DNA of 38,147 nt from a virus, in the IMG/VR virus record IMGVR_UViG_3300031951_000507, positions 1 through 38,147 of that record, one strand, 5' to 3'. Positions within the stretch are counted from its first letter, which is position 1. Every line of letters starts with the position of its first letter. The notes below the pieces were generated by a model. The model was not told the origin of the DNA, searched no databases, and saw nothing but the letters and a program-made list of their open reading frames with translations. Positions 1-38,147 of the stretch are shown here, one piece after another. The position numbers and the translations under genes are program-made.

Positions 1-43
1 CTATCTTCGCCAGTTTTACCGGTATAAAATTCCATTTTTAATC
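1..43. repeat. Terminal direct repeat, left copy (circular overlap)
   Basis: Bases 1-43 are identical to bases 38105-38147. The repeat covers the start codon of the tip protein gene that ends at 37651, and the gene spacing is normal when the ends are joined. This is most simply the overlap left when a circular or circularly permuted genome is assembled, rather than a biological terminal repeat, because it lies inside coding sequence. Confidence 0.9.
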
Positions 44-565
44 TCTTTTTAAGTGTAAGTATCCGATAGTAGTCGTATCTGAGTATGTTCTTGGATCGCC
101 GATATTTTCACCGATTACATATATTTTCTGATTCTCATCGAGCACATATGGCATATTGACTGTATTTTCAATATATGAAGAAAAGCTGACTCCTTCTTGT
201 GACTTAATCCAATTTTGCTCGGGTCCGCTTGGATAATTTGCCGTTCTAAATTCAGTGAATCCGATTAGTCCGTCCATATCGGTCGTGCTAAGATCTTGCA
301 TTTCTTTTCGTACTTGTGTTGTAATTGGCTTATTGAAAAACCATACTCGAACTGAGTACTCATACACTCCGACAATGGTTTCTTGCTTAAGTCTTACTTT
401 GTGTATCTTACCAACTTGGAAAGGTACGGGAACTGTAATAGTCCCATTTGTCATGATAAGACCTATGTCTTCAAAGTACTCATTACCTGCCTTGCCGAAT
501 TCAGCAAAATTGTACTCTACGATTGCATTGTCTTCGCCTGTTTTTCCTAAGTATCTATCTTTCAT
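38..565 (-). CDS. Tail-tip or receptor-binding protein, paralogue A (175 aa)
   Basis: Hypothetical structural protein at the far end of the tail operon. It is a paralogue of the next gene downstream, which crosses the circle junction and starts at 38139. Both open with Y-x-GKTGED, have an R-x-W-x-F-x(3)-IT segment in the middle and a G-(F/Y) pair about 30 residues later, and end in L-x-R-D. The start at 565 is preferred over an in-frame GTG at 571 because AAGGAG lies 5 nt before the ATG and overlaps the GTG, and because it matches the paralogue's N-terminus. No signal peptide or membrane segment is visible. Position after the tape measure and tail-tip genes suggests an adsorption role, but the fold is not recognised. 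Confidence 0.75.
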   Translation of the reverse strand: MKDRYLGKTGEDNAIVEYNFAEFGKAGNEYFEDIGLIMTNGTITVPVPFQVGKIHKVRLKQETIVGVYEYSVRVWFFNKPITTQVRKEMQDLSTTDMDGLIGFTEFRTANYPSGPEQNWIKSQEGVSFSSYIENTVNMPYVLDENQKIYVIGENIGDPRTYSDTTTIGYLHLKRD

Positions 566-574
566 CTTCACTCC

Positions 575-1300
575 TTATGTAGTTGCATGAGTTTCATCGG
601 CTTTCCATGGTGCAAGCCAAGTAGCTTGAATGTATCCATCGGCTTGTATAGTAGTTGCGGTGTTTATCCCAGTCCCATACCACCTAACTCGAAAGTAGTG
701 AGTGCTTGTCGGGTTTATATCAGTTACTACGGCAGGGATCGGTACAATTGCATTGACTCGCAATGTAGGATAATCGCTTGTATGAACTTTGTCAAAACCT
801 ACCACTATTATCTCGGTGTCATCAAGAACAATATCCATGCGATAGTTCTGCGATTGCTTGTAGTTCTCACTTACTACCATGGCATCTATCTGATACCAGC
901 CCGGACGGTTAACTCTGATTTTTGCGGGGTCTTGAGTATCGACATACATGAATGGATTATTAATTTGCGCCCAGTTGTATTTATAGAGCGTTCCTGTATT
1001 ATCCCATTTTACAAATCCGTATCCATTAGAGTCAGTAGTGAAGTCCGCCACGCCTCGAATTCCCCAGATCTCGTTCTGATTATTCGACATCGCTGAACTC
1101 GCCGCACTGTAAGCGATTATCCGAGAGGCTGCGTTCGCTTGTGCGAGAACGGCTTCATCTTGCCCGGTTTGCGAGTTTGGATCATTGCCGTCATTATCCT
1201 CATTCTCGATAAGAGTAAAAGCGGTCGGAGTGCGACCTGTTTCGAAGGCTACTTGTCTACGGCCTATTCCAGCGGGTCTTACTGGTTCATTAAATTTCAT
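575..1300 (-). CDS. Putative tail-tip protein with C-terminal jelly-roll-like domain (241 aa)
   Basis: Its ATG overlaps the stop of the 600-aa tail protein gene in an ATGA, so the two are translationally coupled. The N-terminal half is polar, rich in N, D, Q and A, and likely an attachment segment. From about residue 115 the pattern of beta strands (RVNRPGWYQIDAMV, later RMDIVLDDTEIIVVG and YFRVRWYGTG) resembles the C1q/TNF-like jelly rolls found in phage receptor-binding and decoration proteins. That assignment rests on strand pattern only. Genomic position supports a surface-exposed tail component; it could alternatively be a head decoration protein. Confidence 0.7.
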   Translation of the reverse strand: MKFNEPVRPAGIGRRQVAFETGRTPTAFTLIENEDNDGNDPNSQTGQDEAVLAQANAASRIIAYSAASSAMSNNQNEIWGIRGVADFTTDSNGYGFVKWDNTGTLYKYNWAQINNPFMYVDTQDPAKIRVNRPGWYQIDAMVVSENYKQSQNYRMDIVLDDTEIIVVGFDKVHTSDYPTLRVNAIVPIPAVVTDINPTSTHYFRVRWYGTGINTATTIQADGYIQATWLAPWKADETHATT

Positions 1301-3099
1301 GATAACGGCTCCGCATCGATTCGTAGTGTAATATCACAAGTGCCTTCATATACTTTATGCGTATGTTTTGTCAATACTGCAAGTGCGGTCTCTTCGCCGT
1401 ATATTGACTCAAGCAAAGAGTTGTAATTTGCGAGATCTACCGTGCATCTTTTGCCGACATCATTAGTCTTAGCGGTTACAAAGTTTGTCGTAAGCGTCGC
1501 TTCGGCTTGCTTTGGCCTTCCGAGAAAGTTAACCATAGCTTGAGATATTGTACGGCCTATTCCTGACTCTTGTTGCTCTAAGATCATGCCGTATTCTGGT
1601 AAGCTATCATAAGGGTTCGGAGGCACTGAAAGAGCGAAGTCCTCACCCCCGAAATAAACTGACATTAGAGTACCTACTTTCATTAAACCATTAGGAATGC
1701 TTGGATCGTAATAAAGCAAGTACCCTGCATTAATTGTATTTCTTCGCCATGTATTAAACGGTTCTGGGTCGAATGTATTCCGGAATGTAATAATAGGCAA
1801 ATTATGAAACATGATGCTTAAGTCTTTGCTATTATCACCGCTCGTGCCTTGCTTACCATATCCGTACTCGGTTGTATCTTGAGCTCCACTAATTGTAGAA
1901 ATATCTACATTCACTTGGTTAAGCCCTTCGGATAACATCTTAATTTTAACCGAGCTATATGTATTATCTTGATCAAAGGTAACAAAAGATGGATTAGGAT
2001 ACGGATTGTCGGCTACCATAGTAAGCGTATAGGCATCGGGAGTACCGCTTGTAAAGCTATATGACATTTTCAGTATTTCGAGTGAGCTCTCTAATATGCT
2101 ACGATATACTTCATAAAAGTTTGTGTACTTACCGAACATCTTAGGATCTACATGAGCACCACCAACAAGCGTCAAAGTGCCTTCGATATTAGTCCAAATT
2201 TCGGAGATATACTGCATGTAGGGTGATATACCTACTTGCGCTTGATTCTTGTAAAATACAAGCGTTTTTGTAAAGAAGTCAGCGGCTACAAAAGATGAAG
2301 TTAGCTTTTGCGTAATCGCTCGCATGTAGGCGCTATACATTGTGTCTATTTTTGTCGTAAGCCGTGTAAACAATTGAGAATGATAATAACTATTACCATC
2401 AAGTTTGTCAATTGCAAAATAAACATTATTTGAAGTTATCGCATTATAGTATAGACCTATCTCTACCGTATTACTTGTAGCCCCTTCGCTTACTGAATAA
2501 GTAGAACTCCAAGCGACCGTATCGGTCGTAGGCTTCAAAGCCTTTACCCATACATCCTGATTCACGATCTCTCCGATACAACGGAATACATCGTAAATTT
2601 CAATCGTATAAGTGATAACATTATCAAGCGCGGTTATCTCAAGCTCGTTATCAGCGCTGTACTTTTGGCATCCGATAAAAGCGGTCTTATATCCGCTCCC
2701 GTCATTGTACTGAAGCACAAAAGTATTGAAGGCATCAAACTCTCTTTGCTCGAGTGTAAGATCCGAAGCAAGATAAGCAGTCCCGTCCGAGTTCAAGGGA
2801 ACGCGTTTTGTAGTCGTGCCTCGTAATAGGTCGGCCCTTAAGTCTATGAGCGCCTGAGTGCCCTGCAAGGCGGCTATATTGACATTTATCTTTAGCACTT
2901 GGCTTACAAGTCCAGCGGGTATGCTTCCGAGTTCAGTCTCAAGGCTCATATCTCGAAGCAGGAACTCCGAAGGAAGCGTCACATTCGAGCTTACCGCTGG
3001 GCTTATGTAATCCACACTACTCGGTATGATATACATACGCCATTGGATGCTATCCTCACTTGTCCAAGTTGTAACAAAGCGCTGATTAGATAGAGCCAT
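1297..3099 (-). CDS. Tail-tip (tail-associated) protein (600 aa)
   Basis: Large protein encoded after the tape measure and the 154-aa distal-tail candidate, the place where siphoviruses encode the tail-associated (Tal-like) hub protein. Composition is beta-rich, with many T, S, Y and N residues and no membrane segment or coiled coil. I see no peptidase or lysozyme motif. The start codon overlaps the previous stop as TAATG and its own stop overlaps the next ATG as ATGA. Function is inferred from gene order; the family is not recognised from sequence alone. Confidence 0.75.
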   Translation of the reverse strand: MALSNQRFVTTWTSEDSIQWRMYIIPSSVDYISPAVSSNVTLPSEFLLRDMSLETELGSIPAGLVSQVLKINVNIAALQGTQALIDLRADLLRGTTTKRVPLNSDGTAYLASDLTLEQREFDAFNTFVLQYNDGSGYKTAFIGCQKYSADNELEITALDNVITYTIEIYDVFRCIGEIVNQDVWVKALKPTTDTVAWSSTYSVSEGATSNTVEIGLYYNAITSNNVYFAIDKLDGNSYYHSQLFTRLTTKIDTMYSAYMRAITQKLTSSFVAADFFTKTLVFYKNQAQVGISPYMQYISEIWTNIEGTLTLVGGAHVDPKMFGKYTNFYEVYRSILESSLEILKMSYSFTSGTPDAYTLTMVADNPYPNPSFVTFDQDNTYSSVKIKMLSEGLNQVNVDISTISGAQDTTEYGYGKQGTSGDNSKDLSIMFHNLPIITFRNTFDPEPFNTWRRNTINAGYLLYYDPSIPNGLMKVGTLMSVYFGGEDFALSVPPNPYDSLPEYGMILEQQESGIGRTISQAMVNFLGRPKQAEATLTTNFVTAKTNDVGKRCTVDLANYNSLLESIYGEETALAVLTKHTHKVYEGTCDITLRIDAEPLS

Positions 3100-3563
3100 T
3101 AGATCAAGTCCTTGCGATAGCAGGTGATAGTAAACTTTTCAAGCCCTGAAGCCCATTGTTTTTCATTACTGAAGTCGCATCGTGCGAAGACAAAAGGGAT
3201 AAGCGCCTTTGTGTAAGTAAAAGACCCAGCGCTTTGGAATCTTGTCGGCAAGTTGTAGCCTGCGGTCGTAGGTGCTACTATCCGAGTGTATGGCTTTTGT
3301 AAAATTTCTTGCAGTAAGTATTGCACATTGTCAGTATTGATAGTTCCGTAGTCCCATGTACTAACCGGAATGCAATCAAGCTCCAAGCTTACTCGGATAC
3401 GGCGCTGACCTATTTCCGTTCCTGACATGCTTACCTCGTTTGAACTTTCTACGGAATAACTTGGATGCATACCAAATATAGGTAATTCCACTGCCAAAGT
3501 ATTAACAGGCTGAAAGGTAGCCTCGGTTGCGCCTTCAATTTTTACCCAATATCTCCAAGACAT
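3099..3563 (-). CDS. Putative distal tail protein (154 aa)
   Basis: Immediately follows the tape measure gene, with an AGAGGAT ribosome binding site just before the ATG. Its size is small for a full siphovirus Dit but suits the N-terminal ring domain alone. The sequence is beta-rich, with a repeated hydrophobic-polar alternation and no membrane segment. The position between tape measure and hub is the main evidence. It might instead be a tail-tip adaptor similar to phage lambda M or L proteins. Confidence 0.65.
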   Translation of the reverse strand: MSWRYWVKIEGATEATFQPVNTLAVELPIFGMHPSYSVESSNEVSMSGTEIGQRRIRVSLELDCIPVSTWDYGTINTDNVQYLLQEILQKPYTRIVAPTTAGYNLPTRFQSAGSFTYTKALIPFVFARCDFSNEKQWASGLEKFTITCYRKDLI

Positions 3564-6500
3564 TTATCCTCTCCTTGCATTACGGCGGCGCTCGTTATCG
3601 ATTACGGCCTTGATTGAGTTATTATCGGCTCTTAGCTCGCCGCTTATGGATACATGCGTATTTCGGTTAATTTGCCTACCAAGCCCGCGAGTCTCTTCGC
3701 GAAGCTTTTGCACCTCGCGAATAAGCTCGCCGTCTTCATCTACTGCATAGCGAACTTGAGGCGCGTGCGAAGTGAAGTAATCTCGGATACTCATACCGGG
3801 ATTATTATTCATCCATGCGAGTTCGTCTTTGTTCGCTCGCGTGCTTGAAGCTGTTATCACTGACTCGCCTTTCGATAGCCATGCTGGTATCGAGTCGCTT
3901 GTTTCGGTTCCGGGCCCGGCAAGATCTACGACCCCGTCTTTAAAGCCGAGCGCGGCCTTTGCTTGACCGAGTAAGAGCTGAAGCGAAGCGGTTAAAAGAC
4001 CTGCAGCTATCGGACCAGCAATCGGGCCGAGCGCGGTTATCGAACTTCCTAAGATACCGGCTACGAATGAAGGTATCATTTTGCTCACTGCATCGAATGC
4101 GACCGCAGCGGCTGCGTTCCCGAAGTCACCGAGTGTAGCTTTACCGCTTTCAGCGAGGGCGGCGAATTGAGTAGTTAGCGAAGTCATAGACTCGCCGATT
4201 ATCTTGCCATTTTCTGTTACATTGCCTTCAGCATCTTTGAACTGGTCGGTGACAAACCCTGTGATCGCGGCGCTTTGGCTTCTTAGCAAAGATCCGATAG
4301 TCTTGTCTTGCACTTCTTTCAAGCGCTCTGCAAAACTTACCTCGGTCGCTTCCATCGCTTGCTGACGTTGCGCGTCAATATCAGCCATCTTGGCAGCATA
4401 CTCTTCAAAGCTTACCTCGCGCTTCGCAAGTGAAGTAGTGAGGTCGTTTTCTTCTTGGTCAAGCGCTCCAAGTTTTTCGGCTCGGATAGCTTCATTTGCT
4501 TCGCGCTCTTTTGCGATGCGCTCGGAGTTGAAGGCATCGAGGATATTAGTCTGAAGCGCGGTCGTAAGTTGAAAAGTGAGAGTAGCCTCCTCTTCAGCTT
4601 TTGCGATTGCCTTTGAGCTATCCGCTTGATAAGTTGCAAGCCTTGAAGTTAGCGTATTGATGCTTAATACATTCCGTTGTATTTGCGCGTCGAAGCTTTC
4701 AGCTGCTTCGATATTGCCACTTGCAAGCGCTCCGGTCTTCGCTTGTTCTATTTCCGCGTTCTGAGACTTAATAAAGTCAAGATACTTAGTCACTTGGCTT
4801 GTATTCGCATCGAGTGCCTCTTGCGAATTTGCGAGCACTTTTGGAATAAGCGCCTCCGTATTTTTCTCTATATCCTTTACTGCAGTTTCAAATCCTTTAA
4901 GCTCGTCTTTGAAGTCAGGTAGTTTCACCTTTACTTCCAAGTTCAAATCTTTACTAAGCTTGCTAGTTTCACCAAGGTAAAACGAGCGAATATCTTCGAA
5001 GTCTTCTTTCTTTGCTTTGTCGGGTTTGATCTTAAGGGCTAACTGCTCGCTTGATAGATTAGCGTTGAAGTCTTTCACATCAGCAAGCTGAGTATTAAGA
5101 TATTCTTTGAGCTTTTGCGCTCTTTCTTTTGATAGTCTTGCCTCTTCATTTTTGCGCTCTTCGGCCGTGCCTTTGAAGTCTTGTAAGATTGCAGCTTCAT
5201 TGTTTTGAAGATACTGCGCATAATCAGCATACAAGCGCTTGAGCTCTTGTAGATCGGACTCAGTTTCTTGCGGTGTGCCTTTAGGCGGTTTTGGTGGCTT
5301 TGGTGGAACTGGATCTAGTGTTTTTGTAATTTCTTCACTAGCCTTTTTGGCTGCATCTGATGTAGCTTTAAGTTCCGTCCTTGCTCTTTTTTGTCCATCA
5401 GCAAATAATCCACTCCAGACTCTTGAATCAAATAATTGATTAAGCGATTCTTTTGCGCCACTAAAATCAAGATTTTTAATTCTATCAAATGAGTCGCTTA
5501 AAATCGAGAAAATCCCTTGAAAAACATATCCAAATGCCTTCAAATACACTTGTACTTCATTAATAGCTCTTGGCAAGTCACTGAAGAAATTATAGACCGC
5601 ATCAAAGGCAGTTTTAAGATTGTTAAATACCGCTTGTACACCTGGTATCTTGCTTATCAAATCACCGATAAAAAAGATAAAAGACTTGATACCTTCGACT
5701 ACAAACTTTACACCTTCGATTACAAGCTTCAAAGCACCTACAAAAACATCTACAAGCACTTTGCCAATTTCACTAACCACATCAAAGAGCGCTCCGATAG
5801 CTCCTGTTACTATATCGAGCACGCCTTGCATGATTTGCATAGCATCGACACCCTCACCGACCGCACCATCCATGCCAAATGCGCTTTTAATTGCATCGAA
5901 TACAGGTGCAAGAGCTATCATGATTTGATCAAAGGCATAAGTAGCAGTTTCATAGATCGAGTTCAAAGCCTCAACGGCTACGGATATGATGCCTACGACA
6001 TTGACCATTATACCACCACCGATCAAACCAAGTATCGGCTCTAAGACGCTCCATATTCTAGTGAATAATCCGCTGATAGTATTCCCAAGTGTCGAGAATG
6101 CGGGGCCTAGTGTTTCAGTAAAGATAGGTATCAGAACATTAATAGCATTATTAAGACCTGATCCAATTGTCTCAAAGGCTTCACTCACTGAATTGCTTAA
6201 CTTATTGAAAGTCCCGCCTGCATCCGCTTGTTGGTTTTTGACGGTTTCAAATGAAGTACCAAGTATTTTATTAGCCGCTGCGAGTTTTTCGGTAGGACTT
6301 AACGTACTTTTAAGCGTATCGGCTAATTGTGGATACTTTTTAGATAGTGACTCAATCGCCGCCGCGCCTTCAGGGTCGGCAAGACCTCGAGAGAATGCCT
6401 TTACAACTGCCTCGCCTTTGACCGTTCCATCGGTGAAGGTCTCAATACCTGCGGATAGCTTTGTTAAGTCCTCCGCTTGCTTGCCCGATACGCCGCCTAG

Positions 6501-7169
6501 CGTCGCTACAGTGCCCGCAAGCTCGCGAGTCCTTTGCGTTGGTAGGCCTAGATCATTTGCGAGCTGTAGAGTCGATTCTCTTACCTTATTGATTTCGCCT
6601 TCTACATCGGCTATACCTTGCTGACTAAACGCAACTTCGAGCTTATCCCCAAACTCATCAGCTCGCATAGCACCGTCGAAGATTGCAGTACCCAAACCTT
6701 GCACGGCGCTAATTGCCGTACCTATCCCAGCGGTTGCAAGCCCGCCCGCGATACCACCAACAAGACCTGCTCCTAATCCGCCTGCATTTGAAATTTCACT
6801 CTTGAGATTACTAAGCAATCCGCCTGATTTTTGGCCTGCGTCTCCTATACCCTTGATTGAAGCTTCTACATCTTTACTTGCTTGCTCAAATTTATCAAGT
6901 TCTGTCCGAGCATCTATTATAGATCTTTCAATCTGTGCATAAGAATCACTACCTTCTTTACCTTGAAGCCGTAAAATAATTAGAAGCTGTTTCTGTTCAT
7001 CAATAAAACTTTTTAGCGCAGCATTTGCTTTTGGTATATCCGCAGCAATAGCATCGCCTACATCTGGCAAATTGCGTATATCAGCATTTACTTTTGACAA
7101 AGCTTGATCTAAACCTGTAAAAAGGTCTGTAGCATCAAGCCCTAACTTTATTTTGATATCATCGGCCAT
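3564..7169 (-). CDS. Tail tape measure protein (1201 aa)
   Basis: Longest gene in the genome. It is helical, with alternating charged coiled-coil stretches (about residues 30-120 and 620-960), a glycine-rich hydrophobic region around 130-170, and hydrophobic segments around 370-520 and 1040-1100 that could insert in the host membrane. The region at 170-330 resembles the usual tape-measure domain (ANDLGLPTQRTRELAG and nearby). It directly follows the two tail chaperone frames, the standard arrangement. At roughly 0.15 nm per residue the expected tail length is about 180 nm, an inference from known tape-measure scaling. A proline-rich hinge (PVPPKPPKPPKG) lies near residue 630. Confidence 0.95.
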   Translation of the reverse strand: MADDIKIKLGLDATDLFTGLDQALSKVNADIRNLPDVGDAIAADIPKANAALKSFIDEQKQLLIILRLQGKEGSDSYAQIERSIIDARTELDKFEQASKDVEASIKGIGDAGQKSGGLLSNLKSEISNAGGLGAGLVGGIAGGLATAGIGTAISAVQGLGTAIFDGAMRADEFGDKLEVAFSQQGIADVEGEINKVRESTLQLANDLGLPTQRTRELAGTVATLGGVSGKQAEDLTKLSAGIETFTDGTVKGEAVVKAFSRGLADPEGAAAIESLSKKYPQLADTLKSTLSPTEKLAAANKILGTSFETVKNQQADAGGTFNKLSNSVSEAFETIGSGLNNAINVLIPIFTETLGPAFSTLGNTISGLFTRIWSVLEPILGLIGGGIMVNVVGIISVAVEALNSIYETATYAFDQIMIALAPVFDAIKSAFGMDGAVGEGVDAMQIMQGVLDIVTGAIGALFDVVSEIGKVLVDVFVGALKLVIEGVKFVVEGIKSFIFFIGDLISKIPGVQAVFNNLKTAFDAVYNFFSDLPRAINEVQVYLKAFGYVFQGIFSILSDSFDRIKNLDFSGAKESLNQLFDSRVWSGLFADGQKRARTELKATSDAAKKASEEITKTLDPVPPKPPKPPKGTPQETESDLQELKRLYADYAQYLQNNEAAILQDFKGTAEERKNEEARLSKERAQKLKEYLNTQLADVKDFNANLSSEQLALKIKPDKAKKEDFEDIRSFYLGETSKLSKDLNLEVKVKLPDFKDELKGFETAVKDIEKNTEALIPKVLANSQEALDANTSQVTKYLDFIKSQNAEIEQAKTGALASGNIEAAESFDAQIQRNVLSINTLTSRLATYQADSSKAIAKAEEEATLTFQLTTALQTNILDAFNSERIAKEREANEAIRAEKLGALDQEENDLTTSLAKREVSFEEYAAKMADIDAQRQQAMEATEVSFAERLKEVQDKTIGSLLRSQSAAITGFVTDQFKDAEGNVTENGKIIGESMTSLTTQFAALAESGKATLGDFGNAAAAVAFDAVSKMIPSFVAGILGSSITALGPIAGPIAAGLLTASLQLLLGQAKAALGFKDGVVDLAGPGTETSDSIPAWLSKGESVITASSTRANKDELAWMNNNPGMSIRDYFTSHAPQVRYAVDEDGELIREVQKLREETRGLGRQINRNTHVSISGELRADNNSIKAVIDNERRRNARRG

Positions 7170-7452
7170 GTATTCTGCGCTCCATTTTACGGCGTTCTTT
7201 GTGGTAAGTAATTAGATAGGCATAGGTCTTGATTACATCTACTCTTGGAGTATCGTAATACAGGCGCAAATATGCGGCGGGGTCACCGTTTGCCGCGCCT
7301 TTGAAGATCCAGTATTGCCCGCTCAGCTCGCCAAGGTAATAAGCGCTCCCATCTTCACTCTCTTCATACTCGTCATCATCGGGGTCATTGAATATCACTA
7401 GCTCTGCCAAGTAATACTCACATAATACGGACTCTTCGGCATACTGTTTCAC
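7159..7452 (-). CDS. Tail assembly chaperone, frameshift extension (97-aa frame)
   Basis: This frame overlaps the end of the preceding chaperone gene by 35 nt and the start of the tape measure by 11 nt. It begins with GTG (7452) with no clear ribosome binding site, and in its own frame a stop (TAA, 7464-7462) lies just upstream, so it can be entered only within a short window. A run of six T followed by C (7459-7453) sits in that window. A +1 slip from TTT to TTC would join residue 154 of the upstream protein to this frame, giving about 251 aa. The acidic stretch DPDDDEYEESED is near residue 23. This matches the G/GT chaperone pair known in lambda-like phages; independent initiation at the GTG is the alternative. 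Confidence 0.7.
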   Translation of the reverse strand: MKQYAEESVLCEYYLAELVIFNDPDDDEYEESEDGSAYYLGELSGQYWIFKGAANGDPAAYLRLYYDTPRVDVIKTYAYLITYHKERRKMERRIHGR

Positions 7453-7915
7453 GAAAAAACTTTAGTGAGTCCAAGATGCCGTCTAGATCTTGACCTTGCC
7501 AAAATTCAGAATCTACTTCGCTTTGAATACCTGCCAAGAGTTCACCGTTTTGCACTTTGGTTTGGTCAATACAAGTCTTAACGAATTCAAATATCTTCGG
7601 TATCGTAGTCGCATCGACATTGATAACCTCGAATAGATTAGAGCGAACTTTCAGATATGCAGTCTTTACAATTTCTTGGAATGCGAACTCTTGCATAATG
7701 TCTTTGAAGGCGTCTTGCCCTTTTGTCAAATCAATTTTACTTGCAAGGCTTTCATTCAAAAATACCTTATCCATAATCTCTTGCTCGGCGGCGGTTTGAG
7801 CGCCTTTGGTTTGAGCTAGTTCACTCAATAAAGGCGTAACTTTGTCATAGAGTGCGGGTGTGAGTTTCGTATGTAAAGGCACTTCATGCGCGGTGTCGTT
7901 AAGATATAATTTCAT
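7418..7915 (-). CDS. Tail assembly chaperone, upstream product (165 aa)
   Basis: Small helical soluble protein between the major tail protein and the tape measure, the position of the lambda gpG-type chaperone. An AGGAG ribosome binding site lies 5 nt before the ATG. The last 11 codons (after KFF) are read only by ribosomes that do not shift frame; shifted ribosomes continue into the next frame. The hydrophobic and amphipathic helices from residue 60 to 130 fit a chaperone that binds the tape measure. No enzyme motif is seen. Confidence 0.8.
   Translation of the reverse strand: MKLYLNDTAHEVPLHTKLTPALYDKVTPLLSELAQTKGAQTAAEQEIMDKVFLNESLASKIDLTKGQDAFKDIMQEFAFQEIVKTAYLKVRSNLFEVINVDATTIPKIFEFVKTCIDQTKVQNGELLAGIQSEVDSEFWQGQDLDGILDSLKFFRETVCRRVRIM
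7453..7460 (-). other. Candidate programmed frameshift site
   Basis: In the upstream chaperone frame the codons read AAG TTT TTT CGT. Shifting the second TTT forward by one base gives TTC, which pairs at least as well with tRNA-Phe, and places the ribosome in the downstream frame. A -2 slip on the same T run gives the same frame, as in phage Mu. The site lies within the only 47-nt window in which a shift could work. Confidence 0.55.
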
Positions 7916-7930
7916 GCTATCTCCTAGTTA

Positions 7931-7958
7931 ATAAAAGGGGCGGAGATGAATCCGCCCC
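7931..7958 (-). terminator. Rho-independent terminator after the major tail protein
   Basis: On the minus strand GGGGCGGA, a 6-nt loop and TCCGCCCC form a perfect 8-bp GC-rich stem (7958-7937), followed by TTTTATT. It begins 10 nt beyond the tail tube stop codon and ahead of the chaperone gene. It would allow high expression of upstream structural genes with reduced read-through into chaperone and tape measure. Confidence 0.85.
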
Positions 7959-7967
7959 GTGTGATTC

Positions 7968-8519
7968 TTACAATGATGGATCAGTAAACCATACTTCTTT
8001 GTATCCAATTTTGCTAGGAATACATACAGTCGCAAGACCCGTTACCAAAGTACCGCAGAATAATGCAGTTGGAACTGTAATATCTGTTTCATTATTTACC
8101 ACATCACCGGCTACTTTCGGCTTTGTGTACTTACCTGCTTCTTGATCAAATGCACCTGCATCTTGTGCAAGTTTGCAAAGCATCAAGACTACTTTACGCT
8201 TCTTTGTTACGACATCGCTTCCACCGTACACAATTTGCAAAAGTGTATCGCTTGTCGCTTGTGATGAGTTAAACTTTGTCCCATCTTCGTATTCACCGGT
8301 ATCAGGTGTGATCGAAGATATTGGAGCATAGTTTTCTAAGAATGATGTAAGATCCGGATTGTCCTCATTCTGATCGATTGTGAATGTCGTTCTTGTGAGT
8401 GAAGTTTTGATCTTACGATTCATTGTGTATAGTGCAGTCGCTCCAAGCTTTGTCGCTGGGGTCGTGCCGAGTTCGTTAGCGGTAAAGAACACGCTAAGAT
8501 TACTACCACCTACTACCAT
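7968..8519 (-). CDS. Major tail tube protein (183 aa)
   Basis: Beta-rich protein of the right size directly upstream of the chaperones, with its own strong terminator downstream. That is the usual setting for a highly expressed tail tube gene. An AGAGGT ribosome binding site precedes the ATG, and the first 17 nt overlap the GT2 glycosyltransferase gene. The central stretch with TRTTFTIDQNEDNPD and the acid-rich loop fit a tube protomer. Assignment rests on gene order, size and composition. Confidence 0.75.
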   Translation of the reverse strand: MVVGGSNLSVFFTANELGTTPATKLGATALYTMNRKIKTSLTRTTFTIDQNEDNPDLTSFLENYAPISSITPDTGEYEDGTKFNSSQATSDTLLQIVYGGSDVVTKKRKVVLMLCKLAQDAGAFDQEAGKYTKPKVAGDVVNNETDITVPTALFCGTLVTGLATVCIPSKIGYKEVWFTDPSL

Positions 8520-9219
8520 TTTTGACCTCTTCTAGTTTTGTTTTGTGATATGAGAATGTGTTTATTAAGTATTGCCAATTTCGGTCTGACTTCTCGCGAG
8601 TGTATTCGCGTATCATCAGTTTTGCGTTCCGTTCTGCTTTGTCTCTTAGCTCTTCGGCGCTTAGGTTATATCCAAGATGCCAAAGTAGTATGTCTGTATC
8701 AGCTACCGTCACATCTTCATCCATGAGGTCTAAGTGCTCATGGCATATTGCCTTCCAATGAACGCCTGAATGATTGCGAACTATTCTCAAGTTAGCGCCT
8801 GCATATCTTTGGCGAACATATCCGACGCGCTCATCTATTTCGGACCTCATTCCGGTAATGGTCAAGCCGGCCGCGACCGCATCGCTTTCATCAAGCGCCT
8901 TCATGTTTTGCCAAAATTCATCATGCCTCATCGCGAGGCGCTCATCTGAATCAATATGAATAATCCATTCACCAGTCGCATATTCGTTTAGCTTATTTCT
9001 GCAATATGAGAAGTCAAAGTAATCCTCGAAGTTTGGTATTTCCCATGCTAAGACTACATGATCACCAGTGCGACCTACATAAGTAAAAATAGGCTCTTTC
9101 AAGCGTGGATTCACTGAAGTTTGAAGCGCTACGATTTCAATATCTTCATCCGGTAAGCTCGCTCTCCATTCTCTTAAATCTTCCCCTTCAGGAAAGATCA
9201 CACATGCACTCACTTTCAT
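8503..9219 (-). CDS. Family 2 glycosyltransferase (238 aa)
   Basis: GT-A fold nucleotide-sugar transferase. The N-terminal half has the GT2 pattern: a Rossmann-like start (residues 1-32), then SYCRNKLNEYATGEWIIHID with the metal-binding D90-S-D92 followed by E93-R94. A later H-W-K-A-x-C-H-E-H segment near residue 175 resembles the acceptor-side HE motif of small GT2 enzymes. It lacks membrane segments, so it is cytoplasmic. Its ATG overlaps the tail terminator stop (ATGA), with AGAGG as binding site, and its end overlaps the tail tube start by 17 nt, so it is made together with virion proteins. It may glycosylate a tail or capsid protein, or a host surface precursor; the acceptor cannot be read from sequence. 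Confidence 0.85.
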   Translation of the reverse strand: MKVSACVIFPEGEDLREWRASLPDEDIEIVALQTSVNPRLKEPIFTYVGRTGDHVVLAWEIPNFEDYFDFSYCRNKLNEYATGEWIIHIDSDERLAMRHDEFWQNMKALDESDAVAAGLTITGMRSEIDERVGYVRQRYAGANLRIVRNHSGVHWKAICHEHLDLMDEDVTVADTDILLWHLGYNLSAEELRDKAERNAKLMIREYTREKSDRNWQYLINTFSYHKTKLEEVKNGSRW

Positions 9220-9680
9220 TTATCGCCTCTATAATAAACAGTCCTAAAAGTCATGAAGTATATGCCTTTGGTTTCATCATCATTGTATGTTACCGCTTGC
9301 GCATCAATGAAGTGAACAGGGGCAAAGTAAGTCCGCTCAAAATCACTCTCATACTCTGGCGGTCTATAGTTTGTTAGTTTATTCTCGATCGCTTCGGCAT
9401 AATTTGCAAGGTTTTCTCTTAATATCGCTTTTCCTGCGGTCGAGTTCTTTTTTACTTGTACTCCGACAAGCAAGTACATATCTATTTGCCCTTTATTTGC
9501 AAACGCCGAGTCATCTTCGAGTCCTATCACCTCGCGAGAATCCGACCCGCCAAGAATACCGACAAAGGGGAACTGATAAGTATTCCATTTGTCTATCATA
9601 ACTTGGTCATATACTCGGACTCCGCTCATTGTGCGAAGTTGATCGGCTACTGAATTGAGCGCCGCTGATTCTCTTGCCAT
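9216..9680 (-). CDS. Tail terminator or tail completion protein (154 aa)
   Basis: Small mixed alpha/beta protein between the gpG/HK97 gp10-like protein and the tail module. Its size and position match the lambda gpU-type tail terminator that caps the tube and binds the head. The pattern of an N-terminal helix, a central strand pair (QIDMYLLVGVQVK) and a helix (NLANYAEAIENKL) is compatible. It overlaps the upstream gene by 34 nt and the glycosyltransferase by 4 nt. Confidence 0.65.
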   Translation of the reverse strand: MARESAALNSVADQLRTMSGVRVYDQVMIDKWNTYQFPFVGILGGSDSREVIGLEDDSAFANKGQIDMYLLVGVQVKKNSTAGKAILRENLANYAEAIENKLTNYRPPEYESDFERTYFAPVHFIDAQAVTYNDDETKGIYFMTFRTVYYRGDK

Positions 9681-10189
9681 TGTTGTATTCCTTGGATTAC
9701 TGCAGATCTCACTCCGTCTGCATATTTGTTGTCTTGTCTGAATCTTTGCACGGCGGGCGCGAAGTAAGGACGCGCTGGTATTTGCACCCCGCCGACCCGT
9801 CGAACTTTGAGAGCTATATTCCTGAAGTATGCTACTCCGGTCTCACGATAGCGATTCCAAAAGTAGCCTTCCATCTTGCCCTTAGTACGAATGAAGCCGC
9901 CTGTTTCTTGTATGCGAGCGTATGGTAAGTCTGAGCCGTATTCTAGCTCAAATATACCACTACTTTCTTGCACTTTGTAAACATTTCCCTCACTACCACG
10001 CGCAAAAGATCGGAATAACTTACCGGTATTAATTGCGAGCTTTGTGCTTGTCGAAGGTGCTATCCTTTCCTTAAGTCCACTGCGTTCCATTTGCGTACCT
10101 ATGAAGGCTTGCATAACGAAAGGGAAGCGCAAGAGCTGATCATTTATGATCGGTCTTAGTATTCCTTGCAGTTGAGCTACATCAAGCAT
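9647..10189 (-). CDS. Virion morphogenesis / tail completion protein, Mu gpG or HK97 gp10-like (180 aa)
   Basis: The middle shows the features of this family: an INTGKLFRSF segment, then YGSDLPYARIQETGG, and RPYFAPAV near residue 140. Family members complete the head-tail interface or prime tail assembly. It lies between the connector and the tail terminator, as in HK97-like phages. Start at 10189 follows the connector stop by one base, with GGTG as a weak binding site. Confidence 0.8.
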   Translation of the reverse strand: MLDVAQLQGILRPIINDQLLRFPFVMQAFIGTQMERSGLKERIAPSTSTKLAINTGKLFRSFARGSEGNVYKVQESSGIFELEYGSDLPYARIQETGGFIRTKGKMEGYFWNRYRETGVAYFRNIALKVRRVGGVQIPARPYFAPAVQRFRQDNKYADGVRSAVIQGIQQWQENQRRSIQ

Positions 10190-10190
10190 C

Positions 10191-10817
10191 TTACACCGTT
10201 GGTATTACGAATTGAGCAAAGTATTTATGCCAGTCAATATCGGTCTTGAGTGAGTTCGATACATTCTGACCAGCGCCGCCTGTCGATACCGAGTTAAGCC
10301 CAAACCAATTACCGCCTTGAGGGCTTTGCTTATAGCATAGAGCGCTCATTTCCGCGATGCCTTGCAAGATTGTATATGGCATATTAGCGTCGGTATATCC
10401 CGTGCTTAGAGTAGCCTTAAATTGTCCGTTTGTTTTGTCCCTGAATATGATGTAATTGGCATACGGCTCTGCATTCCATGCAAAGTTACCAGCATCATAA
10501 TTCGCATAAGTAGCGAACTCATTCTCACGCCATTGGAGCGTCGTAAGAGTCGTACCTGCATTATAGGGTATAAACTTCCATGAGTGATTAGCTTCGAGCC
10601 CTCTTTGAGCCTTTGAAGCGTAAAACTGATAGTTTACATTCCCAGTACGAAGAGGCTGACCGCAATAGCCTTCAGCCTCGTCGTATGAGATCTTTATCAG
10701 TTCGTCAAACCAAGTGTAAAGCGCCGTATCTTCGGTAGTCGGGTCGCCGTTTACTTCCAAATTAAGAAAGGTCATGAGAGCCGCGAACGCCCTCGGATTT
10801 GCGCTTGTATATGGCAT
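10191..10817 (-). CDS. Head-tail connector / adaptor (gp6-like, 208 aa)
   Basis: Follows capsid and a small neck gene. The N-terminus is a helical bundle (AALMTFLNLEV, YTWFDELIKISYDEAEGYCG) of the HK97 gp6/SPP1 gp15 type: a short helix, an acidic helix, then G-Q-P-L. After it there is an inserted beta-rich region of about 100 residues, longer than the minimal family. It would sit under the portal and receive the tail. Confidence 0.7.
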   Translation of the reverse strand: MPYTSANPRAFAALMTFLNLEVNGDPTTEDTALYTWFDELIKISYDEAEGYCGQPLRTGNVNYQFYASKAQRGLEANHSWKFIPYNAGTTLTTLQWRENEFATYANYDAGNFAWNAEPYANYIIFRDKTNGQFKATLSTGYTDANMPYTILQGIAEMSALCYKQSPQGGNWFGLNSVSTGGAGQNVSNSLKTDIDWHKYFAQFVIPTV

Positions 10818-10818
10818 G

Positions 10819-10989
10819 TTATTTACCTGTTTTCTTGGTTTCTACTTTTACCGGCTCGGGCTTTACTGCAGTTAGCGGCTTCGCCTTGCCGTCTTTGATA
10901 AGAGCCTCGGCAATAGCTGCGGGGAGAGATGTCTCATACCCCGCAGATACGCCTTTATACGGCTCGATTAGAATTACATCTACGAGCAT
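10819..10989 (-). CDS. Small neck-region protein (56 aa)
   Basis: A short gene between capsid and connector. Start ATG at 10989 has AAGGTGA 5 nt upstream; the stop is one base from the connector ATG. The protein starts MLVDVILIEPYKGV, has a helix SLPAAIAEALIKDGKA and ends in a K/P/E-rich tail. Short proteins with this strand-helix-Lys/Pro pattern are common after phage capsid genes. Function is unknown; it may be a decoration or connector accessory. Confidence 0.75.
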   Translation of the reverse strand: MLVDVILIEPYKGVSAGYETSLPAAIAEALIKDGKAKPLTAVKPEPVKVETKKTGK

Positions 10990-11002
10990 TAGTTCACCTT
11001 AA

Positions 11003-12199
11003 TTAGGTAGTTGAAGTTTTGAGAACACCGATCGCGCTTGGAGCTGGGAAAGCAAAAGCTACGCGCTCAACAACTTCGATACCTTTTTGATGAGTACCAC
11101 CCAAACCAGTAGCACCGAAGTACTCTTTGTATTCGTTCACTGTTACATCTTCGCGAACTCCCATCACTGTGAACTGATTGAAGTCGCAATAGAATGCAGA
11201 CGCTGTATTTGCGGCTGAAGTTGGGAAGAGTGAATCAGGTACGACATGCATAGGACGGCCCGTAGGTGTGAAGTAGCTATTACCTTGAAGCGCTGTAAGT
11301 CCGATTGATGTAATCTCGATAGGTCTTACCATGTCGAAGATAGGACGGCTTCCGCCAGTTTCTTTCATCAAATATCCAAAGACGCTTTGAGGAACTACGA
11401 AAACGCCATTAGCACCGACGCCAGAATTTACACCGAGGCGCAAGTTCCAAAGGTCAGTCCATGAAATTTCAGCGAATGTATCTTTACCAGAGTTATTAGC
11501 ACCACCTTGGCGAACTGTTGTAGTACCAGAGATACCAGTGATACCGGTAAAGTTTGGAGCGTTCCCATCACCGTTGAAAAACTGCTTGTCTTCAGTTTCA
11601 GCAAGCGCGCGGCCGAGACCGTTTACGACATAATCCAAGAATGCTGGAGTTGCATCTTGTAATTGCTCTTCGGATACGATAGCACCAGCTACAATCTTGC
11701 GAGCTGTCATTGCAGTTGCCGTAAAGAATGATGTTGAGTCAGTCAATGTCAAGCCAGAACCTTCAGCAACTACCGCACCAGTAAAAGCACCTGAAGAAAC
11801 GAGGTTCTCTGTTTTACCACGCATAGGGTAGATCTTAGCAAGTGCTCTTGCATAACCGAACTGATCAGCAAAAGACATGATCTCTTCAACCCAAAATTGA
11901 GGAACGGCAGCACCACCTTGTGCGGTCGTACCTGTATTGAAGTTTGCGCGTGTGATATACTTGTTATTTGCAGCGCGTGCAATCTCATCAGCTTGACCGT
12001 CACGGCCTTGGTGCTTAGCAAGAATGTAATCAGCAACTACGCGAGCTTGGTCACGGCGTGAGTCGTGATCTGCTTTGATAGATACCAAACCTCTAGCAGG
12101 TGATGGATTGTTTACTGGGTGCAAAGTGCGGAGCTGGTCAGCTACTTTGCGGTCTACAACTTCTTTGAGTTGGTCTTGAGTTACGATTAAATTGTCCAT
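11003..12199 (-). CDS. Major capsid protein, HK97 fold (398 aa)
   Basis: HK97-type capsid subunit. The N-terminal helical and charged part (to about residue 60-100) is the delta-like scaffolding domain expected to be cut by the protease encoded just upstream. The core has typical family signatures: GGAAVPQFWVEEIM, SSGAFTGAVVAEG, IVSEEQLQDA, a FFNGDGNAPNFTGI segment and a C-terminal EVVERVAFAF strand. AAGGA lies 9 nt before the ATG. Length is normal for the family. Confidence 0.95.
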   Translation of the reverse strand: MDNLIVTQDQLKEVVDRKVADQLRTLHPVNNPSPARGLVSIKADHDSRRDQARVVADYILAKHQGRDGQADEIARAANNKYITRANFNTGTTAQGGAAVPQFWVEEIMSFADQFGYARALAKIYPMRGKTENLVSSGAFTGAVVAEGSGLTLTDSTSFFTATAMTARKIVAGAIVSEEQLQDATPAFLDYVVNGLGRALAETEDKQFFNGDGNAPNFTGITGISGTTTVRQGGANNSGKDTFAEISWTDLWNLRLGVNSGVGANGVFVVPQSVFGYLMKETGGSRPIFDMVRPIEITSIGLTALQGNSYFTPTGRPMHVVPDSLFPTSAANTASAFYCDFNQFTVMGVREDVTVNEYKEYFGATGLGGTHQKGIEVVERVAFAFPAPSAIGVLKTSTT

Positions 12200-12211
12200 T
12201 AGGTTTTATCC

Positions 12212-12670
12212 TTAGATTAAATTGATTAAATCTTCTGTAGTCATTTTTTTAGGCAAGTTCAAAGTGATAGAACGGCCTGCTTCGATGGATACCGCTTGTT
12301 TAATTGTCTTGTATCCTTTATTTATCATGTCCATACCTTCGGCGATTTGCGCTTGTGTGGAAGCTGCAATCTTTTTACCTACTCTAGTTTCAATACCTTT
12401 GAATGATGCCATGACTTCCTCTTCAGCAACTACCTCAACTGGAGGCTCGGCTGCTTCGGGTTCGGGGGCTACTTCAGGCTCAACGGCTGGTGCTGCTTCG
12501 CCTTTCAAAACTGCAAGCATAGGAGGCACGCCTGCGGTGATGAAAGCATTAACGGATACTTCGGCTTCTTCAGGAGAAAAACCGAGATTAATCACTTCGG
12601 CGATGAAAGCTTCTTTGATAGCCGGAAGAAGCTCATCAGCGATCTTTGCTTCGATCTCTGGGGTTAACAT
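12212..12670 (-). CDS. Internal-start scaffold protein (152 aa, in frame with protease)
   Basis: The C-terminal third of the protease gene has its own ATG at 12670 (residue 290), preceded by AAAGGAAAG at good spacing. It begins MLTPEIEAKIADELLP, a helical acidic segment, followed by a P/E/A linker and a C-terminal basic helix (RVGKKIAASTQAQIAEG). Phage lambda makes its scaffold Nu3 from the same kind of internal start in the protease gene C. Separate expression here is inferred from the binding site only. Confidence 0.5.
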   Translation of the reverse strand: MLTPEIEAKIADELLPAIKEAFIAEVINLGFSPEEAEVSVNAFITAGVPPMLAVLKGEAAPAVEPEVAPEPEAAEPPVEVVAEEEVMASFKGIETRVGKKIAASTQAQIAEGMDMINKGYKTIKQAVSIEAGRSITLNLPKKMTTEDLINLI

Positions 12671-13537
12671 TCTACTTTCCTTTTTGTATTTATTAAGTGA
12701 GTCTTTGATAAGAGTCTTCAGTGATTTCTTAAGCAGTGCTTGACGGTTCGCCGGAACGCTAACGACGCTAAATTCTACAAGCTCTGACTTGGTATATACT
12801 GTTACTTTATTGCCGTCGATAGTTTGCTCTTCATATTCGGTCGGAATGATACCAACTGATACGGCCTTGACAAAACCTGCATTAATAAGTTTTGTAAGCT
12901 TCTTGCCCTCTTCAGTTACGCACTCAACTTGAATAGTAGCTTCTAAGTTTTCGCCGTTCATTGCAAAACCTAAGCAGCGACCGATAGGCCACTGATCCGA
13001 GTCATGCTGGGCAAGTACGATAGGGTTGTTTAGATACGCCGTATAATCGATACCTGACGGCACTATGATAGTACCATACCGGTCAACTTCGGGAGTAGAG
13101 ACTACGAAGGTGAAGAGGTCATTCTCTTTCTCTTCGTATTCTTTCTCTCCGTTCCCTTCATACTCATAACCATTTCTAGTCTCGAGTACAAGTTCTCTTG
13201 TTATTAAATTCATATTAAATCCTCTATTTTTTAATTGCTCTACTATGTTCTTAGACCATGAGTATCCAGGATCTCCACCCCATAATCCCCATGCCACTCT
13301 TCCGGGTGATGGATACCCATCTTCACCGGGCTCAAAGCCCTCGGCATCTTTTACGCTTTCTTGCCTTGAAAAGAAAGAGTACATACGCTTTACGGTATCT
13401 TCGCTTAAGTTCTCACCGCGTGCAATTTGACGCGCTCTGATCTTACCTATCCGAGTGCCACCTTTACGGCCGTCTTCCACCCAGCGAATAGCTCGCTCGG
13501 CTTCCTCTTGCATGCCTTTGTTAGGTTTGTAACTCAT
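12212..13537 (-). CDS. Prohead protease with N-terminal accessory domain and C-terminal scaffold (441 aa)
   Basis: Three parts are visible. Residues 1-108 form an accessory domain (RAIRWVEDGRKGGTRIG, RMYSFFSRQE, GYPSPGRVAWGLWGGDPG). Residues 109-275 are an HK97-type S78 serine protease with H178 (AQHDSD), S227 (AVSVG) and E255 before the SVVSVPAN strand. Residues 290-441 are acidic and helical with a P/E/A-rich linker, as in scaffolds. Two internal in-frame ATGs have good ribosome binding sites: residue 109 (AGAGG, 13213) and residue 290 (AAAGGAAAG, 12670). These could give a 333-aa protease and a 152-aa scaffold. The gene starts in an ATGA overlap with the portal. Confidence 0.9.
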   Translation of the reverse strand: MSYKPNKGMQEEAERAIRWVEDGRKGGTRIGKIRARQIARGENLSEDTVKRMYSFFSRQESVKDAEGFEPGEDGYPSPGRVAWGLWGGDPGYSWSKNIVEQLKNRGFNMNLITRELVLETRNGYEYEGNGEKEYEEKENDLFTFVVSTPEVDRYGTIIVPSGIDYTAYLNNPIVLAQHDSDQWPIGRCLGFAMNGENLEATIQVECVTEEGKKLTKLINAGFVKAVSVGIIPTEYEEQTIDGNKVTVYTKSELVEFSVVSVPANRQALLKKSLKTLIKDSLNKYKKESRMLTPEIEAKIADELLPAIKEAFIAEVINLGFSPEEAEVSVNAFITAGVPPMLAVLKGEAAPAVEPEVAPEPEAAEPPVEVVAEEEVMASFKGIETRVGKKIAASTQAQIAEGMDMINKGYKTIKQAVSIEAGRSITLNLPKKMTTEDLINLI

Positions 13538-15528
13538 TCAGCGACAGGGAATAACTGACATCTACAATTAATCGAATTACCAGCACTCAATCCGGGGCCT
13601 AATGGCCTAGTAGCTTTTTCACCACCAACCGTAAAGTATCCATCAGCGCCTTGCATCGAGCCGTCGGCTTGAACATGTGCGGGTCTTACGAGTCCATCGC
13701 GTTGAGTAAGCCACATCATTTTGAAGCCAAGGTCTTTATAGACCGCATGCTGCATGCCACTTGTAACATTCGCGCTCGTTGTATTCGCTATTGTCTTTGC
13801 ACGGCCCGCGCTTAGTTGATCGAACTTAGTCTGCAAGGCTTCTTTCATTTCATCTTTTGGAAGTCCTGCATTATTTTCGATTACTTGTCGTATCTCGGAC
13901 TTCATTACATCGACGCTCTCTCTAATCTTTGCACTTGACTCATTAGCAAGATCCTTTATTTGCTGACCTACTTCGCCGGTCAAGTCTTGATCTCCAAGCT
14001 CGAGAGCTTTTAAGAGTTCGTTTTGCACGCTTAAGCAAGCACTTTCTACCATGGTTTGGAACTTCGCGTAATCAGCATCATTAATATCAAGATCAGATAT
14101 GCTTATGATACCCTTATCGATATTTGATAAGACTTCATTTTTGAGCTGACCGATAATAGTTTGCACTACATTGTCTATCTTATTGCTTGACTTCTCAGTT
14201 AGCTTGTCGAAATTACGCCAGAACAAGTCCTTACTCTCGGCTGTTATGAGAGGCAATTTTGCGCGGTTCTGTATTCCGTATGCCCTTTCGAGTTTTCGCG
14301 GCATCATGGGCACGGGAGGCGCATTTACGACCGATTGCAATGGAGCGTATCCACCTGCAATAAGTGGAATGTTACCGTCTTTAATCGGATCATATCCACG
14401 ATCGGCTCGCGCTTCGTTAATTGTCTTGAGCCCCCATTTAAGCTCAAACTCTTCCTTACGCATATCAGCATCAGGGTCAGCATATTCGTACGGCTGCGCT
14501 TCGATTAAGATATCCTCTTCCCATCGTCTGAAGTGACGCGTAAATTCTTCAGCGATGTAGAGTGCTTCGGGATCGATTGTGTTTTGCCTAAAAATAGCCC
14601 ATTGAACTTCAGCGGTTGCACGGTTTTGGAAGCTACCATCAAGCATGCCAGGAGGCACGCCAAAGACTTGAGCGATTTGAGCGCGTGTATCTTTGCTCAC
14701 CGCTTCATAGCTAATTGATAGCTCGCCTTTCGGGGGTAGTTGTAATTGCATGCCACCACCAAGCAAAGCGCGGAGCTTGTAATCTGGGAGTTCTTCATTC
14801 CATGCGGCCTTAAGTTTATGCCACTCATCAGCATCGAATCTTTCAGGGAAGGTAGCCACCAAAGGAGGTACGGTATTATTCTCAAAAAGTCTAGCAAGAT
14901 ACGCGCTAACTTCGCGGTCAATAAAAGCATATTCAAGCGCGGCTGATACGAGGCCTACACCGAAGATATTCATACCGATTATCTCTTCAGGTCTTGCGCC
15001 CGGATGGATCTTCGCGAGGTGGATAACCTCTTTCTCAGGTATCGCGATATTCCCCTCTTGAGCGGACTGATAGACATATCCTTCGATGAAGTTGTTATCG
15101 CCTTTGATAACTCGCATGCGGGTCGGATTAAGTACCCACATTTGAAGAGGAACTCGGTATCCATTTGTCGGAGTCCAGATATAAGCATTTCCGTTGATAC
15201 TTAGCCAGTTCTCAATATAGCTGAACACTTGCGAGCGGGTAAAGTACGGATTAGGATTATTCAATAGCTCATTTGCCCAGTGACCTCGGCCTAGCTCTTC
15301 GCGCTTGTAGTTCTTCTCGGCATAGCTATCAAACTTCACACCGGTCAAAGCGTTTGCACGATGCTGTAAACAAGCAAAGACCGTGCCTCGAAGCGAGGCC
15401 GCGAGTTCTCCACCAGTTTGAGTCGCACCTATATTGCGACTTCCACCACTGCGGATATATGGCCTATCGTTTTTACGCGGTGCAACTGCGGCCGCGATTC
15501 TATCTCGAAGTTGGTCAAGTAAACTCAT
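13534..15528 (-). CDS. Portal protein fused to MuF-type head morphogenesis protein (664 aa)
   Basis: Residues 1 to about 400 are an HK97-family portal: RGTVFACLQHRANALTG, the PLQMWVLNP strand, HLAKIHPGARPEEIIGMN, and FGVPPGMLDGSFQNRATAEVQ. Residues 420-560 form a helical linker. From about 570 the protein has Phage_Mu_F signatures: TIANTTSANVTSGM, WLTQRDGLVRPAHVQADG and a terminal NSINCRC. Portal and MuF are usually separate adjacent genes, so this is a fusion; the MuF domain would project into the head. The start overlaps the terminase stop as ATGA. Confidence 0.93.
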   Translation of the reverse strand: MSLLDQLRDRIAAAVAPRKNDRPYIRSGGSRNIGATQTGGELAASLRGTVFACLQHRANALTGVKFDSYAEKNYKREELGRGHWANELLNNPNPYFTRSQVFSYIENWLSINGNAYIWTPTNGYRVPLQMWVLNPTRMRVIKGDNNFIEGYVYQSAQEGNIAIPEKEVIHLAKIHPGARPEEIIGMNIFGVGLVSAALEYAFIDREVSAYLARLFENNTVPPLVATFPERFDADEWHKLKAAWNEELPDYKLRALLGGGMQLQLPPKGELSISYEAVSKDTRAQIAQVFGVPPGMLDGSFQNRATAEVQWAIFRQNTIDPEALYIAEEFTRHFRRWEEDILIEAQPYEYADPDADMRKEEFELKWGLKTINEARADRGYDPIKDGNIPLIAGGYAPLQSVVNAPPVPMMPRKLERAYGIQNRAKLPLITAESKDLFWRNFDKLTEKSSNKIDNVVQTIIGQLKNEVLSNIDKGIISISDLDINDADYAKFQTMVESACLSVQNELLKALELGDQDLTGEVGQQIKDLANESSAKIRESVDVMKSEIRQVIENNAGLPKDEMKEALQTKFDQLSAGRAKTIANTTSANVTSGMQHAVYKDLGFKMMWLTQRDGLVRPAHVQADGSMQGADGYFTVGGEKATRPLGPGLSAGNSINCRCQLFPVAE

Positions 15529-16694
15529 ACATATATCTGTGGTGTTTTGCGAATAGCATTAAAAGCATAGCCCAATGCGTCAATAAAGTCATCATGCTTG
15601 TCTTGAGGAGTTCCGGTAAAGCTTAAAAGCTCCTCAGTGAATTCAGGGTCTAAATGAGGCACATGATATACAAGCCCTTGCTCATATCGTGCCTCAACGG
15701 GCTGGAATCGAATCACCTTATCGCGATCCGCTCGCACGCCTACTACATTCATTTTAGTATTTCTCTTAAGCTCTTGCACCATCCATGCTTGCGCCTGGTT
15801 ACTTTCAACGGCTACGACTCGCGCTTGCCATCTCTCTTCGGCTGCCATGATGCGAGCACCGATCTCGGCAAATTGTGCTCTAAAGTGCTCGGCTTCAACT
15901 ACCACTACTTCGCCGTCTTGAGTCGTACCTATCACCACGATTGCAGTATAGTCAGCGGTCTCTTTTTGTGATATTGCCAAGTCCACTCCGATATAGTAAG
16001 CCGTGCATACTTTGTCATTTGCAATGCGTAGCCAATCGCGTTTAATCTTCGCCGAGCTCCTATCGACATACTCGGCTAAGAACTCTTGCGCAAATACGAT
16101 GCTTGGAAGTAGCTCCTTTTGCCTATCCACTTCGCTCTCTTTGATTTGTCCACCGTCATAAGTGGAAAAGTGGAAAGACTTCCAATCTTCGAGCGTATCG
16201 TGAAGCTGATCTAATTGCCAAAAGTGATTTTTACCTTTTGGCGTTGAGAAGAAATACGCATCGCCTTCATAATCGGCGAGCATCGGGCTTAATACAAAGT
16301 TCCAATCGTCTTCAGCGTTTGGGCAGTGAGCCCATTCGTCGCATATTATGCGGTGAAACTTGTTACCTCGAAGCCCGTCGGCTCTCCAGATACCCTGTAA
16401 ATTCAATGTACTATTACCTAGTTTAATCTGTCCTTGCTTGTAAGTAGCACCAAGCGGGGCGAAGAAGTTTTGTGCTTCGGTCTCTCGTCCTGTAAGTTCG
16501 GTGTAACTTGGCGCGGTGTAGAGAACATACGCGCCGTCCACTTCAAGCATCTTCTCAAGGGCAAGAGCAAAAGCCAGATAAGACTTCCCAAAGCGACGCC
16601 CGCACCGAACAACATTAAAGCGCTTCCGATCGCGAAGTATTTCAAGCTGTTTCTCATGCGGATAAATCTTGACTACTTTGTCCAATTTTAGCAC
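15525..16694 (-). CDS. terL: Terminase large subunit (389 aa)
   Basis: DNA packaging motor. The ATPase domain has Walker A G32-RRFGKS38, Walker B RIICDE at 115-120, and the coupling motif FFSTPKG near 150. The RNase H-like nuclease domain has D238 (YYIGVDLAIS), E297 (VAVESN) and D369/D372 (HDDFIDALGYAF). It is short but complete. It overlaps the small subunit gene by 41 nt and the portal by 4 nt. Confidence 0.97.
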   Translation of the reverse strand: MLKLDKVVKIYPHEKQLEILRDRKRFNVVRCGRRFGKSYLAFALALEKMLEVDGAYVLYTAPSYTELTGRETEAQNFFAPLGATYKQGQIKLGNSTLNLQGIWRADGLRGNKFHRIICDEWAHCPNAEDDWNFVLSPMLADYEGDAYFFSTPKGKNHFWQLDQLHDTLEDWKSFHFSTYDGGQIKESEVDRQKELLPSIVFAQEFLAEYVDRSSAKIKRDWLRIANDKVCTAYYIGVDLAISQKETADYTAIVVIGTTQDGEVVVVEAEHFRAQFAEIGARIMAAEERWQARVVAVESNQAQAWMVQELKRNTKMNVVGVRADRDKVIRFQPVEARYEQGLVYHVPHLDPEFTEELLSFTGTPQDKHDDFIDALGYAFNAIRKTPQIYV

Positions 16695-16998
16695 CCCATT
16701 CTATAACCATTTTACCCTGCTCGACCGCTTGATTATTCAAGTGTCCAAGCAAGTCAAGTAATACCTTCATTGCTGCCATGTCTTCCTTCTCTAATATCTT
16801 TTTATGAATCAGCATGTGAATCACTTCAGCCGCGACGGTCTCTTTTGTTTTGCCCGGCTTGCTAAGTTCTTCAGCTGCCATTTTGGCAAGGTCTCTCACA
16901 TAGACTATCGACCCCTTTGGCCTGCCTTTGCGGTTGATCCTTTCAGGGTTCGTATGAAAGCCCTGACCTTTTACATTTTCTGGATTATTTCCCGGCAT
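16654..16998 (-). CDS. terS: Terminase small subunit (114 aa)
   Basis: Directly upstream of the large subunit with a 41-nt overlap. The N-terminus is basic and Gly/Asn/Arg-rich (PERINRKGRPKGS), typical of small terminases that bind the packaging site, followed by a helical part (LAKMAAEELS, EVIHMLIHKKILEKEDMAAMKVLLDLLGHLNNQ) that could oligomerise. Recognition of pac or cos DNA is its expected role. The specific family cannot be fixed by eye. Confidence 0.8.
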   Translation of the reverse strand: MPGNNPENVKGQGFHTNPERINRKGRPKGSIVYVRDLAKMAAEELSKPGKTKETVAAEVIHMLIHKKILEKEDMAAMKVLLDLLGHLNNQAVEQGKMVIEWGAKIGQSSQDLSA

Positions 16999-17464
16999 AA
17001 CTTCCGATCCCTAAACCTAAACCAAATAAACCAAGTAACCATGCCCAATCTGTTTTAGTCTCAGTCTTAACGATAGGTAATTGCACCGTAATAATCGAGT
17101 CAGGGCGCGGCTTGAATACAAGCGAGAAATAGCCCTTGCGGTTTGCATAGGCAAAAGCCATATTAATCGTATCTTTTGTATTTGTAATTACGCTATCGCT
17201 TTGAGCTACAAAAGAAGTATCACCACACGGAATGTCGATAGGCTTGTCAATAAAGTATGTCGTATCGTGATGCTTGACAAGTACGCTCTTAGTATGTACT
17301 GAATCTCGGATCGTAACAGGGCGTTCAATCACTTGTACTATCTTCAAAGTATCTTTGCCATGAGAGGCGCGGCGAGATGCAAGCTCGAACCCGCCCGCAA
17401 ACCCTGCAATGATTAAGAGGAATATCGCGAGCACTAATCCTATGAGTTTATAGTCTCTTTGCAT
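16985..17464 (-). CDS. Membrane-anchored protein, possible spanin-like (159 aa)
   Basis: One N-terminal membrane helix (residues 7-27, LIGLVLAIFLLIIAGFAGGF), a beta-rich, periplasm-type middle of about 100 residues, and a C-terminal hydrophobic, Gly-rich helix (WAWLLGLFGLGLGIG). No lipobox cysteine is present, so it is not a standard u-spanin. Similar small membrane proteins occur in Bacteroidota phages next to packaging genes. The start overlaps the phosphoesterase stop as TAATG. Lysis, assembly or superinfection roles are all possible. Confidence 0.7.
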   Translation of the reverse strand: MQRDYKLIGLVLAIFLLIIAGFAGGFELASRRASHGKDTLKIVQVIERPVTIRDSVHTKSVLVKHHDTTYFIDKPIDIPCGDTSFVAQSDSVITNTKDTINMAFAYANRKGYFSLVFKPRPDSIITVQLPIVKTETKTDWAWLLGLFGLGLGIGSYAGK

Positions 17465-18312
17465 TATCTCTTCACCTTACCATCTTCGATACGATAGTTC
17501 TGAAATTCGCCGTCTTCATGAATAAAAGCAAAGCCATGATTAGACTGCGAGTATGGCATATAGCCTCGCTTAAGCTTTGAGAGCGTTCCAATAACATCGG
17601 CCCTTAAATATTCGCCTTCAAGCGTCTTTTTGTGTATGGTTTGCGTTCTATGCAAATGGCCCATGCAAGTATTAGTAAGTGTTTTATTCAGTAGTGTAAC
17701 CGCTGGATTTACGCCGCCGTTCACCTTAATTTCATGGCCGTGAGTTATCCAAGTACCATGACAAAACATCAATTGATTAGAGTCAACAAATTTGACTCCC
17801 TTTGCATCAAGTTCTAAAAGTGATTGCCAAGTTATTAGCCCCGCGAACTGGTCGGCTTTCTCTTGCAAAAAAGCATCGAGTCTATCTTCATGATTACCAA
17901 CTTTGAAGTAGATCTTTGCCTTTGTGAAAGTCGCCCGTAAATTGTCAATAAAGTTCCTAGCCATTTGAAGCTCGGTCGTAAACTCGATGTCATCTTTTCG
18001 CTTTGCCCATCGTGATAATTTATGAGCATCTACCGTATCACCATTTAGTACAATGTTATCGACTTTCATCTTTCTTAGGTATTGAATGCAAGCTCTTATC
18101 GCGTCAATATCATGGAAGCCTAAATGCACATCGCAAAGTATTGCCGTATTGCCTTCAATTACGATGTGCTCACTTACTTCCTCTTTACCGTCTTGCATCT
18201 CGATAAGCCATTCGGGCAAATCCTCGAATGAGTCCGTTTGCAAGCGATACCTTGTCAAGGCATCAATCTCGTCTTCAGTAAGACGGTATTGTGGATTGCC
18301 TTTTTTACGCAC
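17464..18312 (-). CDS. Calcineurin-like metallophosphoesterase (282 aa)
   Basis: All motifs of the dimetal phosphoesterase fold are present: D61-x-H63 (CDVHLG), G91-D92 (LNGDTVDAH), G139-N-H-E-D (VGNHEDR), a HGTWITHGHE block at 185-194, and G218-H-L-H (MGHLHR). The N-terminal 45 residues look like a small helical add-on (LTEDEIDALTRYRL). The start is GTG at 18312, which overlaps the previous stop; no other plausible start lies before the first motif. The substrate is unknown. Close relatives include nucleases (Mre11/SbcD type) and phosphatases; the short C-terminal part lacks an SbcD-like capping domain. Confidence 0.9.
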   Translation of the reverse strand: MRKKGNPQYRLTEDEIDALTRYRLQTDSFEDLPEWLIEMQDGKEEVSEHIVIEGNTAILCDVHLGFHDIDAIRACIQYLRKMKVDNIVLNGDTVDAHKLSRWAKRKDDIEFTTELQMARNFIDNLRATFTKAKIYFKVGNHEDRLDAFLQEKADQFAGLITWQSLLELDAKGVKFVDSNQLMFCHGTWITHGHEIKVNGGVNPAVTLLNKTLTNTCMGHLHRTQTIHKKTLEGEYLRADVIGTLSKLKRGYMPYSQSNHGFAFIHEDGEFQNYRIEDGKVKR

Positions 18313-18517
18313 TCTGAATTGAGCCTAAAATGATACTAGCTGCATCCTCTTCAGTGCCGTCAATTGGAGTCTCAGTATTCCATAGATTGCCGTCTTGGTC
18401 TTTGAATTTCCAAAGCATGACGGGGACTTCATTCCACCCGGTTTCATTGCCTTCGCTATCCCATTCGGTAGCATCGCGGCGAATCGCATGGTAATTTTCA
18501 TTAAGGATTATTTCCAT
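18305..18517 (-). CDS. Small hypothetical protein after the tail fibre gene (70 aa)
   Basis: Begins MEIILNENYHAIRR. Chosen start is ATG 18517, which forms TAATG with the upstream stop and has GGGAG 8 nt before it; an ATG at 18532 would lie on top of that binding site. The protein is acidic and Trp-rich (EWDSEGNETGWNEVPVMLW, NLWNTETPIDG). Such short proteins after fibre genes are sometimes fibre chaperones, but no family is recognised. Confidence 0.75.
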   Translation of the reverse strand: MEIILNENYHAIRRDATEWDSEGNETGWNEVPVMLWKFKDQDGNLWNTETPIDGTEEDAASIILGSIQSA

Positions 18518-19308
18518 TATGCTATCTCCCATATTTGTAATTTACTTCCTTTCATGATAACATTGCCATTCACGAACGCAGTGTTTTGTGCCCACTTATA
18601 CTGAAGAGTTGTATTACTAGTTGGAGCACATACTCCATTAATAATTCCTACAACGGGCACTGTAGGGGATGTAGAATTTACTCGAGGGACAATTAATGTA
18701 CTAGTTCCATTAAGCAATACTGGGGTAGCTTCATAATCGATTGTAAAATGTCCTTCGCTATTACCTGATACGGCACTTTTGAAATTACTAGAACTCCCAC
18801 TAATACATTTGCCTAATAAAATAATCTGAAAATAATAGACTTTATTAGCTGTTAAATTATAATACAAATGAGTATCATTTATCAAAGTTGTAGAATTAGC
18901 TACAGTTTCATCAGCTGATTTCACAACTTCAATTGTAGGTGACCCCAACCCACCGCTAGCAGTCAATTCCGTTCCTGTAAGCGTTAAGCCCGTTCCGAAT
19001 GTAAGTTCTTGTACATCCCCTGAACCTGAAGCCGAACCGCGTCCAAGCAAGCGAGATGCCGCGCTTACATTCTGAATCTTTGCATAGCTTACTGCATCAT
19101 TATCAATTGTCCAAGTAGCACCTGAACTCGAAACGGTTATATCGCCTTTATCTCCATCACTAACAGCCGTATCTACAGCAATACCACCCGCAGTAGATCC
19201 ATCGCCTACATAGAGCTTCTTAGTATCCGTTGTAAAAATAGGCTCACCTTCAGCAGGTGTTATAGCCGAGCGGCCTGAGTCCGTTCCGCGTCTAAATTTC
19301 AATGCCAT
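18517..19308 (-). CDS. Tail fibre / receptor-binding protein with N-terminal tail-attachment motif (263 aa)
   Basis: The N-terminus (LKFRRGTDSGRSAITPAEGE, then TTDTKKLYVGDGSTAGG) is the familiar attachment motif of phage tail fibres and major tropism determinants. The middle is a repetitive G/S/T-rich shaft (RLLGRGSASGSGDVQELTFG). The C-terminal part, from about residue 125, is a beta-rich head domain of jelly-roll type, encoded by DNA that looks AT-richer than its surroundings. GGAGGT lies 7 nt before the ATG. The C-terminal domain is expected to bind the host receptor. Confidence 0.85.
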   Translation of the reverse strand: MALKFRRGTDSGRSAITPAEGEPIFTTDTKKLYVGDGSTAGGIAVDTAVSDGDKGDITVSSSGATWTIDNDAVSYAKIQNVSAASRLLGRGSASGSGDVQELTFGTGLTLTGTELTASGGLGSPTIEVVKSADETVANSTTLINDTHLYYNLTANKVYYFQIILLGKCISGSSSNFKSAVSGNSEGHFTIDYEATPVLLNGTSTLIVPRVNSTSPTVPVVGIINGVCAPTSNTTLQYKWAQNTAFVNGNVIMKGSKLQIWEIA

Positions 19309-19309
19309 A

Positions 19310-19570
19310 TTAAAAACCTCCGAGGTCTAGATTGTAATTTGATGGCGTACTAAAACTGCCAAAATCGTAAAAAGTTCCTAGGTCAATATCACCACCCGCG
19401 ACCGTAATCCAAGTCAGCGCCCCGCTTCCGTTGGTGCTAAGTACCTGACCGCTTGACCCGCCCGAAATAACCAAGTTAGCAAGACTCGTACTGATGCTAT
19501 TTGAGCTATCAATAGTCTTGCTACTAATCGTATTAGGTAATTGGCCGTTGTTTAGTTTTGTTGTTGGCAT
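19310..19570 (-). CDS. Short fibre-type protein (86 aa)
   Basis: Gly/Ser/Thr-rich, with SGGSSGQVLSTNGSGALTW, a common tail-fibre repeat, at residues 36-54, and MPTTKLNNGQLPNTISSKT at the N-terminus. It ends in a tyrosine-rich segment. It is placed between two fibre genes and may be a short shaft or an attachment adaptor. No strong ribosome binding site; probably translated by coupling. Confidence 0.75.
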   Translation of the reverse strand: MPTTKLNNGQLPNTISSKTIDSSNSISTSLANLVISGGSSGQVLSTNGSGALTWITVAGGDIDLGTFYDFGSFSTPSNYNLDLGGF

Positions 19571-19572
19571 AA

Positions 19573-20397
19573 TTACTTCATGAAGTCAGCTAGTAAAACA
19601 TCCCCACTTATCGGAGCCGTGGTCATTGTGATTGTATTCGTTGAAAGAGTGTAATCATTTCCCGCGCCGCTTCTTAGTCTTTGACCGTTCAAATACAAGC
19701 GAAGCGTTCCCGTTGTCGGAGTAGCCGAGATAGTGAAAGTCACATTCGAGCCGTTGATAGATCCGCTCGGAGTCTCTTCAAAAACGAAGTTAGTTACACT
19801 CAAAGTACCTGAAGTATCTTGCACATAAGTGACCGCTGTACTTCCAAGCGTTCCGCCTGAATTCGATGTGCAAAAGAACCTCTTATCACCGTACAAAGTG
19901 CCCTGATCTACATAGACAAAAGAGCCTGTAAGCTCGTCCCATGCATCCGAGTCAGTTGCACGAGTGAGAGCGCTTGAAGATCCGTTGAATACATAAATAC
20001 CGTTTTGACTTTGAGTAGATTGCTGCCATACAAGCAAGCGCTGACCGCTTGTAAGTTGGTGACTATCAAATGTATCCGTTCCGGGATTACTTAAGTTGAT
20101 ATCACCAGTCGTAGCCGCATGTACATTCCGATACTTGTAAGCGCTTGATAATCCTGCTATTTGCGTATCTACGTATGCTTTGTTAGTTGCATCACCTGAA
20201 TCAGTCGGAGTCGCAAGCGTCGTAAGCTTGTTATTACCCATCGATTGATTACCAGTAAAAGCAACCGATCCATCTTTCTTCGTGAAGTTCGCGCCGTCTG
20301 CAAGTTTACTTGAATCTATTGCCGCGCCCGCTGCGACCTTCGCATTAGTTATCGCTCCATCGCGTATCTGGCGGCCTGCTATTGTAGTTTCTGGCAT
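19573..20397 (-). CDS. Tail fibre protein (274 aa)
   Basis: Shaft-type N-terminus with GRQIRDGAITNAKVAAG and DSSKLADGANFTKKDGSVAF, then TGNQSMGNNKLTTLATP and DATNKAYVDTQIAGL, all stock tail-fibre motifs. The C-terminal 75 residues (FVFEETPSGSINGSNVTF onward) match the whole core of the neighbouring 99-aa protein, so a module has been duplicated. AGGATA lies close to the ATG. Confidence 0.9.
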   Translation of the reverse strand: MPETTIAGRQIRDGAITNAKVAAGAAIDSSKLADGANFTKKDGSVAFTGNQSMGNNKLTTLATPTDSGDATNKAYVDTQIAGLSSAYKYRNVHAATTGDINLSNPGTDTFDSHQLTSGQRLLVWQQSTQSQNGIYVFNGSSSALTRATDSDAWDELTGSFVYVDQGTLYGDKRFFCTSNSGGTLGSTAVTYVQDTSGTLSVTNFVFEETPSGSINGSNVTFTISATPTTGTLRLYLNGQRLRSGAGNDYTLSTNTITMTTAPISGDVLLADFMK

Positions 20398-20401
20398 CGT
20401 A

Positions 20402-20701
20402 TTATCCTATCTTGTAATTTACTCTAATATAGTCACCTGATACGGGGCTCACATTCATGGTAATTGTCGTGCTTCCCGATGTCGTATAGTCCACGCCGCT
20501 CGTCTGAGATACGCCGTTTATGAAGACTTGCACACTTTCAGCGACAAAGTTTTGAGCAGTTGTATAAGTCGCATTTGATCCATTGACTAGCCCGCTTGGA
20601 GTTTCACCAAATACAAAAGAGCCTGAGCTTGTAGTGACAAAAGCTCCGACCTTAACAACTACCTCTTCAGCCGTCGTGGTAATTCTTACACTATCACTCA
20701 T
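20402..20701 (-). CDS. Small fibre or baseplate protein with duplicated module (99 aa)
   Basis: Residues 28-98 repeat the C-terminal module of the next fibre gene: F-x-F-x-ETPSG-x(2)-NGSN-x-T, a variable stretch, NG, DYT-x-S, ITM and SGD. This type of beta module is often the trimerisation or attachment unit of fibres. Coupled to the previous gene by an ATGA overlap. Role in virion is inferred. Confidence 0.8.
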   Translation of the reverse strand: MSDSVRITTTAEEVVVKVGAFVTTSSGSFVFGETPSGLVNGSNATYTTAQNFVAESVQVFINGVSQTSGVDYTTSGSTTITMNVSPVSGDYIRVNYKIG

Positions 20702-21039
20702 GAAGTCACCGTATCATAAAGTTCCACATCACCACCTAGCCAATACTTCACATCACCACCCGCAAAAGAAATACGAACATCATAGACTAACCCCTTTTGA
20801 GGTGTTAAGCCCGATGTCGTAGCTGCTGGGATTGAGATAGTATATTTTCCACCGCTCGCAGGTGATACGATTGCCGTCGTAAAAGTAAATAGCGTCGCGT
20901 TGGTAGCCTTGACCCTGCATTGTGCAGTAATGGTAGCACCTGTTAAGCTGATCGCGGTTCCGTTCTCATCTTCCAAAGCGACAAGCATCGAGAAGCTTTC
21001 ACCCTTCCATAATGTGATATTCAAGCGGTCGCGTCTCAT
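20698..21039 (-). CDS. BppU-like N-terminal domain protein (113 aa)
   Basis: Starts RLNITLWKGESFSMLVALEDENG, the beta-strand pattern of the baseplate upper protein N-terminal family and of DUF-type fibre adaptors. It continues with ISLTGATITAQCRVK and a Tyr-rich end (GGDVELYDTVTS). It probably connects a fibre to the tail tip. ATGA coupling at both ends ties it to its neighbours. Confidence 0.7.
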   Translation of the reverse strand: MRRDRLNITLWKGESFSMLVALEDENGTAISLTGATITAQCRVKATNATLFTFTTAIVSPASGGKYTISIPAATTSGLTPQKGLVYDVRISFAGGDVKYWLGGDVELYDTVTS

Positions 21040-21236
21040 GGCTTATCCGTAAATAACTTGGCAATAAAAGATCCACCAACCGCAAGGCTCAAGAGCGTAA
21101 TCGCAAGAGTCATGTTGTCCCTCAAATAGGCAAAACCGCAACCAGCAATACCAGCAGCGGCCAAAGCACTAGCGACCCTACGAATTTTCGCGGGTGTAGG
21201 CTCGTTCCAGTATTTGAAGCCAAAATGATAACTCAC
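21036..21236 (-). CDS. Small membrane protein, two helices (66 aa)
   Basis: Two predicted membrane helices (VASALAAAGIAGCGFAYL and LAITLLSLAVGGSFIAKLF) separated by a short polar turn with D and N. Start is GTG 21236, forming a GTGA overlap with the preceding stop. It resembles class II holins or antiholins, but a clearer holin candidate lies next to the endolysin, so its role is uncertain. Confidence 0.7.
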   Translation of the reverse strand: MSYHFGFKYWNEPTPAKIRRVASALAAAGIAGCGFAYLRDNMTLAITLLSLAVGGSFIAKLFTDKP

Positions 21237-21529
21237 TTATGAAGGCCTGCAATGATTGAGTAGATTTGATCTAGTCTTGAGTGGATTAGGGTAAACTGCT
21301 CTTTGATACTTTCCGCTTGCTCTTTCTCTTGTTTCTCAAGCATTTGTACACGATGCTCGAGAGTCGAAGTATTGAATACATGCTTTGCGGTTTTCTCAAT
21401 GACTTCAGCAATTTGCTTAGCATGCTGCAAGCGCTCGCGATTCATAAACCTGAAGAACATCACCACTATCGTAACCGTCGAGACCAATGTAGCTAGTACA
21501 TTTCGTAGTAATTCGCTTAGTATGTCCAT
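21233..21529 (-). CDS. Membrane protein with C-terminal coiled coil (98 aa)
   Basis: An N-terminal membrane segment (VLATLVSTVTIVVMFFRFM) is followed by a long basic and acidic helix with heptad leucines (LEHRVQMLEKQEKEQAESIKE). This is the build of XhlA-type lysis accessory proteins and of phage membrane chaperones. First gene after a predicted promoter and leader hairpin. No good ribosome binding site is seen before the ATG. Confidence 0.75.
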   Translation of the reverse strand: MDILSELLRNVLATLVSTVTIVVMFFRFMNRERLQHAKQIAEVIEKTAKHVFNTSTLEHRVQMLEKQEKEQAESIKEQFTLIHSRLDQIYSIIAGLHK

Positions 21530-21544
21530 CGTATCTATCGTATT

Positions 21545-21572
21545 AAAACAAGCGCCCCTCTAGGAGAGGCGC
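21545..21572 (-). terminator. Leader hairpin / terminator between lysis and tail-fibre blocks
   Basis: On the minus strand a 9-bp GC-rich stem with one mismatch and a TAG loop (21572-21552) is followed by TTGTTTT. It may end transcripts from the lysis genes upstream. Because a promoter lies just before it, it could also act as an attenuator in the leader of the next block. Confidence 0.55.
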
Positions 21573-21617
21573 TCGCGGAGTGAAGGCATGAGATTAGGAG
21601 TGCCTATGTCGGCAAAA

Positions 21618-21647
21618 CAAATATAAGAGTTATGTCAAGGGACTTAG
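21618..21647 (-). promoter_or_regulatory. Predicted promoter P-fibre with shared 12-mer
   Basis: The minus strand has the Bacteroidota -7 type box TATATTTG (21625-21618). Ten bases upstream ends CTAAGTCCCTTG (21647-21636), an element that also occurs before the methyltransferase gene. The spacing is too short for the usual -33 TTG, so the 12-mer may be an activator or alternative sigma site. The transcript would enter the membrane protein and fibre genes. Confidence 0.5.
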
Positions 21648-21658
21648 AAATTTTATTT

Positions 21659-22216
21659 TTAATAGATAACAAAATCTGTAATCCTGAAGTAATTAGTCGG
21701 ATTGATTACCCTTGATCGTGCCCAAACCCCGTCACCATCATGTTGAGACCCTTGAAGCCCTGAACTTGTATTCCCTTCAACTGTAGTCCCTCGCCTGCCT
21801 TTCCACTTATCCACTATTCCAGCATGTCCGAAGGGTGTCGTGCCTCTTCGCCATACAATGATCGTGCCCGGTGGTAAGTCCATATTCTTAGCTATCACTT
21901 CAGTAGCCTTGATCGTTTTGTTGCGTGTAGCAAAATGACGCGCAAGCCCTGATCCCGTAAACGGCAAGCCCTTGACCCCTGCAGAATCCAAGCAAAAGTT
22001 TACGAATGATGCGCACCACTGAGCGCCCTTTGGCGATTTGGTCGAGCGCTGAAAGCGAGTAACCCAGTACCCGCCGTTATTACCTTCCTCTTTCGTGCCT
22101 ATAAAGCCTTTGGCTATCGTGAGAACCTTAGGACTGAGAGAAGCAGAGAGCGGCTGTAATGATGTTAGCAGCCAAAAACAAAGCGTAAGCGATAGGGTTC
22201 GTACTGATAATTTCAC
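21659..22216 (-). CDS. Endolysin, secreted CHAP-like amidase/peptidase (185 aa)
   Basis: An N-terminal signal sequence is visible (residues 1-26: basic start, hydrophobic core TLCFWLLTSL, cleavage near LSAS), so export through Sec is likely. The catalytic domain has C68 (GAQWCASFVNFCL), H131 (PFGHAGIVDKW) and E147/N149 (TTVEGNTSS), the Cys-His-Glu/Asn set of CHAP/NlpC-type peptidoglycan hydrolases. Start is GTG 22216 with a full AAGGAGGT 8 nt upstream, inside the holin gene, giving an 89-nt out-of-frame overlap. Confidence 0.88.
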   Translation of the reverse strand: MKLSVRTLSLTLCFWLLTSLQPLSASLSPKVLTIAKGFIGTKEEGNNGGYWVTRFQRSTKSPKGAQWCASFVNFCLDSAGVKGLPFTGSGLARHFATRNKTIKATEVIAKNMDLPPGTIIVWRRGTTPFGHAGIVDKWKGRRGTTVEGNTSSGLQGSQHDGDGVWARSRVINPTNYFRITDFVIY

Positions 22217-22397
22217 GAGTATTGACCTCCTTAATTAGGTAAGAATCCACAAACCACGCCGCCCCAACTGCAAGTGCATACTTGCTAAGACCGACCGCGA
22301 ATGTGCTAAAGCTCCCATCTCCGACTCCTAGAGTCGCGCCAAGTGCAATCACTGAGAGCGCGAGCAAAGGCACAAAAGTCTTGAGTGTTTCCTTCAT
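22128..22397 (-). CDS. Putative holin (89 aa)
   Basis: Three hydrophobic segments are visible: FVPLLALSVIALGATLG, YALAVGAAWFVDSYL and PIAYALFLAANIITAALCF, with charged residues at the N-terminus and between segments. It lies directly before the endolysin, which begins within its coding sequence. These are the usual features of a holin that opens the inner membrane. Weak ribosome binding site, 13 nt after the GT7 gene. Confidence 0.75.
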   Translation of the reverse strand: MKETLKTFVPLLALSVIALGATLGVGDGSFSTFAVGLSKYALAVGAAWFVDSYLIKEVNTREIISTNPIAYALFLAANIITAALCFSQS

Positions 22398-22410
22398 CTG
22401 ATTTGATCCA

Positions 22411-23037
22411 TTAAATAGATACTAAAATAGTGCGAAGCCTTTCGTTAAAGCGCTCCGCTTTTATTACTGTGTACTCGCAATTATGCAAGCCACTCTCTTC
22501 AGTAGTTTCTAAGTTCGCACGGAACTTATTGTGATTAGTCTTGTTAGTGCTATAATTCCTTTCATGTTCATCACTCCAGAATCTACCGTATCGACGCTTG
22601 AAGCCTACAAGCGTGCATCTCCAGTACAAGTCATCGTCTTCCACGCCCCAGCCCCAGTACCAGTTAGCATGTCCGTTGATCTTTTTGTAGCTCTCTTTGT
22701 CAAAGAGAGTCACACCGCCAAAGTAGGTCCGGTATGGTAGCTTGTAATTAAATTGCTCGCATGCATAAGCCAAGTGAGTAGGCATATCCGTATATGAGTA
22801 ATCCACATCCTCGGCGTACATATCCACATCGTGAAAACAAAAGTAATCAGCGCCTTCAGATTCCAAGAATCCTATATTTCGCATCATGCCTAGATTGAAT
22901 TTCTTGCCCGCCTCTTGCTCTACGACCGTAATATGAAAGTCAATACCTTGATCTGTTAGCACCTTCCAAAGATGAGGCACTTGCTTTGATAAGTGCTCTT
23001 GCCGATCGCGATAGGGAATAATAACCTCTAGCTTCAT
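22411..23037 (-). CDS. GT7-type glycosyltransferase, beta-1,4-galactosyltransferase-like (208 aa)
   Basis: Strong match to the galactosyltransferase family: EVIIPYRDRQEHL at residues 4-16, metal-binding D70-V-D72 (FCFHDVDMYAED), TYFGGVTLFDKESYKKING at 104-122 and W128-GWGVEDDD-136, followed by LYWRC. Family members transfer galactose or a related sugar from a UDP-sugar. No signal or membrane segment, so it acts in the cytoplasm. Coupled by ATGA to the upstream small gene. It sits in the lysis block with a methyltransferase, which suggests modification of a phage or host glycan. Acceptor unknown. Confidence 0.92.
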   Translation of the reverse strand: MKLEVIIPYRDRQEHLSKQVPHLWKVLTDQGIDFHITVVEQEAGKKFNLGMMRNIGFLESEGADYFCFHDVDMYAEDVDYSYTDMPTHLAYACEQFNYKLPYRTYFGGVTLFDKESYKKINGHANWYWGWGVEDDDLYWRCTLVGFKRRYGRFWSDEHERNYSTNKTNHNKFRANLETTEESGLHNCEYTVIKAERFNERLRTILVSI

Positions 23038-23291
23038 TGCAAGTTCTCCAAGATATAGAACTCGGCTTTTACCATTGCATCGTTAAGCGTCAAGTTACGG
23101 AACCTAAGCTCGAGCGCATACTTGCCGGTCATCTTGTTCGTTAGCTTCAGCTTCCACGCTCTTTCCGCTTCGAACAAGCGCGCCTCGAAAGGCACGCCGT
23201 TCTTAGTGATCTCAGTCTTGTAGCCGTTCTTGCCTAGGTCTTCCCATTCAAGAGTCGGCATCTCTTCAGGGTCTTCAAAATGGTATAGCAT
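23034..23291 (-). CDS. Hypothetical protein (85 aa)
   Basis: Start is uncertain. ATG 23291 (MLYHFEDPEEMP) gives a 17-nt overlap with the DUF3127 gene; ATG 23261 lies just after that gene's stop; a start at 23399 would overlap it by 125 nt and seems unlikely. The body has alternating strands (KTEITKNGVPFEARLFEAERAWKLKLTN) and ends in a helix. It couples to the GT7 gene by ATGA. No family recognised. Confidence 0.65.
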   Translation of the reverse strand: MLYHFEDPEEMPTLEWEDLGKNGYKTEITKNGVPFEARLFEAERAWKLKLTNKMTGKYALELRFRNLTLNDAMVKAEFYILENLQ

Positions 23292-23598
23292 CGGGGACGG
23301 CCTCGGCCTGCGGTTTGTTCTCGTAAATCTTGGCAAGCTTGATACTAGTGATGTATCCAATCTTACCCTCTTTGTTGGTATATTCCTTACCGCCGACAAA
23401 ACCTTCAGCCGTAACTTGCATGCCTACTTGGAAGCCTCGCAGCATTTCCACTTTGTCATTAATAGCCTCGAACTTGATAAACTCTGGATACTTGCTTGTC
23501 GTATCCTTAATCACAATCTCGGCCTTTGTAAATTTGTCCGAATACTTGACGGGCTGACCCGCAAAGCAAACCTCTCCGCTAATCTCAATCTTCGTCAT
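23275..23598 (-). CDS. DUF3127-type ssDNA-binding-like protein (107 aa)
   Basis: Begins MTKIEISGEVCFAG at ATG 23598, with AAAGGAG 8 nt upstream; an in-frame ATG at 23637 would start within the upstream gene. The beta pattern (EIVIKDTTSKYPEFIKFEA, VGMQVTAEGFVGGKEYTN) and the acidic, proline-containing C-terminus ending in IPF are like bacterial SSB and the Bacteroidota family DUF3127. It probably covers single-stranded DNA during replication and partners the Sak4-like protein. Confidence 0.8.
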   Translation of the reverse strand: MTKIEISGEVCFAGQPVKYSDKFTKAEIVIKDTTSKYPEFIKFEAINDKVEMLRGFQVGMQVTAEGFVGGKEYTNKEGKIGYITSIKLAKIYENKPQAEAVPDAIPF

Positions 23599-23599
23599 C

Positions 23600-24169
23600 T
23601 TACACTCCTTTTTTGTAATAAATCCATGACGCTCCAATAGGTTGAGCGCCTTCTAATTTTTCGTTAACTGCTTTCCGCACGCCTTCGTAATATCGATAGT
23701 CATGGCCTGCAAGTATTCCGTTTGTCTTTACTTTTGGAAGCCATGCGTCTATATCTTTGCATACTGACTCGTAATCATGCGAGCCGTCAATAAAGCAAAA
23801 GTCTAAGCTCTCATCTTCATAGGTCTTGACCGCATCCATCGAGTCCGAGCGTATGATCTTGACTGCTTTCTTGACCGGATTAAGATTAAGCTTGCAAAGA
23901 TTGTACAAGCCGTCAGCATATTGAGTCAAGGGCTCGAAGTGCTTTGACCTCGGATCGCGGTGATCTTCGCTCCCGAGAAAGTGATCTATCACATCAAGCT
24001 TAATCTTCTTCTTTGATCGCATGATCTCAACGCCCGCATACGCCGCGCTCTTACCCTTCCAAGCTCCAATCTCAACAAAGCGAGCGCCTTCACTAGCCGT
24101 GCCTATCGCTATGTCGTAGATCTCCTCATAATCAAACCAGCCATGTATCTCATGGTAAAAGTGATTCAC
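23600..24169 (-). CDS. Class I SAM-dependent methyltransferase, Methyltransf_24-like (189 aa)
   Basis: SAM-binding motif VEIGAWKGKSAAYAGVEI near residue 32, an acidic strand end IKLDVIDHFLG, then SLDFCFIDGSHDYESV and GILAGHDY, typical of O-methyltransferases of sugars and small molecules (Methyltransf_24). It is not a DNA methyltransferase. Start at GTG 24169 is preferred because AAGGAG lies 6 nt upstream; a TTG at 24175 touches the binding site. Located with the GT7 gene, so a role in building a modified sugar is suggested. Confidence 0.85.
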   Translation of the reverse strand: MNHFYHEIHGWFDYEEIYDIAIGTASEGARFVEIGAWKGKSAAYAGVEIMRSKKKIKLDVIDHFLGSEDHRDPRSKHFEPLTQYADGLYNLCKLNLNPVKKAVKIIRSDSMDAVKTYEDESLDFCFIDGSHDYESVCKDIDAWLPKVKTNGILAGHDYRYYEGVRKAVNEKLEGAQPIGASWIYYKKGV

Positions 24170-24189
24170 CTTCAACTCCTTAATTTAAA

Positions 24190-24218
24190 CAAAGTTAATT
24201 AATATGCAAGGGACTTAG
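24190..24218 (-). promoter_or_regulatory. Predicted promoter P-MT with shared 12-mer
   Basis: The minus strand has TAACTTTG (24197-24190), fitting TAnnTTTG, with CTAAGTCCCTTG (24218-24207) ending 9 bases upstream. The same 12-mer precedes the box before the tail-fibre block. The 12-mer overlaps the last codons of the VRR-NUC gene. The 5' leader to the methyltransferase would be about 15 nt and includes its ribosome binding site. Confidence 0.5.
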
Positions 24219-24531
24219 TAAAATCTTCAAAACTCTTGATAATCTTGTAATTGCATCCTGATCGCTCGACCGTTGACTGCCACCAAACCTGAGAGGCGCT
24301 TTGCCTACCTTTCTCGGCTTTGAACTCTAGAAAGGTTACTCCAGAGCCGTCGGGGTGTATGTATGTCATGTCGGCCACGCCTGCCACCAAACCCATCACC
24401 TTAAGACTCGCGCCGTGCCTCGCATCGCGAGGGTTGTTGTGATTCATGTAAAGCAAGCCACGCTCGTCAGGGCGGTTATTCCAATGCCAAGTAAAGCAGA
24501 GGGCTTGGAGTTGGTGTTCAGTCATTCTCAT
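24199..24531 (-). CDS. VRR-NUC domain nuclease (110 aa)
   Basis: Single-domain VRR-NUC of the PD-(D/E)XK superfamily. Motifs: D54 (GLVAGVADM), E69-F-K71 (VTFLEFKAEKG) and Q81 (SASQVWWQ). Stand-alone phage members are thought to cut Holliday junctions or flaps. Its ATG lies within the end of the small upstream frame. The last codons contain the promoter 12-mer. Confidence 0.9.
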   Translation of the reverse strand: MRMTEHQLQALCFTWHWNNRPDERGLLYMNHNNPRDARHGASLKVMGLVAGVADMTYIHPDGSGVTFLEFKAEKGRQSASQVWWQSTVERSGCNYKIIKSFEDFTKSLAY

Positions 24532-24685
24532 ATAGCAAGTAATGGATTAAGGCATCACACTTCTTTTCCCAGTGTCTCATACCGACAAGCCACATCATGA
24601 ATAACACGCGAGCCGTATCGTAGCTTACGCCGTGCTCCATGACTATGTCATCGAGAAAGTCTTGAGATAAGCGGCGGTAGTTCAA
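24518..24685 (-). CDS. Small hypothetical protein between helicase and VRR-NUC (55 aa)
   Basis: Likely start is TTG 24685, overlapping the helicase stop as TTGA, with AAGG 9 nt upstream; an ATG at 24640 would give 40 aa. The protein (LSQDFLDDIVMEHGV, ARVLFMMWLVGMRHWEKK) is helical and ends 14 nt into the VRR-NUC gene. The tight overlaps on both sides argue it is real. Function unknown. Confidence 0.6.
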   Translation of the reverse strand: MNYRRLSQDFLDDIVMEHGVSYDTARVLFMMWLVGMRHWEKKCDALIHYLLYEND

Positions 24686-26100
24686 ATCAAGTGCCTTGTC
24701 TTATCCTTGTGAATAAATAACCAACCTTTTGCATATCCCATCGCATCGCGATAGGATTCGGCTTCGCTTCGCAACTTACACAAACTTTGTAGAACATAGA
24801 GCGGATTTAATTTACCCGCCTTTGTCAAGGCTACCCAATCATGCAAGCCTCCGAGCTTTGCCATCGCACGAGCCTCGTGAGGTTGCAATATAGCAAGTTC
24901 TTCAATTACTTCGCGCTCTGTTTTCGGGATCTCCGCTCCGCAGTACTCACACTCGCGAGCCGAGGCGTATAGGAACGCATCACACTCAGGACAATTCTTG
25001 TACACGGCTACGCCATCCCGTGGCTTTTTAGGTGGCTTTGTCCAATCCCTCTCCTCATCCCACATGCCAAAGCGGTAAAGGTTATTCCCGAAGTCCAAGA
25101 CCTTGAATTCGGTCTTGCCCTCGCATGTTCGCGAACCGCGTCCGACCATTTGCAGGAATAAGGGTAAAGACTTGGTAGCTCGATACAAAATAACAGTCTC
25201 AATACTCGGCTCATCAAAGCCCGTGGTAAAAAGTCCTACATTCACCAAAATCGCGCCCGCCGTCTCTTTATACCACTTCAAAGCGTTTCGACGCTCCTGA
25301 AGCCCCGCAAGGCCGCTAAGCGCCAAAGCGGGCAAACCTTCCGACTTGAATTCTTGCAGTACTTCATCCGCGCTGGCTAAGTTAGGTGCGAAGACTATCG
25401 TTTTGCTGCCTTCAGCCCAACGATTGTAATTTGTCACGACGCCCTTGTAAATTTGCGAACGCGAATAAATATCAGCAAGCGAGTCAGCATCATAGTCACC
25501 GCCTTTGGTCTTCACTTGGCTAAGGTCGATCGGAACCGAATAATACGACGGCTTGGCTAGGTAGCCATCATTAATAAGGCTCGGAATAGTCGAAGCTTCC
25601 ACCATAGCCGAGTAAACATCTCTCATACCGGTCCCCTTCCCTTCTCTCCAAGGAGTTGCCGTCGCTCCCAGAATGAAAGCGGACTCAGGTAGGGAAGGGA
25701 GGAGCTTGTCGAATGTTCGCTTATGGCACTCATCAAATATGAATAAATCCACGCTCTCAAGTAGCATCTTGTACTCTCGTAGCTCTCTCCGGCGATAGAT
25801 AGTCTCGATCATGGCTACGAAGATCTTTTGACTCGCATTGATTCGCGAGGTCTCTGCGGTGATCAGTTCTGGAACTATGGCGAGGTTATTGAGCGCCCCG
25901 CCCGCCTGCCATAGCAGCTCGCCTCGGTCGGTAATGATCATGACGCGCTTACCCTTTTGCATAGCTACTTGAGCGATAGCCGAGAACATCACCGTTTTGC
26001 CCGCTCCGGTCGGAGCGCATAATATCACTCGCTTATGACCTTGAGCAAAAGCGGCTCGAAGTTTGTCAATTGCAAGGACTTGATATGGTCGTAAATTCAT
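24682..26100 (-). CDS. DEAD/DEAH-type superfamily 2 helicase (472 aa)
   Basis: Motif I is A29-PTGAGKT36; motif II is the DECH variant (DLFIFDECHKRTFD); motif III GATATPW; motif VI QMVGRGSRTCEGK. After the helicase core there is a four-cysteine zinc-binding segment (CPECDAFLYASARECEYCG). Its likely job is opening DNA during replication or recombination. The start follows the iteron region directly and lacks a clear ribosome binding site, so its expression may be affected by proteins bound at the iterons. Confidence 0.92.
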   Translation of the reverse strand: MNLRPYQVLAIDKLRAAFAQGHKRVILCAPTGAGKTVMFSAIAQVAMQKGKRVMIITDRGELLWQAGGALNNLAIVPELITAETSRINASQKIFVAMIETIYRRRELREYKMLLESVDLFIFDECHKRTFDKLLPSLPESAFILGATATPWREGKGTGMRDVYSAMVEASTIPSLINDGYLAKPSYYSVPIDLSQVKTKGGDYDADSLADIYSRSQIYKGVVTNYNRWAEGSKTIVFAPNLASADEVLQEFKSEGLPALALSGLAGLQERRNALKWYKETAGAILVNVGLFTTGFDEPSIETVILYRATKSLPLFLQMVGRGSRTCEGKTEFKVLDFGNNLYRFGMWDEERDWTKPPKKPRDGVAVYKNCPECDAFLYASARECEYCGAEIPKTEREVIEELAILQPHEARAMAKLGGLHDWVALTKAGKLNPLYVLQSLCKLRSEAESYRDAMGYAKGWLFIHKDKTRHLI

Positions 26101-26313
26101 AGGTAGTCGGTAGTCGGTTCGGTAGTCGGTTCTTTTGAGAACTTGCTACCGTGTAAGTTTATTAAAAATCAATTGTTTACAGTGAAGGTAGTAAGATAAT
26201 ATAATATTATATATACTTTATATATATACACATGCACACACACACACACACACACACACATACATGTCTATATATACGGAGGGCGTTTTTTTAAGAGATC
26301 TTACTACCTACCT
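26101..26313. other. Candidate replication origin: iterons, nested inverted repeats, (CA)13
   Basis: A 213-bp gene-free stretch between the primase-helicase and helicase genes. GGTAGT occurs at 26102, 26109, 26121 and 26187, and inverted at 26303. GGTAGTAAGAT (26187-26197) pairs with its exact inverse at 26298-26308. Inside lies an AT-rich run and 14-bp arms with one mismatch (26221-26234 and 26263-26276), which flank thirteen CA units (26235-26260). Iterons plus AT-rich DNA next to the primase gene are typical of an origin; a transcription control region is an alternative. Confidence 0.55.
26235..26260 (+). repeat. (CA)13 dinucleotide tract
   Basis: Thirteen uninterrupted CA units in non-coding DNA. 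Such a tract is rare in a compact phage genome. It forms the loop between two 14-bp inverted arms. It could adopt altered helix forms, and its length may vary between isolates. Confidence 0.95.
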
Positions 26314-28548
26314 TCAGTCCGAATTTTGCGAATAATCGCCATAAGTGTCAAAACGCTTGCGAACCTTGACGCGATAGACTGTTCTTGGTATGTCGTTGAG
26401 CTTCTTTTTCTTCTTTTCAAAGCCTGCTTTGCCGAGTGCGATCCCGAGTCGGTTTTCCGCAAATTTGACCTCGAGATGCTTCATAATTGTATCTCGTACC
26501 TCTGTTGCGGTCATCCAAGTGCCCTCGAAAGCGGTTGGTTTTTCAAATACCACATCGAGCGCCTCGGCGGCGGTATCTACTTGCTCATTGTCAGCGCTTG
26601 ACATCGATAGTTGAGCTATTTCGCCTTTGTTGAGTTGCCAAGAGGCATCGCCTTCGGTTTTCCAGATGTGATAGGCTTCCATGAGCAAGTCGATCTTGTC
26701 TATTGCCCTGTAAGCCTCGAAGTTAATTGCTACCAGGTTAATCGGAATAATACGGCGGTTGCCGGTCGGGTCGTTAATCACTTCATTCTCATTTGAAGTA
26801 CCACAAAGCACGGCGTATCGCCTATAATCTTCAAATTTGCGCCCGTAGGGCTGCCTAAGGTTAAAAAACTGAGTCGAAGCGTATTGCTTCAGTAGTTTGT
26901 ACTCGTTTTTAGACTTGCCGCTGAACTCGTCATCGCATAGAATTAGTTTTCTGCACATTAGGATTTCATCATCTTTGCCTCGGTCAAGTTTGGACTCGCC
27001 GTAATAGTCCCGAAGTTCTGAAGGGAGTAGCCATCTAAAAAAGTTGGTTTTGCCTAGCCCTTGCTCACCGCACATCACTAGGATAAGAAGCGAGTAAGTG
27101 CCGTGCATGGAAGCTATGAGGCTAATTATCCACTTGCGTATAAAGATTTGAGTTATCATAGGCCCGAAGTCTATTACCTCACCGTTCTCGTTTACGATAT
27201 GGCGTGCTGTTACCGTCGCGATGAGTCGGTCAATAGTTCCGTTCTTGACCTCGCGGTCTTGATAGCGCTCAAAGAAGTCAAGGAATGGATTGTAAGTGCG
27301 GGTGTTATCATTGTGGATAAGTGAATCTACATGCGACTGGGTGCATTTCGTACCAAGCGCTGTTGCAATTTCGGACCAGATCGTATTCAGGTTGCTAGTA
27401 GTCATTGGCCTACCTTTGTACTCAATCTCTTGAGTTACTTCATTCTTTTTAATGTCGTAGGCTTCGAGCGCTGCTTTGATGAGTGGGATAACGTTTTCAT
27501 CGCGTTTTATCTTTGCATCATCAAGATTATGTTCGCTTAGTTGCTTAGACACCTCTCTTGCAAGTTCGCTTGATATACCTTCTTGTTCTGCTAGTTTTAC
27601 AAGTCTATTTTCAGTTGAAGTAGTTTTATCTTTATTAGTCTTTTCAAGTACGATATGAGTACTTTGTAAGTATTGTGTTTCTTTCGTTTGGAACTGAATG
27701 CCATACTCTTTGCACTTAAAGAATAGCGTCGCGATACCTACGCTACCGTCGTTTGTTTTCAAGAAGTTATCATACTTTGCATCGGTATTTTGCGCGTTGT
27801 ATTCCGGATGAATCTCACTTATAGCGTGAAAGTAATCGCGGCCCGCTTCGCCGTAGTGATCAGCTAAAGCAAAACCGATTTGTATCCAATCGTGATAGGA
27901 TTCGGTAAGATCGATGCGACGGCTACGGATCTGGCTAATAATAAACTCCATATCCTTTGAGGTATGCGCATGGATTACTCTTGTACTGATTTGCGCCTCT
28001 TTTTTGAGGTACTTCTTGAATACGGGTACTTCTTTTGTGTTTTTATGTAGGAACGGATCGAATGAGACAAAGCGAAGGCGCGTCACATCTTTACATGCTT
28101 TGTCGGCTACGAGGTGATAGGTATCCGCTAGGTATTTCTCTATGGCTAGGTATGCGTCTAAGTGCTTTGTCGGCTCTATCCTGAAGTAGATTGCATATCC
28201 AAGCCCTCCGAGGGACTGATGGAAGGCAAAGACAAAAGGATCACCGACAAGCGCTCGTACTTTCTCGTTTAGCCCTTCATTATCTTTGTCATCGACATCG
28301 ATGCAAATTAACCCGCTATGATTCTTGAGGCCTGCTTGACCTCGCCCGGTGAACTCACCGCTCGGAGTCACTGCAATGATCTTGCGCTTAGCCGTTTTGC
28401 GCTCTTCGGGGTCTTGAATAGCTCTGTAGGTTATTACATCATCTTGCCAGTGGCCGTTCTTGATAAGGTATAGATACTCGGTAAAGTCTATAAGCTCTTG
28501 CGGGCGCGTGGCCTCTGCATTTGCGAATAGTGTGATAACATTACTCAT
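26314..28548 (-). CDS. Primase-helicase: BT4734-like primase, PriCT-2 and VirE/VapE SF3-type helicase (744 aa)
   Basis: Residues 1-185 are the BT4734-like primase-type domain with D84-V-D86-D87 (GLICIDVDDKDN). Residues about 205-290 match PriCT-2 (YHDWIQIGFALADHYGEAGRDYF). Residues 420-690 are a VirE/VapE ATPase: Walker A G494-EQGLGKT-501, Walker B LILCDDE 535-541 and GTSNENEVINDPTGNRRIIP. Together these make the replicative primase-helicase of the phage, of a type common in Bacteroidota. AGAGAG precedes the ATG. The likely origin lies right after its stop. Confidence 0.95.
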   Translation of the reverse strand: MSNVITLFANAEATRPQELIDFTEYLYLIKNGHWQDDVITYRAIQDPEERKTAKRKIIAVTPSGEFTGRGQAGLKNHSGLICIDVDDKDNEGLNEKVRALVGDPFVFAFHQSLGGLGYAIYFRIEPTKHLDAYLAIEKYLADTYHLVADKACKDVTRLRFVSFDPFLHKNTKEVPVFKKYLKKEAQISTRVIHAHTSKDMEFIISQIRSRRIDLTESYHDWIQIGFALADHYGEAGRDYFHAISEIHPEYNAQNTDAKYDNFLKTNDGSVGIATLFFKCKEYGIQFQTKETQYLQSTHIVLEKTNKDKTTSTENRLVKLAEQEGISSELAREVSKQLSEHNLDDAKIKRDENVIPLIKAALEAYDIKKNEVTQEIEYKGRPMTTSNLNTIWSEIATALGTKCTQSHVDSLIHNDNTRTYNPFLDFFERYQDREVKNGTIDRLIATVTARHIVNENGEVIDFGPMITQIFIRKWIISLIASMHGTYSLLILVMCGEQGLGKTNFFRWLLPSELRDYYGESKLDRGKDDEILMCRKLILCDDEFSGKSKNEYKLLKQYASTQFFNLRQPYGRKFEDYRRYAVLCGTSNENEVINDPTGNRRIIPINLVAINFEAYRAIDKIDLLMEAYHIWKTEGDASWQLNKGEIAQLSMSSADNEQVDTAAEALDVVFEKPTAFEGTWMTATEVRDTIMKHLEVKFAENRLGIALGKAGFEKKKKKLNDIPRTVYRVKVRKRFDTYGDYSQNSD

Positions 28549-28984
28549 GCTTACTCTCTTTGATTAGGGTTCTGTAAAGCGTCCGAAAGTCAGGGTCTAT
28601 GATAGCTCGGTCTTCGACTGCGCGGGCGGCAATAATAGGCAATTTATGGCCACAATTAAAGATAAATCCGCAGTCTTGTTTTGTGAATCCGTTATGCATA
28701 TAGCAAAGAGTAATCGCGACATAGCGAGGGAATCCTTGCTCTTGGAATATAGCGAGCGCTTGGATGCCAAAGGCGCGTGCTGTTAGTTCAGCGACGCGCT
28801 CGGCGATGTGATAGAGTTGTGCATTTGTGAGGTGCTTAATCTTACCGCGTGGCTTCTTTGGCCTATTGCCGAAGAGTATCTCTCTTTCTATCTTCAGTTG
28901 CTGCGAAAGAGGGAGCGTAGCAAGCGGCGTGCGATTTGTGTCAGCCGCGAGGTCATTAATATGACCGATAGCATGAATACGCAT
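28541..28984 (-). CDS. DnaA-domain-IV-like HTH protein, paralogue 1 (147 aa)
   Basis: Shares an N-terminal signature with two other genes in this region: LSQQLKIEREILFGNRP here. The C-terminal part (QEQGFPRYVAITLCYMHNGFTKQDCGFIFNCGHKLPIIAARAV, then DPDFRTLYRTL) resembles the helix-turn-helix layout of DnaA domain IV, where conserved helices read double-stranded DnaA boxes. Only this DNA-binding part is present; there is no ATPase. It could bind the origin iterons. It overlaps the primase start by 8 nt. The conserved N-terminus confirms the start. Confidence 0.75.
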   Translation of the reverse strand: MRIHAIGHINDLAADTNRTPLATLPLSQQLKIEREILFGNRPKKPRGKIKHLTNAQLYHIAERVAELTARAFGIQALAIFQEQGFPRYVAITLCYMHNGFTKQDCGFIFNCGHKLPIIAARAVEDRAIIDPDFRTLYRTLIKESKHE

Positions 28985-29052
28985 ATTTTTTGCCCGGTAT
29001 TGTGGAAAGATTCTGCAAGCTCGTCAAGGCTTTGGCGGTCGAAGTTATTCAT
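28894..29052 (-). CDS. Possible small overlapping ORF (52 aa)
   Basis: Starts 11 nt after the preceding gene with AAGG near the ATG, and begins MNNFDRQSLDELAESFHNTG. It then overlaps the first 91 nt of the next gene in another frame, where its sequence looks less protein-like. It could be a short coupling ORF filling the 79-nt gap, or chance. Confidence 0.3.
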   Translation of the reverse strand: MNNFDRQSLDELAESFHNTGQKICVFMLSVILMTSRLTQIARRLLRSLFRSN

Positions 29053-29063
29053 AATATACCTTG

Positions 29064-29375
29064 TCAAAATTTGAGTTTTATACGATCAGCAGCTTCTCTC
29101 ATAGCTTTCCATAATTTTGGATCGATGCTGTATTCATTATCTTCAGCCTTCGGTAGTTCGATTGCATCGAGTGCTATGTAGTGCGGTTCGATGTCGTAGA
29201 TTGAGTCGATGCTTATTTTGCTTGGCATTGGTCTCGTGCAGTAAAAATATACATCTTGATTTGTTTTACTTCGCTTTATGTATCCTACTTCATACTGCGG
29301 GCCGTCTTCGAGATCGATTCGCAAAAGTATCATACCTTCAGGCCATTCGCCGTATTCGAGTTTAGTCCATTTCAT
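29064..29375 (-). CDS. Hypothetical protein (103 aa)
   Basis: Starts MKWTKLEYGEWPEG with GGAGAG 7 nt upstream. The sequence alternates strands (MILLRIDLEDGPQYEVGYIKR, VYFYCTRPMPSKI) and ends in a helix (PKLWKAMREAADRIK). The N-terminal W-x(2)-L-x(3)-E-x-P and the strand pattern recall DUF551-type phage proteins, but this is weak. Between two HTH paralogues. Confidence 0.75.
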   Translation of the reverse strand: MKWTKLEYGEWPEGMILLRIDLEDGPQYEVGYIKRSKTNQDVYFYCTRPMPSKISIDSIYDIEPHYIALDAIELPKAEDNEYSIDPKLWKAMREAADRIKLKF

Positions 29376-29376
29376 T

Positions 29377-29955
29377 TTATTTCTCTCCTTTTAGTTGGTA
29401 GTTAGCGCTCTTGTATTTTTTGAATCCTACTCTATCAGCATGTTCGTATAAAAACTTATCAAGAGATATGAATATATTTTGATACTTACCATATACATCG
29501 ACAATATCCATTATATGATGAACATGATATGATAGAGTTGAGCGATCCATTTTTAGATAAGCGGCCACTTCAAAGCTCGTTAGGTTTAGATAACATATTG
29601 CAAAGAATATGAATACTTTTTTTGCATATACGACCTCTTGATACCGTACTTTCATTTTTAGTGATGGATACGGAAGCTCAATCAGTCGTATTACTTCTTT
29701 CTCAAGTAATGGTAATATGTCAAGCGGTCTATCAAAGTCAAGCCATGTCGAGCGATCCATGAAGTAGCCCGACCGTTTTGTCGTATCGGGCTGCACCATG
29801 TCTATTCTTGTTCTGCTATCTTTATACGGCTCCATCTCTTTTGCAATCTTTAAGCGCTCTTCGCGAAGTTGCTCGGAGAGTGATCGACCAGGCTCGAAGG
29901 CCGTGCGACCGAGAGTGTAATTAACTTCTTGTAGTATATCGTTTTCTTCATTCAT
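29377..29955 (-). CDS. DnaA-domain-IV-like HTH protein, paralogue 2 (192 aa)
   Basis: Has the family N-motif SLSEQLREERLKI (residues 24-36) and a C-terminal helical domain that is the clearest DnaA-like one: KVFIFFAICYLNLTSFEVAAYLKMDRSTLSYHVHHIMDI, where MDRSTLSYHV aligns with the D-H-S-T-V recognition segment of DnaA domain IV. The central part (residues 60-95) is specific to this copy. Coupled to the DNA methyltransferase by ATGA. A replication or transcription regulator is likely. Confidence 0.75.
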   Translation of the reverse strand: MNEENDILQEVNYTLGRTAFEPGRSLSEQLREERLKIAKEMEPYKDSRTRIDMVQPDTTKRSGYFMDRSTWLDFDRPLDILPLLEKEVIRLIELPYPSLKMKVRYQEVVYAKKVFIFFAICYLNLTSFEVAAYLKMDRSTLSYHVHHIMDIVDVYGKYQNIFISLDKFLYEHADRVGFKKYKSANYQLKGEK

Positions 29956-30935
29956 GAAAATATCTCCTCTTGTACTTTGTCTTTAAATCTTTTGCTAGCT
30001 TCTTTTAGATTAATAATCGCTTGCTTGAAGTAACTATCTTTTAATTCTATTCCGATAGCTTTGCGACCGAGTGAAACAGGACTATACACTTCAGATCCGA
30101 CTCCCATGAATGGAGTAAGTACGACCTCTTTTGGATTAGAATATAGTTCTACTATTCTATCGATTACATCAAGTTGTAAGGGGTGTACATGTTTCTCGTC
30201 ATCTTCCTCTTTGGAATCACGGAACGGTAAAACATTATCTATTCTAATATCATCCCAAACCGAGCTAGCATATCTTTGCCATGTGAGGTGAGAAAGTTTA
30301 TTTCCTGAAGGGTCGCCGTCGTAATCTTTCCACTTTTTTACAAAATCTTTGTAGTTACCGTATGTTTCTTTATGAGCTTCTAAAAATGGAGTTTCTCCAA
30401 AGTATTCAGTAAGTCCGCATGGATGAGTAACTGGTACTTGATTATCGCCTGCTTTTGTAAATATCAATACATAATCAGGCATTGCAGTAAAACACTTTGT
30501 AGAGTCTTCGACAATAAATTTATGCATTAAAGATTGCACCATTGTACGCATGCGAACTTTTAGAGGCTCTTTCCATACGGTTATGCGATTGCGATAATAA
30601 AAACCATGTTTTTCATGAATTCTAATTATCTCATGTGGAAAGTCCCATAGATAACATCTGTTATCAAAAACATCAGTACAATGAACTGCAGTAATACGAC
30701 CGGGCTTTGTTACTCTTGAAATTTCTTGTACTAGGAATTCGTACTGTTCTAAGAACTGCTCGCGACTTTCACAATTACTAAAATCATTCTCATGAGATGA
30801 GTAATTGTAAAGACCTGCGAACGGTGGAGAATAGACTGAAAGGTCTATGCTATCATTTGCCAAAGTTGGAAGTACATACATGCAGTCACTATTATAGATT
30901 GCATAATTATCGGTTATTACTTGCTCTTTAATCAT
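29952..30935 (-). CDS. DNA methyltransferase, beta-class N4/N6 type (327 aa)
   Basis: Catalytic motif IV S36-PPF39 (LSVYSPPFAGLYNYSS) comes near the N-terminus and the SAM-binding FxGxG (TPFMGVGSEVYSP, about 274-286) near the C-terminus, followed by GRKAIGIELKDSYFKQA. This order defines the beta class of amino-methyltransferases; SPPF fits N4-cytosine or N6-adenine. No restriction endonuclease is seen nearby, so it is an orphan, probably protecting phage DNA or regulating expression. ATGA overlap with the helicase upstream. Confidence 0.93.
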   Translation of the reverse strand: MIKEQVITDNYAIYNSDCMYVLPTLANDSIDLSVYSPPFAGLYNYSSHENDFSNCESREQFLEQYEFLVQEISRVTKPGRITAVHCTDVFDNRCYLWDFPHEIIRIHEKHGFYYRNRITVWKEPLKVRMRTMVQSLMHKFIVEDSTKCFTAMPDYVLIFTKAGDNQVPVTHPCGLTEYFGETPFLEAHKETYGNYKDFVKKWKDYDGDPSGNKLSHLTWQRYASSVWDDIRIDNVLPFRDSKEEDDEKHVHPLQLDVIDRIVELYSNPKEVVLTPFMGVGSEVYSPVSLGRKAIGIELKDSYFKQAIINLKEASKRFKDKVQEEIFS

Positions 30936-32314
30936 AAGAAACTCGGTAGGGTAATTGGTTTATTAAATTCTTTGCTTTCTATTTTGAAGTCTTGAGATGT
31001 TTGCTTTGTTAGATTATCGAACATTTGAATAGCGCGGTCTTTTTTTATCATAAGACTTTCCATAACTTTTGTTTGTCCATCTGATAAAATAAGATCTACA
31101 GTAACCGGTCTTTTTTGTCCAAATCTCCAAAAGCGTCGTATAGCTTGATAGTATTGCTCATATGAATAAGTAGGAAAGTATGTCGTATGATTGCAGTGCT
31201 GCCAGTTAAGACCAAAAGCGGTAATAGATGTTTTTGTGATTAGTTTCTTGATATCACCAGCGCTGAATCCTAAAAGTATTTCCTCTTTCTTATCTATGTT
31301 CATATTGCCTTTGACTTCGACTGTACTCTTGTCGAGTTCTCCGATTAGATCGGCTTCATCGTTAAGATTAACCCAGTAAACAGAGCACTCATGATCTTTT
31401 GCTTTCTCGACTGCTTTATGGCATCGCATTTCTAAAGTAGCTCTTACTTCGGCTTTTATCTCTTTGAATCCTGTAGCCGGAATAGCGAACATGGTATTTT
31501 GACCATCGATAGCAAGCGGATCAGTATTTTCTATAATTGTGATATTCTCGATAAGTTCGGGCAAAATATGACGCTCATCACTGAATCCAAAGTCTGAAGG
31601 CTTGCGCATTGATATTGACCATGATGCTATCCATCTCCAAAAGTCCTGCTCTGCATGAGCTTTGAGATACCACTCTTCGCCCTGCCTTGCTTTGCTTATT
31701 TGCGATAACTTGGCTACATTGTTTTGATTGTTTTTGAAAAACTTAGAAAGCATATCCATATAGCCAAGATACCCAAGAGCTTCGGAACTCGTGCCTAATT
31801 CTATGTAATCGTTAGGGCTTGGAGTCGCGGTGAATAGGAATCGATATTTGACTTTTTTCAAGAATGCAGTGATAGCATTTTTAGTAGCTCCTTCAAAGTT
31901 TTTTAAGATAGAGCTTTCATCTAGGATAACACACTCGAAGTCCTTTGAGTTGAAGTTTTCCAAGCGCTCGTAATTGCAAACTACTATCTTAGTTTTGTAG
32001 TTACCATCTTTGCTATATTCGATGTCATCGATACCAAACTTTTCAGCCTCTTTAATAAATTGAAAAGCGACTGCAAGCGGTGTAATAATCAATACCGGCT
32101 TATTGGTCTTTCTTGCATAATTCACGGCTATTGTAAGCTCTAGAATAGTCTTTCCTAATCCTGTATCTAAGAATACCGCGCATCTCCCTTTCTTTATTGC
32201 ATATTCGGCTACATGCTTTTGGTAGTCGAACATATCTTCAGGTAAAAACGAGGTATCTATGCCATAATCTATCGAGCTATGTTTTTTGCTCTCAAGAAAC
32301 TCCTTATATGTCAT
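30932..32314 (-). CDS. SNF2-type superfamily 2 helicase/translocase (460 aa)
   Basis: Motif I LDTGLGKT (49-56), motif II DESS (CVILDESSILKNF) in place of DEAH, motif III TATPSPND, and motif VI QAIRRFWRFGQKRPV, all as in small phage SNF2-like proteins. The DE-S-S variant is seen in family members that pair with DNA methyltransferases. It overlaps both its neighbours by 4 nt. It may move along DNA and help the methyltransferase or remove bound proteins. Confidence 0.92.
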   Translation of the reverse strand: MTYKEFLESKKHSSIDYGIDTSFLPEDMFDYQKHVAEYAIKKGRCAVFLDTGLGKTILELTIAVNYARKTNKPVLIITPLAVAFQFIKEAEKFGIDDIEYSKDGNYKTKIVVCNYERLENFNSKDFECVILDESSILKNFEGATKNAITAFLKKVKYRFLFTATPSPNDYIELGTSSEALGYLGYMDMLSKFFKNNQNNVAKLSQISKARQGEEWYLKAHAEQDFWRWIASWSISMRKPSDFGFSDERHILPELIENITIIENTDPLAIDGQNTMFAIPATGFKEIKAEVRATLEMRCHKAVEKAKDHECSVYWVNLNDEADLIGELDKSTVEVKGNMNIDKKEEILLGFSAGDIKKLITKTSITAFGLNWQHCNHTTYFPTYSYEQYYQAIRRFWRFGQKRPVTVDLILSDGQTKVMESLMIKKDRAIQMFDNLTKQTSQDFKIESKEFNKPITLPSFL

Positions 32315-32859
32315 CTCATTATATCCTTCAAATAATTAAATAGCTCTCTCATAGTCTCATCAAGTGCGACGCTTCTTCGCAAGCCTTTGGCTGCATTACT
32401 TATTAGCTCTTGCGCATCGGCTCTATCGAGTTCAAGTTCTTCGGCTAGTGATACGGTGCGTATCAGCATAGCAAAGCGCAAAGTTAATGCAAGACACTTT
32501 AAGTAGTGCATACCTTGATTGTATTTGCTTTCGAACATCTCTCGAATTGTCATACCGGTTTTATCTTTTACATACTTGATAAGCGCGTCAATTGCTTTGC
32601 TATGGTTAAAGTCTTTATGATGAAAGTATGTAAAGTCAATACCGGATCTTTGCATTAGTGTCAAATCTTTACGCAGTTGCCTTCCTTGATCCTTGGTATG
32701 CTTTCCGATATTGACATCGTTAACACTTCGACCGAATAATCTACGGCGCTCTCTTCGAAGCTCTTCGCTTAATTTAATGCGGGGCCTCCATGCGAGGCCA
32801 CCGTTTGGGTCAAGATCGGCTACATGGTTGTAGAGTGAGCCGATGGATCGGGTCTTCAT
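32311..32859 (-). CDS. DnaA-domain-IV-like HTH protein, paralogue 3 (182 aa)
   Basis: The N-terminus MKTRSIGSLYNHVADLDP aligns with paralogue 1, followed by LSEELRRERRRLFGR, the shared motif. The C-terminal helices (YLKCLALTLRFAMLIRTVSLAEELELDRADAQELISNAAK) sit where paralogues 1 and 2 have their HTH. The middle has a RQLRKDLTLMQRSGIDF segment. ATGA coupling to the helicase. Divergence is high, so shared origin is inferred from the motif order. Confidence 0.7.
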   Translation of the reverse strand: MKTRSIGSLYNHVADLDPNGGLAWRPRIKLSEELRRERRRLFGRSVNDVNIGKHTKDQGRQLRKDLTLMQRSGIDFTYFHHKDFNHSKAIDALIKYVKDKTGMTIREMFESKYNQGMHYLKCLALTLRFAMLIRTVSLAEELELDRADAQELISNAAKGLRRSVALDETMRELFNYLKDIMR

Positions 32860-32870
32860 GCTGGCACTCC

Positions 32871-33608
32871 TTAAAATCGTAGGTTAACTTTATCGCGACG
32901 CTTGTAATTATAGATTTCTTCGATGAGTAAGATATATTGATTTATATCTGTGCAATCTTGCAGAGCTAATGGCTGTATTTTAAGCTTTTGCAAAAACTCT
33001 GTAAATTCAAATTGTGGTTTTTGTAGTAATTGCATCATAGCATATATGAAATATCTTCTTCTTATACCTGCATAATATGACTCAATCATACAAAGCTTAT
33101 CCATGAAGTCTTCAGCTTCAAATAAATGAGTTACCTTGAATAAACCGCGTCTAAACTTTGATACATAACCTCCTTGAAAGGTAGTTCCGGATAAAAGCCC
33201 CATACATTCATTATACCCTATTTTATATTTATCACGGAATTCTCTAAAAACAATGTAATCTTTATATCCTAGCTTGCAATAACCATCAAGGTAATCTGCA
33301 GATACCCAATCTTTAGAATTTTGATTCAGTATATGTACTTCATTAAGACCATATCCTTTACATATAATGTAGTGAAGAGGATATCCTAATTCTTTAATGC
33401 ATTCAAAACGATGCTGACCATCTATTATCTCATATTTCTCATTTACGATAATTACAGTAAATAAATAATTGTCGTCAATTGCATTCCTTAATCGATTTAA
33501 ATGCAAAGTATTAAGGGTTCTATTACCGTCAATAGGTTTAAACAAAGAATAATCAGTAGTAGTATGAACTTGTCTTATATTAGACATTGGTTCTTGATTG
33601 TTTCTCAT
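32871..33608 (-). CDS. DGQHR / ParB-N-like protein (245 aa)
   Basis: Residues 20-110 look like a ParB/sulfiredoxin-type domain: a strand-helix start (HLNRLRNAIDDNYL), TVIIVNEKYEIIDGQHRFEC with I61-IDGQHR-67, and a following LNQNSKDW. The C-terminal part is helical and Tyr/Phe-rich. DGQHR proteins are known near DNA modification genes; some bind or process nucleic acids or nucleotides. The DNA looks AT-richer than its neighbours. GGAG lies 7 nt before ATG 33608. Confidence 0.8.
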   Translation of the reverse strand: MRNNQEPMSNIRQVHTTTDYSLFKPIDGNRTLNTLHLNRLRNAIDDNYLFTVIIVNEKYEIIDGQHRFECIKELGYPLHYIICKGYGLNEVHILNQNSKDWVSADYLDGYCKLGYKDYIVFREFRDKYKIGYNECMGLLSGTTFQGGYVSKFRRGLFKVTHLFEAEDFMDKLCMIESYYAGIRRRYFIYAMMQLLQKPQFEFTEFLQKLKIQPLALQDCTDINQYILLIEEIYNYKRRDKVNLRF

Positions 33609-33619
33609 TTCCTTACTCC

Positions 33620-33649
33620 AAAAAAAATAAATTATGCGGTTGCTACCGC
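33620..33649 (-). terminator. Possible weak terminator after the nuclease gene
   Basis: On the minus strand GCGGT, a 4-nt loop and ACCGC form a short stem (33649-33636) within the last codons, followed by an AT stretch and eight T (33627-33620). The stem is short and not immediately next to the T run, so efficiency would be partial. Confidence 0.35.
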
Positions 33650-34258
33650 GTTTGTTAAACTCAATTGCAATACCGGCTCTTTTTCAAGCCCTCTCACCAT
33701 AATATACTCATGCAAGTAGTGAATCATGTCGAAGACTTTCGCATCATTGTAAACGGGGCGCGCAAAAGTGAACTGCTGATAGTTCTTGAAGTTATCGGCT
33801 TCAGTATTCGCGAACTCGAAGACCTTATAGGTTACGAATTTTGCGCCGAATAGCTCGCAGTACACTCGCCATTGCATCGAGCTTGCATAGTCATCGTATG
33901 ATATTGGAGAATACTTGGTTTTGATTTCCACCACATCGAGTCCTATAAGTTGGTCAGCCATTCCGGTAACTGATATATCACCGAATTGAGTGCGATATAC
34001 GCGGCGAACTTTGTACTCGAATACTTTGGAGCGGTAATCCATATTAGCGCGCGCCTTGGCGATGCAATCGCTTGAAAACATGCCTTCAAATAGCATCGGC
34101 TCTTCGCTTTGCATCATTTCGTGAAAGGCCGTGCCTTTCTCCATCATTGCATTGGGCGGATCGAGCCGTAAGAGCTGGCGCTCAAACTGATCGGGCGATA
34201 GCGTGCCGTCTAAGAGACGGCGATAGCTCTCGAGCTGGGTTGCGGATATTTTAAGCAT
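33632..34258 (-). CDS. PD-(D/E)XK exonuclease (PDDEXK_1 / Cas4-RecB-like, 208 aa)
   Basis: Motifs in order: GTAFHEMM with H46, VTGMADQLIG with D102, VVEIKTK with E111 and K113, and Q129-WRVY133. This is the catalytic arrangement of RecB/AddB-type nucleases. The cysteine cluster of true Cas4 is not seen. It likely makes 3' single strands for the Sak4-like protein and so acts in recombination. TAATG coupling to the upstream gene. Confidence 0.9.
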   Translation of the reverse strand: MLKISATQLESYRRLLDGTLSPDQFERQLLRLDPPNAMMEKGTAFHEMMQSEEPMLFEGMFSSDCIAKARANMDYRSKVFEYKVRRVYRTQFGDISVTGMADQLIGLDVVEIKTKYSPISYDDYASSMQWRVYCELFGAKFVTYKVFEFANTEADNFKNYQQFTFARPVYNDAKVFDMIHYLHEYIMVRGLEKEPVLQLSLTNAVATA

Positions 34259-34485
34259 TAGCGTCTCTCATACTTCAGTGTATAATACGCTTCACTACTG
34301 CATACCTCGCCGAGTCTTCGACCGTCTTCAAAGGCTCGCATAATTTGCGCCTTTTCGTTTAGGATTAAATCCTCAAGCTCGCGATGTAATAGCTCTACGA
34401 TCTTCTCTGCGCTTAGCATTTGCACCTCTCCGCCGTAAGAGATGGGTAAGCGATAAATAAGCTCTCCTAATACCGTGCGTGTCAT
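34258..34485 (-). CDS. Small hypothetical protein (75 aa)
   Basis: Starts MTRTVLGELIYRLPISY and has a long amphipathic helix (AEKIVELLHRELEDLILNEK). Coupled by ATGA on the upstream side and TAATG downstream, so certainly part of the operon. Perhaps a regulator or subunit for the nuclease that follows; no family recognised. Confidence 0.75.
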   Translation of the reverse strand: MTRTVLGELIYRLPISYGGEVQMLSAEKIVELLHRELEDLILNEKAQIMRAFEDGRRLGEVCSSEAYYTLKYERR

Positions 34486-34658
34486 GTCGGATCCTCCACA
34501 TCATAAATAATAATCTTAGCAACTTTGCGACCGCTTGCGCCGTATTCGTACCAATGAAGAGCTATATCCCATGAGTAGGTATAATCAACTATATCTTCAT
34601 CTTGATTCATTAGCGCATAGCCTTCGTAGTAATCCTTTGGCAATTGCACCCAACTCAT
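34482..34658 (-). CDS. Small hypothetical protein (58 aa)
   Basis: Chosen start ATG 34658 (MSWVQLPKDYYEGYAL) has GGAGG 4 nt upstream and forms ATGA with the tiny membrane ORF before it. An in-frame ATG at 34703 would lie inside that ORF and adds an unlikely basic Cys-rich leader. The protein is acidic and Trp/Tyr-rich. No known family. Confidence 0.75.
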   Translation of the reverse strand: MSWVQLPKDYYEGYALMNQDEDIVDYTYSWDIALHWYEYGASGRKVAKIIIYDVEDPT

Positions 34659-34756
34659 AAGACCTCCGCGAGTAGCCACCCGGCAAGCAGAACGCCTGCA
34701 CATACGGCGAGTGATAGGATAGCGAATTCGAGTAGTGAAGCAAATAAGCGTCTCAT
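34655..34756 (-). CDS. Tiny single-pass membrane protein (33 aa)
   Basis: MRRLFASLLEFAILSLAVC followed by AGVLLAGWLLAEVL: a basic start and a single long hydrophobic helix. AAGGTG lies before the ATG. Both ends are ATGA overlaps with neighbouring genes, a pattern very unlikely by chance. Below usual gene-length cut-offs. Function unknown; could be a host membrane-acting peptide. Confidence 0.75.
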   Translation of the reverse strand: MRRLFASLLEFAILSLAVCAGVLLAGWLLAEVL

Positions 34757-35097
34757 TTTACACCTTGTTTTTTTTGTAATAGGAAGTTCTCGTATTTACG
34801 CTTGATCTGCGCTTTGTACTGCTTTTCTGGGAGTAGATACCATTTAAGGTTTTTCTCGGTAAACTGCTTATGTCTTGTAGTTCTAAAGCGTTTGTTGTTT
34901 AGATCATTAACAATAACATTCAGGTTCTTTTGACCTTTATAGGTAGCTTGAATATACTTGCGACCATCGGCCATGCTATTAAAGTATCTAATAGTACCTA
35001 CTTGATAGTAATACTTTTTAGGATGCTTTGCCCGTTTAGTTTTAGTGATAATAGGCTGTTCGCTTTTGCGAAATAGTTTTGTTAGAAAATTAAACAT
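34753..35097 (-). CDS. Basic hypothetical protein (114 aa)
   Basis: Start at ATG 35097 (MFNFLTKLFRKSEQP) is favoured: GAGG lies 9 nt upstream and the overlap with the upstream gene is only 8 nt. A start at 35130 lacks a binding site. The protein is strongly basic with many K and R and a strand-rich middle (YYYQVGTIRYFNSMADGRKY, NLNVIVNDLNNKRFR), suggesting nucleic-acid binding. No family recognised. Confidence 0.75.
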   Translation of the reverse strand: MFNFLTKLFRKSEQPIITKTKRAKHPKKYYYQVGTIRYFNSMADGRKYIQATYKGQKNLNVIVNDLNNKRFRTTRHKQFTEKNLKWYLLPEKQYKAQIKRKYENFLLQKKQGVK

Positions 35098-35986
35098 TCT
35101 TTTTATCCTCAAATTGTTTAGTCTCTGCATTCCAAGTCAAGCCACGCGCTCCAAAGGTTTGCACTACACCAGCCCAAACGGTACGCTTTACTGAATCTCC
35201 GAGCCCTGCCTTGCCAAGATCAGCGACAAACTTATTAGCATCTTTTGCGGTTTCGGCTTTCTTAATCCACTCACCTACTAGTGCAATGGCCTCTTCTTGC
35301 TCTTTGGATCGCTTTGCGATCGCGGTCTTAGTGTGATTGATAATCTCGGTTAATTGAGTAGTCATCTCATGAAGAGTGCCTACATATACGGGCTGAATCT
35401 CAGCGCAGTTTTTCGCGGTTACGGTATCGGACAAGTCAAACGTCAATACTCGCTTATTTGCGATTGTAGTGTAATATCCGACAAGATCACATGCTTGCAT
35501 TAAGAGGTCGTAGCTTGAGCCCGGTATGAGAGGGCGCTTAATTCGTACATCGCCTTCCTCTTTCTCTTTGGCATGTGCAATGAAGATCACATTCTTACCG
35601 CTTAATTTGAGAGGCAAAAAGAACTCTTGGAATAAGCGCTTAGTCTCTCCCCATAATTTGATACCATTGCGAAGTAGTGCGGGGTTTGACTTTACTAAGT
35701 AGGCTTGCATGGCTTCAATAACCGTACCGGCAGTATCGATAATTATGCTATCGTGTTGAGCGATTAGCTTATCAAGGTCAAGCTTGCTATCAATCACATC
35801 TTGCCATGAGTCAAACTGCAAAGCGTTCTTACGATGCGAAGCGCGGTGCACTCCACGGTCGAAGTCAAGTAGTAAAGGATTCGGCGCGGTGAATGCGAGG
35901 GTAGTTTTCCCGATTCCCGGATCGCCGTAAAACAAGACATTGAGTCCTAGAACATTCATGTCATCTGTCTGTTGAATTAATCTCAT
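35090..35986 (-). CDS. Sak4-like RecA-fold ATPase (AAA_24), recombinase (298 aa)
   Basis: Walker A GDPGIGKTT lies near residue 22, Walker B SIIIDTAG near 81, followed by a sensor-like VIFIAHAKEK near 135 and RPLIPGSSYDLLMQACDLVGYY. This is the AAA_24 family, which includes phage Sak4 single-strand annealing proteins that work with SSB. The C-terminal helical tail is lysine-rich. Start ATG 35986 is favoured because AGGAG lies 6 nt upstream; the ATG at 35992 touches it. Confidence 0.9.
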   Translation of the reverse strand: MRLIQQTDDMNVLGLNVLFYGDPGIGKTTLAFTAPNPLLLDFDRGVHRASHRKNALQFDSWQDVIDSKLDLDKLIAQHDSIIIDTAGTVIEAMQAYLVKSNPALLRNGIKLWGETKRLFQEFFLPLKLSGKNVIFIAHAKEKEEGDVRIKRPLIPGSSYDLLMQACDLVGYYTTIANKRVLTFDLSDTVTAKNCAEIQPVYVGTLHEMTTQLTEIINHTKTAIAKRSKEQEEAIALVGEWIKKAETAKDANKFVADLGKAGLGDSVKRTVWAGVVQTFGARGLTWNAETKQFEDKKNV

Positions 35987-36194
35987 CTCCATCTCCTAAG
36001 AGCTTTTTAAGCTCGCTATAATTTAGTAAATACATAGACTTTTGCCCGTATGCTATTTCTTTGATCTTGCGAAGTACGGGCGGCTTCGCGTTTCTTTCAT
36101 CTGTTTCAGGTCTTCCGCGTGCTAGGTAGTGAAGGTATCGCATTGAGAGTCCGAATATCTCCGAGGCCTCTCGGATTGTTAGCCATTCTCTCAT
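35961..36194 (-). CDS. HTH_17 / AlpA-like DNA-binding protein (77 aa)
   Basis: REWLTIREASEIFGLSMRYLHYLARG is a MerR/excisionase-type helix-turn-helix, followed by a wing-like segment (KPPVLRKIKEIAYGQKSMYLLNYSELKKLL). Proteins like this act as excisionase or small regulators. Since no integrase was found here, regulation of early genes is more likely. GAGGT precedes the ATG; ATGA coupling upstream. Confidence 0.85.
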   Translation of the reverse strand: MREWLTIREASEIFGLSMRYLHYLARGRPETDERNAKPPVLRKIKEIAYGQKSMYLLNYSELKKLLGDGDEINSTDR

Positions 36195-36292
36195 CTAATA
36201 ACCTCGCCGAGAGTCCACTTTTCAAATTGAGTGATAAGCCATAATGCAAAGATCATGAATACCACGCCGTGCCATAGTTTGCCCTTCTTCAT
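36191..36292 (-). CDS. Tiny single-pass membrane protein (33 aa)
   Basis: MKKGKLWHGVVFMIFALWLI then TQFEKWTLGEVIR: a basic start and one membrane helix. GGAGG lies 6 nt before the ATG. ATGA overlaps with both neighbours. Too short for many gene finders. Function unknown. Confidence 0.75.
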   Translation of the reverse strand: MKKGKLWHGVVFMIFALWLITQFEKWTLGEVIR

Positions 36293-36450
36293 ATCTTGCC
36301 TCCGATATAGGTTAGTAAAGTTCCGACTGCTATGCCGAAATTGACATAGGTAATGATAATCCATTTGCCTCGATATTCAACTACTTGAGTTCCGAGCGGC
36401 GCTTCATTTTGCGCCGCTTGCTTGGTTGGGTAAAGTTTGTAAAGTTTCAT
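36289..36450 (-). CDS. Small membrane protein (53 aa)
   Basis: Starts MKLYKLYPTKQAAQNEAPLG, followed by a strand and a membrane helix (IIITYVNFGIAVGTLLTYIG). AAGGAGG lies close to the ATG, and the stop overlaps the next ATG as ATGA. It fills a stretch that would otherwise look gene-free. Function unknown. Confidence 0.75.
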   Translation of the reverse strand: MKLYKLYPTKQAAQNEAPLGTQVVEYRGKWIIITYVNFGIAVGTLLTYIGGKI

Positions 36451-36466
36451 GCTTTCCCTCCTTTTG

Positions 36467-36670
36467 TTATTGTTTGATTCTTTTTATAGCTGTGTAAAGA
36501 GATTTGTCTAAAGATCCATCAGGGTTAACTGTTTTGAATTGTGGTAATATTAACAATCTAACGGCCTGCATGCATGGATACCATTCAGTTGAATTTGTCC
36601 ATTCGCACCATAACTTTACTTCATGCTTTGAGCTTGGTGCAAATTGGTGGTTATTCTCTTTCTTACTCAT
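36467..36670 (-). CDS. Small hypothetical early protein (67 aa)
   Basis: Begins MSKKENNHQFAPSSKHEVKL. GGAG lies 6 nt before the ATG in a 27-bp stretch also found before the upstream gene. The body is Trp-rich (WCEWTNSTEWYPC) and ends in a basic helix. Early position suggests a host-takeover or regulatory protein. No family recognised. Confidence 0.7.
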   Translation of the reverse strand: MSKKENNHQFAPSSKHEVKLWCEWTNSTEWYPCMQAVRLLILPQFKTVNPDGSLDKSLYTAIKRIKQ

Positions 36671-36682
36671 GCCGTTCTCCGT
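36656..36682 (-). repeat. Duplicated translation start region, copy 2
   Basis: The ribosome binding site, ATG and first five codons of the 67-aa gene nearly repeat those of the 99-aa gene (36969-36996), with one extra base in the other copy. The two proteins share only MSKKE, so the repeat is at DNA or RNA level. Confidence 0.75.
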
Positions 36683-36683
36683 G

Positions 36684-36983
36684 TTAATAAAGTTCTCTAA
36701 AATTTCCGTCCCATTCTCCGATATTCACTACTTTGCCATTTTCGTACTGCTCACCAATCTTTTTGTCATTTTCATCGTAGATTCCTATCGGTCTCATCTC
36801 TTGTCCATATTTCTCCATATTCCAAATCCAATCACAAAGCGTATCCCATGTCAACCAAAGCTCGTCTCTTAATTGTATATCTGTTTCGACATCCGCTTTT
36901 TCTTTAATCACATTTTGAATGTCTTTGAGTTCTTGGATTCTGTTTTGAACTCTTTGTCTTTCTTTTTGCTCTTTCTTACTCAT
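36684..36983 (-). CDS. Early protein, coiled coil then MORN-like end (99 aa)
   Basis: First gene after the early promoter. N-terminal charged helix (QKERQRVQNRIQELKDIQNVIKEKAD), then a Trp-rich helix and a strand end (IGEQYENGKVVNIGEWDGNFRELY). GGAG lies 7 nt upstream, and the 5' region is duplicated before the next gene. Function unknown. Confidence 0.75.
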   Translation of the reverse strand: MSKKEQKERQRVQNRIQELKDIQNVIKEKADVETDIQLRDELWLTWDTLCDWIWNMEKYGQEMRPIGIYDENDKKIGEQYENGKVVNIGEWDGNFRELY

Positions 36984-36996
36984 GTCCGTTCTCCGT
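36969..36996 (-). repeat. Duplicated translation start region, copy 1
   Basis: Covers the ribosome binding site and first codons of the 99-aa early gene. Nearly identical to 36656-36682. It may result from a local duplication or be kept for shared control, for example by a small RNA or a repressor of translation. Confidence 0.75.
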
Positions 36997-37024
36997 TTGT
37001 GTTATTGCGTTGTTGATTACGGTT

Positions 37025-37055
37025 CAAACTTACGAACAAAACAAAAGCAATGCAA
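37025..37055 (-). promoter_or_regulatory. Leftward early promoter, Bacteroidota type
   Basis: On the minus strand TTG (37055-37053), 20 bases and TAAGTTTG (37032-37025) match the Bacteroidota sigma-ABfr consensus TTG-N19-21-TAnnTTTG. Transcription should begin near 37019, leaving a leader of about 36 nt with the ribosome binding site of the 99-aa gene. It would drive the early small-gene chain and probably the replication block. Confidence 0.8.
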
Positions 37056-37068
37056 GTATTTTTTTAAT

Positions 37069-37257
37069 TTATCGTGAAATTTTTATTTTTTCGGGTAGGT
37101 GCAAGCTTTGTAAGTGCTTGTATTCTCTAGGAGTTATAGCGAATAAAATAATTTTGCGCACGGCGGTAAGTTCAGCGAGTGAGAGAACTGCAGATAGTGA
37201 GGTGACGGCGCATCCATAGGATTGCCCGCTCTTTTTTATTATTCTAATTTGGTGCAT
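37069..37257 (-). CDS. Possible small ORF upstream of the early promoter (62 aa)
   Basis: The frame begins MHQIRIIKKSGQSYGCAVTS and ends basic. There is no ribosome binding site. A TATCTTTG box (37269-37262) lies just before the ATG, so a leaderless message is conceivable, but its -33 region is poor. Helical stretches are present but no family. It may not be a gene; if not, this stretch is non-coding. Confidence 0.3.
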   Translation of the reverse strand: MHQIRIIKKSGQSYGCAVTSLSAVLSLAELTAVRKIILFAITPREYKHLQSLHLPEKIKISR

Positions 37258-37279
37258 TCAACAAAGATAGGTATTTTTG
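37249..37279 (+). promoter_or_regulatory. Rightward promoter for small RNA, Bacteroidota type
   Basis: On the plus strand TTG (37249-37251), exactly 20 bases and TATTTTTG (37272-37279) match TTG-N20-TAnnTTTG. It points against all genes of the genome, towards a strong terminator about 75 bp away. Expected transcription start near 37284. Confidence 0.7.
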
Positions 37280-37283
37280 GAAT

Positions 37284-37359
37284 GTAACCTTTACTGCGGT
37301 TACAAAATACTTATGGCGTAACATGAGTGTATGGCGATCTGGGGAGATCGCCTTTTTTT
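37284..37359 (+). ncRNA. Predicted small RNA, about 75 nt
   Basis: The only likely rightward transcript. It is bounded by a consensus promoter (37249-37279) and a perfect terminator (37333-37359). The 5' end can form a 7-bp hairpin (TGTAACC with GGTTACA, 8-nt loop, 37283-37304), followed by a 28-nt unpaired middle and the terminator hairpin. No ORF with a ribosome binding site is inside. It could be an antisense-type regulator of phage or host messages. Alternatively the 5' dyad is a repressor operator at the start site. Confidence 0.6.
37333..37359 (+). terminator. Rho-independent terminator, rightward
   Basis: GGCGATCT, GGGG loop, AGATCGCC: a perfect 8-bp stem, followed by seven T. On the minus strand there is no T run after the stem, so it acts only on rightward transcripts. 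Confidence 0.9.
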
Positions 37360-37435
37360 ATTTGGATATCAAGCGCGGGGTAGTTATATTGCATTCAGCG
37401 GTCTACCATAACCGCCTGCCTCCCCCCGAAGCAAG
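37360..37435. other. Gene-free stretch between the two rightward terminators
   Basis: No ORF or promoter consensus was seen. GCGGT and ACCGC (around 37399-37416) can form a 5-bp hairpin with an 8-nt loop, and a run of six C follows. It lies past the end of the late operon and may hold its 3' untranslated region. Confidence 0.5.
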
Positions 37436-37469
37436 ACCCGCTATCTATCTGATAAGCGGGTTCTTTTTT
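37436..37469 (+). terminator. Second rightward terminator
   Basis: ACCCGCT (37436-37442) pairs with AGCGGGT (37455-37461), with further ATC/GAT pairing inside, and TCTTTTTT follows. It covers the last codons of the 68-aa gene on the other strand. It would catch rightward read-through; in the leftward direction the same stem has only a weak T-rich tail. Confidence 0.7.
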
Positions 37470-37651
37470 GCATACTCTTCGCGAAGGCACTTGATAAAGA
37501 ACTGAAGGCTAGCTACTTTGCCCTGCATGAATAAGACTTCATCTGCGAGCCGTACGGCCTCGCCTACGGCCTTTGTGATAGGCATGCGTTTTGTCTTCGC
37601 GAACTTGCGAATACGCTCTTCATCATGCGGGTCTGTGATGCGTATATTCAT
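37445..37651 (-). CDS. Small ribbon-helix-helix-like or helical protein (68 aa)
   Basis: MNIRITDPHDEERIRKFAKT begins with a strand followed by a helix, then KRMPITKAVGEAVRLADEVL, a second helix, as in CopG/Arc-type ribbon-helix-helix proteins. The C-terminal helix is long. TAATG coupling to the upstream tip protein gene makes it the last gene of the late operon. It may be a DNA-binding regulator acting on the neighbouring control region. Confidence 0.65.
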   Translation of the reverse strand: MNIRITDPHDEERIRKFAKTKRMPITKAVGEAVRLADEVLFMQGKVASLQFFIKCLREEYAKKNPLIR

Positions 37652-38139
37652 TAGTCGCGTCTCAGTACGATTTGCCCTTTGATAGCAGCGCCGCTTGCGA
37701 AAGTTTCGCCATCAAGTAAAACGGGAACTATGTAAAGAGTACGGCTAGTGCTTTGGCATACATACTTGATATCGAGTGAAGTCTGAAGAACGCATACTCC
37801 CGATGCTCCATCTACCCAAGTGGTACCGGTATCATAGTAACCGACAAGAGTATCAAATTGAGCGCTCGTAAAAGCTTGCGGCGAATTACGCGCGGCGGGT
37901 GTAATAGCAGAGCCGAATATCCACATTCTTATATTAGGCTTTTGCAAAGCTCCAGGAGAGGTTTCTTTTAGTATGATGCGCTCTATGACTCCAGAGAAGC
38001 CAAGAAAGCGCGCTGAGTCTACTGCAATAGCTCCTGAAGTGAGAACATCTCCACTCGCATACGCTGCCGTATCGAGCGTTCCGAAGTCTATGGTTTGAAG
38101 TGTTCTATCTTCGCCAGTTTTACCGGTATAAAATTCCAT
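37651..38139 (-). CDS. Tail-tip or receptor-binding protein, paralogue B (162 aa)
   Basis: Paralogue of the 175-aa protein ending at 38: shared Y-x-GKTGED start, the R-x-W-x-F-x(3)-IT segment (RMWIFGSAITP) and an L-R-R-D end. The two genes are separated by 2 nt across the circle junction. Composition is beta-rich with A, S and T. AAGAGA lies just before the ATG, found in the left terminal repeat. Probably part of the adsorption tip; the duplicates may form a hetero-oligomer. Confidence 0.8.
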   Translation of the reverse strand: MEFYTGKTGEDRTLQTIDFGTLDTAAYASGDVLTSGAIAVDSARFLGFSGVIERIILKETSPGALQKPNIRMWIFGSAITPAARNSPQAFTSAQFDTLVGYYDTGTTWVDGASGVCVLQTSLDIKYVCQSTSRTLYIVPVLLDGETFASGAAIKGQIVLRRD

Positions 38140-38147
38140 TTTTAATC
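38105..38147. repeat. Terminal direct repeat, right copy (circular overlap)
   Basis: Exact copy of bases 1-43. It contains the first 35 bases of the tip protein gene starting at 38139 and its upstream bases. Joining the two copies places the AAGAGA ribosome binding site of that gene a few bases upstream of its ATG and 2 bp after the stop of the gene ending at 38. Confidence 0.9.

Follow-up and report, generated by a model that had tools for sequence, protein, structure and literature searches.

Two tandem candidate small RNA genes opposing the genes of a phage with a likely Bacteroidota host

The main non-coding gap of the phage genome analyzed here (the window, i.e., the whole stretch of 38,147 nt of IMG/VR record IMGVR_UViG_3300031951_000507) very probably carries two separate small RNA (sRNA) genes, which we term RNA-A and RNA-B. 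Each has a predicted Bacteroidota-type promoter and an intrinsic terminator of its own, and both are directed against all other genes of the phage. The best explanation for the pair, to which we give about an even chance, is that they specify trans-acting regulatory RNAs that would make their contacts through exposed loops. An earlier note on this DNA had proposed a single rightward sRNA gene. The proposal of such a gene is strongly supported, as relatives keep the promoter box, the terminator and stems with compensatory changes, and the proposed unit corresponds to RNA-A; however, the locus holds two such genes, of which the second, RNA-B (37361-37469 with its promoter), had been missed.

Genomic setting and relatives of the locus

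The phage record looks complete, with a 43-base terminal repeat and a length of 38104 bases once closed, and RNA-A and RNA-B are situated in the main gap of what is a circular or circularly permuted genome. The primase encoded in the window is nearest to those of phages of Nonlabens, Cellulophaga, and Flavobacterium; hence, a Bacteroidota host is likely, if not proven. All recognized genes run leftward, in keeping with the earlier description of a one-strand phage, and the early leftward promoter and the end of the late operon (37445) were recovered on the two sides of the locus, where that description had put them (Table 1).

Table 1. Predicted features of the locus in window coordinates.
Feature	Position	Strand	Details
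Leftward early promoter	37025..37055	-	TTG-N20-TAAGTTTG; sequence match
62-aa leftward gene	37069..37257	-	flanked by RNA-A and the early promoter; related reading frame in clades I-III
RNA-A promoter	37249..37279	+	TTG-N20-TATTTTTG; exact match to the Bacteroidota sigma-A consensus
RNA-A	37284..37359	+	hairpins 37283-37304 and 37307-37330; terminator stem-loop 37333-37352 plus T7
RNA-B promoter	37361..37392	+	TTTG-N20-TATATTGC; -7 box conserved; matches motif SM5
RNA-B	37397..~37469	+	hairpin 1 37398-37415; C-run 37422-37427; terminator 37435-37462 plus T-run
68-aa gene	37445..37651	-	end of the leftward late operon; last 25 nt opposite RNA-B

Relatives were gathered by searches with the neighboring 162-aa protein and with the RNA-B core, and were labeled as clades from the alignment and the identity of the neighboring protein rather than from a phylogeny; all carriers are metagenomic contigs. 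Clade I comprises the window, L023, L006, L004, and L005; clade II comprises L002 and many others; clade III comprises L086-L088, whose neighboring protein is ~53% identical to that of the window; and L110 and L129 are single lines. RNA-B is present in all of these, a rightward RNA-A-like unit precedes it wherever the carrier contig reaches far enough (that of L027 starts inside RNA-A), and both terminators are retained in all carriers. A covariance model of the RNA-B core matched 13 of 13 carrier records, once each (E 9e-14 to 6e-9), and in all eight carrier genomes checked RNA-B and the genes are on opposite strands.

The earlier note did not mention a conserved leftward gene of 62 aa, the first codons of which lie over the -33 region of the RNA-A promoter. 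This gene was not found in L110 and L129, and its product has no Pfam match. The stretch 37141-37240, considered as a candidate third RNA, was rejected, being part of this gene. On the other side of the locus, the place of the 68-aa gene of the window is taken in L110, L129, and clade III by unrelated small proteins. The 68-aa protein itself shows a weak match, below the cut-off, to PF07704 (Rv0623-like transcription factor family; 19.9 bits). Elsewhere in the window (29377-29955, minus strand), another protein has a weak, likewise below-cut-off match to the DnaA C-terminal domain.

RNA-A: a predicted RNA of diverging sequence with a persistent promoter and terminator

Both signals that had been reported for this unit, a full promoter and a perfect terminator 53 nt farther on, were confirmed, this distance separating the end of the -7 box from the terminator stem. 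The terminator has the form GGCGATCT-GGGG-AGATCGCC-T7 (37333-37359) with an 8-bp stem, and heads a list of 22 terminator-like sites in 18500-38147. The combination of a strict promoter with a strong terminator 40-110 nt downstream is found once in the window and in none of 60 simulated (Markov) genomes with the dinucleotide content of the window. In F. psychrophilum the -7 box occupies positions -12 to -5 and takes the forms TAnnTTTG (sigma A) and TAnnTTGY (SM5), the latter being among the motifs ascribed to alternative sigma factors in that organism (PMC9723704). RNA-A in the window has the former version and RNA-B the latter. Given this geometry, the first base of RNA-A is predicted to be G37284, which would yield a 76-nt RNA, close to the earlier estimate of about 75 nt. 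The region 37281-37360 folds into three hairpins, the first of which is the previously noticed 5' hairpin, with an energy of -32.2 kcal/mol (z -6.2; 0 of 200 shuffles equally stable). RNA-A overlaps no recognized ORF and, as had been claimed for it, no ORF contained within it was found; the same holds for ORFs contained in RNA-B.

Across the clades RNA-A is too diverged in sequence for alignment; what persists is its position, promoter box, 5' structure, and terminator. Despite the divergence of the RNA, clades I-III, L110, and L129 all retain a -7 box, in the form of TAnnTTTG or TAnnTTGC variants (TATATTCG in part of clade II). Within clade I, a test on four sequences, with loops left out, found 6 of 15 pairs changed on both sides.

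RNA-B: a conserved hairpin, a C-run and covarying stems

RNA-B, which directly follows RNA-A and is also rightward, is the better conserved of the two by sequence comparison. Its -7 box (TATATTGC, 37385-37392) belongs to a pattern, TAnnTT(T/G)(G/C), that stands 3-5 nt upstream of hairpin 1 in 26 of 26 RNA-B sequences examined. The -33 TTTG is absent from relatives with a short deletion between the two RNAs; in F. johnsoniae no -33 motif was identified (PMC7366714). Hairpin 1 starts one base past the predicted first nucleotide, A37397, and reads GCGGT-CTACCATA-ACCGC in the window, against a consensus of GCGGY-CYAYMAUA-RCCGC. It is followed in the window by a C-rich stretch, CCUCCCCCC, inside a weak hairpin; in the folded representatives this run of five to eight C residues is exposed, being either unpaired or in the loop of the weak hairpin. 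The T-run of the terminator ends at 37469, by which point the predicted RNA has covered the last 25 nt of the 68-aa gene on the opposite strand. Folding energies are low in all clades (z -2.4 to -6.0).

Covariance analysis across related phages, the check that had been proposed along with the original claim, uncovered compensatory changes in the stems. For RNA-B we used a composite alignment of 12 distinct sequences comprising hairpin 1 and seven terminator pairs, with the terminator loops left out. In this alignment, the terminator half of which leans towards structure because its arms were put in register by hand via the CCC/GGG core, 99.3% of the cells pair, both sides have changed in 7 of the 12 tested pairs, and the covariation score of 0.597, which 0 of 500 shuffles reached, compares with a shuffled mean of 0.264 and a maximum of 0.121 in slid controls. 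Hairpin 1 has no gaps and is free of the bias from the hand-set register, and 3 of its 5 pairs have changed on both sides, with the stem variants GCGGC/GCCGC, GCGGU/ACCGC, GCUUC/GAAGC, and GCGUC/GAUGC. Every wobble cell is G-U when read on the plus strand (13 G-U, 0 A-C), indicating that the plus strand is the RNA. While the stems covary, the loop CYAYMAUA and the C-run stay constant, which suggests loops that contact something.

Possible modes of action

Host RNA polymerase very probably transcribes RNA-A and RNA-B, each from its own promoter. We propose that hairpin 1 of RNA-B, which sits at the predicted start of the RNA, would shield the 5' end. The conserved loop CYAYMAUA and the C-rich loop would then serve as contact surfaces that might base-pair with G-rich mRNA stretches resembling ribosome-binding sites, in host mRNAs more likely than in phage mRNAs, and thereby block translation. 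The targets of RNA-A in that cell would be different ones that change faster. In the window and nine related genomes, with genes defined by simple longest-ORF calls (as also in the target search below), 41-63% of the long phage genes have an SD-like site ahead of them, as opposed to 8-12% in controls; thus, these phages would at least allow RNA-B to pair with such sites. It is uncertain that the C-run is aimed at ribosome-binding sites, because GGGG is rare in the 25 nt upstream of phage start codons and Bacteroidota mRNAs are reported to be without classical SD sequences (PMC7366714). A search for phage targets of RNA-B, which bears on the earlier suggestion of a regulator of the early/late switch or a host-acting RNA, found no gene family in eight carrier genomes that beats shuffled RNA. 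The best of 42 families (p 3e-4) was rejected as a conserved phage mRNA target, for it came first with shuffled RNA too and its signal is therefore compositional. Accordingly, RNA-B is at least as likely to have a target in the host or to act with a protein partner.

A more elaborate arrangement, which we regard as a long shot, is a two-RNA device, wherein RNA-B would hit a host machine by means of its invariant C-rich loop and 5' hairpin loop, and the fast-changing RNA-A with its G-run would tune the device or adapt it to the host. That machine might be the ribosome, a termination factor, or an RNA of a defense system. Direct partnership of the two RNAs, i.e., RNA-A acting as a sponge whose G-run pairs with the C-run of RNA-B, is likewise doubtful. 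A G-run in RNA-A and a C-run in RNA-B occur in every carrier examined, and perfect matches of 6-7 bp can be drawn (GGGGAG/CUCCCC in the window, CUUGGGG/CCCCAAG in L086, and GGGGAAG/CUUCCCC in L110), making kissing between the two compelling in single genomes; however, it failed a swap test, in that cognate RNA-A:RNA-B pairs were no better than non-cognate ones across the matrix. The complementarity may hence just reflect the presence of a G-run and a C-run.

Among the readings that require no trans-acting RNA, cis-antisense control of the lambda OOP type is unlikely. Here RNA-B would bind the leftward late transcript at its 3' end and RNA-A would bind the leader of the 62-aa gene, cutting or silencing transcripts that run on from the late into the early region. 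Consistent with this, any leftward read-through RNA would be perfectly complementary to RNA-A and RNA-B, RNA-B overlaps the end of the 68-aa gene, and the window shows no leftward T-run terminator at this place, whereas clade IV (L089-L100), which is without the RNAs, has one (by eye). Yet control of the 62-aa gene is unlikely as the shared function, since the carriers L110 and L129 are without that gene. Furthermore, the gene opposite the end of RNA-B is swapped for unrelated small genes between clades, and perfect antisense pairing requires neither the constant loop nor the C-run. We think it quite unlikely that the RNAs are by-products of transcriptional insulation alone, with the two rightward terminators shielding the late operon from stray rightward transcription: both terminators do face that operon and are kept in all carriers, but the conserved -7 boxes, the covarying hairpin 1 with its conserved loop, and the C-run would be left unexplained. 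Finally, location in the main non-coding gap of the genome would also suit a replication origin or packaging site with hairpins acting as DNA. This is very improbable, as G-U wobble and T-runs are confined to one strand, the promoter boxes are conserved, and there are no iterons and no clear skew break.

Comparison with known small RNAs

The OOP RNA of lambda and the sar RNA of P22 end at a terminator, as do RNA-A and RNA-B. They are also phage RNAs of the same size (77 nt and 68/69 nt, respectively) transcribed against a neighboring operon (PMC12197685). OOP is antisense to cII and sar to ant, whereas RNA-A overlaps no recognized ORF, RNA-B covers merely the last 25 nt of one, and neither RNA overlaps a protein gene that is kept in the relatives; the host group differs as well. 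The C-rich-loop sRNAs of Gram-positive bacteria, such as RsaE, expose a loop through which pairing with G-rich ribosome-binding sites would be possible. RNA-B resembles them in its exposed C-rich loop, a likeness to RNAs of a different phylum that was judged by description and Rfam only. With GibS of B. thetaiotaomicron and Rfp18 of F. psychrophilum both RNAs share, by description and not by sequence, a TAnnTTTG-type promoter, strong structure, an intrinsic terminator, and the lack of an ORF (PMC7366714, PMC9723704). Unlike these two, RNA-A and RNA-B are phage-encoded and in tandem, and they are shorter than GibS (~145 nt).

An Rfam 15 search of the window gave no match at the gathering score, its only weak match being to queA (22.2 bits against a cut-off of 52.6), and eight related loci gave none at E up to 0.1. 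Having by sequence the features of intergenic sRNA genes, namely their own promoter, an intrinsic terminator, conserved structure, and no ORF, RNA-A and RNA-B would be sRNA genes in kind and, within what could be searched, appear to be new as a family. Most characterized phage sRNAs come from a few well-studied phages, and a 2025 review of phage sRNAs does not mention Bacteroidota (PMC12197685). Compact, supported by covariation, and fixed in place in a group of uncultured phages, the family comes with a working covariance model and can be sought in cultured relatives and in metatranscriptome data. RNA regulation in this phylum is poorly known, and a mechanism of host takeover there would be indicated if the family acts on the host.

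Related loci outside the RNA-B carriers

Beyond the carriers, the best hit of the RNA-B covariance model in nine other records (clades IV and V and L085) had an E of 0.06. Among cultured phages, a nucleotide search gave no hits, and RNA-B is absent from P12024L and phi46:1, the cultured relatives by primase. Pattern matches to hairpin 1 in bacterial genomes are about as numerous as expected by chance. Matches in the unrelated viral contigs L152, L153, L155, and L156, which are without the C-run and terminator, and in L054, which is without the C-run, were rejected and serve as negative controls. Where the late operon ends, clade IV and L085, which are without RNA-B, show by eye a terminator-like hairpin in the leftward direction, which the carriers seem to lack. 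In clade V (L120-L127), one or two diverged rightward RNAs are predicted at the same place, mostly with a TATATTTG or TATATTGC box and with a strong terminator. In most of these clade V loci a short rightward ORF (36 aa in L120) stands ahead of the RNAs, and thus not all genes are one-directional in this phage group.
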